Shown: piece by piece, positions 1-64,000 of the stretch
Position numbering within the stretch: position 1 is the stretch's first letter
How the letters are laid out: every line of letters starts with the position of its first letter
NCBI RefSeq assembly: GCF_003697815.1
Contig: NZ_RDQG01000005.1
Span: 1 to 64,000 of the forward strand
Direction of reading: 5' to 3'
Length of the DNA: 64,000 bases
Source of the DNA: Halalkalicoccus subterraneus
GTDB taxonomy: Archaea > Halobacteriota > Halobacteria > Halobacteriales > Halalkalicoccaceae
Made by a program: the position numbers and the translations under genes
Notes under the pieces: generated by a model
The model's database searches: none
Told to the model about the DNA's origin: nothing
Seen by the model: only the letters and a program-made list of their open reading frames with translations

Positions 1-170
1 ACACGGTCGTGATCGTTACCCACAACATGCAACAGGCCGCCCGCATCAGCGACAAGACGGCCGTCTTCCTGACCGGCGGCGAGCTCGTCGAGTTCGGGAA
101 CACCAATCGAATCTTCGAGAACCCCGAGAACCAACGGGTTGAAGACTACATCACGGGTAAGTTCGGATAA
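1..170 (+). CDS. pstB: phosphate ABC transporter ATP-binding protein, C-terminal end (partial)
   Basis: Only the last 55 codons are present; the reading frame enters at base 3 and stops with TAA at 168-170. The fragment begins [17 protein letters not shown], the H-loop (switch) region of an ABC ATPase with the Gln-Gln-Ala-Ala-Arg run typical of PstB, and ends with [18 protein letters not shown], the usual PstB tail. PstB hydrolyses ATP on the cytoplasmic side to drive phosphate import through PstAC. The phoU start codon lies 2 nt after the stop, which is the normal pst-phoU operon order. The Walker motifs lie outside the window. Confidence 0.93.
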
Positions 171-172
171 GA

Positions 173-853
173 ATGGCTCGAAAGGAATACCAGCAGAAGC
201 TCGACGAGTTGCGCGAGGACGTCCTCTACATGGGCGAAGTCGTCCAGGAACGCCTCCGCATGGGGCTTGCGGCCCTGGAGGACAAGGACGAGGAGCTCGC
301 CGAGGAGGTGATCGGGCGCGACGCCGAGGTCAACGAGATGTACCTCGAACTCGAGCGCCAGTGTACGGACCTGATCGCGCTCCAACAGCCCGTCGCCGGT
401 GACCTGCGCTTTATCGCCGCCTCCTTCAAGATCATCACCGATCTCGAACGGATCGCCGACCTCGCGACCAACCTCGGCAACTACACCAAACAGGCGACCC
501 GAAACCTCTACCCCGACGTCGACGTCCAGGGGATCGGCAGCGTCACGTTGGAGATGATCGAGGACGCAATGGCGGCCTACGCCGCTGAGGACATCGAGTC
601 GTGTTACGGGATCAACGACCGCGACGACGACGTCGACGAGCGCTGCGAACGCGCGAGCGAGATCGTCGTCCGGGACCTGATCGAGACCGAGCTCGGCGAC
701 GGCACCGACGAGAGCGAGATCGAGGACATGCTCCAGGACGTCTCGCGACTGCTGTTGACGATCCGGGACCTCGAACGCGTCGGCGATCACGCGGTCAACA
801 TCGCCGCGCGAACCCTCTACATGGTCGAGAACGACGACGAACTGCTGTTCTGA
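173..853 (+). CDS. phoU: phosphate signalling regulator PhoU
   Basis: This is a 226-residue protein, the usual PhoU length, built of two repeated three-helix halves. Each half carries the metal-binding helix signature: DLERIADLATNLG near residues 90-103 and DLERVGDHAVNIA near 199-212. PhoU links the state of the Pst phosphate transporter to phosphate-dependent gene control and limits excess phosphate uptake. The ATG is 2 nt after the pstB stop, so the two genes are almost certainly cotranscribed. A long open frame on the opposite strand (146-790) is a shadow. Confidence 0.95.
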   Translation: MARKEYQQKLDELREDVLYMGEVVQERLRMGLAALEDKDEELAEEVIGRDAEVNEMYLELERQCTDLIALQQPVAGDLRFIAASFKIITDLERIADLATNLGNYTKQATRNLYPDVDVQGIGSVTLEMIEDAMAAYAAEDIESCYGINDRDDDVDERCERASEIVVRDLIETELGDGTDESEIEDMLQDVSRLLLTIRDLERVGDHAVNIAARTLYMVENDDELLF

Positions 854-875
854 TCGGGGGCCGCTCGGGCTCGAT

Positions 876-1913
876 TCATCCCGAGAGCAACTCCTCGTAG
901 CGTGCGCCCGTCTGTTTCAACGTTTCCGTCGAGTAGAGACGCTCGTGGTCGTAGGGCAGATACTCCGCGGCGAGTTCGTCGATCTGAGCGTCGACCGCCG
1001 CCGGCTCCCGGCCGTGGATCATCGTGAAGAGGTCGTACTCCCAACCCAGTTCGCTCCGGCGTGGGCGGTGATAACACAGCGTGACGTACGGTAGCGCCCC
1101 GACGGCCCGGCCGCGCGCGTCCAATTCGTCGTCGGGGACGTCCCAGACGACCATGCAGTTCGCGTCGAAGCCCGTCACGAGGTGGTTGATCACGCAGCCG
1201 ATCCGTTTGATACAGCCCGTATCGAGCAGTCCGCGGATCGAATCGAGAACCGCACGCTCCTCGGCACCCACCGTCCGGGCCACGTCGGCGTACGGGGTGT
1301 ACGAGAGGGGCAGGCCGCCCTGGATCTCGAGGAGGACGCGCGTATCGAGGGTCGAGAGCCCGCCCGTCGCCTCCTCGCTGATCACCGTCGCCTCGATCTC
1401 CCCCGTCCCCGAGGCCGATTCGCGGGCGAAGCGGTCCGCGTTGACCACGGGGAACTCGAGGTTGATGTAGAAATCCGTCAGCATCGGGAGGTTCAACACC
1501 GTACAGCCGGTTCGTTCCTCGATCTCCGCGAGGATCGCGTCGCGCGTCTCCCGCGAGCCGGCAGTGACGACGAACCACATGTTCCACTCGTGGTCCCGAC
1601 GGTAGTTGTGGTTGACCTGTCGGTAGGCGTTGATCACGTCCGCGATCTCCTCGAATCGGCCCTCGGGGGCACGAACCGCCGCGAGCGTCGAGGAGCCGAT
1701 CACCGGCGGGTTGAGCACCGCGCCGAACCGGCGGACGAGGCCCCGTTCGACGAGCGCCTCGACGCGCGCGAGCGCCTCGTCCTCGCCGACCCCGATAGCC
1801 TCCCCGACCCGACGGAAGGGCCGAGACTCGACCGGAAAGCCGCTCTGAAAGCCGTCGATGAGGGCGGCGTCGACCCCGTCGAGGTCGGCTCGCCAGTCCG
1901 CCGTGAGTGTCAT
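876..1913 (-). CDS. ahbAB: fused siroheme decarboxylase (AhbA-AhbB type)
   Basis: The 345-residue protein contains two Lrp/AsnC-like modules in tandem, each with a winged helix and an effector-like fold. The first has NHNYRRDHEWNMWFVV, close to the His-x-Tyr-x-Arg...Asn-x-Trp-Phe signature of AhbA/NirD-type siroheme decarboxylases. The second half has TLCYHRPRRSELGWEYDLFTMIHG, the AhbB/NirL equivalent. The enzyme converts siroheme to 12,18-didecarboxysiroheme in the alternative heme (or heme d1) route used by archaea. Automated annotation often calls this family Lrp/AsnC regulators, but the paired signatures argue for the enzyme. It converges with phoU across a 22-bp gap. Confidence 0.82.
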   Translation of the reverse strand: MTLTADWRADLDGVDAALIDGFQSGFPVESRPFRRVGEAIGVGEDEALARVEALVERGLVRRFGAVLNPPVIGSSTLAAVRAPEGRFEEIADVINAYRQVNHNYRRDHEWNMWFVVTAGSRETRDAILAEIEERTGCTVLNLPMLTDFYINLEFPVVNADRFARESASGTGEIEATVISEEATGGLSTLDTRVLLEIQGGLPLSYTPYADVARTVGAEERAVLDSIRGLLDTGCIKRIGCVINHLVTGFDANCMVVWDVPDDELDARGRAVGALPYVTLCYHRPRRSELGWEYDLFTMIHGREPAAVDAQIDELAAEYLPYDHERLYSTETLKQTGARYEELLSG

Positions 1914-1982
1914 TAGACCCGCTAGGGACCGATCCCGAGTATCAGTTTCGCTCTCGAACGGTCGTCGGCCGGTCGCCCCGTC

Positions 1983-2456
1983 TCAGATCGAGCCGACCGC
2001 GTCGAGCAGTTCCTCGTAGTCGGGCTCGTTTTCGGGGGAGTCGGCGACCCACTCGTAGACGATCTCGCCGGCGGCGTCGAGCACGTAGACCGCACGGTTG
2101 GCGACGCCGTACAGGCCGAGGTCCTCGATGTCGGTCTTCAGCCCGTAGGCGTCGATCGCCTCGCGGCTCATGTCGCTCACGAGATCGAACTCGATGCCGT
2201 ACTCCTCACGGAAGGCGTTCAGCGAGAACGCCGAGTCGGCGCTGGCGCCGAGCAGGGTCGCCCCGTGCTCCTCGAAGCCGTCGAGATCGTCCTGTAGGGC
2301 GACCATCTCGTTCGAACATGGCGGCGTGAACGCTCCCGGGAAAAACGCCAGCACGACCGGTCCGTCGCCGAGGTGATCGTCGAGCTCGAAGGACTCTTCC
2401 TCGCCGTTTGCGACCGTCGCGGCGATCGACGGCGCCGTCTCGCCGGTAGTTACCAT
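1983..2456 (-). CDS. peroxiredoxin (AhpC/TSA family, BCP-like)
   Basis: This 157-residue thioredoxin-fold protein carries the peroxiredoxin active site PGAFTPPCSNEM (Pro-x3-Thr-x2-Cys), with the peroxidatic Cys near residue 51. No second conserved Cys is visible in the place of a resolving Cys, so a 1-Cys mechanism or an external thiol partner is likely. It would reduce peroxides in the cytoplasm. The start MVTTGETAPSIAATV was chosen because the upstream in-frame extension to 2609 looks like non-coding basic sequence and overlaps the divergent promoter region. The next gene is divergent, with its start at 2603. Confidence 0.88.
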   Translation of the reverse strand: MVTTGETAPSIAATVANGEEESFELDDHLGDGPVVLAFFPGAFTPPCSNEMVALQDDLDGFEEHGATLLGASADSAFSLNAFREEYGIEFDLVSDMSREAIDAYGLKTDIEDLGLYGVANRAVYVLDAAGEIVYEWVADSPENEPDYEELLDAVGSI

Positions 2457-2602
2457 TGCGCCCGTGGATACGGGCCCCGCTCGAATAAGCGACCAGCAAC
2501 CGGGGAAACGTTCCGTTATAGACGGATGATATCGTGACCCACGGTACGGCGTTCGGGGAGCGAAGGCGAGCGTTTTTGCGCCCGCCGCTCCAAGACGCTC
2601 CC

Positions 2603-3661
2603 ATGGCACAAGCGACCCAGGAATACGGCGAGTGGCCGCTCAAGCGGCTGATGAGCGAGGTCGTCGGTTCGGGACACAAGTCCGCCGACGACATGGATTA
2701 CGAGCAGGCCGCAGAAGCCTTCCGGCGCATTCTCGACGGCGAGCCCGACCACACTACCCTCGGAGCGTTCTGGCTCGCGAACCGTTGGAAGCGAAACACC
2801 GCCGAGGAACTGGCGGCCTTCACCGACGTGATGCGCGAGTCGGTTCGCACTGGCGAACCCGACTGCGACCCCGTCGACTGCGGGGCGAACTACGACGGCA
2901 AGCACAGCTCCGCGCTGTTGGGCGTCGCCGCGGGGTGTGTCGCCGCCGGTGCGGGCACGCCCGTCGTGACCCATTCGGGCGATCGAGTTCCCACGCAGAA
3001 GGCGACCGCCTACAAGCACGTGCTCGACGAACTCGGGGTTCGGACGGAGATCAGTCCTGAAGAAAGCGCCGAGATGGTCGACGGGACGGGCTTCGGCTTC
3101 TACTACCAGCCCGAGTTCAACCCCGGGATCGGGACCCTCTTCGAGCGACGGGACGAGATGGGCGTGCGAACCTTCGTCAACACGATCGAGACGCTCGCGA
3201 ACCCCGCGAACGCCGACGTCCACCTGGGTAGTTTCTATCACCTGCCCTTTGCAAAGCGGATCGTTGAGACCTTCGAGCGAAGCGACCAGTCACTCTCGAG
3301 CGTGCTCATGTTCCAGGGGATGGAGGGCTACGACGACGTCCGGCCGGGACTGACGAAGGTCGCAGAATGGCGCGACGGCGACTTCTCGGATTTCGAGATC
3401 GAAACCGAGGAGTACGGCATGGACTTCGAGAGCGAGGACCTCGAGGTCGCAGACGTCGGTGACGATTCGGCGGCCATCACGCGCGAGGTCCTCTCGGGCG
3501 ATCGAACCGACGGTTTCGCCGACGCGGTCGCGCTCAACGCCGCCCTGCGGATCTACGCCCGCGGGGACGTAGAATCGATCGACGCGGGACTCGAGACGGC
3601 CCGCGAGGCGATCGACGACGGGAATGCAGAAGCCGTCCTCGACGACCTGCGGGCGTTCTGA
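2603..3661 (+). CDS. anthranilate phosphoribosyltransferase-like protein (TrpD paralog)
   Basis: The 352-residue protein has the overall TrpD/nucleoside phosphorylase family III fold: an N-terminal helical domain (EYGEWPLKRLMSEV, DYEQAAEAFRRIL) and then an alpha/beta domain. The genuine trpD of this genome is at 60142-61146. Here the phosphoribosyl-pyrophosphate loop, normally GTGGD, reads CGANYDGKHSS, and the KHGN motif reads THSGD. Classical anthranilate transfer is therefore doubtful. The protein may bind another substrate or nucleic acid, as the TrpD2/YbiB branch does. The ATG at 2603 is preferred over an upstream frame extension that overlaps the promoter. Confidence 0.75.
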   Translation: MAQATQEYGEWPLKRLMSEVVGSGHKSADDMDYEQAAEAFRRILDGEPDHTTLGAFWLANRWKRNTAEELAAFTDVMRESVRTGEPDCDPVDCGANYDGKHSSALLGVAAGCVAAGAGTPVVTHSGDRVPTQKATAYKHVLDELGVRTEISPEESAEMVDGTGFGFYYQPEFNPGIGTLFERRDEMGVRTFVNTIETLANPANADVHLGSFYHLPFAKRIVETFERSDQSLSSVLMFQGMEGYDDVRPGLTKVAEWRDGDFSDFEIETEEYGMDFESEDLEVADVGDDSAAITREVLSGDRTDGFADAVALNAALRIYARGDVESIDAGLETAREAIDDGNAEAVLDDLRAF

Positions 3662-3662
3662 T

Positions 3663-4697
3663 CTACGGCTCGATGACGGCCCGAAACCGGGCGTCGCTCG
3701 AGAGCATCGACTCGTAGGCCGCCTCGGCCTCGGTGAGGTCGTAGGTCTCGATCATCGCCTCGATGTCCTGCAGCGCGCTGAACTCGAGAGTGTCCTGGGA
3801 GTCCCGGGCGGTTCCCGAGGGCCAGCCTTGGACGCGCCGACGGCCCTGGACGAGCGGCTGAACCGACACTGGGACCTCCTCGCCTGGGACGGCTATCGCG
3901 AGCAGTTCGCCCTCGACGTCCAGTCCGCCGACGACCGACGAGATGGCATCGGCACTCGGCGCCGTCGCCAGAACCACGCTCGCGCCACCGAGTTCCGAGA
4001 GCGCCTCGGCGGGGTCCTCATTCTCGCTATCGACGAAGTGGTCGGCACCGAGGTCGAGCGCCAGTTCGCGTTTCTCAGTGCCCCGCGAGAGGGCCGCGAC
4101 CTCGTAGCTCGCCGCGTCGGCGTACTGGATACCGAGATGTCCCAGACCGCCGACGCCTTGGACGGCGACGAGGTCGCCCGGTTCGGCGCTGCTGTTTCGC
4201 AGGGAGTTGAACGTCGTCACGCCGGCACACAGAAGCGGTGCGGCGCTCGCCGCCTCGAGGTCCTCGGGCATCGCCGCCAGTGCCTCGTGGGGTGCAACGA
4301 CGTACTCGGCGTACCCGCCATCGAAGTCGATGCCGGTGACGTCTGCGTTCTCGCAGGCGATGAAGTCGCCGCGGCGACATGGCTCACACGTAAAACAGTG
4401 CCCGCCGTGCCAGCCGACGCCGACGCGGTCGCCCGCCTCCCACTCCTCGATGTCCGCCCCGATCTCGTCGACGTATCCGGCGATCTCGTGGCCGGGGGTG
4501 CGAGGGTACTCGACGCCGGGCCACTGGCCCTCCTTGACGAAGACGTCGCTGTGACAGACGCCGCAGGCCTCGACCTCGATGCGGACCTCGTCGGCTGCCG
4601 GTTCGGGGATCTCGCGTTCGATCACCTCGAACTCCGCGCCGGGCTCCGGGACGCGGACGGCTCTCATCTCGGACATAGTGGGTTCACGGACAGACAT
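3663..4697 (-). CDS. zinc-dependent medium-chain alcohol dehydrogenase
   Basis: This is a medium-chain dehydrogenase of up to 344 residues. It has the catalytic zinc motif ACGVCHSDVF and PGHE, the four-Cys structural zinc cluster HCFTCEPCRRGDFIAC, and the nucleotide-binding GVGGLGHLGIQYA. It would oxidise alcohols or reduce aldehydes with NAD(P). SRGTEK after the Rossmann beta-2 strand fits an NADP-preferring subfamily, but this is a weak inference. Three Met codons (4697, 4676, 4667) could start it; the family usually begins at MRAVRV, so the true start may be 4676 or 4667. It converges with the TrpD-like gene with a 1-nt gap. Confidence 0.9.
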   Translation of the reverse strand: MSVREPTMSEMRAVRVPEPGAEFEVIEREIPEPAADEVRIEVEACGVCHSDVFVKEGQWPGVEYPRTPGHEIAGYVDEIGADIEEWEAGDRVGVGWHGGHCFTCEPCRRGDFIACENADVTGIDFDGGYAEYVVAPHEALAAMPEDLEAASAAPLLCAGVTTFNSLRNSSAEPGDLVAVQGVGGLGHLGIQYADAASYEVAALSRGTEKRELALDLGADHFVDSENEDPAEALSELGGASVVLATAPSADAISSVVGGLDVEGELLAIAVPGEEVPVSVQPLVQGRRRVQGWPSGTARDSQDTLEFSALQDIEAMIETYDLTEAEAAYESMLSSDARFRAVIEP

Positions 4698-4837
4698 GGT
4701 GGCGGGTCGAAATAGAGGTCCGCCAACCGGCGGGGTGTGGGGGGTAGCGAAGCGGTTAGGGCCCCGGGTGTTCGATGCCCCGTGATTCGGGCCGAGCCAC
4801 CGACAGTGTATTCGGCCCCGGATGAGTCCTCAACGGT

Positions 4838-5914
4838 ATGAACGAGCCGGGAACCGGGATGGCCGTGGGGATGGAGATCGAGTACTGGGTGGTCGATTCG
4901 GACGGGCGGCTCTGTGCCGGCGAGGAGGTCGTCGCCGCCCACGACCGGATCTGCCACGAGTTCGTCGCGCCGATGGTCGAGTTCGAGACGCCGCCCAGGG
5001 AGGACCTCGACGAGGTGCGTCGCGACCTGCGGGAGGTCCTCGAGGTGGGGCTTGCGGCCGCAGACGGGGCGGAGAAACACCTCGTTCCCCTCGGGACGCC
5101 GCTGGTCTCAGAGACGATGCCCGCGATCTCCGATCGGGGTCGGCTGCTCGAACGGCTCTACGGCGAGGGACTGGAGTACGCGAAACACTGTGCGGGCACG
5201 CACGTCCACTTCGATAAGCGCGCGGTGCCCGACCAGCTCAACCTGTTGACGGCGCTCGACCCCGTCCTCGCACTCGTGGCCTCCTCGCCGTACTACGACG
5301 GGCGGCGCCTCGCCCACTCATCGCGGGCGTACGTCTATCGCTACGAGACGGGACGGGAGTTCTCCCGGTATCGCGACCTCTGGGAGTACACCGAGTCGAT
5401 GAACCAGTGGAACGCCCGGCTCGCCGACGCCTACGACGAACTCCGCGCGCTCGCAGTCGATCGAGGGGTCGACACGGTGACCTTCGAGACGCATATCGAA
5501 CCCGAAAACAGCGTCCTCACCCCCGTGCGGTTGCGGCTCGGCTCGCCGACCGTCGAGTGGCGCGCACCCGACACCGCCCTCCCGAGCCAGCTACTTTCCC
5601 TGCTCGGCGACGTCACCGGGGCGATCTCCTCGCTCGAGGACCGCCCCCTCGAAATCGGCGGTGAACCGGGAATCGACGACGAACGGGTCACGATCCCCGC
5701 GTTCGAGGAGCTGCGCGATCTCACCCGCGAGGCGATCGTCGACGGCCGGACCCCCGCCGTCGAGCGCTACCTCGACGTGATGGGAATCGAGTCCGAACGC
5801 TACGCTCCCCTCTCCGAGGAGATCGCGAGCGAGGAACAGATCGACCGCAAGCGCGCCCGCGAAATCCGCTTGGAGTACGCGGAACGCCTGCGTGAGGACG
5901 TCGCCGCGCTCTAG
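4838..5914 (+). CDS. gshA: glutamate--cysteine ligase (haloarchaeal GshA)
   Basis: The 358-residue protein starts MNEPGTGMAVGMEIEYWVVD, with the Gly-x-Glu-x-Glu ATP-grasp-like motif of the glutamate-cysteine ligase 2 family. It also has CAGTHVHFD near residue 130 and ETHIEPENSV, the metal and substrate residues of this fold. It joins L-glutamate and L-cysteine to make gamma-glutamylcysteine, the main low-molecular-weight thiol of haloarchaea. Its end overlaps the convergent desuccinylase-like gene by 4 nt. The start fits the conserved GMEIEYW motif near the N-terminus. Confidence 0.88.
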   Translation: MNEPGTGMAVGMEIEYWVVDSDGRLCAGEEVVAAHDRICHEFVAPMVEFETPPREDLDEVRRDLREVLEVGLAAADGAEKHLVPLGTPLVSETMPAISDRGRLLERLYGEGLEYAKHCAGTHVHFDKRAVPDQLNLLTALDPVLALVASSPYYDGRRLAHSSRAYVYRYETGREFSRYRDLWEYTESMNQWNARLADAYDELRALAVDRGVDTVTFETHIEPENSVLTPVRLRLGSPTVEWRAPDTALPSQLLSLLGDVTGAISSLEDRPLEIGGEPGIDDERVTIPAFEELRDLTREAIVDGRTPAVERYLDVMGIESERYAPLSEEIASEEQIDRKRAREIRLEYAERLREDVAAL

Positions 5915-6879
5915 TCCTCCAAGGGAAGTGCCACGTTCGCGAGCTTCTCGCCGCCCGTGACGGTCGCCTCCTTGGTCAGCGCATAGAGGATTCCGTCGCG
6001 GTCGGCGACCGCCTCCTGGAGCACCTCGTAGCTCGTCGGATCGTAGACCGTTCCCATATGGGTTCCGGCCGTGATCTCGGCACCGAGTTCGAGATCGGGG
6101 TCGGCACGGAACAGCCCCGAATCGTCTGCGGTGACCCGCCCGAGGTGGTTTCGCGCGAGTCGGCGTTTGCCCGCGGGCTCGGGCTCGCCCGACAGGACGC
6201 CCCGATCGTGAAGCACGTTCAGCGTACCCTCGACGCCGGCCTCAACCGCGCTCTCGACGAGCTGTTTGTTATGGGCGAGTTCGGGCGTGATCGAGGGGAT
6301 TCCCGCTCGTGTGGCCGCGACCCGAAGCTTGCCGTCGAAGCCCCGCCGGTCCCACTCCTCGTTGGCCTCCTCGCCGGCGCGCTCGGCCAGTAGGAGGTCG
6401 GAGCCGAACGCCGCCGCGAGCGCGCGGGACTCCTCGTTGCCCTTCATGAAGACGACGTGGGTCAGCATATCGGGGCTTCCAGTGTGCAGGTCGACGATCG
6501 CGTCGGCCTCGCGGGCCTCGCTCCAGAGGGTCGCGGCCATGCGCTCGTGGAGGGTGCCGTCCGAATCGCCGGGCCACGACCGGTTCATGTTGGCGTTGAC
6601 GCTGTCGAGGACCTCTGGCGTGGTGTAGGAGACCCGGTCGAAGGTCAGCGGGTCGGCGACGGGGACGGCGATCACCTCGCCGGCCAGCCCCACGGTGGCG
6701 AGGCGGTCGTGGACTCGCCTGAGGACCTCGACACCGTTTACCTCCCGGCCGTGCTGGGCGGCCTGCATGTAGATCGTCGGCCCGCTTCGCTCGCCGCGGT
6801 AGCGGTGGATCGTCGTCTCGACCGCGATCCCGGAGGGAAGGCGGGCGAGCGTCGTCCGCTCGGCGCTGTGGGTTGCCAT
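5911..6879 (-). CDS. succinylglutamate desuccinylase/aspartoacylase family zinc deacylase
   Basis: This 322-residue M14-like protein has the zinc ligands His43-x-x-Glu46 (AAQHGREVNG) and His132 (DLHTG), and the substrate motif NANMNRSWPG near 95-104. Members remove acyl groups from N-acyl amino acids; the group includes AstE, aspartoacylase and the ectoine-pathway deacetylase DoeB. The C-terminal domain (LGAEITAGTHMGTVYDPTSYEV) is a beta domain typical of this family. The substrate cannot be read from sequence. It lies 36 kb from the ectoine-like cluster, so a link to that pathway is only a possibility. Confidence 0.85.
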   Translation of the reverse strand: MATHSAERTTLARLPSGIAVETTIHRYRGERSGPTIYMQAAQHGREVNGVEVLRRVHDRLATVGLAGEVIAVPVADPLTFDRVSYTTPEVLDSVNANMNRSWPGDSDGTLHERMAATLWSEAREADAIVDLHTGSPDMLTHVVFMKGNEESRALAAAFGSDLLLAERAGEEANEEWDRRGFDGKLRVAATRAGIPSITPELAHNKQLVESAVEAGVEGTLNVLHDRGVLSGEPEPAGKRRLARNHLGRVTADDSGLFRADPDLELGAEITAGTHMGTVYDPTSYEVLQEAVADRDGILYALTKEATVTGGEKLANVALPLED

Positions 6880-6970
6880 AGTGGCCCTGCGGGCGGCGGC
6901 TACATCAACCTCGGTACTCCGAGCAGGATTTTTGTAAATCCACCACGAATAATACGACGAGGTGAGACCG

Positions 6971-7216
6971 ATGACAGGACGGATGCGTCATCGAAACGGT
7001 GTCGCAGTACGGCCCGTCGAACGGTTCGACTCGGCGCTCGCGCCCGTCTCGCGATACGACCTCGTGCTGTGGCTCGTTCCGCTCGCGTTCCTCCTCGCGT
7101 TCGTCGCGAGCGCCACCCTCGCGATCAGCACCCACACGGCGCTCGTCGGGGCGTCCCTGATCAGCGCGTTGGCCATTGTGGACGCGGTCGCGCTGCACCC
7201 GCCGCGTGCGAGCTGA
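6971..7216 (+). CDS. small two-helix membrane protein
   Basis: This 81-residue hypothetical protein has a basic N-terminus and two hydrophobic segments (LVLWLVPLAFLLAFVASATLAIS and the ALVGASLISALAIVDAVAL stretch). The ATG at 6971 has a good Shine-Dalgarno sequence (GAGGTGAG) about 7 nt upstream, which favours it over the in-frame GTG at 6962. No catalytic residues are visible and I do not recognise the family. It is divergent from the deacylase gene and followed by the cyclophilin gene on the same strand. Confidence 0.7.
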   Translation: MTGRMRHRNGVAVRPVERFDSALAPVSRYDLVLWLVPLAFLLAFVASATLAISTHTALVGASLISALAIVDAVALHPPRAS

Positions 7217-7260
7217 CCACGATCATCAGCGTTTTACGCGGCCTCGACGACTGACCAGAC

Positions 7261-7800
7261 ATGACTACCGCGACGCTGCACACGACGAAGGGCGACATCG
7301 AGATCGAGCTCTACGACGAGCGCGCGCCCCGAACCGTCGAGAACTTCCTCAACCTCGCCGAGCACGACCCGGCCGCGAACGACGAACCGGCCCCCGACAC
7401 CCCGACGTGGGAGGACCCGGAAAGCGGTGAGGTCCGTGGCGACGGACTGTACAACGGCGTCGAGTTCCACCGCATCATCGACGAGTTCATGATCCAGACC
7501 GGCGACCCGACGGGCACCGGACGGGGTGGACCGGGCTACAGCTTCGACGACGAGTTTCACGACGAGCTGCGCCACGATTCGGCGGGCACCCTCTCGATGG
7601 CCAACAGCGGCCCCGACACCAACGGCTCGCAGTTCTTCATCACGCTCGCACCCACCCCCCACCTCGACGACCGCCACGCCGTCTTCGGCGAGGTAATCGA
7701 CGGGATGGACGTCGTCGAGGCGATCGGGAGCGCCGAAACCGACGCCCAGGACAAGCCGACGACGACCATCGAGATCGAATCGGTTACGATCGACGAATAA
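7261..7800 (+). CDS. cyclophilin-type peptidyl-prolyl cis-trans isomerase
   Basis: The 179-residue protein has the cyclophilin core: [19 protein letters not shown] contains the catalytic Arg and the FMxQ motif, and [17 protein letters not shown] contains the substrate-binding Asn/Gln residues. It catalyses proline isomerisation during protein folding in the cytoplasm. An insert of about 25 acidic residues ([24 protein letters not shown]) between the first strands is common in haloarchaeal homologues. It follows the small membrane protein by 44 nt. Confidence 0.95.
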
Positions 7801-7802
7801 CC

Positions 7803-7973
7803 CTACGCGTACCGGCGCGCGCCGACGAGCATCCACAGCGAAACCGCAATCGTCAGCCCGACGAACACGGGCGCGAACGCCCCGTTCCAGTACGCCTCGG
7901 GGACGAACCCGCTGATCCAGAGGACGACCGCGAGTACGAGCGACAGATCCGAACGTCTCCACGAACCGCCCTC
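7803..7973 (-). pseudogene. small two-helix membrane protein frame with no start codon (decayed or frameshifted)
   Basis: On the minus strand there is a frame of 56 sense codons ending in TAG (7803-7805). It reads EGGSWRRSDLSLVLAVVLW, then SGFVPEAYWNGAFAPVFV, then GLTIAVSLWMLVGARRYA: two hydrophobic helices in a typical small membrane-protein arrangement. The frame stays open upstream into the ferredoxin gene but contains no ATG, GTG or TTG before the hydrophobic part. The only nearby ATG (7973-7975) is in another frame. A single-base indel near the start, a sequencing error, or a relic gene would explain this. It otherwise fills the 228-bp gap between the cyclophilin and ferredoxin genes. 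Confidence 0.5.
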
Positions 7974-8028
7974 ATACTGTCGGTCCCGGAACCGTAACCG
8001 GAAAGCCCATCCGGCGCTTTCTACGCAT

Positions 8029-8370
8029 ATGAGCGACTCAGACGGCGTCGTCCGCGCGAGCGAGATCGGCGAGACGGACGCCCCGCCGGTAGAGGAGAAA
8101 CCCTACAAGATCGTCTTCGAGGCCAACAAGTGCTTCGGCGCGGGGAAATGCGCGGAGGCCTCCCGGAACTGGGAACTCGACTTCGAGACGGGGATCGCAA
8201 AGCCCCGGTCGTACTTCATCACCGAGGAGGAACTCGATGAAAACGTGCGGGCGGCCGAACTCTGTCCGGCGAAGAAGGACCGCGGCGTGATACACGTCGT
8301 CGACCGCCGTACCGACGAGGAGATCGCCCCCGATCCCCACGGCGACGGGACGCTGAGCGTCGACTGGTAG
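8029..8370 (+). CDS. ferredoxin-like iron-sulfur protein
   Basis: This 113-residue acidic protein contains KIVFEANKCFGAGKCAEASRN followed by AAELCPAKKDRGV. Three Cys in a Cys-x5-Cys...Cys-Pro pattern resemble the single-cluster ferredoxins (3Fe-4S or modified 4Fe-4S) used as electron donors. It lacks the full CxxCxxC spacing of a standard 4Fe-4S ferredoxin, so the cluster type is uncertain. The C-terminal tail VIHVVDRRTDEEIAPDP is also seen in haloarchaeal members. It converges with the HTH gene with a 3-nt gap. Confidence 0.8.
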   Translation: MSDSDGVVRASEIGETDAPPVEEKPYKIVFEANKCFGAGKCAEASRNWELDFETGIAKPRSYFITEEELDENVRAAELCPAKKDRGVIHVVDRRTDEEIAPDPHGDGTLSVDW

Positions 8371-8373
8371 GCG

Positions 8374-9060
8374 TTAGTTTGGCTTTCGAACCGATTGATC
8401 GGTCTCGTGTTGGGTTTTCGACGCCGAAAGCGCCCGGTCGACGAGGCTGCCGTGGGCCCGTCGAAGTCGTTCGGAAAGTGCCTGGTGGGAGACGTCGAGT
8501 TCCTCGGCGAGTTCTGACATCGTCGTCTCCCGGGGAACCTCGTAGTAGCCCTCGTCCTTGGCCGTCGAGAGGGTTCGGTACTGCGAGTCGGTGAGCCCGA
8601 ACTGCGATTCGTCGTCGTTGTCGAGCCGGTAGATCGAATCGACGGTGAGTTCCAGTCCGTTCTCCTCGCAGAACTCGTAGGTTCGCGACAGCGAGTCGTG
8701 ATCGGGGAACATCACCTGGAGGTGCCACGTATCGCCGCCACAACGGGCCTGCGTGATCGCGCCGTCCTCCTCGAGCAACAGGTGGACGACGAGGTCGACC
8801 TCGTCGACCCAGTTCATACGATAGAAGCGCTCGCCGTCGAACTCGGCGAGCGTTGTGAACGCCTCGACGGAGGGGTCCTCGGACAACGCCGCCTCGAACG
8901 CTTCGAACTCGCCGGCCTGCACCCAGACGAAGGGGATGGCAGAATCGGCCTCCTGTGCGGCAAAGCGCTCGATCTCGACGTACAGATCCGAGACCCGAGC
9001 GAAGGTAGTTCCCAGAGCGAACTGCTCTATGGGTACCTGGAAATCGGTGATCGTCGCCAT
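8374..9060 (-). CDS. bacterio-opsin-activator-type HTH regulator (HTH_10)
   Basis: The 228-residue protein has an N-terminal domain of about 150 residues (ITDFQVPIEQFALGTTF, RFYRMNWVDEVDLVVHLL) and a C-terminal HTH_10 domain (LTDSQYRTLSTAKDEGYYEVPR, then ELAEELDVSHQALSERLRRAHGSLV). This is the layout of Bat-family transcription regulators, which are expanded in haloarchaea. The HTH recognises DNA; the ligand or stimulus sensed by the N-terminal domain is unknown. The target genes cannot be inferred from context. Confidence 0.88.
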   Translation of the reverse strand: MATITDFQVPIEQFALGTTFARVSDLYVEIERFAAQEADSAIPFVWVQAGEFEAFEAALSEDPSVEAFTTLAEFDGERFYRMNWVDEVDLVVHLLLEEDGAITQARCGGDTWHLQVMFPDHDSLSRTYEFCEENGLELTVDSIYRLDNDDESQFGLTDSQYRTLSTAKDEGYYEVPRETTMSELAEELDVSHQALSERLRRAHGSLVDRALSASKTQHETDQSVRKPN

Positions 9061-9121
9061 GGTTTCCGAAGGTCCTTATCCCAAATAGGGGTTTCTACAC
9101 CGGACGGATGCCGTCCGCAGG

Positions 9122-9874
9122 TTAGAGGTAGCCGCCGTCCCACTCGTCGGGCTTGTTCAGGTTGCCACAGGTCCCACACTCGATGCGGTCCATGCTGTCG
9201 ACGGCCTCGACTATCGACTCGCAGTTCCCACAGTAAAACCCGTACTGCTCGTCGTACTCCTCGTCGGCGTAGGCGACGAAGAAGGGCCCGCTCTCGCCGG
9301 CCAGTTCCTCGCTTCGGTCGATGTGGACGGTCCCGTCGTCGGTCTCGACGGTCTCTTGAGGTTCGCTATCGGTTTCGTCCTCGTCCTCGGTCTCCGATTC
9401 GTTCTCGGCGAAGATATCGACGATGAGGTCCTCGCTTGCGATCTCGATGCGCTCCTGTTCGGCCTTCTCGAAGCCGAAGTACTCGAAGAATCCCTGTCCC
9501 TCGGCGTTGTCGGACAGCTCGCGGGCGCGAACGCTCTCGACGCCCGCCTCGTGGAGACGGTCACGGGCGGCCTCGAACAGCCCCGATCCCATCCCCATCC
9601 CGCGGAACTCGGTTGCGACGTGTAGCCAGTGGAGGGTCCCCTTCTCCCCGTTGATCTCGGCCTCGACGAACCCACCGACGTGGCCTTCGTCCTTCGCGAC
9701 GAGCAACACGCTCTCCTCGTTTTCGATCAGGTCGGCCAGCCGGTCGGGGTTGAACTGATCGTTGAGGATCCCCTCGATCGCATCGGGACTGAGTGCATAT
9801 GAGGCCTCCATTGAGCGCCGTGCGACGTCCTTGACCGTCTCGACGTCCTCCTCCGTGGCGTCCGTGATCTCCAT
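9122..9874 (-). CDS. GNAT acetyltransferase with C-terminal zinc-ribbon domain
   Basis: Residues 1 to about 150 form a GNAT fold with the acetyl-CoA loop LHVATEFRGMGMGSGLFEAARDRL and the closing GQGFFEYFGFEKAEQERIE. An acidic linker (ESETEDEDETDSEPQ) leads to a C-terminal domain of about 70 residues with two CxxC pairs, CGNCESIVEAVDSMDRIECGTCG, which should bind zinc (a haloarchaeal domain, probably DUF5816). The first domain would transfer an acetyl group to an amine or a protein. The substrate is unknown. Confidence 0.85.
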   Translation of the reverse strand: MEITDATEEDVETVKDVARRSMEASYALSPDAIEGILNDQFNPDRLADLIENEESVLLVAKDEGHVGGFVEAEINGEKGTLHWLHVATEFRGMGMGSGLFEAARDRLHEAGVESVRARELSDNAEGQGFFEYFGFEKAEQERIEIASEDLIVDIFAENESETEDEDETDSEPQETVETDDGTVHIDRSEELAGESGPFFVAYADEEYDEQYGFYCGNCESIVEAVDSMDRIECGTCGNLNKPDEWDGGYL

Positions 9875-9937
9875 ACCACCCCTTCGACACCCGACCGGAT
9901 AAAAGGGCCACCCGGCGGCAGTCCGTTCCGACTTTCC

Positions 9938-10549
9938 TTATCCGTCAGGGTACTTCGGCTCGCGCCGTTCGGCGCGTTCGAGCGCGCGCTCGATCACTGT
10001 CCGGACGTCGCCATGGAACTCCCCGCCGTGGCCCGCGTACATGTCCTCGACGTCCTCGGGGAGTCGATCGAGGATCCGACGGACGCTCTCGATCAGCTCC
10101 TCCCGGGACTGGCCGGTCATGTCGGTGCGCCCGAAGCTACCGTCATCGAACGCGCCGTCGTCGTGAACGACGACGTCGCCGCTGTAGATCGTCGACTCGC
10201 TCACGAACGCGAGGTGGTCGTCGGCGTGGCCCGGCGTGTAGATCGCCTCGCAGGTCTCGTCGCCGATCCGCACGGTATCGCCGTCCGCGAGTTCGTGCGT
10301 TCGACGGGGGTGGTCGGCGTACGCATAGCAGTCGGGATCGAACGCTTTAAGCACCGCATCGAGCTGCTCGACGTGATCGCCGTGTTGGTGGGTGAGAACG
10401 ACCCGATCGAGGTCCTCGACGCGTTCTTCGATCGCGTCGACGACCCCCGGTACGGTGCCGGCGTCGATAAGCGTCGTCTCCTCGCCGGTGACCAGAAAGA
10501 CGTTACAGGTGAACGTTTCGGCGTCGGCGGTCAGGTTGTAAACGGCCAT
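9938..10549 (-). CDS. metallo-beta-lactamase-fold hydrolase
   Basis: This 203-residue protein of the glyoxalase-II-like MBL group has THQHGDHVEQL (His-x-His-x-Asp-His) near residues 53-60, YTPGHADDH near 107 and SGDVVVHDD near 124, and AGHGGEF near the end. These provide the two-metal centre. It probably hydrolyses a thioester or a similar small substrate in the cytoplasm; the natural substrate cannot be assigned. It is divergent from the DUF5786 gene, with 124 bp between them. Confidence 0.9.
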   Translation of the reverse strand: MAVYNLTADAETFTCNVFLVTGEETTLIDAGTVPGVVDAIEERVEDLDRVVLTHQHGDHVEQLDAVLKAFDPDCYAYADHPRRTHELADGDTVRIGDETCEAIYTPGHADDHLAFVSESTIYSGDVVVHDDGAFDDGSFGRTDMTGQSREELIESVRRILDRLPEDVEDMYAGHGGEFHGDVRTVIERALERAERREPKYPDG

Positions 10550-10673
10550 GCCGGTATCTCGGCGGCCGGTCGTATAAGGGTTGTACCGCGTATCGACGGT
10601 CGCGGTGTTTCCGCGGTCGGGGATCTTCCAGCGGCGTAGATTTTTAGTGAACGGCTACACTATATGATCCTGT

Positions 10674-10850
10674 ATGGGCTTTGGGAGCTACGATGAATCC
10701 GAACAGGAGAACCAGGACTACGACACCGACTTCGAAGACGACGACGGTGTCGACACGAACGAACACACCCACGACGGTGCGATGACGTTCGACAACGGCG
10801 CCTCGAACGACGAGCTCATCTCGCAGCTCGAAGAGATCAAAGAGGAGTGA
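10674..10850 (+). CDS. small acidic haloarchaeal protein (DUF5786-like)
   Basis: This 58-residue protein is MGFGSYDESEQENQDYDTD at the start and ends in ASNDELISQLEEIKEE. The GSYDESEQENQ opening and the SNDEL..L..IK ending match a conserved haloarchaeal family that I recall as DUF5786. A TATA-like TTTTTAG at 10641-10647 lies about 30 nt upstream, so the mRNA is probably leaderless. Its TGA overlaps the GTG start of the DUF99 gene (GTGA), so the two are translationally coupled. The function is unknown. Confidence 0.88.
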   Translation: MGFGSYDESEQENQDYDTDFEDDDGVDTNEHTHDGAMTFDNGASNDELISQLEEIKEE

Positions 10851-11419
10851 GGTCCGGGAGCCGGGTGCTTGGCATCGCCGAGTCCTACCGCGGCGAGCGC
10901 TCGTCCGGCGATCCGAGCACGTTGGCCGGTGCAGTCGTGCGCGCGGATCGGGTCGTCGACGGTTTCGTTTTCGGTTCGCTCACCGTCGGCGGTCTCGATG
11001 GATGCGACGCCGTTTGCGAGCTTTGCTTCGAACTCGACCGCCAGGACGTTCAGTACCTCCTGCTCGCGGGAATCGCCCCCGCGTGGTTCAACCTCGTCGA
11101 TCTACACGAACTCACAGAGCGGGTCGACCGCCCCGTCTGTGCGGTGAGTTTCGAGGAGAGTGCAGGCCTCGAAACGCCCCTCCGAGAGGCCTTTTCGGAC
11201 GACGCGCTCGAATGCCGGCTCGCGATCTACGAGCGTCAACCGCCGCGTGAGCGTATCGAGGTGAACGACGAAGCATTGTTCTGGCGGGGCGTCGGCCTCG
11301 ATTCCGGAGAGGCCCGCGAGCTTCTGCGGGCGCTGACGCCCGAGGGCGGGCGGCCCGAGCCGCTGCGGGTCGCACGGCTGGCCGCACGGGCGGCAGACCG
11401 GTTCCGAGAGGATTTGTAG
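10847..11419 (+). CDS. DUF99 (UPF0215) family protein
   Basis: This 190-residue protein starts with GTG in the GTGA overlap with the upstream gene. It has the DUF99 pattern: RVLGIAESY at the N-terminus, DRVVDGFVFGSLTVGGLDGCDAV, then YLLLAGIAPAWFNLVDL and VCAVSFEE. Archaeal DUF99 proteins have been proposed to act in DNA repair as endonucleases distantly related to the endonuclease V fold. A uracil-DNA glycosylase follows 21 nt downstream, which fits a repair theme. The enzymatic role remains inferred from family and context. Confidence 0.85.
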   Translation: MRSGSRVLGIAESYRGERSSGDPSTLAGAVVRADRVVDGFVFGSLTVGGLDGCDAVCELCFELDRQDVQYLLLAGIAPAWFNLVDLHELTERVDRPVCAVSFEESAGLETPLREAFSDDALECRLAIYERQPPRERIEVNDEALFWRGVGLDSGEARELLRALTPEGGRPEPLRVARLAARAADRFREDL

Positions 11420-11440
11420 GCGGCCGTCGAAACGGCGGCC

Positions 11441-12031
11441 ATGGAGAACATGGACGGACCCCGCGTGACCCACTGCGAGCGCTGTCCCGCGCTCGTCGAA
11501 TCCCGTTCGCGGATCGTCAACGGGGTCGGCCCGGAGGACACCGATCTGCTGATCGTCGGGGAAGGGCCGGGCGAACAGGAAGACAGCGAGGGAGAGCCCT
11601 TTGTCGGCCGGAGCGGGGCCGAACTCGACGAAAAGCTGGGCCAGTTCGGAATCGCCCGCGAGGACGTCCGGATCACCAACTGCGTGCGCTGTCGGCCGCC
11701 GGAGAACCGTGATCCGACCAAGGAGGAACTCGGGAACTGTCGGGGCTACCTCGAACACGAGATCGAACTGGTCGATCCCGAGCTCGTCATGACCGTCGGG
11801 AAGGTGCCGACCGAACACCTCTTGAAACGCGACGTGGCGGTGACGAAGGAGGCCGGGTCGGTCGAGGACTGCCGGATCGGCGGCGAGTCGAGGACAGTCC
11901 TCATCAGCGTTCATCCCGCCGCAATGCTCTACGACCGCTCGCAGGAGGCGACCTTCGAGTCGACGATCGAGGAGGCCGCGGCACTGATCGGGGCGGGCGG
12001 GAACGACCAGTCCCGACTGGACTCGTTTTAA
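11441..12031 (+). CDS. family 4 uracil-DNA glycosylase (4Fe-4S)
   Basis: The 196-residue protein has the family 4 motif GEGPGEQEDSEGEPFVGRSG near residues 40-60 and SVHPAAML near the C-terminus. Cys pairs HCERC and NCVRC, part of the conserved set, hold the 4Fe-4S cluster. It removes uracil from deaminated DNA. It follows the DUF99 gene closely in the same direction. The start could be the ATG at 11441 or the one at 11450; both precede the first Cys pair. Confidence 0.92.
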   Translation: MENMDGPRVTHCERCPALVESRSRIVNGVGPEDTDLLIVGEGPGEQEDSEGEPFVGRSGAELDEKLGQFGIAREDVRITNCVRCRPPENRDPTKEELGNCRGYLEHEIELVDPELVMTVGKVPTEHLLKRDVAVTKEAGSVEDCRIGGESRTVLISVHPAAMLYDRSQEATFESTIEEAAALIGAGGNDQSRLDSF

Positions 12032-12080
12032 CACGACGGAAAGTACCTTTAGCGCGAGGGACGTAGGCCGACCCGTGAGC

Positions 12081-12743
12081 ATGAACACGCAGGCGGCCGA
12101 CGCTCCGGAAACGCTCGCGGAGGTCGTCATCGTCGACTACGGGCTGGGGAACCTCCGCAGCGTCACCCGCGGGCTGGAACGGGCAGGCGCCGCAGTCGAG
12201 ATCACCGACGATCCCGAGGACTTCGCCGAGGCCGACGGGATCGTCCTGCCGGGCGTCGGGGCGTTCCGCGAGGGCGTCGAGAACGCCGGGCCGTACCGCG
12301 AGCCGCTTCTAGAGGCTGCAGAGCGGGGCCAGCCAGTATTTGGAATCTGTCTCGGGATGCAGATGCTGCTGACGAATAGTGAAGAAGCCGCCCACGACGG
12401 CGAGGGCGACGTTCGGGGGCTGGACCTGATCCCCGGGACGAACCTCCGGTTCGACCAGGGACAGAAGGTCCCCCACATGGGCTGGAACGAGCTGCACGTC
12501 GAACGTGAGCACCCGCTCGTGGAGGGCGTAGATGGAGAACACGCCTACTTCGTCCACTCGTACTACGCCGAGCCCGAGGATCCTACTAGTGTGGTCGCCA
12601 CCACCGACTACGGAATCGAGTTCCCCGCGGTCGTCGCAAACGAGGCGGGCAACGTCTTCGGGACGCAGTTCCACCCCGAGAAGAGCGGCGAGACGGGCCT
12701 ACAGATCCTGCGCAACTTCGTCGGGATCTGTGCCGAGGAATAG
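12081..12743 (+). CDS. hisH: imidazole glycerol phosphate synthase, glutamine amidotransferase subunit
   Basis: The protein of about 220 residues has the class I amidotransferase signature: IVDYGLGNLRSV, the nucleophile in FGICLGMQML, and the His-Glu pair in TQFHPEKSG. KVPHMGWNEL is specific to HisH. It supplies ammonia from glutamine to HisF, which makes IGP and AICAR in histidine synthesis. An in-frame GTG at 12075 lies 6 nt upstream of the chosen ATG. hisF is not in this window, so histidine genes are dispersed as in other haloarchaea. Confidence 0.94.
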   Translation: MNTQAADAPETLAEVVIVDYGLGNLRSVTRGLERAGAAVEITDDPEDFAEADGIVLPGVGAFREGVENAGPYREPLLEAAERGQPVFGICLGMQMLLTNSEEAAHDGEGDVRGLDLIPGTNLRFDQGQKVPHMGWNELHVEREHPLVEGVDGEHAYFVHSYYAEPEDPTSVVATTDYGIEFPAVVANEAGNVFGTQFHPEKSGETGLQILRNFVGICAEE

Positions 12744-12806
12744 AACATCACCGTCGGGGAAATCGATTCTGCCCATCCGAATAGATAATCAAATGTATCA
12801 TATGGT

Positions 12807-13277
12807 ATGAAACGGAGCCTTCCCTACGTCGGTACGTTCATGTTCCTGCTCATCGGCCTCTACTTCCTCGCCTTTCCCGAGGCGCTTACCGATCCGACCA
12901 CGCTCGTCTCGATGGGCCCGATTACGATCGCGGCGACGCTGCTGATCGTCGGTGCGCTCCGAGATTCAGTTCAGGTAGGGTCGCGAAAGTTCGACTGGAA
13001 CGTCCTCGTCGGCGTCGCGTTCGTGTTACTCGGGGTTTCCGTCGGCGGATCGATGGTTCAAAGCGCCTTCTACGAATCCGGGGTGATGAGGTGGATTCTC
13101 GGGATCTGTGCGATTTTCGGGTGTGGATCGCTCGTCTGGATCGGGCTTCAGACAGCCGTTGACGGCCGCCACGTCGATCTCGATACCGAACCATCGAACG
13201 CCCGGGTAGCCGGGGTCGTGCTGTTCGCAGTCGTGTCGTTTCTCGCCGGTGTGGCCATCTGGTCAATCGTCCTCTAA
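12807..13277 (+). CDS. four-helix membrane protein
   Basis: This 156-residue protein of unknown function has four hydrophobic segments: YVGTFMFLLIGLYFLAF, GPITIAATLLIVGAL, LVGVAFVLLGVSVGGSM with the following WILGICAIFGCGSLVWIGL, and VLFAVVSFLAGVAIWSIVL. No signal peptide cleavage motif or catalytic residue is visible. A second membrane protein with a similar layout begins 58 nt downstream, so the pair may have arisen by duplication. The sequence upstream (TAATCAAATGTATCATATGGT) is AT-rich and could hold the promoter. Confidence 0.72.
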   Translation: MKRSLPYVGTFMFLLIGLYFLAFPEALTDPTTLVSMGPITIAATLLIVGALRDSVQVGSRKFDWNVLVGVAFVLLGVSVGGSMVQSAFYESGVMRWILGICAIFGCGSLVWIGLQTAVDGRHVDLDTEPSNARVAGVVLFAVVSFLAGVAIWSIVL

Positions 13278-13335
13278 GGCGGCGTGGGAGTCGACTGGCC
13301 GGCACTGTTATTATATTTCGACTGAATCAGTAGCC

Positions 13336-13722
13336 ATGCGGAAGTTCCCCACCGGATTCGGCATCGTCCTGCTCACTCTCTTCGCTATCTTTGTGATCTG
13401 GGGCGGGTGGCCGTCGGATCCAGCAGCGCTCGTACAGCTCCTCACGTTCGTGCTCGCCGGTGCACTGCTTCTCGTTGGTGGCGTAATCGACGCGTTTTCG
13501 ATTGACGATCGTACGGTCCGCTGGTACGTCCCGTTCGGCGTCGGGCTCTCGCTCGTCGGGCTTTCGTTCTCACTCGGCCTCCTCGTTTCCCCGTCGGTCG
13601 ATGGTTCAATTGCACGGACGTTCGTCACGGTACTCGCACTCGTGAACGCCGTCCTGTTCGTCTACATCGGGGCCGATAACGCCCGCGGCAACACCTACGT
13701 GAACGCGCTGAAACCGCAATAA
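13336..13722 (+). CDS. four-helix membrane protein, similar in layout to its neighbour
   Basis: This 128-residue protein has four hydrophobic segments (FGIVLLTLFAIFVIWGGW, LLTFVLAGALLLVGGVIDAF, VPFGVGLSLVGLSFSLGLLV and TFVTVLALVNAVLFVYIGADN). The ATG at 13336 is chosen because the upstream frame is polar and overlaps the end of the preceding gene. TATTATATTTC at 13310-13320, about 20 nt upstream, could be the TATA element. No known family is recognised. Confidence 0.7.
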   Translation: MRKFPTGFGIVLLTLFAIFVIWGGWPSDPAALVQLLTFVLAGALLLVGGVIDAFSIDDRTVRWYVPFGVGLSLVGLSFSLGLLVSPSVDGSIARTFVTVLALVNAVLFVYIGADNARGNTYVNALKPQ

Positions 13723-13734
13723 TCCGGATACTAA

Positions 13735-14517
13735 CTACCCGTCACGCTCGCCGTGGATCTCGACGGGATCGCCGATCACTATTCCCCCGACTTCTACAAC
13801 ATGAGTATTAACCATCAGTCGGAACGGGTGGTCGAACCGGTCCGAATCGGTCCACTCCGGTAGGGTCTCGCGGCGTTTCTCGATGAAACGCTTCCGAAAC
13901 GCTTCGAGTTCCTCGCCGGTGTCGGGATCGCGCGAGGGGACCACACAGCGCTGACAGGGGTTGACACCCGCGAGGCGGATACTCCCGATGGAGAAGTCGA
14001 CGACCCGGCCGTGATCCGAGAACAGGCGGTCCTCCCAGAAGGCCGGCACGCCCTCGATCTCGAGGTTCGCACGAAAGCGCCGCCGAACGCTCTCCATACC
14101 GAGGTCGAACCACGAGGCGACTTCCTCGACCGTCGCGGTACTGATGACCGTCGGGCCGGGGATCTCGGTGTCGTCGGGCATCCCGGTCTCGTCACGGATC
14201 AGCTCGATGGGGTTGTCGAAATGCTCCGAGAGGCGCTCGGCGAGTCCTTCGCGATCGGCCCCGTCCTCCAGTGCGAACTCGTGGGAACCGTCCCCGTCGC
14301 TCGCGAGGCGGACCCGATCGGAGCCGTCGTATTCCGTGTGTAGACGGTGAACCGCCGGGGTCCGCTTGCCGTTGACGTACTCTCCCTCGCCGTCGACCAT
14401 CGCGTAGCGTCTGTCGCCCGCGATAGGTCCCGAAGAAGTGATCTCGGCACGCTCGGGCTCGAAGGCGTCGAGGGATTTGATCGAGAACAGCGAGATCCGC
14501 GCGAGCCGTGGGTTCAT
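13735..14517 (-). CDS. MOSC-domain protein (molybdenum cofactor sulfurase C-terminal type)
   Basis: This protein of about 260 residues combines a MOSC N-terminal barrel (MNPRLARISLFSIKSLDAFEP, GDRRYAMVDGEGEYVNGKRTP) with a MOSC domain. The conserved Cys motif is GVNPCQRCVVPSRDPDTGE. MOSC proteins handle sulfur for, or bind, the molybdenum cofactor and take part in N-hydroxylated compound reduction or metal-sulfur assembly. The start MNPRLARI was chosen; the in-frame upstream extension is Arg/Pro-rich and unlike haloarchaeal protein. Confidence 0.88.
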   Translation of the reverse strand: MNPRLARISLFSIKSLDAFEPERAEITSSGPIAGDRRYAMVDGEGEYVNGKRTPAVHRLHTEYDGSDRVRLASDGDGSHEFALEDGADREGLAERLSEHFDNPIELIRDETGMPDDTEIPGPTVISTATVEEVASWFDLGMESVRRRFRANLEIEGVPAFWEDRLFSDHGRVVDFSIGSIRLAGVNPCQRCVVPSRDPDTGEELEAFRKRFIEKRRETLPEWTDSDRFDHPFRLMVNTHVVEVGGIVIGDPVEIHGERDG

Positions 14518-14723
14518 GTCGGGGACTGAACGCGAGGGGGTTTCGGTGTATCGACTGCCGTGGGGGCGGTCACGGTACGGCGGCCGACGCGAGGGCGGTC
14601 GCCAACTCGGCGACCGCATAAGCGGGGCGGGGAAGGGCTGGCGTTCCCGGAAGCGGCGCGTGATCAGGCGCCGCGACTAGGCGGTACCTGGTCGGAAATG
14701 AAAAGCGCGACCAATCGCTGTCC

Positions 14724-14776
14724 CGAGAAACGCAGCTGCGTTTCTCGTGGACCCGAAAATTGCTTTGCAATTTTCG
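14724..14776. repeat. two tandem inverted repeats (hairpin pair)
   Basis: A perfect 24-bp palindrome (half-site CGAGAAACGCAG) spans 14724-14747. Six bases later comes a second inverted repeat at 14754-14776, with arms CGAAAATTGC and GCAATTTTCG around a TTT loop. They lie in the 283-bp gap between two minus-strand genes, just after the 3' end of nothing on the plus strand, and upstream of the SWIM gene only if read from the MOSC side. They could be a transcription or processing structure or a small mobile palindromic repeat. A comparable pair is at 20413-20461. The rest of the gap shows no gene. Confidence 0.75.
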
Positions 14777-14800
14777 ACTGCCAAGCGATTACGAGGGCCT

Positions 14801-15151
14801 TCAGAGGAAGCTCCGGACCTCGGAGTACCACATGTCGTGTTCGTCGACCCTCCCGGTGGCTTCGGCGATCACCACCCCGAGCGCGTGCCAACAGCGCTCG
14901 CTTGGGTCCTCAGAGTCGAGGTTGTACTCGCTGTCCTTGCAGGTACAACCCCCATCCTCGACGACGTACTCCTCGTCGTGGCCGACGACGACGGTGAAAT
15001 CGCGGTACTGCTTGATCCGTCCCTCGGTGACGGCCTCGATGGCCCGCACCCCCCGGTCGCCGTGAACCTCGATGATCCGCTCGGCTACCGGGCCGGTGAT
15101 CGCCCCGGTTTCAGCGAGTTCCTCGCGCCACGCACCGACCGGATCGGACAC
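14801..15151 (-). CDS. SWIM zinc-finger protein
   Basis: This 116-residue protein has a C-terminal SWIM finger, [21 protein letters not shown] (Cys-x-Cys...Cys-x-His), at about residues 69-89. It is preceded by a region that looks like a small RNA/DNA-binding fold ([23 protein letters not shown]). SWIM domains bind DNA or proteins, and small stand-alone members are frequent in haloarchaea. It is divergent from trm1 with about 90 bp between the starts. The partner is unknown. Confidence 0.83.
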
Positions 15152-15240
15152 ACCGGGGGTTGGAACGGGGGTGGCTAAACCGGTTCGGTTCCGGCCGGGG
15201 ATCGCATGGCTTTTCCCCCGCTCGCCACCGACGGAGAGCC

Positions 15241-16341
15241 ATGCGCGTACGCGAGGGCGGGGTCGAGATCCACACTGGAGAAGCGTTTTACAACCCGGAT
15301 CAGGAGTTGAATCGCGACCTGACGATCGCCGCCCTCCGCGCGTACCGTGACCGAGAACCCCGGGCCGAGCGGTATCTCGACGCGATGAGCGCGTCCGGTA
15401 TCCGGGGAGTGCGGGCCGCCGCGGACGGCTGGGACGCGACGCTGTGTGATTACAAGACCGAGAACGCCGCGCTCTGTCGGGAGAACCTCGAACACAACGA
15501 CCTCAACGGGACGGTGGAAAACCGCGACGCCAACGCCCTGCTTCACGAGGGGCTGTTCGACGTGGTCGATCTCGACCCCTACGGCACGCCGATCCCCTTC
15601 GCGGACGCCGCCTTCGCGAACGCCCGCAACCTCGTCTGTGTGACCGCGACCGACACCGCCCCGCTCTGTGGCGCGCACTTCGAGAGCGGCGTCAGGAAGT
15701 ACAGCGCCGTCCCCCAGAACACCGATTATCACTCCGAGATGGGGTTGCGAATCCTGCTGTCGGCGCTCGCTCGCACCGCCGCACGTTACGACGTCGGAGT
15801 CGTCCCGATCTTCAGTCACGTCACCCGCCACTACGTGCGAACCTACCTCGATCTGGAACACAGCGCGACCGATGGCAACGCGGCGATCGAGCAATTGGGG
15901 TATCTCGATCACTGCGAGGACTGTCTCCATCGCGAGGTCACGGAGGGGCTGATCGCCGACCCGTGGGATGGTTGCCCGCTATGTGACTCAAACCGAACAC
16001 TGACGGCGGGGCCGGTCTGGCTGGGGCCGATCCGAAATCGGGAATTCGTCGAGCGAGTGGGCGAACACATCGACGAGGAGTGGGGCAGTGCGAAGCGCGC
16101 TCATCGGCTCGTCGACGCGATCGCCGGCGAACTCGACTACCCGACCCACTACGACCAGCACCGCCTCTGTAAGGAGTGGGGCCGGCCCGCAGAATCGATG
16201 GACGAGTTCCTCGGAGCGCTCCGCGAGGCCGGATACGATGCCGCGCGGGCACACTACCACGGAACCGCGTTCAAAACCGACGCGACCGTCGAGGAGATCC
16301 GGGACGTGGTGATGACGACGGGGGCGGGGGCTTGCGAATGA
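15241..16341 (+). CDS. trm1: tRNA (guanine26-N2)-dimethyltransferase
   Basis: This protein of about 366 residues has the Trm1 motifs [12 protein letters not shown] (SAM-binding) and [12 protein letters not shown] (catalytic Asp-Pro-Tyr), plus a C-terminal zinc-binding region with Cys pairs in DHCEDCLHR and CPLCDS. It methylates G26 of tRNA using SAM. The ATG at 15241 ([19 protein letters not shown]) matches the usual N-terminus, with the conserved FYNP close to the start. The in-frame sequence further upstream looks non-coding. Confidence 0.94.
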
Positions 16342-16381
16342 CATCCCCCGAGTATTTGTATCTGCCCGACCCAATCCCGGT

Positions 16382-17728
16382 GTGAATCGTCGCATGAGGA
16401 GCGCCGTCGGTATCGGCCGTGACGTCGTCGAGGAGGTGCAGGAGAACGAAGCCACGTTCCTTGCGGCGAGCATCGCGTACTACGCCTTCGTCTCGCTCAT
16501 CCCGCTGTTGCTGTTCTGTTTCGTCGCCGTGAGCGCGATCGGAGGTCAGGAGCTCGCGGATCAGATCCTCAATCAGACGAGCAATTTCCTCGCACCCGCG
16601 GGCCAGGAGGCTATCGAGGGGGCGATCACTGGCGAGACGGGGCGGGGCGGGGCGACCCTCGCCGGCACGGGCGTGTTGCTGTGGAGCGCGCTGAAGCTGT
16701 TCAGGGGCCTCGATACCGCCTTCTCGATCGTCTACGATTCCGGTGGCGATAAGTCGATCATCGGACAGATCGTCAACGCCCTGATCGTCTTTCTCTCGAT
16801 CCTGATCGCGGTCCTGGGAATGCTCGCGCTCGGGACAGTCTTCGCGCTCGTCCCCGCGATCCCCTTCATCGGCTACGTCACGCCACTGTTCGCACTCATC
16901 GCGCTCTCAGTGGTCTTCCTCCCGATGTACTACTTCATGCCCGACGTCGACGGGTTGACCGTGCGCGACGCGATCCCGGGGACGATCCTTGCGGGCGCGG
17001 GGTGGGCGGCGCTGCACTCGGTGTTCGGGCTGTACGCCTCGAACGCCGGCCAGTACGAGGCCTACGGCGTGATCGGCGGGGTCCTCCTCTTGCTTACCTG
17101 GCTGTATATCGGCGGCGTTCTGATCATCCTCGGAGCCGTACTCAACTCAGTACTCATGAACCGCGACAACGACACGGACGGCGCAGGCGAAGAGACCAGC
17201 GAAACGACCACGCCGATCGCCGACGGAGAGGGCGCGCGCGCAGCGACGGACTCCGCGCGCGGCCCGAGCCCCGACATCGGCGACGAGACCGACGAGGCGA
17301 CCGACTCGACGCGAATAGCCGACGACGAGGCCGCCACCGGAAACCGCGGGCCCGCACCCGACGTCGTCGGCCTGCAGGACGAGGTGCGTTCGCTCAGAAG
17401 CGACCTCGACACCTTCCAGGCCGACATCGAGTCGAAAACCGTCGACAAGGACGACGTCGAATCCGACCTGAAGGGCTACGTCAGAAAGCGCATCAGGCGG
17501 GGCCATGCCACCGGATGGGGGCCGTACCTCGTCCTGCTCTACGGGACGATCATGACGCTTGGGGCCTTCTTCTTCCTCTCGGGCGGCTGGGCCATCGCCG
17601 CGATGCTCGTTCTCTGGCTCTCGACGCTCGGGCTGTACGTCGTGATGGTCACGATCGGGACCGGGCTGGGCGTACTCGGCTTCCCCGGTCGGGTCAACGA
17701 CGCGATCCGCAACTGGCGCGGGAACTAA
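16382..17728 (+). CDS. YihY/BrkB-type membrane protein with cytoplasmic acidic loop
   Basis: The 448-residue protein begins with the YihY core: ENEATFLAASIAYYAFVSLIP, several transmembrane helices, GVLLWSALKLFRGLDTAF, and GVLLLLTWLYIGGVLIILGA to about residue 255. A long acidic, Ala/Asp/Thr-rich linker follows (about 260-360) and then two more helices (LVLLYGTIMTLGAFFFLSGGW, AMLVLWLSTLGLYVVMV). The family is a putative transporter or membrane-shaping protein; it is no longer regarded as an RNase. The GTG at 16382 sits about 27 nt after TATTTG, fitting a leaderless mRNA; an ATG at 16394 is the alternative. Confidence 0.85.
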   Translation: MNRRMRSAVGIGRDVVEEVQENEATFLAASIAYYAFVSLIPLLLFCFVAVSAIGGQELADQILNQTSNFLAPAGQEAIEGAITGETGRGGATLAGTGVLLWSALKLFRGLDTAFSIVYDSGGDKSIIGQIVNALIVFLSILIAVLGMLALGTVFALVPAIPFIGYVTPLFALIALSVVFLPMYYFMPDVDGLTVRDAIPGTILAGAGWAALHSVFGLYASNAGQYEAYGVIGGVLLLLTWLYIGGVLIILGAVLNSVLMNRDNDTDGAGEETSETTTPIADGEGARAATDSARGPSPDIGDETDEATDSTRIADDEAATGNRGPAPDVVGLQDEVRSLRSDLDTFQADIESKTVDKDDVESDLKGYVRKRIRRGHATGWGPYLVLLYGTIMTLGAFFFLSGGWAIAAMLVLWLSTLGLYVVMVTIGTGLGVLGFPGRVNDAIRNWRGN

Positions 17729-17821
17729 ACGAACGAGTTCGTAACGATACGACGGGACGAACAGGGGCAACGCAATTCGGCGTACTCGCTACGGATCGAT
17801 GTCGACGAGCGGCCCGCGGAT

Positions 17822-17828
17822 AAAAAAA
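17822..17828 (-). terminator. T-run terminator after glnA
   Basis: Seven consecutive A on the plus strand give T7 on the minus strand, 15 nt past the glnA stop. Archaeal polymerases terminate at such U-runs without needing a hairpin. The converging YihY gene ends about 95 bp away. Confidence 0.6.
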
Positions 17829-17842
17829 CGGCAGCTATCGAC

Positions 17843-19189
17843 TCAGAACTTCTCGAGGTACCGGTCGGTTTCCCAGCTGCTGACGTGGGTCTTGTAGTCG
17901 GCGTAGTCGGCACGTTTCGCCTGAAGGAACTTCTCGGTGACGTGCTCGCCGAGCGCCTCGGTGATCACTTCGTCGGCCTCCAGTGCGTCTGCCGCGCGTT
18001 CGAGGTTCGGCGGGAGCGTCGTGATGCCGTACTCCTCACGTTTCTCGTCGTCGAACTCGTAGATGTCCTCGCGAACGGGCTCGCCCGGATCGGCGTCGTT
18101 CTCGATGCCGTGCAGGCCAGCGCCGATGATCGCCGCCAACGCCAAGTAGGGGTTACACGAGGGGTCGGGGTTGCGGATCTCGAAGCGAGCGCTGGTGCCC
18201 GCGGCGTCGGGGACGCGCACGAGCGCCGAGCGGTTCGTATCGGACCACGCGACGTAAACGGGCGCCTCGTAGCCCGGTACCAGCCGTTTGTAGGAGTTCA
18301 CCGTCGGGTTGGTGACCGCGGCGAACGCCTCGGCGTGGTTCAGGATGCCGCCCATGAACTTGTAGGCGAGTTCCGAGAGGTTGAACTCGTCATCGTCGTC
18401 GGCGAAGGCGTTGCCGTCCTCGTCGAACAGGCTGATGTGACTGTGCATCCCCGAGCCGTTGATCTCGGCGATCGGCTTGGGCATGAACGTCGCGTGTAGG
18501 TCGTTCTGTGCGGCGACCGCTCGGACCACCGAGCGGAAGGTCGCGATGTTGTCCGCGGCGTCCAGCGCGTCGTCGTACTTGAAGTTGATCTCGTGTTGGC
18601 CCTCTGCGACCTCGTGGTGGGAGGCCTCGATCTCGAAGCCCATGTCCTCCAGCGCGAAGATGATGTCCCGGCGCACGTCGCTCGCCAAGTCCTTGGGCGC
18701 GAGATCGAAGTAGCCGCCCTTGTCGTGGGGGATCGTCGTCGCGTTACCGTTCTCGTCGGTCTCGAAGAGGAAGAACTCGGGTTCGGGGCCGATCGAGGCC
18801 GTATAGCCCATTTCGTCGGCCTTCTCCAGAACGCTCTTTAAGACCTGTCGCGGGCCACCCGCAAAGGGCGTGCCGTCGGTGTGTGCGACGTCACAGATCA
18901 GGCGCGCACTCGCGACATCGCCGTCCGAGCGCCACGGGAGGACCTCGAACGTGGTCGGGTCGGGTTCGAGGCGCATGTCCGATTCCTGAATGCGAACGAA
19001 CCCCTCGATCGAGGAGCCGTCGAACCAGATCCCCTCGTCGAAGGCCTTCTCGGCCTGACTCGCGGGGATCGCGACGTTCTTGACTGTGCCGGTGATGTCG
19101 GTGAACTGTAAGCGCAGGAACTTCACGTTCTCGTCTTCGATGCGCTTCAGTACCGATTGTTCTTCAGATGTAAGGTTTCCGTTTGCCAT
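17843..19189 (-). CDS. glnA: glutamine synthetase type I
   Basis: The 448-residue enzyme has all expected motifs: [11 protein letters not shown] near the N-terminus, [10 protein letters not shown] (metal Glu residues), [13 protein letters not shown] (metal and substrate binding), and [18 protein letters not shown]. It makes glutamine from glutamate, ammonia and ATP and is the main ammonia-assimilating enzyme. The start [11 protein letters not shown] is chosen over a 19-codon upstream extension. An AT-rich TATTTTGG on the minus strand near 19228 can serve as the promoter. It is divergent from lrp, as in other haloarchaea, where Lrp controls glnA. Confidence 0.97.
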
Positions 19190-19315
19190 CGTTCTCGACA
19201 GTCTCTCTGAACACAGTTGCCACCAAAATACTATCGCTCTACGCAAGTATTCCGTTCCCGAAATAGAACTGGATATTCGTAAACTTCTAATGGATGCAGT
19301 GGGTCAGTGGAACCG

Positions 19316-19774
19316 ATGACGTACGAAAATCTCGATTCGAAGTTGGTGAACGCGCTGCTGCACGACGGTCGTGCGAGCCTTCGCAGCCTCGCTGAGGATC
19401 TCGACGTCTCGGTGACGACCATCTCGAACCACCTCTCGGCCCTCGAAGAGGAGGGCGCGATCACCGGCTACACCCCGAAGATCGACTACGGGAGACTCGG
19501 ATACGACGTGACCGCGATCCTCCAACTCAAGGTCGAAGGGAACGCCCTACCGGACGTGACCGAACGCCTCGAGAACTCCGAACGGATGATCAGCGTCTAC
19601 GAGGTCACCGGCGACCACGACATCATCGCGATCGCGAAGTTCGAGGACACGGATGCCATGAACGAGGGGATCAAATCGCTCTTGGTGGACCCCGACATCC
19701 GCGAATCGAACACCAGCGTCGTGCTGAACGCCCCCATCGAGAACCGCCAGTTCCCCCTCGAACTCGAGGAATAA
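19316..19774 (+). CDS. lrp: Lrp/AsnC-family transcription regulator
   Basis: The 152-residue protein has an N-terminal winged helix ([38 protein letters not shown]) and a C-terminal RAM effector domain ([37 protein letters not shown]). It binds DNA as an oligomer and senses amino acids. It is divergent from glnA across a 126-bp intergenic region; in Halobacterium the Lrp next to glnA regulates glnA, so the same is likely here. The ATG at 19316 is favoured over an in-frame GTG 9 nt upstream. Confidence 0.9.
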
Positions 19775-19849
19775 GGACGGTTTCTGCGAGAACGCCCATT
19801 TCGAAACCGGCCCCTACCTACATGGCCGTCCGGTTCGTTCGCCAGAATC

Positions 19850-20146
19850 ATGAAAGGACTGGCGTTTCAAGCGGGGATCACCGCACTACTACTTGCGACC
19901 GTGGGGCTGCTTGCGCTCCTCGCACTGTTCCCGACGCTACCACTATCGACGTGTACCGAAGTTGCGTACACGATTTGGGATGCGCCCGGTCAACCGACGT
20001 TCTACGGTTTCGACGGGTCGTATCTCGTCTACACGCCGGACGGCGGGACGAACGAATGTACGACCGCCGCCGCCGTTCCGGGCGTGCCAGTTGTGCTGCT
20101 CGTACTCGGCGGACTGCTGGTCGCCGGCTCGGTGCTTCGGAAATAG
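19850..20146 (+). CDS. small membrane protein with two helices
   Basis: This 98-residue protein starts with a hydrophobic helix (GITALLLATVGLLALLALFP), has a loop of about 45 residues containing two Cys (STCTEVAY and TNECTTA), and ends with a second helix (GVPVVLLVLGGLLVAGSVL). The two Cys face outside if the N-terminus is inside and could form a disulfide. No family is recognised. It lies between lrp and the thermosome gene. Confidence 0.65.
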   Translation: MKGLAFQAGITALLLATVGLLALLALFPTLPLSTCTEVAYTIWDAPGQPTFYGFDGSYLVYTPDGGTNECTTAAAVPGVPVVLLVLGGLLVAGSVLRK

Positions 20147-20160
20147 GAGTCGACGGCCGG

Positions 20161-20333
20161 AACAGGTATGACGAACGATGGGAGTTTCTGGCTATACTCG
20201 GGCTCTTGCTTGAGGGGTGATCGCGTTCGCCTTCGTCGCCAGCGCGGTCCACGTCGGCGTGCTCCGGGCACTCGACGTCTGTTTTCGACGAGAACGAGGA
20301 CCGCTCTTTTCGAACGAGGATACGCGCCGCTGA
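20161..20333 (+). pseudogene. frameshifted small membrane protein
   Basis: Frame one reads NRYDERWEFLAILGLLLEG and ends at TGA 20218-20220. Shifting by one base in the GGGG run at 20214-20217 continues it as VIAFAFVASAVHVGVLRAL, DVCFRRERGPLFSNEDTRR, ending at TGA 20331. Adding one G restores a continuous hydrophobic protein. The first part also lacks an in-frame start, since the ATG at 20168 is in a third frame. It is either a decayed gene or carries two sequencing indels. The remaining 20147-20457 sequence holds nothing else except the hairpins below. Confidence 0.5.
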
Positions 20334-20412
20334 TCGGTCGGAAACGGAAAGAAATCGGTTCGACAGTGGTTGGTTAGTGATGAAGGCGTGTGGGCCTACT
20401 CCATATCGGCGG

Positions 20413-20461
20413 GCGAAGCAGAGCTTCGCTGCCTCCGTGAGACGAATTCCCTTCGTCTCAC
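20413..20461. repeat. two tandem inverted repeats at the 3' end of the thermosome gene
   Basis: The first hairpin is GCGAAGC-AGA-GCTTCGC at 20413-20429. The second has arms GTGAGACGAA and TTCGTCTCAC around TTCCC at 20437-20461. The second includes the thermosome stop codon (TGA, 20458-20460, minus strand), so it folds at the very end of that mRNA. It may protect or end the transcript. The design of two adjacent short hairpins matches the pair at 14724-14776. Confidence 0.7.
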
Positions 20462-22149
20462 ATAGCGCCGCCCATGCCGCCCATTCCGCCCATTCCGCCC
20501 ATTCCGCCGCCCATGCCGCCGCCGCCCGGGGGCATTTCGTCGTCGCCGCCGTCGTCGGCGTCGATCTGGCCGCCAGAGAGGTCGCCCGCGGCGATCACGT
20601 CGTCGATCCGGAGGATCATGACCGCGGCCTCGGTGGCGCTTTCGATGGCCTGCGTCTTCACGCGCAGCGGCTCGACGACGCCCTCCGCTTCCATGTCGAT
20701 GACGTCGCCGGTGTAGGCGTCCAGCCCGGCGTTCTGTGCGCCGCCGTCGTGCTGGCTACGCAGTTCGACCAGCGAGTCGATCGAATCGAGACCCGCGTTC
20801 TCCGCGAGCGTGCGCGGGTTGACCTCGAGTGCGTCCGCGAAGGCCTCGACTGCGAGCTGTTCGCGCCCGCCGACCGAGTCGGCGAAGTCACGCAGCGCGA
20901 GCGCGAGTTCGATCTCGGGCGCGCCGCCGCCGGGCAGGACCTGTCCGTCCTCGAGCGTGACGCGAACGACGCCAAGGGAGTCCTCGATGGCGCGCTCGAC
21001 CTCGTCGACGACGTGCTCGGTGCCGCCACGCAGGATCATGGTGACGCTCTTCGCCTCCTCGACGTCCTCGACGAAGATGCGCTGGTCGCCGCCGATGTCC
21101 TTCTGGGCGACGCTACCCGCAAAGCCGAGATCGTCCTCGTCGAGGTCGTCGACGCTGGAGACGACGTGGCCACCCGTCGAGCGCGCGAGCCGCGAGAGGT
21201 CCGAGTCCTTCGCTCGGCGCACGGCGATGATGCCCTCCTGTGCGAGGAAGTGCTGGGCCATGTCGTCGATGCCGCTGCCGACGAAGACGACGTCCGCGCC
21301 GACGTCCTTGATCTGCTGGACCATCTCCTCGAGCTGGGATTCCTCCTGGTCGAGGAACTGCTGGAGCTGGTCGGGGTCGGTGACGTTGACCTCGGCGTCG
21401 ACCTCGGTCTCCTTGACCTCGAGTGCGCCGTCGATCAGCGCGACGTTCGCGTCCTCGGCGAAGTAGGGCATGTTGTCGTGGACGCGCTCCTTGTCCACGA
21501 TGACGCCCTCGATGAGTTCGGATTCGCTGGTCGCGCCGCCGACGACCTTCTCGACTTTGACGTTCTCAGTGTCGATACCGTCCTCGTCGGCGACGGACTG
21601 AACGGCGTCGACGACGAGTTCCGCGAGCACGTCGCGGGCGTTTTCGGCACCTTTGCCCGTCATCGCGGTCGCGGCGATCTGGGTGAGGACCTCGGTGTCG
21701 TTCTCGTCGACATCGATCGCGATCTCCTCGAGGACCTCTTTGGCCTTCTCCGCGGCCTGTCGATACCCCTGTGCGAGCGTGGTCGCGTGGATGTCCTGAT
21801 CGAGCAGTTCCTCGGCCTGCTTCAGGAGCTCGCCCGCGACGACGACCGCGGAGGTGGTGCCGTCCGCGACCTCCTCCTCCTGGGTCTGGGCGACCTCGAC
21901 GATCATGTTCGCGGCGGGGTGCTCGATGTCCATCTCCTTGAGGATGGTGACGCCGTCGTTCGTGACGACGACCCCACCCGAGGAGTCGACGAGCATCTTG
22001 TCCATTCCTTTCGGACCGAGCGTGGTCCGTACGGACTCGGCAACGGCCTTGCCGGCCGAGATGTTCATCGACTGTGCGTCCCGTCCGGACGTGCGCTGAC
22101 TGTCGTCCGACATCACGATGAGGGGCTGGTTACCCATCTGCTGAGCCAT
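20458..22149 (-). CDS. thermosome subunit (type II chaperonin)
   Basis: The 563-residue protein is a full-length group II chaperonin. It has [18 protein letters not shown], the ATPase motif [17 protein letters not shown], and the C-terminal GGG(A)[14 protein letters not shown] region, and ends in a Gly-Met repeat tail ([13 protein letters not shown]...). It forms a double-ring folding machine in the cytoplasm. A strong TATA box lies 28-35 nt upstream of the ATG. The KH-protein gene lies upstream on the same strand, with 115 bp between. Confidence 0.97.
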
Positions 22150-22176
22150 GGTCAGGAGAACGATTGTTTGTGCTTC

Positions 22177-22184
22177 TATATAAA
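22177..22184 (-). promoter_or_regulatory. TATA box of the thermosome gene
   Basis: On the minus strand TTTATATA lies 28-35 nt before the ATG at 22149, which puts the transcription start a few nt upstream of the start codon. Haloarchaeal cct promoters are heat-inducible and have an extended TATA of this type. A second AT-rich element (TTTATATAC, plus strand 22257-22265) sits about 110 nt upstream next to the KH stop codon and may be an additional promoter. Confidence 0.7.
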
Positions 22185-22264
22185 CCCACTGGAAACAGCC
22201 AGCGTATCCGTGGGAACTGCTGTCCTCTCACGTTGTGACAGGTTACCGCACAGGTGTTTATATA

Positions 22265-22825
22265 CTACGCTGACTCTCCGCCGGAAAAGCGGTGGTAGCT
22301 GAGGTCCTCGCGCTTCTGTTCGTTGTGTTTGCGTTCGAGAAAGGAGTACGCCGCCCCGTGAGGGGCACCTTCCAGCAGCATCTCCGCCGCTTCGCGGACC
22401 ATCGAGACCTGCTCGGGCCGCCCGATGACGCCCATGGTCGAGCCGTAGATGACGACGTTCGCTCCCGAGAGTTCCTCCATGATCTGTCGGGTGCGCCCGC
22501 CCTCGCCGATGAGTCGTCCCTTCTTGCGCTGGAGGTCCTTCTTGTTGCGGGCAGCGGCGTCGATGTCGATGAGATCGAACAGCATCACGTCGTCCTCGAG
22601 CAGTTCGAGGGCGGCTTCGGGCGAGAACCCGCGGCCGATCGCACGAACGACCTCCGGTCCCTTGAGTCCGGTTACGGGGTCGCCGACGGTTTCGACCTGC
22701 ACTGCACCGTTCTCCGAGTCGACGTCGAGACGGACCTCCGCCCGGTCTTCGATCTCCCGGAGCGTCTCGCCGCCGGCACCGATCAGCACGCCGACGCGGT
22801 CCTGTGGAATCTTCACGTGGTTCAT
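22265..22825 (-). CDS. KH-domain RNA-binding protein (archaeal Pno1/Dim2-like)
   Basis: The 186-residue protein has two KH modules with GxxG loops: VGVLIGAGGETLREIEDRAEV near residue 15 and GRLIGEGGRTRQIMEELSGANVV near 105. This is the archaeal relative of eukaryotic Pno1, a small-subunit ribosome assembly factor. Rio1 kinase, another 40S maturation factor, is the next minus-strand gene upstream (24607 to 23753), and the two normally form a cluster. Here an aldolase gene on the opposite strand separates them. CTTAACG at about 22846-22853 on the minus strand fits a promoter. Confidence 0.92.
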   Translation of the reverse strand: MNHVKIPQDRVGVLIGAGGETLREIEDRAEVRLDVDSENGAVQVETVGDPVTGLKGPEVVRAIGRGFSPEAALELLEDDVMLFDLIDIDAAARNKKDLQRKKGRLIGEGGRTRQIMEELSGANVVIYGSTMGVIGRPEQVSMVREAAEMLLEGAPHGAAYSFLERKHNEQKREDLSYHRFSGGESA

Positions 22826-22945
22826 GGCAGTGCTACTGGCTCGATTACGTTAAGCGTTCGGCCATCGTACGACGCTGTGATACCGCCGTTTCACCGGCTA
22901 ACGGGCCGCACACTTATTCGGTGGATACGCGTATAGGAACACGAG

Positions 22946-23752
22946 ATGGCATCTGACTCCGCTGGTAACGACCGAGTACGGGGAAACGAACTGCGGGCGA
23001 CCGTCGAGGACGGCGGCGTCGCGCTAGGGGTGCTCGACGACCTCTACAGTCCGGAGATGGTCGAGATCTACGGCGATCTGGGCTTTGACTTCGTCTGGCA
23101 CGACCTCGAACACGCCGGCCCGTCGCCCCGCGACGCCGACGCGCTGGCGGGGCTGCTCCGGGCGGCCGACCTCGCGGGTACTGAACTCCTCGTCCGGGTC
23201 CCCTCGCCGGACCCGGCGACGATCCGCAAGGCGCTCGATACCGGGGTCAGAAACCTGTTCGTCTCGCACGTCGAGTCCGCAGAGGACGTCCGCCGGGCGG
23301 TCGAGGCCGCCCGCTTCGAGTACGACGGCGCGCCCGGAAAGCGGGGCTTCGCGAACCCGCGGGCGAGCCGCTGGGGCCGGGCGGAGGACTACGCCGCGAG
23401 CGAGGACCGCGAGACGATGATCGGTGTGACGATCGAGGAGCCGGCGGCCGTCGAGGGGATCGAGGAAATCCTCGCGGTACCTGAACTGGGGTTCGTCTTC
23501 CTCGGGCCGCTCGATCTGGCGGTGGCGATGGGCCACCCGGGCGAACCCGACCACCCCGAGGTACAGGAGGCCGTCGAGACGGTCGTGTCGGCCGCCCGCG
23601 AGGCGGACGTGGCGATCGGCGGGCTCGGCTTCGGTGAGGACGACGTCGCGGAGAAGATCGACGACGGCTATCAGATCCTGCATACGGGCTCGACGACCGC
23701 TGCCGCGGCGGGCGCGCTCGAGTCCTGGCCCGAGGAGTTCGGCGACCGCTGA
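22946..23752 (+). CDS. HpcH/HpaI-family aldolase
   Basis: This 268-residue TIM-barrel protein has FDFVWHDLEHAGPSPRD (catalytic His and Asp/Glu), LLVRVPSPDPATIRKALDTGVRNLFVSHVESAEDV, and LGFVFLGPLDLAVAMGHPGEPDHPEV, the class II 2-oxo acid aldolase signatures. It cleaves or forms 4-hydroxy-2-oxo acids with a divalent metal. Its physiological substrate is unknown. ACTTATTCGG at about 22911-22920 could be its TATA element. It sits between the KH and rio1 genes on the opposite strand, and its stop codon directly abuts the rio1 stop. Confidence 0.9.
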   Translation: MASDSAGNDRVRGNELRATVEDGGVALGVLDDLYSPEMVEIYGDLGFDFVWHDLEHAGPSPRDADALAGLLRAADLAGTELLVRVPSPDPATIRKALDTGVRNLFVSHVESAEDVRRAVEAARFEYDGAPGKRGFANPRASRWGRAEDYAASEDRETMIGVTIEEPAAVEGIEEILAVPELGFVFLGPLDLAVAMGHPGEPDHPEVQEAVETVVSAAREADVAIGGLGFGEDDVAEKIDDGYQILHTGSTTAAAAGALESWPEEFGDR

Positions 23753-24607
23753 CTACGACTCGCCGGTAACGAACACGTAGAGGTCGTCGGCATCGGTTTC
23801 GAGGCCCTGGCGCGCGAAGAAGTTCGCGACGTTCTCACAATCGCGCCGGAGGAACGCCTCGGAGTTGGGGTGATGCACCGTCACCGCCTGGCCCATGTCC
23901 AGAAAGACCAGTTGGCCGTCGTGGAAGACGATGTTGTACTCCGAGAGGTCGCCGTGGACGAGCCCGGCCTCGTCGAGCCGGCGCATGTACTCGCGGACGA
24001 CGTTGTAGGCGGTCTCGGGGTTCTCGATCTCGACCTCGTTCAGCCGTTTCGCGCGCTCGCCGTCGGTCGCGATGTACTCCATGACCAGTACGTTTCGCTC
24101 GACGGCGATCGGTTTCGGAACCCGCACGCCCGCCTTCCGTGCGCGCTCCAAATTCGCGTACTCCTTTCGGGTCCAGGCGAGCACGACCCGTTTCTTGTCG
24201 CCGCCCAGCTCCTCGAAGCGCGGGTCGCCGATGAGGTACTCGCGCATGTCCTTGAAGTCGCTGGCGTTGATCCGATAGACCTTCACCGCGACCTGCTCCT
24301 CGGCGCCCATCGCCTCGTAGACGTTCGCCTCCTTCCCGGTGGAAATCGGCCCGCCGAACGCCTGGAGGTGGCCGTGATGGACCAGCTGGTAGAGCGCCAG
24401 CAGCGTCGCCTCGTCGAAGACCGACGCCTCGACCTTGAACTGGTCGGCGTCCTTGATGCGTTCGCGAAACTGGTTGAACTCCCGGTCGCGCTTCCGGGCG
24501 ATACGGTCCTCCTCGGTGTCCGAGACGTCGATCTCCTCCCACTCGTCGCCGACCCCGTCTGCACCCTCCGGGTCGAGCAGCCCGAACTCGCCCTCGATGT
24601 CGCTCAT
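23753..24607 (-). CDS. rio1: RIO1-type serine protein kinase/ATPase
   Basis: The 284-residue protein has the RIO1 signatures ISTGKEANVYEA (flexible P-loop), VAVKVYR (ATP Lys), VHGDLSEYNIVF (catalytic Asp) and VFLDMGQAV (metal Asp). Rio1 acts in final maturation of the small ribosomal subunit. The acidic N-terminal stretch is haloarchaeal. It lies 45 nt downstream of urtE on the same strand, so it could be read through from the urea operon. A TATA-like CTTTTATC on the minus strand at about 24629-24637 suggests its own leaderless promoter. Confidence 0.96.
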   Translation of the reverse strand: MSDIEGEFGLLDPEGADGVGDEWEEIDVSDTEEDRIARKRDREFNQFRERIKDADQFKVEASVFDEATLLALYQLVHHGHLQAFGGPISTGKEANVYEAMGAEEQVAVKVYRINASDFKDMREYLIGDPRFEELGGDKKRVVLAWTRKEYANLERARKAGVRVPKPIAVERNVLVMEYIATDGERAKRLNEVEIENPETAYNVVREYMRRLDEAGLVHGDLSEYNIVFHDGQLVFLDMGQAVTVHHPNSEAFLRRDCENVANFFARQGLETDADDLYVFVTGES

Positions 24608-24652
24608 ACACCCCCTACAGCTGCCAGCGATAAAAGTCCGAGTCCGCCGCCG

Positions 24653-25339
24653 CTACACCGCGAGATGCGAGGCGACCGCCTCGCGCTCGACCGTCGAGAG
24701 CTCCTCGACGACCCGTCCCTTCTCCATGACGTAACAGCGCTCGGCGAGCGCGTCGATCACCGAGAGGTTCTGTTCGACGAACAGTACGGTGGTTCCGAGG
24801 TCGTCGCTGATGCGCCCGATCGTCCCGCTCATCTCGGAGACGATCGAGGGCTGGACCCCTTCCGAGGGTTCGTCGAGCAACAGGAGGTCGGGACCACCCA
24901 CGAGCGCCCGGCCGACCGCGAGCATCTGCTGTTGGCCGCCGCTCATCGTTCCGGCCGTCTGCTCGCGCCGTTCGTCGAGGATCGGAAAGTAGTCGTAGAC
25001 CGCGTCGTAACGCGGCTCGCTTCCCCCGTTGATCGACTCGCCCATCCGGAGGTTCTCCGCGACGGTCAGGGAGGGAAACACGTCCCGTCCCTGCGGGATG
25101 TAGCCCATGCCCCCGCGGGCGCGGGCGTCGGCCGGCTCGTCCGTCACGTCCCGGCCGTCGAATCGAATCGTCCCCGAGTCGGGTTCGAGAAGGCCGATGG
25201 CGCTCTTCATCAGCGTCGTCTTGCCCGCGCCGTTCTTCCCGATCACGCCTACGACCTCGCCGTCCCCGACTTCCAGGTCGACCCCGCGAAGGACGGGCGT
25301 CGAGTCGTAGGAGGCGTGGAGGTCCTCGATCGCGAGCAT
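24653..25339 (-). CDS. urtE: urea ABC transporter ATPase UrtE
   Basis: The 228-residue ABC ATPase has Walker A GKNGAGKTT, signature MSGGQQQMLAVGRALV, Walker B LLLLDEPSEG and the LivF-like tail. The five-gene order urtABCDE next to a urease operon identifies the substrate as urea. It is the last gene of the operon; its start overlaps the urtD stop by 1 nt. With UrtD it powers urea import through UrtBC. Confidence 0.92.
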   Translation of the reverse strand: MLAIEDLHASYDSTPVLRGVDLEVGDGEVVGVIGKNGAGKTTLMKSAIGLLEPDSGTIRFDGRDVTDEPADARARGGMGYIPQGRDVFPSLTVAENLRMGESINGGSEPRYDAVYDYFPILDERREQTAGTMSGGQQQMLAVGRALVGGPDLLLLDEPSEGVQPSIVSEMSGTIGRISDDLGTTVLFVEQNLSVIDALAERCYVMEKGRVVEELSTVEREAVASHLAV

Positions 25340-26064
25340 CAGACCTCCTCCCCCAGGTAGACGTCCCGAACCGCCTGATCGTCGGCGACGTCCTCCATCT
25401 CCCCTTCGGTGAGGATCGAGCCCTGATGGAGCACGGTCACCCGCTCGGCGAGCGCGCGGACGAACGCCATGTCGTGTTCGATGACGAGCAACGCAACGCC
25501 CGCCGACTCGTTGAGGTCGATCAGCAACTCGGCGATCCGCTGGGTCTCCTCGACCGAGAGGCCCGCGACGGGTTCGTCGAGCAACAGGAGGGCCGGATCG
25601 AGCGCACTCGCCATCGCAATCTCCAGTCGTTGTTTCTGTCCGTGCGAGAGCGCGGTAGCCTCGGCGTGCTCCTCGTCGGTGAGGTCGAATCGTGCCAGCG
25701 ACTCCGCGATCGCGTCCTCGAGCTTCTCGCCCGAAACGCGGCGTTGGAGCGCCAACCGGAGGTTCTCCCGGGTGCTGAACTCCCCGTAGACGCTCGGCAC
25801 CTGGAACTTCACGCTGAGACCGCGGTCGATGCGCTCGTGGGGCGAGAGACCGTCGATCGTCTCGCCGGCGAAGCGGATCGAGCCCGCGCTGGGGTCGAGC
25901 TGGCCGGTGATCAGCGAGAGTAGCGTCGACTTGCCCGCGCCGTTGGGCCCGATCAGGCAGCGGCGTTCGCCCGGCGAGACGGTAAGGGAAACGTCGTCGG
26001 TCGCGGTCAGCCCGCCGAACTCCTTTCGGAGCCCGTCGGTCGATAGGAGGGGGTCGGCGGCCAT
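25339..26064 (-). CDS. urtD: urea ABC transporter ATPase UrtD
   Basis: The 241-residue LivG-like ABC ATPase has Walker A GPNGAGKST, the signature ALSHGQKQRLEIAMA and Walker B LLLLDEPVAG. LSHGQK in place of LSGGQ is typical of UrtD. The start MAADPLLSTDG was chosen because its ATG overlaps the urtC stop (TGATG); the frame continues open upstream across urtC as a shadow. It is cotranscribed with the other urt genes. Confidence 0.93.
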   Translation of the reverse strand: MAADPLLSTDGLRKEFGGLTATDDVSLTVSPGERRCLIGPNGAGKSTLLSLITGQLDPSAGSIRFAGETIDGLSPHERIDRGLSVKFQVPSVYGEFSTRENLRLALQRRVSGEKLEDAIAESLARFDLTDEEHAEATALSHGQKQRLEIAMASALDPALLLLDEPVAGLSVEETQRIAELLIDLNESAGVALLVIEHDMAFVRALAERVTVLHQGSILTEGEMEDVADDQAVRDVYLGEEV

Positions 26065-27122
26065 CAGTCGGCCACCTCCTCGTGACCGCGGGCGGCCGGA
26101 CTGCTTTGCTTCTCGCTCAGCCAGTCGGCCACGGCGGGCGCGACGCCCGCGGGCAACCAGAGGATCGTCACCAGCAACAGCCCGCCGACGACGACCAGCG
26201 CGTACTCGCTGCCGGTGATCGAGAGCTGCTGGGAGAACCACTCGATGGCGTAGGTCGCGCCGATCGCGCCCAACAGGGAATCCCGGCCGCCGACGCTGAC
26301 CCACACCACCGGGAGGGCGGCGAAGGTGATCCCGAAGACGGCGGGGTTCATGTAGTTGCCCCAGGAGGCGTACAACACCCCCGAAAGGCCCGCGAGCGCG
26401 CCGCCGAGCGTGAACACGAACAGCTTGATCCGTTTGGTGTCGTAGCCGAGCAGTTCGGTTCGCTCCTCGTCCTCGCGGACCGCGACCATCGCCCGGCCGA
26501 AGTCGCTGTTGACCAGCGCGCGCAGCCCGAGGTACGTCCCGAGGAGCGCGAGGAGGACGACGTAATAGAAGGCCGTATCGATCAGCTCGAACCCGCCGAT
26601 CGCGAGGTTGGGGATGTTCGTCATCCCGTCGAACCCGCCCAGTGCGGCCTCGCCGATCGCCCACTCGCTGCCGGCGGTCTGGCCCATGAACGTGTGGACC
26701 ACCAGCGCGACCACGAGCGTCATGATCGTGACGTAGACGTCGCGGACCCCGCCGTAGAACATGAAGTAGCCGAGCACGAACGCGAAGAGGGTGGCGACCC
26801 CGACGCCCGCGAGCAGGCCCAGCGCCGCGCCGATCCCGTCGGCGAGGTTGATCCCGACGATCCCGAAGACGTAGCCGCCGACGCCGAAGAAGGCGACCTG
26901 CCCGAAGCTGAGGATCCCGCAGTAGCCCCAGATCACACAGAGACTCAGCCCGAGGATCGCATAGAGGAGAAACAGCGCGGCGTTTGCGACCGCGTACGTC
27001 GAGGCCACCAGCGGGTAGCACAGCAGTACGAACACCGCGAGCCCGAACGCCATCCAGAACCTGTCGGAGGTCCCCCGGGTGTTGGGGCCGTCGAAGAGCG
27101 CCCGGAGCGAAGCGAGGTTCAT
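26064..27122 (-). CDS. urtC: urea ABC transporter permease UrtC
   Basis: This 352-residue permease of the branched-chain amino-acid (LivM) type has about ten hydrophobic segments. It carries CVIWGYCGILSFGQVAFFGVGGYVFGI near residue 70 and the ATPase-coupling motif MVAVREDEERTELLGYD near 210. The end overlaps urtD and the start overlaps the urtB end by 4 nt, so the operon is tightly coupled. It forms the membrane channel with UrtB. Confidence 0.93.
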   Translation of the reverse strand: MNLASLRALFDGPNTRGTSDRFWMAFGLAVFVLLCYPLVASTYAVANAALFLLYAILGLSLCVIWGYCGILSFGQVAFFGVGGYVFGIVGINLADGIGAALGLLAGVGVATLFAFVLGYFMFYGGVRDVYVTIMTLVVALVVHTFMGQTAGSEWAIGEAALGGFDGMTNIPNLAIGGFELIDTAFYYVVLLALLGTYLGLRALVNSDFGRAMVAVREDEERTELLGYDTKRIKLFVFTLGGALAGLSGVLYASWGNYMNPAVFGITFAALPVVWVSVGGRDSLLGAIGATYAIEWFSQQLSITGSEYALVVVGGLLLVTILWLPAGVAPAVADWLSEKQSSPAARGHEEVAD

Positions 27123-28006
27123 TGTTCGCCCTCCGCGCGCTTTTCACGCCACGAGTCGAGCAGGCCGGTGATCCCCTCCGGGAGCAGGCGGATCGCGAGG
27201 ATCGCCGCGAGCAACATCGCGACCTGCCCGATGAACGTGCCTGCGAGGTTGGTGAAAGTGGCGTTCACGACTCCGAGGAAGCCACCCGCAAGCGAGGTGC
27301 CCACGAGTACTGAGGAACCGCCGACGACAACCGTCACGAAGGCCTCGACGAGAAAGGACGCACCGAGTTCGGGCGTCATCGTGATCGTCGGGGCGTAGAG
27401 CGCCCCCGTCAGCCCGGCAAGCGCCGAGCCCAACCCGAAGGTCCCGAGGTAGATCCGGTCGGTGTCGACACCCATGCTGCGGGCGGTCGGTTCGTCCTCC
27501 ATCGTCGCGCGGGCCTGCGTGCCGAACTCGGTGTACATGAACAGCCAGTAGAGCCCACCGAGGACCGCAACGGCGATGCCCGCGAGGGCGACCCGGTAGG
27601 CCGAGTACGAGAAGGGCCCGTAGGAGATGCTTCCCAGCGGCGTCCCGACTTGGGACAGCGTGTTGCCGAAGACGATCCGTGCGAGCTGGATCGAGAGGAG
27701 GCTCAGCCCCCACGTGGCGACCATCGAATCCAGCGGCCGGTGATAGAGCCGTCTGATCACAGTGCGCTCAAGAACGAGCCCGAAGACGGTCGTCACGAGG
27801 ACGCCGACCCCCATTGCCGCGACGAGCGGGAGGCCCGCCCCGTACGAGAGGGTAGTCCCGTAGGCCCCGACGAGGATGAACTCGCCGTGAGCGAGGTTGA
27901 TGATGCCCATCATGCCGAAAATGACTGCTAACCCGACGGTCGCGAGCACGATGAAGGCGAAACTATCCAGGAACTGGAACAACAGGTTGAGCGTGTCGTA
28001 TGTCAT
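27119..28006 (-). CDS. urtB: urea ABC transporter permease UrtB
   Basis: The 295-residue LivH-type permease has the conserved GMMGIINLAHGEFILVGAY near residue 35 and the coupling region FGTQARATMEDEPTARSMGVD near 160. About eight membrane segments are visible. It overlaps urtA by 4 nt at its start and urtC by 4 nt at its end. It is the second half of the urea channel. Confidence 0.93.
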   Translation of the reverse strand: MTYDTLNLLFQFLDSFAFIVLATVGLAVIFGMMGIINLAHGEFILVGAYGTTLSYGAGLPLVAAMGVGVLVTTVFGLVLERTVIRRLYHRPLDSMVATWGLSLLSIQLARIVFGNTLSQVGTPLGSISYGPFSYSAYRVALAGIAVAVLGGLYWLFMYTEFGTQARATMEDEPTARSMGVDTDRIYLGTFGLGSALAGLTGALYAPTITMTPELGASFLVEAFVTVVVGGSSVLVGTSLAGGFLGVVNATFTNLAGTFIGQVAMLLAAILAIRLLPEGITGLLDSWREKRAEGEQ

Positions 28007-29268
28007 AGGTCGTAGACCTCCGCGGGGAGGTACTGGGTCGTCTCGGGATCGGTCGGAAGCGAACAGCCGACCTCCCGAAGGAAGCCCGCGCCGATGTACT
28101 GCTCGTTGCCGAAGGCCAGATCGTGGTTCGCGTCGGCGTGTCCGATCCGCATGTGGTGGTTCATGTGGTGGGTGTCGCCGTCGAGTTCGATCGTTCCCTC
28201 CGGGGCGTCGATCTCCATTCCCTTCTCCAGCTCCTCGATCACCGCCTCCTGGTCCGTCGTCCCGGCGCGTTCTGCGGCCTCGGCGTACATGTGGATCGAG
28301 AAGTAGTTGTTCTGGGCCTCCTGGTTGAGGTAGGGCGCGTCGGGCCAGCGGTCGTAAAAGCGCTCGACGAACGTGTCGCTTGCCTCGGTGCCGATCTCCT
28401 GCATGTAGTTGACCCCGACGTACATGTCCGCGAGTGCGGGCGGGTTCAACCGGCGGTGCTCGTAGCCCTGGGCCATCGTCGTCGAACTGCCGATCGGTAT
28501 GTCGAGTCCCGCCGAAGCACGTTGATTATAGAAGGAGGTGTGGTTCTGGCCGACCAGCATCGACATCACGAAGTCCGGGTCGGCCTCCTGGATCCGGTTG
28601 ATCGTCGAGCCGAACTGCGAGACGTCGAGCGGGATGAACTCCTCGCCGATCACCTCGGCGTCGTTCTCCTCGGCGAGGATCCGCACCCAGTCGCCGGAGA
28701 TCTGCCCGAAGTTGTAGTCCGCAGCGATGGTATAAATACGGGGACCGTACTCCTCGATCAGATAGGGAACCACCGCACCGAGTTGCTGGCGGGCGGTCGC
28801 GCCCACCGGGAAGATCGTGTTGTCGCAGACGCCACCCTCGTACTGGGTGGTGTAGAAGTACAGCTGCTCGTACTGGTTGATCAGCGGGCGGATCGTCTCG
28901 CGGGCGGCGCTCGAGTATCCCGCCCACAGCGCGTCGACCTCCTCGCGCTGGATCAGCCGCCGGGTCAGCTCCTGATAGCGCTGGTTGTCGGACTGAGGAT
29001 CGGGGTCGAACAGCTCGATCTCCTTACCCAGAATACCGCCCGAATCGTTGAGCTCCTCGACGGCGAGCACGCTGGTCTGCCACTTCGAGGTGCCGTTGAG
29101 CGCGAAATCGCCCGATCGATCCTCCAGCACGCCGATCCTGACGACGTCGTCGCCCCCGGCGGCGCTACCCGTACAGCCGGCCGTCGCGGCCAGCCCCGCG
29201 GCCCCCGCCGCGAGGAACGCGCGCCGTGTGGATGAACGGCCGTTTTTGGTGAGATTATCCGTCTCCAT
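28003..29268 (-). CDS. urtA: urea ABC transporter substrate-binding lipoprotein UrtA
   Basis: The 421-residue protein begins with a twin-arginine signal (SSTRRAFLAAGAAGLAATAGC), and the Cys lies in a lipobox, so it is exported folded and anchored by lipid, as is usual in haloarchaea. The mature part is a type I periplasmic-binding fold of the UrtA/AmiC family: VRIGVLEDRSGDFALNGTS, GYSSAARETIRPLINQYEQLYFYTTQYEGG. It captures urea outside the cell. It is the first gene of the urt operon and is divergent from the urease operon. Confidence 0.92.
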   Translation of the reverse strand: METDNLTKNGRSSTRRAFLAAGAAGLAATAGCTGSAAGGDDVVRIGVLEDRSGDFALNGTSKWQTSVLAVEELNDSGGILGKEIELFDPDPQSDNQRYQELTRRLIQREEVDALWAGYSSAARETIRPLINQYEQLYFYTTQYEGGVCDNTIFPVGATARQQLGAVVPYLIEEYGPRIYTIAADYNFGQISGDWVRILAEENDAEVIGEEFIPLDVSQFGSTINRIQEADPDFVMSMLVGQNHTSFYNQRASAGLDIPIGSSTTMAQGYEHRRLNPPALADMYVGVNYMQEIGTEASDTFVERFYDRWPDAPYLNQEAQNNYFSIHMYAEAAERAGTTDQEAVIEELEKGMEIDAPEGTIELDGDTHHMNHHMRIGHADANHDLAFGNEQYIGAGFLREVGCSLPTDPETTQYLPAEVYDL

Positions 29269-29691
29269 TTCCCCTAATAGACACTATCGATGGTTGTTCG
29301 TCCATTCGTCGATGACGTCAGGTCGGTTCCGATACGGCTATAAAAACGTTCCCTGGGGACTCCCCCGAACTCATTAACCCGGTTATGACTGTATAATGAC
29401 CCCCGTTTGTTCGGAATCCAACCAGACGAACGTCGGGAAACAGTCCAATGAAAGGCCTCGAACAGCGTGTTCGACCACCAGCTATACCGATCGACTTCCT
29501 CGATGGGCAGACGTCCATAACGGACCCAATGATTCCAAAGATGATTTGTAAACGTAGTCTTCTGGCTCATTTCGTATGGGGATCATCGAGTAACCAACGG
29601 AGGAGTGGACAAATATTTCATCGACGGCAACCCCTATACGATCGCTCCCGAAAGGGGGTCGCATGACCGCACGACAGCGGAGGGACGAAAC
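29269..29691. promoter_or_regulatory. urtA-ureB divergent promoter region
   Basis: This 423-bp gap separates the two urea operons and is more AT-rich than its surroundings. For urtA the minus strand has TTTTTATAG at about 29339-29347, roughly 70 nt from the start codon. For ureB the plus strand has AAATATTTC at 29611-29619. A 10-codon frame ([13 protein letters not shown] at 29663) ends in a TGA that overlaps the ureB GTG. Several short open frames on both strands do not look like genes. No clear operator for a nitrogen regulator was found. Confidence 0.55.
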
Positions 29692-30057
29692 GTGAATCCG
29701 GGCGAACTGCTCCCGGCCGACGGATCAGTTCGAATCAACGGGGACCGCGAGACGGCGACCGTCGCCGTCGAGAACACCGGTGACAGGCCCGTTCAGGTCG
29801 GCTCGCATTTCCACTTCTTCGAGGTCAACCCCGGGCTCGCGTTCGACCGTGAGATCGCGTATGGAATGCGATTGGACGTACCCGCGGGCACCGCTATCAG
29901 GTTCGAACCCGGTGATCGCCAGGAGGTCGATCTGGTGACCATCGGCGGCGATCGGGTGGTCTACGGCATGCACGGTCTCGTCGACGGCGACCTCGACGAC
30001 GAACGGGAGGACGCGCTCGAACGCGCCCGCAAGGGTGACTTCGGGGGGATCGAGTGA
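29692..30057 (+). CDS. ureB: urease beta subunit
   Basis: The protein of about 121 residues starts at GTG 29692 ([16 protein letters not shown]), which aligns with the usual MxPGE start of UreB; GGAGGG lies 7 nt upstream. [22 protein letters not shown] and [23 protein letters not shown] are the UreB signatures. It is a structural subunit of the nickel urease that hydrolyses urea to ammonia and carbamate. The longer frame from 29605 is rejected. The ureB stop overlaps the ureC ATG by 1 nt. Confidence 0.94.
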
Positions 30058-31766
30058 TGAGCGAGATAGACCGCGATCGGTACACACGGCTGTACGGGCC
30101 GAGCGAGGGCGACCGGCTCCGCCTCGCCGATACGGAGTTGATCGCCGAGGTCGAGCGGGATCACACCACGAAGGGCGACGAGAGCGTCTTCGGCGGCGGG
30201 AAAACTCTGCGTGACGGCATGGGGATGACATCCGGACTCACCAGCGCCGAGGGTGCGCTCGATTGGGTGCTGACCAACGTGACGGTGATCGACCCCGTCC
30301 TCGGAATCGAGAAGGGAGATCTCGGGATCAAGGACGGCCGGATCGCCGGCTTCGGATCGGCGGGCAACCCCGAGACGATGGACGGCGTCGACGAGGAGCT
30401 GATCGTCGGGCCGAGCACCGACGCGATCCCGGGCGAGGGGCTGATCGCTACCCCTGGAGCCCTCGACATCCACGTCCACTTCAACACGCCCCAGCTCGCG
30501 GATCACGCCATCGCGAGCGGAATCACGACCATGATGGGCGGCGGTTTCGGTGGCGGGGCGACCACCGCCACGCCCGGCCCCCGGAACATCGAGATGCTGC
30601 TGCGGGCGGCCGACGAGTGGCCCGTCAACGTCGGCGTCTACGGCAAGGGCAACGCGAGTCGGCCCGCCCCCTCCGTCGAGCAGGTCGAGGCCGGTGCCTG
30701 CGGGCTGAAGGTCCACGAGGACTGGGGGGCGACCCCCGCCGCCATCGACACCTGCCTGTCGGTCGCCGAGGACATGGACGTCCAGGTCTGTCTGCATACG
30801 GACACCCTCAACGAGGCGGGCTTCGTCGAGGAGACGTTCGACGCCATCGACGGGCGGACCATCCACACCTTCCACATCGAGGGTGCAGGCGGGGGCCACG
30901 CGCCGGACGTCCTCGAACTCGTCGCCCATCCCAACATGCTTCCCTCCTCGACGAACCCCTCGATGCCGTTTACCGAGAACACGTTCGACGAGCACCTCGA
31001 CATGGTGATGGTCTGCCATCACCTCAACCCCGATGTGCCGGAGGACGTCGCCTTCGCCGAGTCCCGCATCCGCGCGGAGACGCTCGGTGCCGAGGACGTC
31101 CTGCATGACACCGGCGCGATCAGCATGATGGCGACCGACTCGATGGCGATGGGGCGCCAGGCCGAACTGATCAACCGAACCTGGCAGACCGCCGATAAGA
31201 TGAAACGCCAGCGCGGCCCGTTGCCGGGCGACGAGGGAACCGATAACGACAACAGTCGCATTCTGCGATACATCGCCAAATACACGATCAACGCCGCGAT
31301 CACCGCGGGGATCAGCGATCACGTGGGATCGCTCGAACCCGGCAAGCTCGCGGACGTCGTCCTCTGGGAGCCCGCGTTCTTCGGGATCAAGCCCGAGTGG
31401 GTGCTCAAAGGTGGGTATCCCGCCTCGGCGAACATGGGCGAGGCGAACGGCTCGCTGATGACCTGCGAGCCGAAGCGCCAGCGCCCGTGGTTCGGCGCGG
31501 AGGGAACGGCCCGCCATGCCACCAGCATGACGTTCGTCAGCGGTGCGGCCGCCGAGGCCGGCGTCGGCGACGAGTACGACCTCCAGTCGGAGGTCGTTCC
31601 GGTAGAGGACACCCGCCCGCTCTCGAAGGAGGACATGGTCCGGAACACGTACTGCCCGGAGGACCTCGAGGTCGATTCGGAGACCTTCGAGGTGTTCATC
31701 GACGGCGAGCCGGTGACCTCCGAGCCCGCCGAGGAACTACCCCTGACCCAGCGATACCTGCTCTGA
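30057..31766 (+). CDS. ureC: urease alpha (catalytic) subunit
   Basis: The 569-residue catalytic subunit keeps every nickel-site residue: His139 and His141 (ALDIHVHFN), the carbamylated Lys218 (GLKVHEDWG), His247 (VCLHTDTL), His273 ([12 protein letters not shown]) and Asp361 ([10 protein letters not shown]). The mobile flap Cys320-His321-His322 is intact (VMVCHHL). The positions are offset by one from the Klebsiella enzyme. It hydrolyses urea in the cytoplasm after assembly with UreA and UreB and nickel loading by UreDEFG. The order ureB-ureC-ureA is the haloarchaeal one. Confidence 0.98.
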
Positions 31767-31790
31767 AATCGCTACTCACTCACGCCACCA

Positions 31791-32123
31791 ATGAACCTAA
31801 CACCCAAAGAGGAAGAACGCCTCACGCTGTTCAACGTCGCACAGATGGCCCGCCGCCGCAAGGAACGCGGCGTGTCGCTCAACCACCCCGAGTCCGTCGC
31901 CTACATCGCGGACTGGGTCTGCGAGGGCGCCCGCGAGGGCCAAAGCGTCGCCGAACTACGCTCGGAGGCGACCCAGCTGCTGACCCGCGCGGACGTGATG
32001 GAGGGGATCCCGGAGATGGTCGACATGGTGCAGGTCGAGCCCGTCTTTCCCGACGGGACGAAGCTCGTGACCGTCCACGATCCCATTCGACTGGACGGCG
32101 ACGAAGGGGGAGAGGCCGAATGA
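31791..32123 (+). CDS. ureA: urease gamma subunit
   Basis: The 110-residue protein [20 protein letters not shown] contains the UreA pattern with [20 protein letters not shown] and [18 protein letters not shown]. It is the small structural subunit. It lies 24 nt after ureC, and its TGA overlaps the ureG ATG (ATGA). Confidence 0.97.
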
Positions 32124-32746
32124 GCAGCCCGCCCACCCACCGGGATGTCCCCACCGTGGGGATCGGCGGCCCCGTCGGCTCCGGAAAGACGGCGCTGATC
32201 AAACGGCTCGTCCCGAAGCTCAAGGACTCGGGACTGGAGATCGGCGTCATCGCAAACGACATCCTCACCCAAGAGGACGCAAAGCAGTTCAAGCGCTCCT
32301 TTGCGGGCGAGATCCCCGATGACCTCGTCGTCGGCGTCGAGACCGGCGCCTGTCCGCATACTGGAATCAGAGAGGACCCCTCGATGAACCTCGCGGCGAT
32401 CGATTCGTTCCTCGAGGAGTATCCCGACCTCGATCTCGTGTTGCTGGAGAGCGGCGGGGACAACCTCGCGGCGACGTTCAACCCCGAGCTCGCGGACTAC
32501 TACGCCTTCGTCATCTCGACGGCTGAGGGCGACGACATCCCCCGAAAACGCGGTCCGGGCGTCGTCGAGGCCGATCTGCTGGTGATCAACAAGACCGATC
32601 TCGCCGAACACGTCGGCGCGGATCTGGACGTGATGCGGACCGACGCCGCCGACGTTCGCGAAGGGCCCTCCATCTTCACGAACTGCAAGACGGGCGACGG
32701 GATCGACGACGTGGTCGCGGACATCTCCGATCGGGTGCTGTTTTGA
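32120..32746 (+). CDS. ureG: urease accessory GTPase UreG
   Basis: The 208-residue SIMIBI GTPase has the P-loop [11 protein letters not shown] near residues 16-26, the nickel-binding Cys-Pro-His motif in [29 protein letters not shown], and the base-recognition NKTD. It delivers nickel to apo-urease with UreD and UreF using GTP. The start codon lies within the ureA stop overlap. The frame open further upstream (from 31397) is a shadow of ureC and ureA. Confidence 0.97.
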
Positions 32747-33636
32747 TGGCCGGGTCGGTGCCCGCCGCCTTCGAGGGCTACGCCGCCGAGGAGCTCCCGA
32801 CGCCCGCGGGTTCGCCCGGCAAGGACGGCGTTCTGGAACTCACGCTCGCACCCGACGCCGAGGGAACGACCCGCGCGACCCACGAATACGTCGAAGTCCC
32901 GTTTCACCTCACCCGCGGGCTGTATCACGACCCCGAGCCGGGGCTGCTCACCCGGTGTGTGCAGACGCCGACCGGTGGGGTCGCCCAGGGCGATCGCCAC
33001 CGCACCCGGGTGGAGGCGAAGCCGGACGCGAAAGCCCGTATCACCGCCCAGAGCGCGACGAAGGTCCAGTCGATGGAGCGCAACTACGCGGACCTCTCGG
33101 TCGACCTCGAGATCGAGGAGGAGGCGTACCTCGAGTACCTGCCCGAGCCGCTGATCCTCCACGAGGGGACTCGCTGTCTGCAGACCGCCGACGTGACGCT
33201 GCACGAGGGGGGGACCCTGTTATTCTCGGACGTCGTGGTTCCCGGACGGTTGGCCCGCGGCGAGCGGTTCGCCTACGACCGCTATCGTTCCCAGTTGTGC
33301 GTCGACGCCCCCGACGGGACGCCCCTGTTACAGGACTCGATCGATCTCGCACCCGACGAGCGCTCGCCCCAGTCGCCGGGCGTCCTCGGCGAGTTCGCGG
33401 TCGTGGGGACGCTCTATGCACTAGGAGTCGAGGAGCCCGAATCGCTCACCGACGCGATCCACGACGGTTTCGACGGCGAGGCACACGCCGGCGTGACATG
33501 CGCTCCCGACGACCGGGGCGTGATCGTCCGCGCCGTGGGCGACCAACGCGCACCAGTGACAGAGGCGCTCCGCGGGGCGTGGGCCTCCGTCCGCGGGGCG
33601 TGTCTGGGATCGCCGGTCCCGGAGGTCCGGCCGTGA
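32746..33636 (+). CDS. ureD: urease accessory protein UreD
   Basis: The protein of about 296 residues has UreD features: RATHEYVEVPFHLTRGLYHDPE, TGGVAQGDRH, ITAQSATKVQSME and EYLPEPLILHEGTRC. UreD is the scaffold that docks UreF and UreG on apo-urease. The ATG overlaps the ureG stop in TGATG. The end overlaps the ureE start in GTGA. An in-frame TTG one codon upstream is less likely as a start. Confidence 0.93.
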   Translation: MAGSVPAAFEGYAAEELPTPAGSPGKDGVLELTLAPDAEGTTRATHEYVEVPFHLTRGLYHDPEPGLLTRCVQTPTGGVAQGDRHRTRVEAKPDAKARITAQSATKVQSMERNYADLSVDLEIEEEAYLEYLPEPLILHEGTRCLQTADVTLHEGGTLLFSDVVVPGRLARGERFAYDRYRSQLCVDAPDGTPLLQDSIDLAPDERSPQSPGVLGEFAVVGTLYALGVEEPESLTDAIHDGFDGEAHAGVTCAPDDRGVIVRAVGDQRAPVTEALRGAWASVRGACLGSPVPEVRP

Positions 33637-34214
33637 TCGTCGCCCGCGAGGTGCTCGGCAGCGTCGAAGAACTGGTCGAGACGCGTGCGATTCACGAGAA
33701 ACAGGGGACCTTCGAGACGGTCTCGGTAAGCGAACGCGAGCGAAACCGCTCGCGGTTCAAGACCGAGCTCGGGGATGGCACCGAACTCGGGGTGGTCCTC
33801 GGGGATCGGGAGCTCTCGCCGGGCGACGTGCTCGTCGAGAGCGACGAGCGGATGGTCGCCGTCGAGTTCGAGCGCCGCGAAGTGTTGGTCGTTTCGGTCC
33901 CCGAGATGAGTTGGAAAGAGGCGCTCGAACTGGGCCACCACATGGGCAACCAGCACTGGGAGCTCGCGATCCGTGGCGACGAGCTGCTGATCCCGGTCGT
34001 CAGCGAGCGCCGGCTGATGGAGCGGACCCTCCGGGAGGAACTGTCCGATGGGGCGACCATCGGGATCGAGTCGGTCGATCCGGAGCTGTTCGACGATCCG
34101 GAGGACGATCCCGGTCACCCCCATGGACATGGATCCGACCACGCCCACGGTTCGGATGGTTCGGACCACGACCGTTCTCACAGCCACGACGACGTTCACG
34201 GTGGGCACGGATGA
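33633..34214 (+). CDS. ureE: urease accessory nickel-binding protein UreE
   Basis: The 193-residue protein starts at GTG in the GTGA overlap with ureD (VIVARE) and has the UreE middle domain LELGHHMGNQHWELAIRGDELLIP with the conserved metal His. The C-terminal 35 residues are His-rich (HPHGHGSDHAHGSDGSDH...), a nickel store or delivery tail. It passes nickel to UreG. It is long for UreE because of this tail. Confidence 0.94.
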   Translation: MIVAREVLGSVEELVETRAIHEKQGTFETVSVSERERNRSRFKTELGDGTELGVVLGDRELSPGDVLVESDERMVAVEFERREVLVVSVPEMSWKEALELGHHMGNQHWELAIRGDELLIPVVSERRLMERTLREELSDGATIGIESVDPELFDDPEDDPGHPHGHGSDHAHGSDGSDHDRSHSHDDVHGGHG

Positions 34215-34897
34215 CCGGGGACGACGGCGGGTTGCTCTCGGCGCTCCGACTGGCCGATTCCTTCCTTCCCGTGGGCTCCTATACCATTTCCTACGGCCTC
34301 GAAACGTTCGTCGCGGAGGACCGGGTCGAGGACGGCGACGACCTCCGGGAGCTTCTCGCGGACTACCTCCGCGGACAGGTTGGTCCCTGTGACATGGTCG
34401 CGCTCTCGGTGGCTCACCGGGCAGCCCGCGAGGACGATATGGAGCGTCTCGGACGGGTCGACGACCACCTGCACGCGACGCTGCTTCTCAGCGAGTCCCG
34501 CGAGAGCTCGCTGACCTCGGGTCGGCGACTGCTCGACGTGGTCGAGGGCGAACACGCGTTCGTCGACCGCTACGCGGGAACGGTCGGCGACTCGGCCCGT
34601 GGTCATCACCCGACCGCGATGGGGGTCGTGACCGCCGCGAACGGGATCTCGGAACGTGAGGCACGCCTCGTCTTCGGCTACGCGTTCGTCACCGGGCTGC
34701 TCGGGGCGGCCCAACGCCTGCTCCGGCTGGGTCATACCGAGATCCAAGTCATCCTCCACGACCTGTTTCCCGTGATCGAGGAGGTCGAGCGGGAGTACGG
34801 CAAGAACGGGCTGGCGGAGCTTCGCTCGACCGTACCGCTGATCGACGTCGAGGGGATGCGCCACGAGCGGGCCGAGCGGCGGCTGTTCGTCAGCTGA
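34211..34897 (+). CDS. ureF: urease accessory protein UreF
   Basis: The 228-residue all-helical protein has the UreF pattern: LRLADSFLPVGSYTISYGLETFV, HHPTAMGVVTAANGISEREA and FVTGLLGAAQRLLRLGHTEIQ. UreF regulates the GTPase of UreG within the UreDFG complex. The ATG overlaps the ureE stop (ATGA). It is the last gene of the operon, and its stop codon abuts the eIF1A stop on the other strand with no gap. Confidence 0.95.
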   Translation: MTGDDGGLLSALRLADSFLPVGSYTISYGLETFVAEDRVEDGDDLRELLADYLRGQVGPCDMVALSVAHRAAREDDMERLGRVDDHLHATLLLSESRESSLTSGRRLLDVVEGEHAFVDRYAGTVGDSARGHHPTAMGVVTAANGISEREARLVFGYAFVTGLLGAAQRLLRLGHTEIQVILHDLFPVIEEVEREYGKNGLAELRSTVPLIDVEGMRHERAERRLFVS

Positions 34898-35188
34898 TCA
34901 CTGGATGTGCCCTTCCTCGCGGAGCCGCTCGGCCTCGCTTTGCTCGTAGCGATGGGTCACGTCCGCCTTTTCGTCCTGCCAGTCCCACGGCTCGACCAAA
35001 ACGAGATCGTCCTCGCGGATCCAGACGCGCTTTTGCATCCGGCCCGGAATCCGTGCCGTTCGTTCGGTGCCGTCGCCACACCGGACCGTGATCCGGTTCG
35101 CGCCGAGCATCTCGGTCACGGTGGCGAACAGTTCGCCCTCGTCGGGCGTTCGGAGGTCGATTTCCCCTCTGTGTCCGTCGTCGCCCAT
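34898..35188 (-). CDS. eif1A: translation initiation factor eIF-1A
   Basis: The 96-residue S1/OB-fold protein has [59 protein letters not shown], in which the RIPGRM..RVWI core is diagnostic of archaeal IF1A. It helps position the initiator tRNA on the small subunit. In many haloarchaea the rio1 and KH genes follow eif1A directly; here the urea island of about 10 kb lies between. The start [13 protein letters not shown] is normal. Confidence 0.96.
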
Positions 35189-35273
35189 GGATCGGCGTTC
35201 GACGGGATGCAGTTTAACTCCGACGGGAGCCCCGTGTCAGGGGGTTTATCCCGACCGCGCTCTCAGGCCCGGT

Positions 35274-35462
35274 ATGCTCGATCGCCTCGGTCTCGCCGGT
35301 ATCGCCGGTCTCGTGCTCGTTGTGGTCGGTCTCGCACTCGTCGCCATCGAGAGCCCCCTGATCGCCGCCGGACTCGCGCTCGTGCTCGTCGGACTCGGGC
35401 TCGCGATCAAATCGCTCGTCTCGGGGATGCTCTCGGCGTTCGGGATGGGCGGAATGTTCTGA
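35274..35462 (+). CDS. small two-helix membrane protein conserved in haloarchaea
   Basis: The 62-residue protein has two hydrophobic segments (LAGIAGLVLVVVGLALVAI and LIAAGLALVLVGLGLAI) and the tail KSLVSGMLSAFGMGGMF. I recall this type, with the MGGM(F/V) ending, as a widespread haloarchaeal small family. The ATG at 35274 begins MLDRLGLAG; the open frame upstream is a shadow of eif1A. It is divergent from eif1A. The function is unknown. Confidence 0.75.
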   Translation: MLDRLGLAGIAGLVLVVVGLALVAIESPLIAAGLALVLVGLGLAIKSLVSGMLSAFGMGGMF

Positions 35463-35481
35463 TTTCAGTGTCCGCGCCGGC

Positions 35482-37455
35482 TCAGACCTGGTTGTCGCCC
35501 GCACGGTGTTCGCTGATCACCTGATCGACCATCGAGGCGTTTCGCTCGCGGCGGCGCTCCTCGGCCCGGTCGTGCCACTCCTCGATGACGGCTTCGACCT
35601 CGCTCTCGCGCGCGACGGCGAGTTCGTCGATCTCCTGGACGGTGACCTCGCTTGCGGGACCGACGGGAATTCCCGCCTCGAAGAGGACCTCGTCGGCGCT
35701 ATCCGATAGCCCCCCCTCTTTGAGGACGACTCTCGGGGAACGATCGGCGAGCCGACGGGCCGTCTTCGGGCCCGCGCCGCTCGCGTCCCGGAGCAGGATC
35801 ACGTCGCCCTTCGAGAGCCCGTAGGCGTCCTCGGCGGCCTCGATCGCATCGACGGAGAACTTCTCGATCGGCTTGACGGAGACCAGATCGCGTTTCTCGT
35901 CCTCGACGTCCGCGAAGTTCGAGTGATCGAGCTTCCAGAGTTCCTTGAGCCTGTCGAGCTTCTCCGCGAGCGCGTCCCGTTCCTCGTAGGCCTCGTCGCG
36001 CTCGCGTTCGAGGCGGTCGGTCTCGCGTTCGAGACGCGTGATATCACGCTTCCGTCGAACCCGCTTTCGCTCCTCGCTGCGGCGCTCGGTGAGTTCGCCT
36101 TCGAGCCTGTCGATCCGCTCGTCCTTCGTCTCGACGGTCCCCTTCAGGTCGCTCACGTGGCTTTTGAGCCGCTCGACCTGCGTTTCGAGGCGGGCGATGC
36201 GCTTCTGTTCCGGGCTGCGCTCGGGTTGAGAGGACTCCGTCGCGTCCTCCTCGTCCCCGCCGTCGTCCTCCTCGTAGGTCTCAAGAACGGTTTCGACGCT
36301 CTCGCCGCCGACCACGCGGGCGATCACCTCGCCGGTGTCGATCCGTGCGGGTGTCTTCCGGGCGACCCGCTCGAACTGCTCTTCGTGGTCGTCGTACGCG
36401 AACAGCGCCGCGGCCAGTGCGTCGCGCTCGTGGTCGTTGTCGTAGCCCTCCTTTCGAGTTCGGTGCTGCTTTTCGTCGACCGGGAGGTCGGTTCCGGGGA
36501 CCCAACTCGCCGCGTCGAAACTCCGGCGGATCTTCTCGACGGTGTTCGGCATCGGCCGCACGTCCGCGGCGACGACGAACGGTCGACCGCGCTCGATGAT
36601 CCACTCGATGACCGCGGCGGTGTCGGCGGTTCTCGTGCTCAGGACGTCGAGGACCTCACCGTCGATCCCGACGATCGCCACGGCCGTGGTCGTCCCGGGG
36701 TCGATCCCCACGAGGACGTGATCGCGCCGTTTCGCCAGCGGCTCGAACTCGATACCGTCGGTGCGCTCGCGGGCCATCTCGACGCGGACGTCGCCCGCCC
36801 GCCCCGTCGAGACGGGGATCTCGTGGGGATCGGCCTCGACGACGAAGACTGCCCGCGAGTAGCCGCCGTATTTCTCCGTGACGTTCTGTTCGTACTCCAG
36901 CCCCGCCCCGTCGAGTTCCGATTCGATCTCGCGGGCCCGCTTTCTGACTGCGCCGTGAATCCGGCGGGTGTAGCGGTCCGCGCTCCAGCCGCCCTTGCCC
37001 GTCGATCGCCCCCGAGAGACCTTGATTCGGGTGGTGTTGGTAAAGGCGCTGACCTCGTGGCCGACGTTGCCCGCCGCGAGTCGGGCGGCAGCCTCGGCCT
37101 CCTTCATCGGCTTTTTTCCATACGGAACGCCGTGACGGGAGGCGACCCGCGAGAGGGGTTCGGGCCGCTGTGCGCCGGTGACCTGCACCAGCTTCGTTTC
37201 GCTCGGTAGGTCCCGGAGAAAGCCGACGAGGGCGTCCTTGTCGGCGGCCAGTTCGTAGACGTTGTCCGTCGCGAGGATGTCGGGCTCCTCCCGGTCGATC
37301 AGCCGGCGGAGCTTTCGGTAGGAGACGACGTCACGGTCGATGTTCTCCCCGTCGAAGGCGACGACGGCATACGAGGGGGCGTCGCCCCGGACGTCGCCGC
37401 TCTGGATGTCGACGCCGAAGATCAGCGTCTCGAGGGCACTCGTTCGCGCACTCAC
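35482..37455 (-). CDS. DUF460 protein with two RNase H-like folds and coiled coil
   Basis: The 657-residue protein has an N-terminal RNase H-like segment (LIFGVDIQSGDVRG, Asp near residue 16) and a second one (VLVGIDPGTTTAVAIVGIDG, Asp near 252, with DHERDALAAALFAY supplying later acidic residues). A long coiled coil follows at about 415-545 (RIARLETQVERLKSHVSDL...), and then a C-terminal domain with GAGPKTARRLADRSPRVV. DUF460 is archaeal and predicted to be a RuvC/YqgF-like nuclease. The target is not known. Confidence 0.9.
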   Translation of the reverse strand: MSARTSALETLIFGVDIQSGDVRGDAPSYAVVAFDGENIDRDVVSYRKLRRLIDREEPDILATDNVYELAADKDALVGFLRDLPSETKLVQVTGAQRPEPLSRVASRHGVPYGKKPMKEAEAAARLAAGNVGHEVSAFTNTTRIKVSRGRSTGKGGWSADRYTRRIHGAVRKRAREIESELDGAGLEYEQNVTEKYGGYSRAVFVVEADPHEIPVSTGRAGDVRVEMARERTDGIEFEPLAKRRDHVLVGIDPGTTTAVAIVGIDGEVLDVLSTRTADTAAVIEWIIERGRPFVVAADVRPMPNTVEKIRRSFDAASWVPGTDLPVDEKQHRTRKEGYDNDHERDALAAALFAYDDHEEQFERVARKTPARIDTGEVIARVVGGESVETVLETYEEDDGGDEEDATESSQPERSPEQKRIARLETQVERLKSHVSDLKGTVETKDERIDRLEGELTERRSEERKRVRRKRDITRLERETDRLERERDEAYEERDALAEKLDRLKELWKLDHSNFADVEDEKRDLVSVKPIEKFSVDAIEAAEDAYGLSKGDVILLRDASGAGPKTARRLADRSPRVVLKEGGLSDSADEVLFEAGIPVGPASEVTVQEIDELAVARESEVEAVIEEWHDRAEERRRERNASMVDQVISEHRAGDNQV

Positions 37456-37537
37456 GACCGTCGGTAGGAAGTCGAGCTATATTAACGATACGCCGGTTGC
37501 GGGCCGACTCTCCTCGGTTCGGGCCGTTCGTCGCCTC

Positions 37538-38458
37538 CTACTCGGGGAACGATACCTCGACCTCCAGCCCGTCCTCGGCGACGAACGCCTCATCGTGTGC
37601 CTCGCTCGCCTCGCGGGCGAGTTCGGAAGCATCGCCGGCGTAGCGCGAGGAGATATGCGTCAGGGCGAGGCGTTTGGCCCCGGCATGGGCGGCGAGTTCG
37701 CCGGCCTCGCGGGCGGTGGCATGGCCCGTCTCGCGGGCGCGTTCGGCCCAGTCGTCCCCGAAGGTCGCGTCGTGGATCAGCAGGTCGGCGTCCGCGGCGG
37801 CCTCGCGGCCCTCCTCGGTCGGGCGGGTGTCGCCAGTATAAACGACCCGCCGGCCGGGGCGGGGCGGTCCGACGACCTGTTCCGGCTCGACTGCGGTGCC
37901 GTCCTCCAGTTCGATCGACTCGCCCGAGTGAAGCGCGCCGAACTTCGGGCCGACCGGCACGCCGAGTTCCTCGGCGCGCTCGCGGTCGAACCGGCCCTTC
38001 CTGTCGGACTCGACGAGCGCGTAGCCGACCGACCGGGTGCGGTGTTCGGTCCGAAAGGCCCGGACCTCGTACTCCTCGCCGCCGTGGACCGTCTCGCCGG
38101 GGGCGGCCTCGCGGACTTCGAGGGGATAGCCCAGCCGAGCGTCGAGCGCGCCCACGAGGTCCTCGACGGTATGGCGGGTCCCGCGGGGCGTGTAGATGGC
38201 GAGGGGATCGGCCCGGTCGTTGAAGTCGAGCGTCTGGCACAATCCGGGTAGTCCGAGGACGTGGTCGCCGTGGACGTGAGTGAGGAAGACCGCCGAGATC
38301 GAAAACCCCGTCCGGAAGCGCATCATCTGGCGTTGGGTGCCCTCTCCACAGTCGAAGAGTAACTCCTCACCCTCGCGGTTGAGGTAGATCCCGCTCGGGT
38401 TGCGTCGGGCGGTGGGAACCGCGCCGCTGGTCCCCAGAAAGGTCACGCGTAAGGTCAT
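37538..38458 (-). CDS. rnz: ribonuclease Z (tRNA 3' processing endonuclease)
   Basis: The 306-residue MBL protein has FLGTSGAVPTARRNPS, DCGEGTQRQMM and the zinc motif FLTHVHGDHVLGLPG near residues 59-73, then VYTGDTRPTEE, HDATFGDD and LTHISSRY. These are diagnostic of short-form RNase Z, which cuts precursor tRNA after the discriminator base. This is needed here because neither tRNA in the window encodes CCA. It follows the DUF460 gene on the same strand. Confidence 0.97.
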   Translation of the reverse strand: MTLRVTFLGTSGAVPTARRNPSGIYLNREGEELLFDCGEGTQRQMMRFRTGFSISAVFLTHVHGDHVLGLPGLCQTLDFNDRADPLAIYTPRGTRHTVEDLVGALDARLGYPLEVREAAPGETVHGGEEYEVRAFRTEHRTRSVGYALVESDRKGRFDRERAEELGVPVGPKFGALHSGESIELEDGTAVEPEQVVGPPRPGRRVVYTGDTRPTEEGREAAADADLLIHDATFGDDWAERARETGHATAREAGELAAHAGAKRLALTHISSRYAGDASELAREASEAHDEAFVAEDGLEVEVSFPE

Positions 38459-38504
38459 TGGCGGCTCTGCGGGCGGCGTGCCTAAACGGGTGTCGGATCC
38501 GTCC

Positions 38505-39434
38505 TCAGTCGCCGTTGAACTCGGCTTTGAGCGTCTCCAGTTCCGCGACCCGCTCGGCGTGGGCGTTGTGCTGGTGGATCGACTCGTCGTTGGACTGTTT
38601 CATCGTCACGACGGCGTCGGAGGGCAGGTCGGGGAACTCCCGAATGACGCCCTCTGCCATCGCGCGCACGCAGTCCTCGACGAACTTCGCGTCGGCATGG
38701 CTCTCGTAGGTCATGTGGTCCTCATCGGGGCGCTTCGCGAGGTTGTAGATCCGCGCGCTCATCGAGTCACGTGCCACGTCGATCAGCTCGTTCAGATCGA
38801 CCTCGGGTGCGCCCTCGCTTTCGACGGTGAGGGTGGCATGCCCGCGCTGGGAGTGGCCCGCCTGAGGCACCCGATCGAGGAACTCCGTGATGGTCCCGTC
38901 GTCGACATCGAGGTTCTCGAGGGTCTCGCGCGCTCGGGCGGCGGACATCCCCTGCGAGCAGGGACAGACGGTCATTCCAGTGACCCGGGTACCAATCTCC
39001 TCGCGGGTACCCTCCTCCGTGGCGGTCGCCCCGGCGATGATGTCGACGGTGCCCTGGGTTTCGCGGTCGCTTTCGGGCGTGCGATCGCGGGTCATGTACT
39101 CGGCCTCCATCGAGACCTCCGCCCGCGAGGTGTAGTCGTGACGCGACAGCAAGCGTTCGGCGGCGTCGCCACAGACGTCCTCGACCCGGTAGGTCGGTTC
39201 GCTCACGGCGTCTTCGAGGATCTCGTTGATGACCTCCATGTTCCGGCTCATGTCGGCACCCTTGCGCCAACTGGGCAGGTCGACGAACACCTCGAACTCG
39301 GCCATCAGCACGATGGGGCGCTCGTCGGAACGGGCGACTTTGACGAGTTTCTCGACCCCGGTGACGCCGACCTGGCTCAGTCCCACGGTCACGTCGGGGC
39401 TGTCGGCTTGTACGTCCGGCAGTTGCCTGCTCAT
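38505..39434 (-). CDS. mptA: GTP cyclohydrolase MptA (FolE2 family)
   Basis: The protein of about 309 residues has the FolE2/MptA pattern: [45 protein letters not shown] with the metal Cys, and [12 protein letters not shown]. It opens GTP to start methanopterin- or folate-type pterin synthesis (7,8-dihydro-D-neopterin 2',3'-cyclic phosphate). The start [13 protein letters not shown] was chosen; 13 upstream codons are not conserved in character. It lies between rnz and the NAD kinase gene. Confidence 0.95.
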
Positions 39435-39482
39435 TGTATATGTATTGGGCCGACGGCGATTCAACGTTTCCATCTCGACCGT

Positions 39483-40307
39483 TCAGTCGAGTTTGCCAAG
39501 CGCCTCGAAGAAGTCGACCGGCGGGCCGGCCAGGTGAGCCGGCTGTTCGGCGAGTTCGAGTTCGATCCGCGACGGTGGCTCGATGGCTCGCTGGTCCTTC
39601 CCGTCGCTGATGGCATACGCGAGGTCGGCGTCATCGACGCGGACGGACAGCTCGCGGTCGTCGCCGACGACCAGCGACGGCATCGGTTCGGTGGCGCACA
39701 TCTCCGTGACGACGAGTCCCGAAACGCCGGGGTGGACGAGCGGGCCGTCCTCACTCAGGTTGTAGGCGGTACTACCCGTCGGCGTCGAGATCAACACCCC
39801 GTCGGCGTGCCCGCCGGTGTACAGCGAGCCGTCGATCCGGACCTCGATCGTACAGCCCTGGCCGTGGCCGCGTTGAGGGCCCTGGATCACGATCTCGTTG
39901 AGCGCCGGCGAGAGCGTCCAATCCTCGCCCCGGATCTTGATTCGAGGGACCGGCCGCGAGCGAACCGTACCGACCTCCCGGGCGTACTCGATCTCGTCGG
40001 TGACCGCCCGAACGGCGTCGTCCGGCGAAACGGCGTTCAGAAAGCCGACCTCGCCGAGGTTCACCCCTAAAATCGGGGTCGCACCCACCCCGCGGGCGGT
40101 AAAGAGGAAGGTCCCGTCGCCCCCGATGCTCACGACGAGGTCGCACTCGCGCATCGCCGTCGGGTCGACCCCCGCGGTCGAGAGCGCCTCGCCGGTCGCC
40201 GTATCGACCTGCACCGAAACGTCCTCCTCGCGGAGCGTCTCCCTGATCTCGTCGGCCAAGTTCGCTGCGCGTGCGTTGTCCTTCTGGGCGACGATACCGA
40301 CGTCCAT
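39483..40307 (-). CDS. nadK: NAD kinase
   Basis: The 274-residue protein has the NAD kinase motifs [15 protein letters not shown] near residues 59-73, [23 protein letters not shown] and [17 protein letters not shown]. It phosphorylates NAD to NADP. The start [14 protein letters not shown] is standard; the frame extends open through the tRNA-Met gene upstream and that part is rejected. The gene is the first downstream of the tRNA. Confidence 0.95.
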
Positions 40308-40439
40308 ACCGCTCCTGCGTCTCGGTCCCGTAAAAACATCCCGTCCGAGAGGACCCTGTATCAGTACCTCGATATTCGTTCCCGCTCCTGACCTTCCGAG
40401 CGTTGCCACTCGTCTTCGACTCGTGGCGGTTTCGAAAAG

Positions 40440-40587
40440 TGCCCGGGGAGGGCTCCGAACCCTCGATCTCCGCATGACCCAGATTCGAGCCGTGGCACGG
40501 CGCGTGGGCATGGGAGGCTTCCAAGGCAGCCGCCTCGACTCTGAAACCCTATGAGTGCGGCGCTATGACCAGCTAAGCCACCCGGGC
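40440..40587 (-). tRNA. elongator tRNA-Met (CAT) with intron
   Basis: On the minus strand the acceptor GCCCGGG (40587-40581) pairs with CCCGGGC (40447-40441), followed by discriminator A at 40440. The anticodon stem CCGCA/TGCGG encloses the loop with CAT at 40553-40551. A T arm GAGGG-TTCGGAG-CCCTC follows. An intron of about 74 nt (40549-40476) begins after the base 3' of the anticodon, the canonical archaeal position. CCA is not encoded. Haloarchaeal elongator tRNA-Met is known to carry an intron of about this size, cut by the splicing endonuclease. Confidence 0.93.
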
Positions 40588-40634
40588 GCGTTCGTCGGTT
40601 GTCGGCTGTCGACCTTTAAGGTTCTCATCTGCGC

Positions 40635-40988
40635 TCACTCCCGGCCGGTGACCTTCCGGATACACGAGGAGCCGAAGGGGCCGTGTTCGCCGGATTCGAA
40701 CCGGATGAAGTGGCCCGTCGAGAGCCCCGCCCCACAGCGCCGACAGGTAAACTCGCCTTCTTTCACCACTACCTCGCTCTCGAAGCTGACGAACGCCCCC
40801 CGCTGGGGACGGATCAGGCCGTTCTCGCGCGCGATGATCCCGCGTTTCTCCGCTGTATCGAGGATCTCGCGGGTGAGATGGGGATCTGTCGTTACCGTCT
40901 CGAGGCGGTCGACGGCCTCCGAGAGTTCCAGGGACTCGTCCTCGCAGTGTTCGAGCAGTTCACAACCCAGCTCCACCGGATCGCTCAT
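40635..40988 (-). CDS. small haloarchaeal zinc-ribbon protein (DUF5830-like)
   Basis: The 117-residue protein has an N-terminal helical part (DPVELGCELLEHCEDESLEL, ETVTTDPHLTREILDTAEKRGII), which looks like a winged helix, and a C-terminal FTCRRCGAGLSTGHFIRFESGEHGPFGSSCIRKV. CRRC plus a distal Cys could bind zinc. I recall this as haloarchaeal DUF5830. The function is unknown; DNA or RNA binding is plausible. ATG 40988 (MSDPV) is preferred over GTG 40991. Confidence 0.8.
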   Translation of the reverse strand: MSDPVELGCELLEHCEDESLELSEAVDRLETVTTDPHLTREILDTAEKRGIIARENGLIRPQRGAFVSFESEVVVKEGEFTCRRCGAGLSTGHFIRFESGEHGPFGSSCIRKVTGRE

Positions 40989-41046
40989 CACCCGTCTTTC
41001 CCCGTCGGTTCACAAAGCGCTTCCCACACTACGCGGCGTTCGGATG

Positions 41047-41166
41047 TCAGTAGAAGGTGTCCGCACAGTCGTAGATCACGCCGTGGTTCGGACAGACGTA
41101 CTTGCAGTGGCGGTGGTACATCGGCGTCTCACAGCGCGGGCAGGGCCGGCCGCCGGTGTCGCTCAT
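41047..41166 (-). CDS. 39-residue zinc-finger mini-protein (HVO_2523 type)
   Basis: The tiny frame reads MSDTGGRPCPRCETPMYHRH, then CKYVCPNHGVIYDCADTFY and TGA. The CPxC...C..C pattern with HRHCKYVCP and the ending YDC(S/A)DTFY match the haloarchaeal zinc-finger micro-protein family typified by HVO_2523. It is too short for most gene finders. It would bind one zinc; the partner is unknown. It lies 58 nt from the DUF5830-like gene, on the same strand. Confidence 0.85.
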   Translation of the reverse strand: MSDTGGRPCPRCETPMYHRHCKYVCPNHGVIYDCADTFY

Positions 41167-41271
41167 ACTCGATTGAGGACGCCGGGTGTGCTAAGCGTTC
41201 GGGGCCGGGATCGACCCTTGATAGTCGACCGAGTCGCGCCCGACGATGTCGAGATCCCGCACCGCGGGCGA

Positions 41272-42522
41272 TCAGCCGAAGATCGGGTCATCGCACAACT
41301 CCGCATCGAGCACCGAAACGCCCTCGATCCCGTCGAGTCCCGCGAGAACGCCCCCCACGTGTTCGGGGCCGTTCCCCTCGATCCCGAGGACGAGCGACCG
41401 GCGGTTCGGGTCGTCGCCGGGCGTGCGTCGGTCCGTCTCGACGGCAGCGAGCTCCGCCCCGCCCTCGGCTACCCGGTTTGCGATCGCCTCGATCCGGGAG
41501 CGGTCGTCGACGGCGAGCCGCGGCGTCGCGTATCGGCCGAGCTCGATCAACCCCTGGCGGACGAGGTCGGCGTGGTCGGTGAGGTCGACGTTGCCTCCCG
41601 AGAGCACGGCCGCGACGTGTTCGTCGGCGACGTCCGCCGCACCCGACAGTAACGCCGCCAGCGGCGCGGCGCCCGCCGGCTCGACGACGGTCTTCGCGCG
41701 CTCGGCCGCCAGCGCGACAGCGGCCGCGATCTCCGCGTCGGAGACGGTCAGCACGCCGTCGACCCGCCCGCGCATCGTCTCGAAGGTGGTTTCCAGCAGT
41801 CGAGTATCGGCGATCCCGTCGGCGACGGTGTCGACCGACTCGCGCTCGTAGATCGCCCCCTCAGAAAGCGAGCGCCCTGCGTGGGCCGCGCCCTCGGGCT
41901 GGACGCCCAGAACGCGAATCGAGGGATCGGCCGCCGTCAGCGCGGTCGCGATCCCCGAGATCAGCCCGCCACCGCCGATCGCCACTAGGACGGTGTCGAG
42001 TTCGGGGTACTGCTCGCGCAGTTCGAGTCCGATCGTTCCTTGCCCGGCGATCACCCGCTCGTCGTCGAACGGGTGGACGAACGCCCATCCCTCGCGCTCG
42101 GCCAGTTCGAGCGCGTGCTCGTAGGAGCGTTCGTAGATGTCGCCCTCGACGACGACCTCCGCGCCGTAGCCCCGGGTCGCGGCGATCTTTGCTGCCGGCG
42201 TGATTTCGGGAACGACGATCGTCGTCTCGATCCCTAACAGGTCGCCGGCGAGCGCGACTCCCTGGGCATGGTTGCCCGCGCTCGCCGTGATCACGCCCCG
42301 ATCGAGCTGTTCCGCCGAAAGCTGAGCCATGCAGTTGTACGCCCCCCGAATCTTGAACGAGCCCGTCCGCTGGGCGTTCTCGAGTTTGAGTCCTACCGAA
42401 CGTGCCCCGCTCATCCCCGCGAACGTCGTCGAGCGATCCATCGGCGTCCGGTGGATCACCTCCGCGAGGCGCTCGCGTGCAGCCTCGACGTCCTCGACGG
42501 TGATCGGGTTCTCGCCCGTCAT
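41272..42522 (-). CDS. ilvA: threonine ammonia-lyase
   Basis: The protein of about 416 residues is a PLP enzyme with the Lys motif RTGSFKIRGAYN, TASAGNHAQGVAL and AIGGGGLISG, plus a C-terminal ACT-like domain (RRSLVLGIEGNGPEHVGGVLAGL) for allosteric control. It deaminates threonine to 2-oxobutyrate. The ATG at 42522 (MTGENP) has GAGGGA about 8 nt upstream; the Met at 42564 is too close to the TATA-like TTAAG (42578-42582). The promoter contains the regulon element. EutB of ectoine clusters belongs to the same superfamily, so another substrate is conceivable. Confidence 0.9.
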   Translation of the reverse strand: MTGENPITVEDVEAARERLAEVIHRTPMDRSTTFAGMSGARSVGLKLENAQRTGSFKIRGAYNCMAQLSAEQLDRGVITASAGNHAQGVALAGDLLGIETTIVVPEITPAAKIAATRGYGAEVVVEGDIYERSYEHALELAEREGWAFVHPFDDERVIAGQGTIGLELREQYPELDTVLVAIGGGGLISGIATALTAADPSIRVLGVQPEGAAHAGRSLSEGAIYERESVDTVADGIADTRLLETTFETMRGRVDGVLTVSDAEIAAAVALAAERAKTVVEPAGAAPLAALLSGAADVADEHVAAVLSGGNVDLTDHADLVRQGLIELGRYATPRLAVDDRSRIEAIANRVAEGGAELAAVETDRRTPGDDPNRRSLVLGIEGNGPEHVGGVLAGLDGIEGVSVLDAELCDDPIFG

Positions 42523-42585
42523 CCCATTCCCTCGATCGTGTACGTTGATAGCATGCGGGCTCATCTCACGCCGTCCACTTAACTG

Positions 42586-42613
42586 TACACAGGAACCGTT
42601 GACATCGGATACG
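42586..42613. promoter_or_regulatory. regulon element at the ilvA promoter
   Basis: The sequence is TACACAGGAACCGTTGA followed by N6 and ATACG. It matches the element at 48024-48051 at 22 of 28 positions, with the same 8-nt offset to an upstream CTTAA (the ilvA TATA in reverse). It belongs to the TACAC-N5-CCG family described in the findings. Confidence 0.65.
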
Positions 42614-42638
42614 GACGGCGCTCCGATTCGGTTCGCCG

Positions 42639-42655
42639 ATATCGGATACTGTGTA
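42639..42655 (-). promoter_or_regulatory. second regulon element in the ilvA-aminotransferase gap
   Basis: On the minus strand this reads TACACAGTATCCGATAT, sharing TACACAG, CCG and several other positions with the element at 42586. It lies 26 bp before the TTATTTAT box (42681-42688) of the aminotransferase gene, a position suited to an activator. Confidence 0.5.
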
Positions 42656-42711
42656 TGTCACGTTCGGGAACCGTTGAGAAGTTATTTATCGACGGTGTTC
42701 ATGGGTGACGT

Positions 42712-44070
42712 ATGGCAGGACCACCGATCGAGGAGATCCACTTCGAGAACGCGCCCGACGTCGGGGAAGTGCCGGGCCCCGAGTCCACACGACTGGTCGA
42801 GAAACAACGCGAGATCGACAGCAGCGCCGTCGCCTATCCCAACGACATCCCGCTTGCCTTCGAGGAGGGGAAGGGCGCGACGCTCCGGGATGCCGACGGC
42901 AACACCTTCATCGACCTGTTTGCGGGCATCGGCGTGCTCAACGTCGGCCACGCGAACCCCTACGTGATGGAGGCGGTCCACGAGCAGGCCGACAAGATCG
43001 TTCATACGGTGGACTTCCCCAGCGAGGCCCGCCTCGAACTCATCGAGAAGCTCGACGAGATCGCACCGGGCGAACTCGCGGGGGACAATCGAGTGATCTT
43101 CGGCGGTCCGACCGGCAGCGACGCCATCGAGGCCGCGATCAAGCTCGCGAAGTACAACACCGGTAACACCGGTCTGATCGCCTTCCGGGGGGCCTACCAT
43201 GGCCCAACCAGCGGCCCGATGAGCCTGACCTCAAACAAGAAATTCAAGAGCCGCTACACGCCCCTGCTCCCCGACGTCGTCCACGCGCCCTATCCTTACC
43301 CACTCAGACAGGGCAAAACCGAGGACGAGGCGGTGAAGGACGCCCTCGAAGAGGTCCGCGCGATCGTCGAGGACCCCTACGGCGGGCTTGCCAATCCAGC
43401 AGGTATTTTCGCCGAGCCGATTCAGGGCGAAGGCGGGGTCGTCGTCCCGCCGGAGGGATTTCTCGAGGGGCTGCGCGAGATCGCCGACGACAACGCCCTT
43501 CCCTTAGTGTTCGACGAGATCCAATCAGGATTGGGCCGCTCGGGCGAGTGGTTCGCCTGCGAGCACTACGACGTGACGCCCGACGCGATGACGATGGCCA
43601 AGGCCCTCGGAGGAGCCGGTTTTCCCCTCTCGGCGACGATGTACCGCGAGGAACTCGACACGTGGGGACCGGGCGACCACGCCGGCACCTACCGGGGCCA
43701 CGTCGTCGCGATGCGTGCGGGCACGCGGGCTATCGAGTACATCCAAGAACACGACCTCCTCGCGCATGCCCGCGAACTCGGCGAGTACCTGCGGGGCCGG
43801 CTGCGCGAGGCCGGCGAGTCGAACCCGCTCCTGGCGGAGGTCCGTGGGAAGGGCCTGTTCATCGGCGCGGAGTTCTCGGACGACGGCGAACCCGCCGACG
43901 AGGTCGTCGACGAGATCCAGCGCTACTGCTACGAGCGCGGCGTGCTCGTCTGGACCGCCGGCCGCCACGGAAGCGTTCTTCGCCTGTTGCCGCCGCTCGT
44001 GCTCACCCACGAACTGGCCGAGACGGCGATGGACGTGGTCTGCGAGGCGATCGAGCGGACGACCCCTTGA
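42712..44070 (+). CDS. class III aminotransferase (4-aminobutyrate/diaminobutyrate type)
   Basis: The 452-residue PLP enzyme has [70 protein letters not shown] and the PLP Lys in [15 protein letters not shown]. The last motif is typical of the diaminobutyrate--2-oxoglutarate group. It would transfer an omega-amino group to 2-oxoglutarate. TTATTTAT at 42681-42688 is about 27 nt before the ATG, so the message is leaderless. The neighbouring genes suggest breakdown of a diamino or gamma-amino compound. Confidence 0.88.
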
Positions 44071-44120
44071 GAACCGCGCCGCTTCGACGTTCGTTGTCCT
44101 ATCGTCCCGCTCGGCACTCA

Positions 44121-44140
44121 GTATACGTAATATGTGTGTG
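44121..44140. promoter_or_regulatory. regulon element upstream of the BCCT transporter
   Basis: GTATACGTAATATGTGTGTG matches the element in front of the second aminotransferase at 14 of 20 positions. It lies about 20-40 bp upstream of the TATA-like TTAAG (44164-44168). Confidence 0.5.
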
Positions 44141-44194
44141 CTATCTACAATAATCGCAACCGTTAAGACCGTCGTTCCCGATTGAGCCCGATAG

Positions 44195-44314
44195 ATGACA
44201 CCACATACCATGATCGGGGGTGGACTGCGACACGCATCAGAGAACGGCCCCGTCGTCCGGGACGCCGATCCGACCGAACCGTGCGAGCGCGACGGTGGAA
44301 CGGGGGTGCTCTAA
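44195..44314 (+). CDS. 39-residue leader ORF before the BCCT gene
   Basis: The frame begins MTPHTMIGGGLRHASENG, continues PVVRDADPTEPCERDGGTGVL and ends in TAA 2 nt before the BCCT ATG. TTAAG at 44164-44168 is about 29 nt upstream of this ATG, so a leaderless transcript would begin at this ORF and not at the transporter gene. The codons are GC-rich in the third position, like real genes. It could be a small protein or a leader that couples transporter translation. No family is recognised. Confidence 0.5.
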   Translation: MTPHTMIGGGLRHASENGPVVRDADPTEPCERDGGTGVL

Positions 44315-44316
44315 GT

Positions 44317-45951
44317 ATGGCTGACGACGAACTCGGAGCAGTCGGTCGGTTCCGAGAGGAGATCGATCCGGTCGTCTTCCTGGTCGGCGCCGGGATCACG
44401 CTGGGCGTGATCGTGACGTTCTTCGTCAACCCCACCGCCGTTCAGGACGCGATCGCGGACCTCAACGGGGTAATGAACCAGTACCTGAACTGGGCGTTGC
44501 TCGTGATCGTCTTTCTGATCGTCCTGTTCTTGCTGTTCCTGATCGTCGGGCCATGGGGCAAGATCAAGTTCGGCGACGACCCGCCCGAGTACAGCTTCCT
44601 GTCGTTTTTCTCGATGCTGTACTCCGCGGGCTTCGCCGCGGGCGTCGTCTTCTGGGGACCGACCGAGGCGCTGTTCTATTATGCCGACCCCTCGCCGCTG
44701 TTCGACGTTTCAGGGGGATCGGCCGCGGCGATGAGCATCGCCGTCCAACAGACCCTCTTTCACTGGGCGCTGCCCCAGCTCGCGGTCTTTACGATCATGG
44801 GCATCGCCATCGGCTATTACACGTATAACTACGAGAGCGTGCCCCTGAGAGTGTCCTCGGCGTTGACGCCGATCCTCGGCAAGGACAATCTCGACGGGCC
44901 GGCCGCGAAGGTCGTCGACATCCTCGCGGTGTTCGCGACCATCGGCGGCGTCGCCACCTCGCTCGGGTTCATCGGCAGCCAGTTCATCAGCGGCCTGAAC
45001 TTCCAGTGGGGAATCGACCTCGGAAACGCCGGCATCCTGATCGTGGTGACGACGATGACGCTGCTGTTTACGATCTCGATGGTGCTCGGCGTCGATAAGG
45101 GGATCCGGCGGCTTTCGAACTTCAACATGATACTGTTCGTCACGCTCATGCTCGCGACGTTCCTCGTCGGTCCCTCGATCTTCCTCGTCCTGCTGGGGAC
45201 GCAGGCCGTCGGCGGGATGATCAGCGATTTCGTCGCCATGAGCCTCTTTACGGGTGCGGGCGTCGAGGGCGGCACCGAGTGGGCCAACGCCTGGACGGTC
45301 TTCTACTGGGCGTGGGCGCTCTCGTGGTCGCCCTTCGCGGGTCTGTTCATCGCGCGGATCTCGCGCGGGCGGACGGTCCGTGAGGTCGCCTTTACGGGCA
45401 TTGCCGCGACCTCCGCGGCGACCATCCCGTGGTTCACGTTCATCGGCGGCACGGCCGTTTGGGCCCAGCACAACGGCGTCGCCGACTTCGGCGCGGTGAT
45501 CGCCGGCGAGATCGGCCCGGAGGCATCCGGGTTTATCCTCTTCGAGGCGTTCCCGTTCGGGTCGGTGCTCATGATCGCGTTCATGGTCCTCGTGACGACC
45601 TTTTTCATCACGTCGGCGGACTCCTCGACGCTCGCCGTCTCGATGATGACTACCGGCGGGAAAGCCCACCCTTCGACCATCAACCGGGTGTTCTGGGGTG
45701 TAGTGCTGGGGATAACCGCCGCGATCCTCATGATCATCGGCGGCGAGGGCGGCGTTGAAGCGCTCCAGCAGGCGGTCGTCATCACGGGCGCACCCTTTGC
45801 GTTCGTCTGCTTCCTCGCGATGCTCGGGCTCGCAAAGGAATTCAGTGCGAACCACGGCCGCGTGATCCTACAGGACGGGGCGTGGATCATCGGCTCGGGG
45901 CCCGACCGCTCGAAACAGAACGACACCCCGCCCGCCGCCGACGACGACTGA
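44317..45951 (+). CDS. BCCT-family transporter with altered aromatic box
   Basis: The 544-residue protein has twelve predicted helices and BCCT hallmarks (GPWGKIKFGDDPPEYSF, FYWAWALSWSPFAGLFIARISRGRTVRE, TFFITSADSSTLAVSMM). BCCT carriers import betaine, carnitine, choline or ectoine with sodium or protons. Compared with BetP, helix 4 reads HWALPQLAVF (Trp189 kept, Trp194 to Leu, Tyr197 to Phe) and helix 8 reads WAWALSW (Trp374 to Ala). The trimethylammonium box is thus mostly lost and another substrate is likely. The start MADDELGAV follows the small ORF. Confidence 0.9.
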   Translation: MADDELGAVGRFREEIDPVVFLVGAGITLGVIVTFFVNPTAVQDAIADLNGVMNQYLNWALLVIVFLIVLFLLFLIVGPWGKIKFGDDPPEYSFLSFFSMLYSAGFAAGVVFWGPTEALFYYADPSPLFDVSGGSAAAMSIAVQQTLFHWALPQLAVFTIMGIAIGYYTYNYESVPLRVSSALTPILGKDNLDGPAAKVVDILAVFATIGGVATSLGFIGSQFISGLNFQWGIDLGNAGILIVVTTMTLLFTISMVLGVDKGIRRLSNFNMILFVTLMLATFLVGPSIFLVLLGTQAVGGMISDFVAMSLFTGAGVEGGTEWANAWTVFYWAWALSWSPFAGLFIARISRGRTVREVAFTGIAATSAATIPWFTFIGGTAVWAQHNGVADFGAVIAGEIGPEASGFILFEAFPFGSVLMIAFMVLVTTFFITSADSSTLAVSMMTTGGKAHPSTINRVFWGVVLGITAAILMIIGGEGGVEALQQAVVITGAPFAFVCFLAMLGLAKEFSANHGRVILQDGAWIIGSGPDRSKQNDTPPAADDD

Positions 45952-45983
45952 TTCGCCCCCATTCACAAGCGTTTTCCGACATC

Positions 45984-46003
45984 GTACACGATTTCCGTGT
46001 ATG
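45984..46003. promoter_or_regulatory. regulon palindrome overlapping the start of the 46001 gene
   Basis: GTACACGATTTCCGTGTATG contains the dyad TACACG-ATTTC-CGTGTA (45985-46001) and ends in the ATG of the downstream gene. It is identical at 18 of 20 positions to the element at 53151-53170, which also ends in a start codon. A protein bound here would block initiation. Confidence 0.7.
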
Positions 46004-46660
46004 AGTAGCGACAACGAAACCCCCAGTAGCGAGTCGGCCGCCGACCTCGCGTTCGATCCCGGGCGCGACCGGGGAATCCTGACTCCAAGTGACCGGGAGT
46101 TCCTGTTGGGGCGTAAAACCGACTACACCGAGCATTCGAAGAAACAGAAGCGAAACCGGATCCGCCGGCGGGTCCGCAACGCGATCCTCGATTTCACCAT
46201 CCTGTTCGATCACTTGGACGAGCGCGACCGCGAGACGGTGTTCGACCCCGAAAACGAGAAACGGGAGGCCTACACCCGTGGGATCACCGACACGCTCGCC
46301 TTCTTCCATCTCGGGACGATGGGGTATTCGACGCCGTTCAAGGACATGCTCGCTCGCGGGGTCTCGAAGGGCGAACAGGAGCTGGCGGACTCGGAGTACC
46401 GGATGGTGAACGTCGAGTTCAACGTCGACCCCGTCGGGCGGATCGACGTCGACGAGGTGGTCGAGAAGCTCGACGAGGGCCGGTTCGACGAGCTCACCGA
46501 CGAGGAGTTGCGGGCGTTCGTGCGCCTGCTCGCCGAAAGCGAGGCGTTCTCCTCGGCGCCGGTCCGTGAGGAACTCAAGGGACGGATGGACGAGTTCGTC
46601 CGCCGGACCGCAGAGGCGACTGCCCACCGTGAGGGGCGTATCGAGGATCTGACCGATTAG
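46001..46660 (+). CDS. conserved haloarchaeal protein of unknown function
   Basis: This 219-residue, very charged and helical protein has ILTPSDREFLLGRKTDYTEHSKKQKRNRIRRRVRNAILDF near residues 26-65, with a strongly basic stretch (KKQKRNRIRRRVRN) that could contact nucleic acid, and a C-terminal acidic helical region. I recall homologues as uncharacterised haloarchaeal proteins. No HTH is certain. It is the only candidate in the cluster that might be a regulator. Its start codon lies in the regulon palindrome. Confidence 0.75.
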   Translation: MSSDNETPSSESAADLAFDPGRDRGILTPSDREFLLGRKTDYTEHSKKQKRNRIRRRVRNAILDFTILFDHLDERDRETVFDPENEKREAYTRGITDTLAFFHLGTMGYSTPFKDMLARGVSKGEQELADSEYRMVNVEFNVDPVGRIDVDEVVEKLDEGRFDELTDEELRAFVRLLAESEAFSSAPVREELKGRMDEFVRRTAEATAHREGRIEDLTD

Positions 46661-47988
46661 GGGCGCTCGGCCGCGATTTTCTCGATCGATCCGGTGAGCA
46701 CGTCGAGTGCGATCCCCAGCGAACGCTCGTCGACGTCGAAATGCGGGGTGTGGTGGCTGTCGGGGTGGTCGGTTCCGACGACGAGATACGAGGCCAGCCC
46801 GCCCGCGTCCTGTACCGCCTCCATGAGGAAGGTCGCGTCCTCGCTCGCACCGAAATCGGCGGTTTCGACCGGATTGTCGACCCCATCGACCCCGCGTGCG
46901 ACCCCGTGGACCAGCGCCGCGAGCTCGGGATCGCTGTCCGCGCGCGGCGACTCGCTGTGGACCTGCAGGTCGGCCTCACAGCCGTGCATCTCGGCGGCCG
47001 ACGTACAGACCCGCTCGAAGCGCCCCTTCATCGACTCCATCAGCCGGGTGGTCTCGCCGCGCACCTCCGCGCTGATCCGCGCGTCCTCGGCGATGACGTT
47101 GCTCGTCGTTCCGGCCTCGACCCGGCCGACGTTGACCCGCGTCATCCCCTCGGCGTGACGCGGGATCCCGTAGGCCTCGCTCACCGCGGTCGCCATGGCT
47201 TGGATCGCGTTGGCCCCCTTCTCGGGCGCTTGTCCCGCATGGGAGGACTGTCCGGTGAAATCGACGTGCATGTGGCTCATCGCCAGCGGCTTTTCGATCC
47301 CCGCGACGACCTCGCCGGTGGGGTGATCGAGGCCGACGTGGACACAGAGCAGGTACTCGATACCCTCCATGTAGGGCCCTTCGGCCATCGGCCGTCCGCC
47401 GCCGCCGTCCTCCTCTGCGGGCTGGAAGAAAACGGTGAAAGTACCGGAGAAATCGCTCTCGGCGACGGCCTCCAGCACCGCGATCCCGATCGTCATGTGG
47501 GCGTCGTGCCCGCAGGCGTGCATCATCCCCTCGTGTTCGGAGCGAAACCCCTCGCGTGCGGGGAGGTGCCCCTCGTCCGAGGCCTCCTCGATGAACAGCC
47601 CGTCGATGTCGACCCGAAGCCCGATCGAGGGGCCCTCGCCGCGATCGAGGACGGCCACACAGCCCGTATATCCACCCTCGCAGGCCGAAAGCACGTCCTC
47701 GCGGGCGCCAGCCGCCCGCGCCCGATCGAACCATTTCTCCAACTCCTCGTCGTCCGGGACCGCCATGCGCTCGTCGGGGGCCATCGCCTCGCGTCCGACC
47801 GCGAGTTCGTCGACACCGCGGGAACCGTTCGGCTCCCGCAAGCCATCCGAGCACTGCTCGGCGACCCCTATGTGCTCGATCTCGTCGACCAGCAGGCTCG
47901 TCGTGTAGAACTCCCGCCACGCCGGTTCGGGGTACCGGTGAAAGGTCCGTCTGCGCTCGACCATCCCCTCGCGTATCGTCCGTGACAT
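46657..47988 (-). CDS. M20-family amidohydrolase (aminobenzoyl-glutamate hydrolase/aminoacylase type)
   Basis: The 443-residue zinc amidohydrolase has MMHACGHDAHMTIGIAVLEAVA, FFQPAEEDGGGGRPM, a dimerisation domain with QSSHAGQAPEKGANAIQAMA, and GTDHPDSHHTPHFDVDE. The insert with GREAMAPDERMAVPDDEELEKWF resembles AbgA-like subunits. It hydrolyses an N-acyl amino acid amide bond. In this cluster it could replace DoeB as deacetylase. The start codon is about 30 nt after TTTTTAAGTGG, fitting a leaderless mRNA. It overlaps the 46001 gene end by 4 nt. Confidence 0.87.
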   Translation of the reverse strand: MSRTIREGMVERRRTFHRYPEPAWREFYTTSLLVDEIEHIGVAEQCSDGLREPNGSRGVDELAVGREAMAPDERMAVPDDEELEKWFDRARAAGAREDVLSACEGGYTGCVAVLDRGEGPSIGLRVDIDGLFIEEASDEGHLPAREGFRSEHEGMMHACGHDAHMTIGIAVLEAVAESDFSGTFTVFFQPAEEDGGGGRPMAEGPYMEGIEYLLCVHVGLDHPTGEVVAGIEKPLAMSHMHVDFTGQSSHAGQAPEKGANAIQAMATAVSEAYGIPRHAEGMTRVNVGRVEAGTTSNVIAEDARISAEVRGETTRLMESMKGRFERVCTSAAEMHGCEADLQVHSESPRADSDPELAALVHGVARGVDGVDNPVETADFGASEDATFLMEAVQDAGGLASYLVVGTDHPDSHHTPHFDVDERSLGIALDVLTGSIEKIAAERP

Positions 47989-48023
47989 TCTCTCGCGAAC
48001 TCGTCGTTCCAGCCACTTAAAAA

Positions 48024-48051
48024 TACACAGAATTCGTTGATAGCGAATACG
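48024..48051. promoter_or_regulatory. regulon element between the M20 and dehydrogenase genes
   Basis: TACACAGAATTCGTTGA plus N6 and ATACG matches the ilvA element (22 of 28). It sits between CTTAA (the M20 TATA in reverse, 48016-48020) and ATTTTAG (48054-48060), the likely TATA of the dehydrogenase gene, so one bound protein could act on both promoters. Confidence 0.65.
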
Positions 48052-48092
48052 AAGATTTTAGCGGTATGCGGTGATCGAGTGGAACGATATCT

Positions 48093-49061
48093 ATGACTGA
48101 GGACCGACCGGACGTGGTGGTGCTGCGCGAGGGGACCGAGGGCCTCTCGACCGAACCGTACGCCGAAGAGCTGCGCGAGCGGCTGCCCGACCGGGAGGTC
48201 CGCCGGGCCCGGACGCCGAGCGAGGAGCGCGAGCTGATCGAAAATGCCCGAATCGCAACCGGGGTGCGGATCGGCGAGGATTTACTAGAGCACGCCGAGG
48301 CGCTCGAACTGTTCGCGTGTGCCTTCGCGGGCACCGAGCACCTCCCGATCGAGGCGCTGCGCGAGCGGGGCGTGGCGGTGACCAACGCCGGCGGGATCCA
48401 CGCGCCAGGGCTCGCGGAGGGCGTTCTGGGGAACATGCTCGTCTTCGCCCGGCGGCTCCACGAGGGCTGGCGGCGAAAACAGAACAGGGAGTGGCGCCAC
48501 TTCCAGTCCGGGGAACTGACCGGCAGCACAGTAACAGTTGTCGGCCTCGGTTCCATTGGGAAGGCGCTCGTCCAGCGATTGGCGGGAATGGAGGTCGAAA
48601 CTATTGGAGTGCGCTACAGTCCTGAAAAAGGTGGGCCGACCGACGAGGTGATCGGGTTCGACGAGGAAGGTCTCCACGACGCACTCGCGCGCACCGATTA
48701 CCTCGTGATCGCCTGCCCGCTGACGGAGACGACGAGGGGGCTGATCGGCGAGGCGGAGTTCGCCACCCTACCCCCCGAGGCGGTCCTGATCAACACCGCC
48801 CGCGGGCCGATCGTCGAAACCGACGCGCTGGTGGATGCGATCCAGACCAACGCCATTCGTGGGGCGGCACTGGACGTGACCGACCCCGAACCCCTCCCTT
48901 CAGAACACGTCCTGTGGGGCTTCGAGAACGTCATGATAACGCCGCATACGGGCGGGCATACTCCGAAACACTGGGAGCGACTGGCGGAGATCGTCGCCGG
49001 AAACGTCGAGCGTCTCGACGTTTCCGGCGAGCTCGAGAACCTCGTGCTCGCGCCGGAGTGA
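48093..49061 (+). CDS. D-2-hydroxyacid dehydrogenase
   Basis: The 322-residue protein has the NAD-binding motif TVVGLGSIGKALVQRL near 150, VLINTARGPIVETDALVDA (catalytic Arg), DVTDPEPLPSEHVLW (catalytic Glu) and MITPHTGGHTPKHWE (catalytic His). It reduces 2-oxo acids or oxidises D-2-hydroxy acids. The specific acid is unknown. It shares a divergent promoter with the M20 gene. Confidence 0.92.
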   Translation: MTEDRPDVVVLREGTEGLSTEPYAEELRERLPDREVRRARTPSEERELIENARIATGVRIGEDLLEHAEALELFACAFAGTEHLPIEALRERGVAVTNAGGIHAPGLAEGVLGNMLVFARRLHEGWRRKQNREWRHFQSGELTGSTVTVVGLGSIGKALVQRLAGMEVETIGVRYSPEKGGPTDEVIGFDEEGLHDALARTDYLVIACPLTETTRGLIGEAEFATLPPEAVLINTARGPIVETDALVDAIQTNAIRGAALDVTDPEPLPSEHVLWGFENVMITPHTGGHTPKHWERLAEIVAGNVERLDVSGELENLVLAPE

Positions 49062-50423
49062 TCAGTCGTCGTCGGCCGGGATCGCTTGCGTCTCGGGAAA
49101 GTTCCCGACCGTCGCCTCGCGGAAGCCCCGTTCGTCGAACTCGAACTCGCCGTCGAGGAACTCCATCAGCTGATCGGTGTCGCGCATGGCGTTCTTCAGG
49201 CAGGTCGAGGCGCCCGGCGAGGGGGTGACGTTGAAGATGATCCCGTCGCCGGTGATCTTGGCCTCGCCCATGTCGAGGTTCTTGCCCTCGGTGTCGACGA
49301 TCTGGGGGCGCACCCCGCCGTAGCCCTTCGCCCGCTCGATGTCGTCGAGTTCGACGTTCGGGACGACCTTCTTCACGTGCGGGAGGAAGGCGCGTTTACC
49401 GACTTCGGGGACATCGTAGAGCAGGTTCCTGAGCACGTACGGCAGCAGGACCCGGTCGGCCAGCACGTTGCCGTAGCTGAGGAAGGAATCGACGTTCAGT
49501 CCGAAGACGTCGAAGAAGTCCTCGACCGTCGAGAGCTCCCCGCGTTCGAGCGTCGGCACGAGCTTGGCCGTCGGCCCGAACCGGGTGATTGAATCGTCGT
49601 GGACGTCCGCGTCGCCGTGGATCGCGGCGAAGGGGAGCTTCTGCATCTGGAGCGTGTAGACCTTACCGTTCAGCAGGTCGTCGCCGAGGAAGAAACTGCC
49701 CGCGACGGGCAACAGGGACTTGTTCTTCCCGTAACCCATCTCCTTTGCGACCTGCAGGCTGTGTGAACCCGCCGCGACGACGGCGGCCTCGGCCTCGAAC
49801 CAGCCCGCCTCGCTCTCGACGATGAAGCCGTCGTCGGTCTCGTCGAGGCGCTTTACCTCGCTGCCGGTGTAGACGTCGATCCCCTCCTCCTCGCTTGCGT
49901 CCTCGACGAACGATTTTGCGGTCTCGCCGTAGTCGACGACGTAGCCGTCGGGCGTCTGGAGCGCCAGCAGTTCGGTGTCGGGATCCCGTCCCTCGACGAC
50001 ATTGGGTTCGATCTCGGCGATCTCCTCGCGGTCGATCGCCCGAAGGTTCGGGTACAGGTCCGAAAACCCCTCGTCGTGATAGCGTGCGGTGAGTTCGTCG
50101 ACCTCCTCCTCGCCGACCGCCAGCACCATCTTGCTTCGCTTGCTGTGGATCTCCCGGTCGGGGTCCTCGTCTTCGAGGTAGCCCGCGAGCATCTGGGCCC
50201 CTTCGTTCACCTCTTCGGCCTTCTCGCGGGTGTAGTTGGTCTCGATGTCACCGAAATGCAGCGTCTGGGAGTTGTTCGTGTGATGGGAGTTGATCGTCGC
50301 GATCTCGTCCTCCTTTTCCAGTAACGCTACCCGCTCGATGTCGGTGAACTTCGAGACGGTATAAAGCAGCGCTGCCCCACTAATTCCTCCGCCGACGATG
50401 ACGAGGTCGTATTTTTCTACCAT
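49062..50423 (-). CDS. malate:quinone oxidoreductase-like FAD protein
   Basis: The protein of about 453 residues begins VEKYDLVIVGGGISGAALLYTVSKF (FAD dinucleotide motif) and has the Mqo-like NNSQTLHFGDIETNYTREKA. It also has AAVVAAGSHSLQVAKEMGYG, ITRFGPTAKLVP and GYGGVRPQIVD. Mqo transfers electrons from malate to membrane quinones. Homologues may act on other 2-hydroxy acids, which would fit the dehydrogenase next door. The start MVEKYDL is chosen over an 11-codon extension. Confidence 0.83.
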   Translation of the reverse strand: MVEKYDLVIVGGGISGAALLYTVSKFTDIERVALLEKEDEIATINSHHTNNSQTLHFGDIETNYTREKAEEVNEGAQMLAGYLEDEDPDREIHSKRSKMVLAVGEEEVDELTARYHDEGFSDLYPNLRAIDREEIAEIEPNVVEGRDPDTELLALQTPDGYVVDYGETAKSFVEDASEEEGIDVYTGSEVKRLDETDDGFIVESEAGWFEAEAAVVAAGSHSLQVAKEMGYGKNKSLLPVAGSFFLGDDLLNGKVYTLQMQKLPFAAIHGDADVHDDSITRFGPTAKLVPTLERGELSTVEDFFDVFGLNVDSFLSYGNVLADRVLLPYVLRNLLYDVPEVGKRAFLPHVKKVVPNVELDDIERAKGYGGVRPQIVDTEGKNLDMGEAKITGDGIIFNVTPSPGASTCLKNAMRDTDQLMEFLDGEFEFDERGFREATVGNFPETQAIPADDD

Positions 50424-50565
50424 GATGTAAACCCTCCTGCACGACGGTCGTTTCACTCGGATGAACGAGTCTCGACTACTTTTCTATGTCGATATCCGCC
50501 GGTAGAAACGTTACCACGCCACAATTCGAAGGACCGGTACTGCGATCACCGAACGACCCGGGCGA

Positions 50566-51759
50566 TTAGACCGAGAACACCTTCTGGGGGAACGAGGAGA
50601 AGCGTTCGGCCCCGTTTGCCGTCACCCGGAACGACTCGCTGATCTCGACGCCCAACTCGTCGGTCCAGATACCGGGAATCATGTGGAAAGTCATGTCCTC
50701 CTTCAACACCGTTTCGTCGCCCGGTCGGAGGCTCGCGGTGTGCTCGCCCCAGTCCGGCGGGTAACCGAGCCCCATCGAGTAGCCGATGCGGTCCTCCTTC
50801 TCGATGCCGTGTCTCGCGATCGACTCCCGCCAGGCAAGTTCGACCTCCTCGCAGGTCACACCCGGTGCGGCCGTATCGAGCGCCGCGTTCAGCCCCTCGA
50901 CGACCACGTCCGCGACCCGCTCCATCTCGTCGGGGACGCCCCCAACGACGGCGGTCCGCGCAAGCGGCGAGTGATACCGGTGGCGACAGCCCGCCAGCTC
51001 GACGATCACGGGGTCGCCCTCCTCGAAGGGCTCGTCCGACCACGTCAGATGCGGCGTCCCGGTGTGTTCGCCCGAGGGCATCAGCGGGACGATCGCCGGA
51101 TAATCGCCGCCGAAGGACTCGGTGCCCGCAACGAGGGTGTGGTAGATCTCCGCCGCGACCGTGGACTCGGGAACGCCCTCGCCCATCGCGTCGATCCCGG
51201 CCTGCATCGCGGCCTCAGAGAGCTGGGTGGCCTGCTCGATCAACTCGATTTCGGCATCGGATTTCACCACGCGCACCCAGCTCACGAGCAGGGTGGCGTC
51301 CGAGAACGTCGCCTCCGGGAGTCGCTCTCGGAGACGCTGGTGGGATTTGGCGGTGTAGTAGTAGGCGTCCATCTCGACGCCGACATGCGTATCGCCCCGT
51401 CCCATCTCCTCGATGACGTGGGCGACGTAGTCCATCGGGTGTTTGCCTACGGGCGACTGGACGTGGTCGTCGCTGTAGGGGTAGAGATTCTCGTGGTCGA
51501 TCCAGACGGTGGCTTTCGCGCCGTTTTTGTCCATGTCGCGGCCCACCCAGACGGGCTGGTCGTGGTCCAGCGAGACGATCAGCCCCTGATGGACGTAAAA
51601 CGACCAGCCGTCGTAGCCCGAGAGGTAGTTCATGTTCGCGGGATCGGTGAGAAAGAGCGTCTCGATTCCCGCCTCGCGCATGTGGTCTTTCGTTCGCTCC
51701 AGTCGCCGTTCGTACTCCGCTCGTTCGAACACCTGCACGGTAATCACTAACAAGACCAT
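50566..51759 (-). CDS. M24-family hydrolase, ectoine hydrolase (DoeA)-like
   Basis: The protein of about 397 residues has a creatinase-type N-terminal domain (LFLTDPANMNYLSGYDGWSFYVHQG) and a pita-bread C-terminal domain. The metal site is unusual: VELAGCRHRYHSPLARTAVVG has Glu and Pro where M24 peptidases have Asp residues. As far as I recall, ectoine hydrolases DoeA/EutD share this pattern. DoeA opens the ectoine ring to N-acetyl-diaminobutyrate. The start is uncertain (ATG 51759, or GTG 51747 or 51738). A weak regulon-like half-site (GTTTCCGATGTATAC, minus) lies about 30 nt upstream. Confidence 0.78.
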   Translation of the reverse strand: MVLLVITVQVFERAEYERRLERTKDHMREAGIETLFLTDPANMNYLSGYDGWSFYVHQGLIVSLDHDQPVWVGRDMDKNGAKATVWIDHENLYPYSDDHVQSPVGKHPMDYVAHVIEEMGRGDTHVGVEMDAYYYTAKSHQRLRERLPEATFSDATLLVSWVRVVKSDAEIELIEQATQLSEAAMQAGIDAMGEGVPESTVAAEIYHTLVAGTESFGGDYPAIVPLMPSGEHTGTPHLTWSDEPFEEGDPVIVELAGCRHRYHSPLARTAVVGGVPDEMERVADVVVEGLNAALDTAAPGVTCEEVELAWRESIARHGIEKEDRIGYSMGLGYPPDWGEHTASLRPGDETVLKEDMTFHMIPGIWTDELGVEISESFRVTANGAERFSSFPQKVFSV

Positions 51760-51809
51760 CCTCTCGGCCGCGGGACTTATGTTTTCGTATACATCGGAAA
51801 CGAAACCCG

Positions 51810-53153
51810 TTACCGCACCGATTCGATCGCGTCGCGAAACAGCGAGACCCCGAGTTCGATCTCGCGCTCGGTCACGTCGAGCGGCGGCAGGAGTCGAACC
51901 GTACTGTGGCCACAGCCGAGCGTGAGCAGCCCGCGCTGGAGTCCTGCCTTCACGACCTCGGTACGGCGTTCTTTCGAGTCGAACTCGACGGCGAGCATCA
52001 GGCCCTTTCCCCTGACGTCCGTCACCCCTTCGAGGTCGGCATCCCGCAGCAGTTCCTGCATCTGCCGGCCGCGCTCGACGGCGTTCTCGAGCAGGTCGTA
52101 CTCCTCGATGGCGTCGAGGGTGAACACCCCTTGGGCCGCCGCGACGAGGTCGCCGCCGCCCCACGTCGAGCCGAGGCGGTTCTTCTCCTCGGGGAAGACG
52201 TCCGAGCGGGAGATCGTCGCGCCCGAACGAAGCGCCTTCGCGCTGCAGATCACGTCCGGCTCGATGGCGTAATGATCCGCGGCCCACATCTCCCCTGTGC
52301 GGCCGATCCCCGATTGGATCTCGTCGACGATCAGGTGGATGTCGTGGGTCTCACAGACCCGCTGGACCTCTTCCATGAACGCGTCGCTCGGGAACCGGTA
52401 GCCGCCGACGCCCTGGACCGGTTCGAGGACCATGAAGGCGACCTCCGCGGGGTCCATGTAGCCCCGCTCGGGATCGAGCATCCGTTCGAGCTGCGAGCGC
52501 CCGCCCGCGAAGAAGCCACACGAGCAGGTCGATTCGTCACAGGTGCGGTCCTCGCAGAAGGGCACGGTTCGGGTGCCGGCGATCTCGGGATACGCGCGCG
52601 TGTAGACGTCGCCGGCACGCGTCATCGAGAGCGTTCCAAGGGTTCGGCCGTGAAACGCCCCCAGAAAGGTGATTCCGTACTTCCGTTCGGGGGTGTTCGC
52701 GTACGCGATCTTCATCGCGTTCTCGATGGCCTCCGCGCCCGAGTTCGAGAGGAAGACGGTGTCCATGTCGTACTGCGAGGCGCTCCCGACGAGACGCTCC
52801 ATGAGCTGGGCCGCGCCCGGGATCTCGGGGTCCTCGGGACCGCCCGCCGACCCGGCGTAGAAGTCCTGGCCGGCGATCTTCAGCGGGTCGACGAGGTCGA
52901 ACTCCGCCATTCGATCCGTTATCTTCGGGTTGTTGTAGCCGAGCGGCGCGGCACCGATGTGACAGGTGAAATCGAGGAAGACGTTACCGTCGAGGTCGGT
53001 GCAGAACGGGCCCTCGGCCTCGCCGGAGACGTCCCAGGCGAACTCGTGGGCGTGCTCGCTGGGCGCGGAGTATTGATGGTGATGGTCGATCCACTCGCGC
53101 GTCCGCTCCCCGGGAAGCCGCCGGACGCTCGGCTCCGCGTTATCACGATCCAT
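51810..53153 (-). CDS. class III aminotransferase with a four-Cys insert
   Basis: The 447-residue PLP enzyme has FLSNSGAEAIENAMKIA, FLGAFHGRTLGTLSMT, VLEPVQGVGGYRFPSDAF, LIVDEIQSGIGRTGEMWA and the PLP Lys306 in CSAKALRSG. An insert at residues 200-212 carries Cys200, 205, 210 and 212 (FCEDRTCDESTCSC), possibly a metal or disulfide site. Next to the DoeA-like gene it is a good candidate for the DoeD step (diaminobutyrate transamination), by inference. A TTAATAA box at 53175-53181 sits 25 nt before the ATG. Confidence 0.87.
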   Translation of the reverse strand: MDRDNAEPSVRRLPGERTREWIDHHHQYSAPSEHAHEFAWDVSGEAEGPFCTDLDGNVFLDFTCHIGAAPLGYNNPKITDRMAEFDLVDPLKIAGQDFYAGSAGGPEDPEIPGAAQLMERLVGSASQYDMDTVFLSNSGAEAIENAMKIAYANTPERKYGITFLGAFHGRTLGTLSMTRAGDVYTRAYPEIAGTRTVPFCEDRTCDESTCSCGFFAGGRSQLERMLDPERGYMDPAEVAFMVLEPVQGVGGYRFPSDAFMEEVQRVCETHDIHLIVDEIQSGIGRTGEMWAADHYAIEPDVICSAKALRSGATISRSDVFPEEKNRLGSTWGGGDLVAAAQGVFTLDAIEEYDLLENAVERGRQMQELLRDADLEGVTDVRGKGLMLAVEFDSKERRTEVVKAGLQRGLLTLGCGHSTVRLLPPLDVTEREIELGVSLFRDAIESVR

Positions 53154-53170
53154 ACACGGAAACCGTATAC
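53151..53170 (-). promoter_or_regulatory. regulon palindrome overlapping the start of the second aminotransferase
   Basis: On the minus strand GTATACGGTTTCCGTGTATG has the dyad TATACGG-TTT-CCGTGTA and ends in the ATG of the aminotransferase gene. The TATA box is immediately upstream (53175-53181). Binding would cover the transcription start. Confidence 0.7.
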
Positions 53171-53254
53171 CTCGTTATTAACTCTTGTCGTCGTGTGCGA
53201 TAGCGACCGCTGCCGGTGAGGATCGGGAGAACCGAGCGGAAACGGGAACCTACC

Positions 53255-56200
53255 TCAGCACTCCGACCAGCCACATGACTCGCAGGTCTTACAGCCCTCC
53301 GAGTAGTACAGCGTCATCGAGCCACAATCGGGACACTCGGGGCTCTCGCCCGCGTCGATGAGGTCCTGATGGGCGCCCTCCGAAGCGCCCGACTCGACCG
53401 CCGCCCCACCGTCCGTTTCGGGGGCATCGGGCGTTTCGCGGGTCAGTTCCTCCTCCTCGAGTTCGGTGAGGTTCTGCTGTTTGGGGTACGCGCGCTCGAT
53501 ATCACCGTCGAGATAGCGCCGCATCGCCGTACCGATCGCGTCGGGGATGGAGTTGACCTGCTGGCCCTTGTCCCAGGCGACCTTCGGCGAGCGGATCCCC
53601 TGGAGTTCGCTCGCGATCTCCTCGGGATCGACGCCCGAGCGCAGGGCGGTCGAGATGGTTTTCGCGAGCGCCTCGGTGAAGCTCGCGGTGAACCCTCCCG
53701 AATTACCGATGTTCGCGAAGAGCTCGAACGGGCGGCCCTCGCTGTCCTCGTTGATGTTGACGTAGAGCTTGCCGTAGCCCGTGTCGATGCGCTGGGTCAC
53801 GCCGTGGAGCACGTCGGGTCGGGTGCGCTTTTGGGCGTACTGACCCGACTCGGGCGTGAAGTCGAAGTCGTCGGCGACGACCGCGCGGACCTCCTCGTGA
53901 GTGAGGAACTCGTCGATCCCGCCGAACACCTCGGTGATCTGTTCGACGAGCGCCTCGGCGGCTTCCTCCTCGTCGGCGAACTCGGCGTTCTCGGCGCGGG
54001 TAGTCAGCACCTGCTTCGATCGGGTACCGTCCCGATAGACGGTGACGCCCTTGCCGCCGTTGTCGTAGATGAACCTGAAGACATCCGCCATGTCCTCGCG
54101 CGAGGCGTCGTTCGGGAAGTTGCAGGTCTTCGAGATGGCCGAATCGACGCCCGTCTGGCAGGCACACTGGACGGCGGCGTGGTCCTTACCGGCCAGATCA
54201 CCCGTGACGACGAACAGCTCGCCGATGGCGTTCGGGACAGTGGAAAGCCCCTCGACGCCATCGAACTCGTTGCTCCCCATCTGTTCTTGGGCCTCACGTT
54301 TGACTTCCTCGACGTCGATGTCGTTGGCCTCCAGAGTGCGCAGGAAGTAGTCGTCGAACTCGACGAGCATCTCGTCGCCCTGGACGTCGTCGCTCACGTT
54401 CTTGTAGTAGGCGACGTTGTAGATGGGCTCACATCCCCCCGTCGTGTTGCCGACCATCGAGGTCGTGCCGGTGGGCGCGATCGTCGTCGTGTTGTGGTTG
54501 CGCATCGGGAAGCCTTCATCCCAGTCGCTTGCGTCCTCGCCAGTGTGGTGTTCGAACCACTCGGCGTACTCGGTGGGGTTCGCGTACTTCGAGTCGGCCC
54601 AGTCCTCGAAGCTCCCGCGCTCGCCGGCGAGTTCGTGGCTGGTCCGTTTCGAGCCGTGGTTGATGCGAGTCATCAGCTGGCTCGCGATCTCGTTTCCTTC
54701 CTCGCTGCCGTAACGAACGCCGAGCTGGATGTACAGCTGGGCCAGTCCCATGACTCCGAGCCCGATCTTTCGCATCTCTCTGACTTTCTGCTCGATCTCG
54801 GGGACGGGGAAGTCCGACATCGTGACGACGTTCTCGAGGAATCGGGTCCCGAGTTCGATGCGGCGCTCGAACTCGGCGGTGTCGATCGCCTCGTCGAGAT
54901 AGGCCTCGACTGCGCCCTCGAAGGAGTCGTACTCCTCGATGTGGTCGGCGTGCCAGACCCGCCAGTCGGGGGCTCCCTCGGCTGCGAGCGTCGAGAGGTT
55001 GATGTGGCCCAGGTTGCAGGCCTCGTACTCCTCTAAGGGCTGTTCGCCACAGGGGTTCGTCGCGAGAATGCGGTGGTCGGGGTGGGCCTCGACGTCGAAG
55101 GAGTGTTCCTTGTTCACCCGTTCGAGGTAGATCACGCCGGGTTCGCCGTTCTCGTAGGCACCGTCGACGATGCGATCCCAGATCGCCTCGGCGGGGATCG
55201 AGAACTCCTCGCCGACCTCGACGTGCTCGCCCAGGCCGTAGCGCTCGTACATCTCCTTGGTCTCGGCGGTCGCGATGTGGGGCTCCCCCGTGCGTGGATT
55301 CTCGAAGGTGAACTCCTCGCCGGCCTCGAGCGCCTCCATGAAGTCATCCGTGACGCCGACGCTAATGTTGAAGTTCGAGAGGTGTCCCTCGACGGCGTTT
55401 CTGAGGTGTTTGGGAACCCGTCCATCCTCGTCGATCAACTCACGGGCTTCTTCGAGCGCTTCGGAGAAGGTGGTGTAGGTGTAGTCGTCGGGGTCGTTGA
55501 GCCGCAGCGTGTGGGCCAGCGAGACGTCCTTGTTCTTCGCGTGGATGAATTCGATGACGTCCGGGTGCGAAACGCGCATGACGCCCATCTGAGCGCCGCG
55601 CCGGGCGCCACCCTGGGCGATCGTCTCGCACATCTGGTCGAACGTGCGCATGAACGTGATCGGACCGCTCGCGATCCCGCCCGTACTTCCCACCGAATCG
55701 CCATACGGTCGGAGCTGCCAGAACGCATAGCCCATGCCACCGCCCGACTGGAAGACCTCGGCGGCCTCCTTTGCGGTCTGGTGGATGTCGGAGATGTCGT
55801 CGCCGGGAGAGTCGACGAAACACGCAGAGAGTTGCTGGAGCTCGTCGCCCGCGTTCATCAGGGTCGGTGAGTTCGGGATGAACGAGAGGTCCTCCATTAG
55901 ATCCCGGAACTCCGCCGCTTTCGCCTCGACATGCTCGCGGATCTCGGCGGGAAGCTCGGGGACGATCGTGTCGTAGGTGAACTTGTTGACGTTATAGACG
56001 GTGAGTTCGGTTTCGGCACTGTCGTCGGCAGTGGTACCCGCCCCGAAGACTGCCGCCGCGAGCTCGTCGCGGCGTGGGTGGTCGGGCTTGAGCTGGTCCG
56101 GCGAGACGGTGACGGAGACGTCCCGGCGCTCGCCCTCAAAGACCGCCTCCGCGAGCGCGATGTTCTTCGCGACGCGGACGAAGAGGTCCTCCTGGGTTTC

Positions 56201-56350
56201 GACGAGTTCGCCCTCGGCGTCCTTCTGGAGATACCGTGCGGGAAGGATGTTCTGGTAGGCGTTCGTGGTCAGGCGCTCTTCTAAACTCTCTCCGTCGGTG
56301 CGCTTGACCGGGAGGGTGACCGATTCCGCGTCGGAGTCCGCGCGGCTCAC
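53255..56350 (-). CDS. nrdJ: adenosylcobalamin-dependent ribonucleotide reductase
   Basis: The protein of about 1031 residues has the class II reductase motifs: FIPNSPTLMNAG, QLSACFVDSPGDDISDI, QSGGGMGYAFWQLRPYG, LATNPCGEQPLEEYEACNLG and PTGTTSMVGNTTGGCEP. It ends in a zinc/redox tail, CPDCGSMTLYYSEGCKTCESCGWSEC. It makes deoxynucleotides using vitamin B12. The GTG at 56350 (SRADSDAESVTLPVKRTDG) is chosen because GAGGGG lies about 8 nt upstream and the family begins near this point; the 33-codon extension to 56449 lies in AT-rich DNA and is not family-like. Confidence 0.95.
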   Translation of the reverse strand: MSRADSDAESVTLPVKRTDGESLEERLTTNAYQNILPARYLQKDAEGELVETQEDLFVRVAKNIALAEAVFEGERRDVSVTVSPDQLKPDHPRRDELAAAVFGAGTTADDSAETELTVYNVNKFTYDTIVPELPAEIREHVEAKAAEFRDLMEDLSFIPNSPTLMNAGDELQQLSACFVDSPGDDISDIHQTAKEAAEVFQSGGGMGYAFWQLRPYGDSVGSTGGIASGPITFMRTFDQMCETIAQGGARRGAQMGVMRVSHPDVIEFIHAKNKDVSLAHTLRLNDPDDYTYTTFSEALEEARELIDEDGRVPKHLRNAVEGHLSNFNISVGVTDDFMEALEAGEEFTFENPRTGEPHIATAETKEMYERYGLGEHVEVGEEFSIPAEAIWDRIVDGAYENGEPGVIYLERVNKEHSFDVEAHPDHRILATNPCGEQPLEEYEACNLGHINLSTLAAEGAPDWRVWHADHIEEYDSFEGAVEAYLDEAIDTAEFERRIELGTRFLENVVTMSDFPVPEIEQKVREMRKIGLGVMGLAQLYIQLGVRYGSEEGNEIASQLMTRINHGSKRTSHELAGERGSFEDWADSKYANPTEYAEWFEHHTGEDASDWDEGFPMRNHNTTTIAPTGTTSMVGNTTGGCEPIYNVAYYKNVSDDVQGDEMLVEFDDYFLRTLEANDIDVEEVKREAQEQMGSNEFDGVEGLSTVPNAIGELFVVTGDLAGKDHAAVQCACQTGVDSAISKTCNFPNDASREDMADVFRFIYDNGGKGVTVYRDGTRSKQVLTTRAENAEFADEEEAAEALVEQITEVFGGIDEFLTHEEVRAVVADDFDFTPESGQYAQKRTRPDVLHGVTQRIDTGYGKLYVNINEDSEGRPFELFANIGNSGGFTASFTEALAKTISTALRSGVDPEEIASELQGIRSPKVAWDKGQQVNSIPDAIGTAMRRYLDGDIERAYPKQQNLTELEEEELTRETPDAPETDGGAAVESGASEGAHQDLIDAGESPECPDCGSMTLYYSEGCKTCESCGWSEC

Positions 56351-56643
56351 GCGCAAATCCCCTCGACGCCAGCAAATAGGTTCTGTCGCCTGATTTCTCT
56401 CGATGAAGTCTTCATATCTACTTCCATGTTTGACGAGGATTCCATACATCTCTCCATAGATAAACCCCCATCATTTCATTTCTTACACAATCATGAGGAA
56501 TAAACTGATGGCTGGGTAATATTTAGACTAACAATTCTGCCACTTTCAGTGGCAATTCCGCTTGTATTCTACATCGGCTCGAACCTATTAGTATGTATCC
56601 CAACCGGAGCGAAAGTGATTAATACCTCTTTGCTGTGTATATC

Positions 56644-56690
56644 ATTGCAACACAAGGTGGGCTCTGAGAACTTGATCAGAGCCTTGCAAT
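56644..56690. ncRNA. possible structured element (two-part hairpin)
   Basis: Outer arms ATTGCAA (56644-56650) and TTGCAAT (56684-56690) enclose inner arms GGCTCTGA (56660-56667) and TCAGAGCC (56676-56683) with an 8-nt loop and a 9-nt one-sided bulge. Fifteen pairs in an otherwise unstructured AT-rich gap suggest a folded RNA or a protein site. No known RNA family is recognised. Confidence 0.35.
56648..56664 (+). repeat. 17-bp direct repeat, copy 1
   Basis: CAACACAAGGTGGGCTC differs from copy 2 at 56894-56910 by one base. The copies are 246 bp apart. This copy lies in the bulge and inner arm of the hairpin. Confidence 0.6.
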
Positions 56691-56893
56691 ATCCTCCTTA
56701 GAGAGTCATCAATCGGGCGAGAACACGTACGACTAATAGAACGGCTTGTAACGTTAATTTCAGTAATACCAGTCGATTTCGGAGAGTCGGTTATCTGTGT
56801 CCGCTTGATTTGCGTTGTTCGCTAACAGGGTTGTCACTACGGGAGGTGCTTTTACTCATCTTGTTAGTGGAGATCCGGAGAGAACACCTGTTA

Positions 56894-56910
56894 CAACACA
56901 AGGTGGACTC
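56894..56910 (+). repeat. 17-bp direct repeat, copy 2
   Basis: CAACACAAGGTGGACTC, with 16 of 17 matches to copy 1. No hairpin equal to that of copy 1 forms here. Confidence 0.6.
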
Positions 56911-57159
56911 CAACCAGCCTCCGAGAAATGGATAGACACCCACTCCTATCAAAGTTTACTTTTGAGAATATAAGTAATGAAATAATGTAGACGCGTCTGT
57001 TCGATTTGTAGGTACCATCCATCCCACCCTTCCTGATTAAAGATAGACAGGACGGGTAGCTACTAGTACCTGTCCAAAGTGAAGTGAATGTGAATTAGCG
57101 TCCGACGGCCGTCAGCCACCGCAGACAAAGCTTATTTATTACTATATTATCTATGAGAC

Positions 57160-57363
57160 ATGAACCAGCCGATTCCGATGGAAGCGTTCCTCGCCGCCGA
57201 TTCGAGCATGGTGTTGCTCGTGCTGGCGGCGGTGGCAGTCGTGGTCCTCGTCGGACGATTCCTGTTGAAGCTCGCATGGCGGCTCGTCGCCATGACGACC
57301 GCAGGGATCGTCGTGTTCTACGCCGTGACGGTCGTCCTCCCCTCAGTGTTCGCGCTGGTGTAG
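57160..57363 (+). CDS. small two-helix membrane protein
   Basis: The 67-residue protein has two hydrophobic segments (SSMVLLVLAAVAVVVLVGRFLL and LVAMTTAGIVVFYAVTVVLP). TTATTTATT at about 57131-57139 is about 25 nt upstream, so the mRNA is probably leaderless. It converges with trpG and overlaps its end by 21 bp. The function is unknown. Confidence 0.7.
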   Translation: MNQPIPMEAFLAADSSMVLLVLAAVAVVVLVGRFLLKLAWRLVAMTTAGIVVFYAVTVVLPSVFALV

Positions 57364-57945
57364 GAAGTTCTCGATCACGTCGTGGCCCGTGCCCGTGAGC
57401 ACGCTCTCGGGGTGAAACTGAACGCACTCGATGGGGTACTCGCGGTGGCGCACGCCCATCACCAGCTGCTCGCCCGCGTGGTCGGTCGTCGCGGTCACCT
57501 CGAAACAGTCGGGGATTTCGGTCGCGATCAGCGAGTGATACCGCCCGGCCCGAAAGCCCTGTTCGAGTCCTGAGAACACTCCCCGGCCGTCGTGGTCGAC
57601 GGGGAAGGCCTTCCCGTGGATCGGCTCGGGCGCGCGTCCGACGCTCCCGCCGTAGGCGTAGACGGCGGCTTCGAGGCCGAGACACACCCCGAGGGTCGGG
57701 ATCTCGGGGCTCAGCTCACGGAGCACGTCGAGGGTGACGCCGACGTCCCGATCGTTCTTCGGGTGGCCCGGTCCCGGCGAGATCACGATCGCATCCGGCT
57801 CTACAGAACGAATCTCCGCAAGCGAGGCGGTGTTACGAAGAACCTCGGTCTCGGCGCCCTGTTCGGAGACGTACTCGACGAGGTTGTAGGTGAAGGAGTC
57901 GAAGTTGTCGACGAACAGCACGCGCCGAGTGCGGGCGAGGCTCAC
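57343..57945 (-). CDS. trpG: anthranilate synthase glutamine amidotransferase subunit
   Basis: The 200-residue class I amidotransferase has VLFVDNFDSFTYNLVEY, VISPGPGHPKNDRDVG, the nucleophile in LGVCLGLEAAVYAYGG, GRYHSLIA and ECVQFHPESVLT. It gives ammonia to TrpE. It starts at GTG within the trpE stop (GTGA overlap). It is the last gene of trpDFEG. Confidence 0.96.
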   Translation of the reverse strand: MSLARTRRVLFVDNFDSFTYNLVEYVSEQGAETEVLRNTASLAEIRSVEPDAIVISPGPGHPKNDRDVGVTLDVLRELSPEIPTLGVCLGLEAAVYAYGGSVGRAPEPIHGKAFPVDHDGRGVFSGLEQGFRAGRYHSLIATEIPDCFEVTATTDHAGEQLVMGVRHREYPIECVQFHPESVLTGTGHDVIENFLHQREH

Positions 57946-59495
57946 TGAACCACCCCCGTTCCCGGCTCGACCTCGATGCGTTCGATCGCGTCGAGGACGC
58001 CGCCCATCTTCTTCTCGGTCTCCTCGTATTCGGCGGCCGGATCGCTGTCGGCGACCAGTCCCGCACCGGCCTGGACGGTGATCTCGTCGCGCTCGCCGTG
58101 CTCGATCGTTGCCGTCCGGATCGCGATCGCGGTGTCGGCGTCGCCCGTCCAGGAGTAGTAGCCGACGCCGCCGCCGTAGATCCCGCGGGGTTCTCGCTCC
58201 AGTTCGTCGATGATCTCCATCGCGCGGATCTTCGGCGCGCCCGAGAGGGTACCAGCGGGGAACGCGGCCCGCGTCGCGTCGAACCCGTCGCACTCGGCCG
58301 CGAGCTCGCCGGTGACGGTGCTCTCGATGTGCTGGACGTGGCTGTACTTCAGGACGTTCATGAACTCGTCGACTTTCACCGAACCGGGCTCGCTCACCCG
58401 CCGGACGTCGTTTCGTGCCAGATCGACCAGCATGGTGTGTTCGGCGCGTTCCTTGTCGTCAGCGAGCATCTCGCCGGCGAGCCGACGGTCCTCGACCGGG
58501 CTCGACCCTCGTGAACAGGTGCCCGCGATCGGGTTGCTCGTCACCAGCCCGTCGCGCACCGAGACGAGCGTCTCGGGGCTCGCGCCCACGACGGTTCGAT
58601 CGCCGTAGCCGAGCAGGTACATGTATGGCGAGGGGTTGATCTCCCGGAGCGCCTCGTAGAGCCCCAGCGGGTCGACCTCACCCACCAACTCGCGCTTCCG
58701 TGACAGCACGCCCTGGTAAATGTCGCCGTCGAGCACGTGTTCCTTCGTCTCGCGAACCACTGCCTCGTACTCCTCGCGGGCACCTGCCAACTCGCTCTCA
58801 CGGACGAACCCGCCGGTTTCGGGCTCGTCAGCCCCTTCGAGTGCGCTTCGAACCCGCTCGATTTCGGATTCGAGCGCGTCGTAGAGCTCGTCGGGGTCGT
58901 CTTCCGGGAAGACGATCGGCGTAAGGGAAAGCGTGAGGGTGCCCTCGACCTCGTCGAAGACCAACGTTTTGGTACTCAGGACGAACTGGGCATCGGGCGT
59001 CTCGCTTGCGGGCCGTTCGATTCCGACCTCCGAGAGCCAGAGGTCGTAGACTGCGTCGTAGGCGAGGAATCCGACGAGGCCACCGTGAAGGTGACCGTCC
59101 TCGGGAAACGCAATTCTGGGGACGTCGGGCAGCGCCGCTCGAAGCGTATCGAGGGTGTCGCCGCCGTTGGGTTCCACCAGTTCCTCGAGGCGCTCGTCGC
59201 CGAGCACGTCGACTTCCGTCGAGTCGGGCCGGACGGTGACGACCGCTTCGGGGTCATAGCCGACAAACGAGTACCGGGCGTGGCGGGTCGCGGTTGCGCT
59301 CGTGGGCTGGAACGCCCCGTCCGGGTCCGAGGAGGCGACCTTCTCCGCGCTCTCAAGCAGGAATCCATGTCCGTCGTCGGTGAGGGCTCCGTAGGCCGCA
59401 AGCGGCGTCGTCCCCACGTCGAGATCGTACCCCATATAGACGACCGACGGCTCCTCGACGGTCGCTCGCTCGCGAAACGTCGCGCGGTCGATCAT
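57942..59495 (-). CDS. trpE: anthranilate synthase component I
   Basis: The 517-residue protein has a chorismate-binding domain with VLDGDIYQGVLSRKRE, SPYMYLLGYGDRTVVGASPETL, NPIAGTCSRG, ARNDVRRVSEPGSV, FPAGTLSGAPKIRAMEIIDELE and VQAGAGLVADSDPAAEYEETEKK. It converts chorismate to anthranilate with TrpG. The end overlaps trpG and the start overlaps the trpF end by 4 nt. Confidence 0.97.
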   Translation of the reverse strand: MIDRATFRERATVEEPSVVYMGYDLDVGTTPLAAYGALTDDGHGFLLESAEKVASSDPDGAFQPTSATATRHARYSFVGYDPEAVVTVRPDSTEVDVLGDERLEELVEPNGGDTLDTLRAALPDVPRIAFPEDGHLHGGLVGFLAYDAVYDLWLSEVGIERPASETPDAQFVLSTKTLVFDEVEGTLTLSLTPIVFPEDDPDELYDALESEIERVRSALEGADEPETGGFVRESELAGAREEYEAVVRETKEHVLDGDIYQGVLSRKRELVGEVDPLGLYEALREINPSPYMYLLGYGDRTVVGASPETLVSVRDGLVTSNPIAGTCSRGSSPVEDRRLAGEMLADDKERAEHTMLVDLARNDVRRVSEPGSVKVDEFMNVLKYSHVQHIESTVTGELAAECDGFDATRAAFPAGTLSGAPKIRAMEIIDELEREPRGIYGGGVGYYSWTGDADTAIAIRTATIEHGERDEITVQAGAGLVADSDPAAEYEETEKKMGGVLDAIERIEVEPGTGVVQ

Positions 59496-60145
59496 CTCGC
59501 GGGTACCTCCGCTCTCGCGTCCGTCACCCGCCGGACGAATCGCTCTACTGCGTCGTGATCCTTCTCGCCGCCCTCGCTTTCGACTCCACTCGCGACGTCG
59601 ACGGCGAAGGGCTCGACGACCTCGATCGCCTCCGTGACGTTCTCGGGCGTAAGCCCACCCGCGAGGACCACCGGCGAGTCGAGGTCGCCTGCGAGTTCAC
59701 GGGTCCGCTCCCAGTCGTGGGTGCGTCCGGTACCGCCCGCGCCGCTCGCGTCGGTCGAGTCGACGAGCAGGCCGTCGGCGACGGCGTCGTGTTCGTGTGC
59801 GGCCTCCGGATCCGCGGCGTCGACGGACTTGAGCACCGGCCGTGAAATCGCTTCTCGAACCGTTTCGAGGTTCGTCGGCGAGAATGGACCATGAATCTGG
59901 AGGGCGTCCGGTCGGGTGCGCTCGACGAGTTCGATCGCTTCGTCGGGGGTTTCGGGCATCGTCACGAGTACCCCGGTCACGAACGGCGGGACGCCTTCGA
60001 GCAGTTCGGCGGCCCGTTCGGCGTCCACGGCGCGGGGACTGTCCACGGGAACGCCGCTGATGACGCCGATCGCGTCAGCGCCCGCACGAATCGAGTTCGC
60101 GACGTCCTCCTCGCTGGTGTGCCCGCAGACCTTCACGCGGCTCAT
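59492..60145 (-). CDS. trpF: phosphoribosylanthranilate isomerase
   Basis: The 217-residue TIM barrel begins VKVCGHTSEEDVANSIRAGADAIGVI and includes LQIHGPFSP, GLLVDSTDASGAGGTGRTHDW and VVLAGGLTPENV. The Asp equivalent sits in DSTD. It isomerises PRA to CdRP. Haloarchaeal TrpF often has Gly-His in place of the Lys-Ile-Cys-Gly variant, as here (CGHTS). It overlaps trpD and trpE by 4 nt each. Confidence 0.95.
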   Translation of the reverse strand: MSRVKVCGHTSEEDVANSIRAGADAIGVISGVPVDSPRAVDAERAAELLEGVPPFVTGVLVTMPETPDEAIELVERTRPDALQIHGPFSPTNLETVREAISRPVLKSVDAADPEAAHEHDAVADGLLVDSTDASGAGGTGRTHDWERTRELAGDLDSPVVLAGGLTPENVTEAIEVVEPFAVDVASGVESEGGEKDHDAVERFVRRVTDARAEVPAR

Positions 60146-61146
60146 TGTACCACCGTCCCGCGCATCGATTCGAGTTTTTCACGGGCTCCGCCCCCGTCGA
60201 TGGCCTCGGCCGCGAGTTCCGCGCCCTCCTCGAGGGAGTCGGCCGCGCCGGCGACGTAGATCGCCGCGCCGGCGTTCGCGAGGACGATCTCGCGTTTCGC
60301 GCCCCTCACTTCACCCGTGACGATCCCCTCCAGGTCGGCGGCGTTCTCCTGGGGCGTGCCGCCGCTGACCGCCTCGACGGGGTGGGATTCGAGTCCGAGG
60401 TCCGTCGGTTCGAGGGTGTACTCCTCGATCCCGTTTTCGCGGACTTCGGCGACGCGCGTCTCGCCGTGGAGCCCGATCTCATCCATTCCCGAACCGTGGA
60501 CCACCAGTGCGCGTTCGACGTCCATATGTGAGAGCGCACGGGCAAGCACGGGGACGAGGTCGGGGTCGTAGACGCCGACGACCTGCGCGTTCGCGCCCGC
60601 GGGGTTGGTCAGCGGCCCGAGGACGTTGAAGATCGTGCGCATTCCTAACTCTTTTCGCGGGCCGATGACGGCCTTCATCGCGGGGTGGAAGACGGGCGCG
60701 AGCATGAACCCGATTCCCTGGTCCTCGATCGCGCGTTCGACCGCCGGGGGTTCCGCGTCGATCTCGACGCCCAGTTCCTCCAGCACGTCCGCACTGCCCG
60801 AGTTCGAGGAGACCGAGTAATTGCCGTGTTTCGCGACGGGTACTCCGGCACCGCTGGCGACGATCGCGCTCGTCGTCGAGACGTTGATCGTGTCGTAGTC
60901 GTCGCCGCCGGTCCCGCAGGTGTCGACCAGCGGGGTCCGGTCGGGCGCGATGGTCCGCGCGGCCGCGCGCATCCCCTCGGCGAAACCCGCGATCTCCTCC
61001 TCGGTCTCGCCCTTCGCGCGAAGCGCCGCGAGCAGCGCGCCGATCTGGGCCTCAGTGGCACCCTCGAAGACCGCCGACGCCGCATCCCGTGCCTCTTCCT
61101 GTGTCAGGTCCTCGCCCTCAGTGACTCGTTCGATGGTGTCCTTCAT
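60142..61146 (-). CDS. trpD: anthranilate phosphoribosyltransferase
   Basis: The 334-residue protein has the full catalytic set: LVDTCGTGGDDYDTINVST (PRPP-binding GTGGD), VAKHGNYSVSSNSGSADVLEELGV, PVFHPAMKAVIGPRKELGMRTIFN and LGPLTNPA. It transfers phosphoribose to anthranilate. It is the first gene of the operon trpD-F-E-G. The leader carries a strong inverted repeat (61156-61199). Confidence 0.97.
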   Translation of the reverse strand: MKDTIERVTEGEDLTQEEARDAASAVFEGATEAQIGALLAALRAKGETEEEIAGFAEGMRAAARTIAPDRTPLVDTCGTGGDDYDTINVSTTSAIVASGAGVPVAKHGNYSVSSNSGSADVLEELGVEIDAEPPAVERAIEDQGIGFMLAPVFHPAMKAVIGPRKELGMRTIFNVLGPLTNPAGANAQVVGVYDPDLVPVLARALSHMDVERALVVHGSGMDEIGLHGETRVAEVRENGIEEYTLEPTDLGLESHPVEAVSGGTPQENAADLEGIVTGEVRGAKREIVLANAGAAIYVAGAADSLEEGAELAAEAIDGGGAREKLESMRGTVVQ

Positions 61147-61155
61147 GAGTGAGTT

Positions 61156-61199
61156 TCGATGTACGATTTCGGCTTGTAATGAACAAGTAAGTACATCGA
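61156..61199. promoter_or_regulatory. nested inverted repeat in the trp operon leader
   Basis: The outer arms TCGATGTAC (61156-61164) and GTACATCGA (61191-61199) are perfect. They enclose the inner arms CTTGT (61173-61177) and ACAAG (61183-61187). The structure lies 10-53 nt upstream of the trpD ATG, next to CTTAAG on the minus strand (61200-61205), a likely TATA. It could be the operator of a tryptophan-responsive regulator or an RNA leader structure. Confidence 0.6.
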
Positions 61200-61292
61200 C
61201 TTAAGCGTGTCGTCGTTGTTCCTTCCTCTCCCTCCCCGAGTCGAAAGCTTCAATTACTCCGGCGGGGTATCCGGAAGTGCACGAGGCAGTGA

Positions 61293-61367
61293 GGGTTGGT
61301 GGTCTAGTCAGGCTATGACACCTCCTTGACATGGAGGAGGCCGGCGGTTCAAATCCGCCCCAACCCA
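61293..61367 (+). tRNA. tRNA-Val (GAC)
   Basis: The acceptor GGGTTGG pairs with CCAACCC, with discriminator A at 61367. The anticodon stem CCTCC/GGAGG holds the loop TTGACAT with anticodon GAC at 61328-61330. The T arm GGCGG-TTCAAAT-CCGCC is complete. There is no intron and no encoded CCA. The gene is 75 nt long and its 3' part is duplicated downstream. Confidence 0.96.
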
Positions 61368-61450
61368 CTGAGACTTCTCCGGCACCCATCTGTGAACACC
61401 GCGAGCGACAGCGAGCGTGTGTGAGCAACCCCATGCCGGAGGATCGAGGC

Positions 61451-61514
61451 GTTGGGCGGTTTGAATCCAGAGGACGAGCGGAGCGAAGTCCTCGCGGTTC
61501 AAATCCGCCCCAAT
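61451..61514. repeat. duplicated and inverted tRNA-Val 3' end (possible att remnant)
   Basis: Bases 61494-61513 repeat tRNA-Val 61344-61363 exactly for 20 nt (from the T stem into the acceptor). The same sequence also appears in inverted, degenerate form at 61451-61475, and the two arms extend through GAGGAC/GTCCTC to form a long imperfect palindrome. Archaeal integrases target tRNA 3' ends, so this may be a leftover attachment site. The remainder of 61368-61578 has no gene. Confidence 0.6.
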
Positions 61515-61578
61515 CCGCTTCTTGACGACACAACCTGACGAGCAGTAGAATCCAGCGCCTTCACACTAGAGTGGAGAT

Positions 61579-62214
61579 TCACGAATCGTTATAGCCTCCT
61601 GATTCTACAACTACTGTTTCAAAATCAGGATCGGAATACTCTCTATATTCTTCCCAAGGAACCCATTTCTTGTATTTTTGCTTCCATTCCATTGCGCGAT
61701 ACCAGTGACCTCCCAATTGTGGAGTAGATTGGTTGAGTCGGTGCCGTTGATCTTCTAAACCTTCGTACGTTTCCCGAAGCTTGCTTATCTCTTTGTTTGT
61801 ATCCATAAGATCAATTTCGATGAAACTTCGTACTTGGTCATGTAATTGATGAAGTTCCTGCCCAGCGTTATAATAATCTCGTGATCTTAGCTTTGGTCCA
61901 TAGAACGTACTTAGTAATGATCCTATAAGTATTATTATCGCAAGATCAGTGGGCGTGAGAATAGAAAATGGATAAAATAAAACAAACTCTGTCGCCTCAT
62001 TTTTTGTTAATACATACAGTAGAATAGAAGCGATTATCACTATGAATAAATCTAGTATCCATCCGAATCGACCGACCCACTCTGCTGCGACGTAATTTCG
62101 CAGATATGTATATTTCAATGCACCCTTCGTAGAGAGTGATCGGTTATACAGCTGCTTTCGCATTCTAAATTCTCTACTCCCTCCGAAAATACTGTGTAAG
62201 TCCTTCTCATCCAT
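61579..62214 (-). CDS. two-helix membrane protein, SLATT-like
   Basis: The 211-residue protein has an N-terminal cytoplasmic part with basic residues (MRKQLYNRSLSTKGALKYTYLRN), two membrane helices (WILDLFIVIIASILLYVL, about 52-69, and LAIIILIGSLLSTFYG, about 91-106), and a long C-terminal helical part (RSRDYYNAGQELHQLHDQV..., DTNKEISKLRETYEGLEDQ) with NQSTPQLGGHWYRAMEW. This arrangement resembles SLATT domains, 2TM effectors tied to nucleotide-signalling conflict systems. GC is low (two sampled lines 32% and 50%), indicating recent transfer. The assignment is by pattern only. Confidence 0.6.
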   Translation of the reverse strand: MDEKDLHSIFGGSREFRMRKQLYNRSLSTKGALKYTYLRNYVAAEWVGRFGWILDLFIVIIASILLYVLTKNEATEFVLFYPFSILTPTDLAIIILIGSLLSTFYGPKLRSRDYYNAGQELHQLHDQVRSFIEIDLMDTNKEISKLRETYEGLEDQRHRLNQSTPQLGGHWYRAMEWKQKYKKWVPWEEYREYSDPDFETVVVESGGYNDS

Positions 62215-62318
62215 ATCCGGTGTTTCCCTTTTAGTCTTTTAAATCTTCGACCATCCATATGAATATCTAGTCGATACTTTCACCGGTTTCTTTACTCCCT
62301 CGCCCCCTTCCACCGAGT

Positions 62319-63644
62319 ATGCCAACCGATCTCGTAGTACCCGAGGAAACGATACAGGAAGCCTGCGGGGAGGTCGAGTTCCCCCACATGGGTGTCATCG
62401 AACAGGTCTGGGAGACCGATCCCATTCCTGTCGACGAAATCGAGGACCGAGCCGCGGAGGCGGTCAAAGAACTCCCCTTCGAGGACGTCCCGGAGGGTGG
62501 CGAGGTGGCGATCGGCGCGGGCAGTCGCGGCATCGCGAACCTGCCGGAGATCATCCGCGGGGTCGTCCGGGGCGTCGAGGAGTCGGGCTACGAGCCCTTC
62601 GTCTTCCCGGCGATGGGATCGCACGGCGGCGCCACGGCGGAGGGGCAGGTCGACAAGCTCTCGACGCTCGGCGTCACCGAGGACTCCATCGGATGCCCGA
62701 TCCGCGCGACGATGGAGGTCGTGGAGGTCGGGCGCACGCCCGAGCGCGACGTGACCGTGTATGCCGACGCCAACGCCGTCGAGGCCGAGGCCATTATTCC
62801 TGTGAACCGGATCAAACCCCACACGGATTTCCAAGGACCCGTCGAGAGCGGGCTCTCGAAGATGCTCGTCATCGGGATGGGCAAACAGCGCGGCGCGAAG
62901 ACCGCCCACGACTGGGCGGTCGACTGGAGCCTGCGCAACATGCTCCCCGAGATCACGGGGATCCTCTTAGAGGAACTCCCCGTCGCCGGCGGGGTCGCGA
63001 TCCTCGAGGACGAACACGACGACACCGACCGGCTCGAGGCCATTTCTCCGTCGGGCTTCCTGAAGCGAGAGGCCGAACTCCTCGAGACCGCCTGGGAACA
63101 CATGCCCAAACTCCCGTTCGACGATATCGACGTGCTCGTCGTCGACCGGATAGGAAAGGACGTCAGCGGGCAGGGGATGGACACCAACGTCACCGGCCGT
63201 CGCCACTTCACGATCAACGAGCCCGAGCCCGAGTCGCCGGAAGTGAAGCGGGTCTACGTGCGTGGCTTTACGAAGAAAACGAAGGGCAACGCGATGGGGA
63301 TGGGTGCGGCCGACTTCGTTCATCAGGGGGTTTTCGAGGGACTCGAACCGTCGAAGACGCTGATCAACGCGATCACCGCGAGCACGGTTCGTGGGGTGCG
63401 CCTCCCGCCGGTCGTCGAAAACGATAAAGCGGGGCTAACGGCCGCACTCGGCACCATCGGCCCCGTCACCGGCTCCGAGGCGCGCGTTCTCCGGGTAACC
63501 GACACGATGCGACTGAAGCGCTGTTATGCCTCCGAGCCGCTGGTCGAGTCCGCCCGCGGGCGAGAGGACCTCCGCGTTGTCGAGGAAGCCGACGAAACCG
63601 AGTTCGACGGCGAGGGCGGTTTCGCCGCCGTCTCGCCGGAATAA
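62319..63644 (+). CDS. LarA-like protein (lactate racemase domain, DUF2088)
   Basis: The 441-residue protein has VAIGAGSRGIANLPEIIRGV, the LarA-like AMGSHGGAT, and IPVNRIKPHTDFQGPVESGLSKMLVIGMGKQRGA. His and Lys residues in these places bind the nickel-pincer cofactor in LarA. LarA-family enzymes racemise or epimerise 2-hydroxy acids. The second half (YVRGFTKKTKGNAMGMGAADFV) differs from LarA, so the substrate is open. No larBCE genes are in the window. Confidence 0.78.
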   Translation: MPTDLVVPEETIQEACGEVEFPHMGVIEQVWETDPIPVDEIEDRAAEAVKELPFEDVPEGGEVAIGAGSRGIANLPEIIRGVVRGVEESGYEPFVFPAMGSHGGATAEGQVDKLSTLGVTEDSIGCPIRATMEVVEVGRTPERDVTVYADANAVEAEAIIPVNRIKPHTDFQGPVESGLSKMLVIGMGKQRGAKTAHDWAVDWSLRNMLPEITGILLEELPVAGGVAILEDEHDDTDRLEAISPSGFLKREAELLETAWEHMPKLPFDDIDVLVVDRIGKDVSGQGMDTNVTGRRHFTINEPEPESPEVKRVYVRGFTKKTKGNAMGMGAADFVHQGVFEGLEPSKTLINAITASTVRGVRLPPVVENDKAGLTAALGTIGPVTGSEARVLRVTDTMRLKRCYASEPLVESARGREDLRVVEEADETEFDGEGGFAAVSPE

Positions 63645-63679
63645 CGAACCGGGCGTCCCACGAACCGAGGGTGTTCGTG

Positions 63680-64000
63680 TTATCGTTCCGCTTCGGCGGG
63701 CGACTCTCCATTAGAATCGTGCGTTTCGGGGGTTTCCTGACCGACCGTTTCGGTCACCTCCTCGATCTTCTCGTCGAACTCCTCGCTTTTCGGTCGGCGG
63801 TCGATCCGCTCGTTGACCTCCTCGAGTCGGTCCCCGATCTCGTCGAGTTGGTCCTCGACCGTTCGCTCGACCGTCTCCGTGACTTCCTCCGTGACCTCGC
63901 GGGTCATCCAGTCGGGATCGAAGCGCGCCATCTTCCAGACGACGTGGACCCCGTACGAGGCGAGGACGCCGAACCCGAACGCCGCCCCGACTTCGGTTCC
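63680..64000 (-). CDS. membrane-anchored acidic coiled-coil protein (N-terminus cut by window end)
   Basis: The frame runs off the window at base 64000. Visible residues are GTEVGAAFGFGVLASYGVHVVW, part of a membrane helix, then KMARFDPDWMTREV and a highly charged heptad-rich region (EEVTETVERTVEDQLDEIGDRLEEVNERID) with an acidic tail. It looks like a small membrane-anchored coiled-coil protein. The internal Met at 63931 is unlikely to be the start, because the helix upstream is in frame. The function is unknown. Confidence 0.6.
   Translation of the reverse strand, partial: GTEVGAAFGFGVLASYGVHVVWKMARFDPDWMTREVTEEVTETVERTVEDQLDEIGDRLEEVNERIDRRPKSEEFDEKIEEVTETVGQETPETHDSNGESPAEAER

Follow-up and report, generated by a model that had tools for sequence, protein, structure and literature searches.

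A 17-bp palindromic element found at most promoters of a 10.6-kb gene block is probably the operator of a cluster-specific regulator, the most likely candidate being X219, the one gene in the conserved cluster core to which no function has been assigned. The block lies in the window (the whole 64,000-nucleotide stretch of Halalkalicoccus subterraneus DNA analysed here), in a host genome of 3.6 Mb. The sites themselves are real and functionally constrained. One dedicated regulator for the block, as an earlier note on this DNA had proposed, is the simplest reading of their confinement to the block and of their conservation in congeners and at 45 distant loci. The earlier note named no regulator; X219 is newly proposed here. 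The genes stand in the order ilvA - AT1 - BCCT - X219 - M20 - D2HDH - LhgO - M24 - AT2:

41272..42564, minus strand: ilvA, threonine ammonia-lyase-like PLP dehydratase (TIGR01127, 389 bits, above the cut-off)
42712..44070, plus strand: AT1, class III aminotransferase (PF00202; diaminobutyrate transaminase-like models score below their cut-offs)
44182..45951, plus strand: BCCT family transporter (PF02028)
46001..46660, plus strand: X219, predicted DNA-binding (auto)regulator of an uncharacterised family (from co-occurrence, paralog operators and a basic segment)
46657..47988, minus strand: M20 amidohydrolase, in the position of DoeB/EutE (TIGR01891, above the cut-off)
48093..49061, plus strand: D2HDH, D-2-hydroxyacid dehydrogenase (PF02826)
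49062..50456, minus strand: LhgO/DAO-type FAD oxidoreductase, for which no operator site of its own was found
50566..51771, minus strand: M24 hydrolase, whose closest model is the ectoine hydrolase DoeA/EutD (446 bits against a cut-off of 613)
51810..53153, minus strand: AT2, class III aminotransferase (PF00202)

LhgO, which is malate:quinone oxidoreductase-like, belongs to the cluster only in Halalkalicoccus; in other genera, RidA, glutamate dehydrogenase, aldehyde dehydrogenase and FAD/Fe-S genes join it. Positions 40500-58000 of the window gave no Rfam match to a riboswitch or structured RNA. Further along the window, positions 56645-56664 and 56891-56910 carry a 20-bp imperfect direct repeat (TTGCAACACAAGGTGGGCTC) whose copies lie 246 bp apart in an AT-rich stretch upstream of an adenosylcobalamin-dependent ribonucleotide reductase gene; this repeat has no Rfam match.

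Upstream alignment of the block genes across six congeners defines the conserved 17-bp site as TAYAC-N7-GTGTA with an AT-rich spacer. The AT2 and X219 sites are nearly symmetric, and several promoters carry only one perfect arm, in an asymmetric variant, TCNACG-N6-GTGTA; the M20/D2HDH and ilvA sites combine a strong arm (TGTGTA) with a weaker one (TCNACG). This definition replaces TACAC-N5-CCG, the pattern under which the earlier note had described the element: the shared element is real, but that wording is too loose. The pattern has eight fixed bases, not the nine with which its improbability had been argued, and taken alone it occurs at background, with 104 exact matches genome-wide and 4 in the window against 1.34 expected, a count reached by 6 of 100 shuffles. 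All six sites that the earlier note had listed are nevertheless present where it had placed them. The sites, with the promoter elements that adjoin two of them, are as follows:

42586..42602, minus strand: ilvA site TCAACGGTTCCTGTGTA (read in the window as TACACAGGAACCGTTGA), kept in congeners, profile score 12.5 bits
42639..42655, plus strand: AT1 site ATATCGGATACTGTGTA (minus-strand reading TACACAGTATCCGATAT), about 73 bp before the AT1 ATG
44122..44138, plus strand: BCCT site TATACGTAATATGTGTG, kept at about -60 in congeners
45985..46001, plus strand: X219 site TACACGATTTCCGTGTA, near-palindromic and abutting the X219 ATG; a 5-7-5 dyad at -16 in the X219 family
48015..48023, minus strand: M20 TATA-like element TTTTTAAGT, recognised from the sequence, adjoining the operator
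48024..48040, minus strand: M20/D2HDH site TCAACGAATTCTGTGTA (listed also as TACACAGAATTCGTTGA), common to both divergent genes
53153..53169, minus strand: AT2 site TATACGGTTTCCGTGTA (listed also as TACACGGAAACCGTATA), abutting the AT2 ATG
53175..53181, minus strand: AT2 TATA-like element TTAATAA at -28 to -22, recognised from the sequence and conserved

The AT2 operator therefore sits between a TATA-like element and the start codon, and a TATA-like element at ilvA (TTAAGTGG) lies directly downstream of the operator site there. Within the genus, the AT1 site keeps to positions -70 to -74, and the M20/D2HDH site, the best genome-wide match to the profile, to -49 to -53 of M20. The weak match reported upstream of M24 scores about 4 bits in the window genome, too low to be counted there, but some congeners have a clear site (14-19 bits), as do 88% of the distant loci.

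Genome-wide, the stricter forms of the motif concentrate in the block. Of the 9 distinct occurrences of TNNACRNNNNYYGTGTA in the 3.6-Mb genome, 4 fall within the 10.6-kb block; TAYAC-N7-GTRTA occurs at 7 places, 2 of them within the block, and the other 5 equal the control count. A profile of 17 positions, built from 24 genus sites plus variants, gives exactly four matches at E<=10, all of them block sites (150 of 979 first-look candidates scored). To some extent this result is circular, since the profile includes sites of the window; the lack of further matches, however, is not. Among the candidates scored, matches are thus confined to the block instead of being spread evenly over the genome, the outcome that the earlier note had named as counting against its claim.

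The same note had looked to relatives for support, and six congeners do indeed keep the sites at the same genes, with distances that hardly differ. Conservation also holds at 45 loci outside the genus (Haloferax, Halorubrum, Natrialba, Natronorubrum, Haladaptatus, Halorussus, Halobacterium and others), where a site was scored at >=14 bits within 150 bp upstream. These loci lie outside the set from which the profile was built, although a few profile sites are identical to sites in the nearest outgroup (L037), one of the 45. The AT2 site is present at 37 of 37 distant loci, each time at exactly -16. The M24 site (88%, its position also fixed) and the AT1 site (85%, mostly at -77) follow, then D2HDH (69%), BCCT (58%), M20 (55%, mostly at about -50) and X219 (51%), the X219 start often lacking a site in Halorubrum/Natrialba-type clusters; the ilvA site is found at none (0%). 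For comparison, 3.7% of 374 other genes of the same 45 loci carry a site, and column-permuted profiles give at most about 1% on average. In the Halarchaeum cluster (L079), further strong sites at 13028, 13149 and 15543 lie near an aldehyde dehydrogenase-family gene and other genes, which are possible extra members of the regulon.

All plasmid records retrieved label X219 a 'hypothetical protein'. Its close orthologs (>=65% identity, E<1e-87) are separated from the next group, which begins at about 3e-31, so that the E-values of orthologs and paralogs fall into two groups with a clean gap between them. Of 146 genomes in the order, 44 encode M24. A close X219 ortholog is found in 35, each of them among the 44 with M24, and none occurs in a genome without it. 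Six clusters that lack X219 (G065, G081, G089, G099, G077 and G093) have no motif site. Two members of one genus illustrate the difference: the AT2 site reads TACACGATTTCTGTGTA in G094, which has X219, and TTCGCGATTTCTGCCTA in G099, which lacks it and in which the arms have decayed around an intact spacer. Two genomes of genus g25 (G027 and G106) keep the AT2 site, at 19.4 and 22.4 bits; their other genes carry no sites, and even a profile search finds no X219-family protein in them. At these two loci (L142 and L145), IclR genes lie near AT2, which retains its operator.

At the protein level, a basic segment, SKKQKRNRIRRR...DF, is invariant among the X219 orthologs (nearly so at the second residue of SKKQKRNRIRRR) and is followed by a hydrophobic helix. 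Haloarchaeal proteomes are acidic, and a basic segment of this kind is unusual in them. The family core, GI[LV][TS]xxDRxxL...RIRxR...DF, is present. When paralogs are included in the alignment, AlphaFold gives a confident, all-helical model (pLDDT 87, pTM 0.64) that places the basic segment in a long, confident helix, whereas an ortholog-only alignment yields a poor model (pLDDT 51). X219 matches nothing significant in Pfam, NCBIfam or PDB sequence searches, and a Foldseek search with the model returns no PDB match (best E about 7), so that its assignment to a known domain is rejected. No known DNA-binding domain was detected in Pfam, PDB sequence or Foldseek searches; in particular, the wHTH/HTH Pfam domains of Lrp/AsnC, IclR or TrmB are absent from X219 and 50 family members. 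A literature search found neither a description of the X219 family nor one of an archaeal protein that regulates the cluster.

The distant relatives of X219 carry dyads of their own. Across forty loci encoding such paralogs (about 23-40% identity), many have a dyad directly before their own ATG with the same 5-7-5 geometry and other arms, namely TAATC-N7-GATTA or TAGYC-N7-GACKA. When paralogs and X219 orthologs were scanned separately over spacings of 3-10 and offsets of -60 to +9, the best dyad in both sets had spacing 7 at -16. At this position, at least four of five pairs are matched in 15 of 37 paralogs, 32 of 52 orthologs and 18 of 444 control genes; under another start-codon rule, 17 of 36 paralogs have the dyad, 12 of them perfect. 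A self-abutting 5-7-5 dyad is thus found at the window X219, at most orthologs and at about half of the paralogs, several paralog clades being without one; as the paralogs are mutually related, their dyads are not independent events. The arms track the protein tree in TAATC, TAGYC and TACAC clades, and one genome (G046) encodes no fewer than three family members, which between them use three distinct arm pairs. TAATC-N7-GATTA is rare: six whole genomes contain 1, 1, 3, 1, 1 and 2 copies, the one at the paralog start always among them. It abuts the paralog start codon at L206-L210, L213, L216-L218, L220 and L225, and the TAGYC-N7-GACKA clade comprises L200, L202, L203 and L205. In the f6 clade (L230, L231, L232 and L236), TAATC-N7-GATTA lies at the paralog stop codon instead of the start, where it may perhaps serve the downstream gene. 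The start-codon dyads have the pattern expected of a self-regulating DNA-binding family and would be hard to explain if X219 were merely a target.

This pattern bears most directly on the strongest competing explanation, a real operator read by an unlinked conventional regulator of the Lrp/AsnC, TrmB, GntR or IclR type, with X219 a mere target and perhaps an enzyme accessory. The persistence of the AT2 site in two genomes without X219 is consistent with such a regulator, as is the want of a recognisable DNA-binding domain in X219. However, loss of the sites goes with loss of X219 in most cases, and the paralogs have their own, different dyads in identical geometry at their own starts, so that a separate unlinked regulator would be needed for each. 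This explanation is therefore considered unlikely. An origin of the repeats by chance or from general features of promoters (TATA/BRE, start-codon context) has a negligible probability: TACAC-N5-CCG alone does stand at background, but the positions recovered out of sample, the permuted profiles, the control genes and the genome-wide confinement all argue against it, and the 45-distant-locus test refutes it.

Another competing candidate is a cluster-linked IclR-family protein, its gene being found in 9 cluster loci as the only recurrent linked regulator and, in G027 and G106, divergent from or near AT2 where X219 is missing. Yet close orthologs of the Haloferax type occur in few genomes (G125, G084, G092 and, at 50%, G107), in G027 and G106 the IclR gene near AT2 shares only about 36% identity with that type, and Halalkalicoccus has only paralogs of about 42-44% identity, none of them linked. 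The IclR protein is not conserved together with the motif and was rejected as the cluster regulator; its probability of having this role is very low. X219 is the preferred candidate. On balance, it may well be the founding member of a so far unrecognised haloarchaeal family of DNA-binding regulators whose helical fold is absent from solved structures and in which every clade would read a 5-bp half-site of its own, set in an unvarying 5-7-5 dyad against its start codon.

DNA binding by X219, its binding as a dimer, the sign of regulation, the inducer and the substrate are all predicted. An X219 dimer would bind the 17-bp dyad TAYAC-N7-GTGTA. Since the AT2 and X219 sites abut the start codon, binding there should repress: at AT2, the operator would hold the dimer between the TATA-like element and an apparently leaderless start, and at X219 the operator is placed as at AT2, making autorepression the natural reading. 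At M20 and ilvA, where the operator lies against the upstream edge of the TATA-like element, bound X219 could repress by blocking TBP/TFB. At AT1, the operator is farther upstream and may mediate repression or activation. Judged from operator position, repression is the best single reading, with activation possible at AT1. The signal is probably the substrate of the cluster or an intermediate, because the block is a putative cluster for the uptake and degradation of an ectoine-type solute.

Ectoine itself is the likely substrate. EutD/DoeA (TIGR02993) is by far the best model for the M24 protein, although its curated cut-off is not reached. The M20 protein scores 118 bits against NCBIfam DoeB_2, whose cut-off is 550, and the M20 and aminotransferase genes bear only a loose likeness to those of Doe enzymes. 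Haloarchaeal clusters of like make-up have been described as putative, unconfirmed ectoine catabolism clusters (PMC13188858, 2026); in its accessible text, that paper terms the archaeal clusters provisional and names no archaeal regulator or operator. The cluster described there comes from Halobacteria and shares with the block an EutD/DoeA-like M24 gene and genes for an aminotransferase, a peptidase-type protein and a BCCT transporter; the two appear to be the same.

The proposal assigns to an uncharacterised, widespread haloarchaeal cluster a defined regulon, an operator of 17 bp and a candidate regulator, and it offers a function for a protein family annotated as hypothetical and without a curated-family match. 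Since paralog genes display in their promoters the half-sites that their products presumably read, it should be possible to predict specificity and target genes across the family. Known archaeal regulation is dominated by wHTH/HTH families; if the proposal is true, X219 would be a regulator that stands apart from them.

Haloarchaeal regulators that control their own genes, such as TrmB and RosR, use palindromic operators located close to the TATA box or the start site. These proteins possess recognisable winged-helix domains, whereas X219 matches neither a Pfam family nor a PDB fold. In Proteobacteria, ectoine catabolism is controlled by EnuR, a MocR/GabR-type regulator in which a GntR-type HTH is fused to an aminotransferase domain (fold-type I), and whose operator is an inverted repeat with 5-bp arms and the consensus ATTGT-N6-ACAAT (PMC8739950). 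The likeness lies in a dedicated regulator for an EutD/DoeA-type catabolic and uptake cluster and in an operator built, as in the block, from an inverted repeat with 5-bp arms. The proteins differ, X219 having neither a GntR-type HTH nor an aminotransferase domain in Pfam searches, and so do the operators, which read TAYAC-N7-GTGTA in the block and ATTGT-N6-ACAAT for EnuR.
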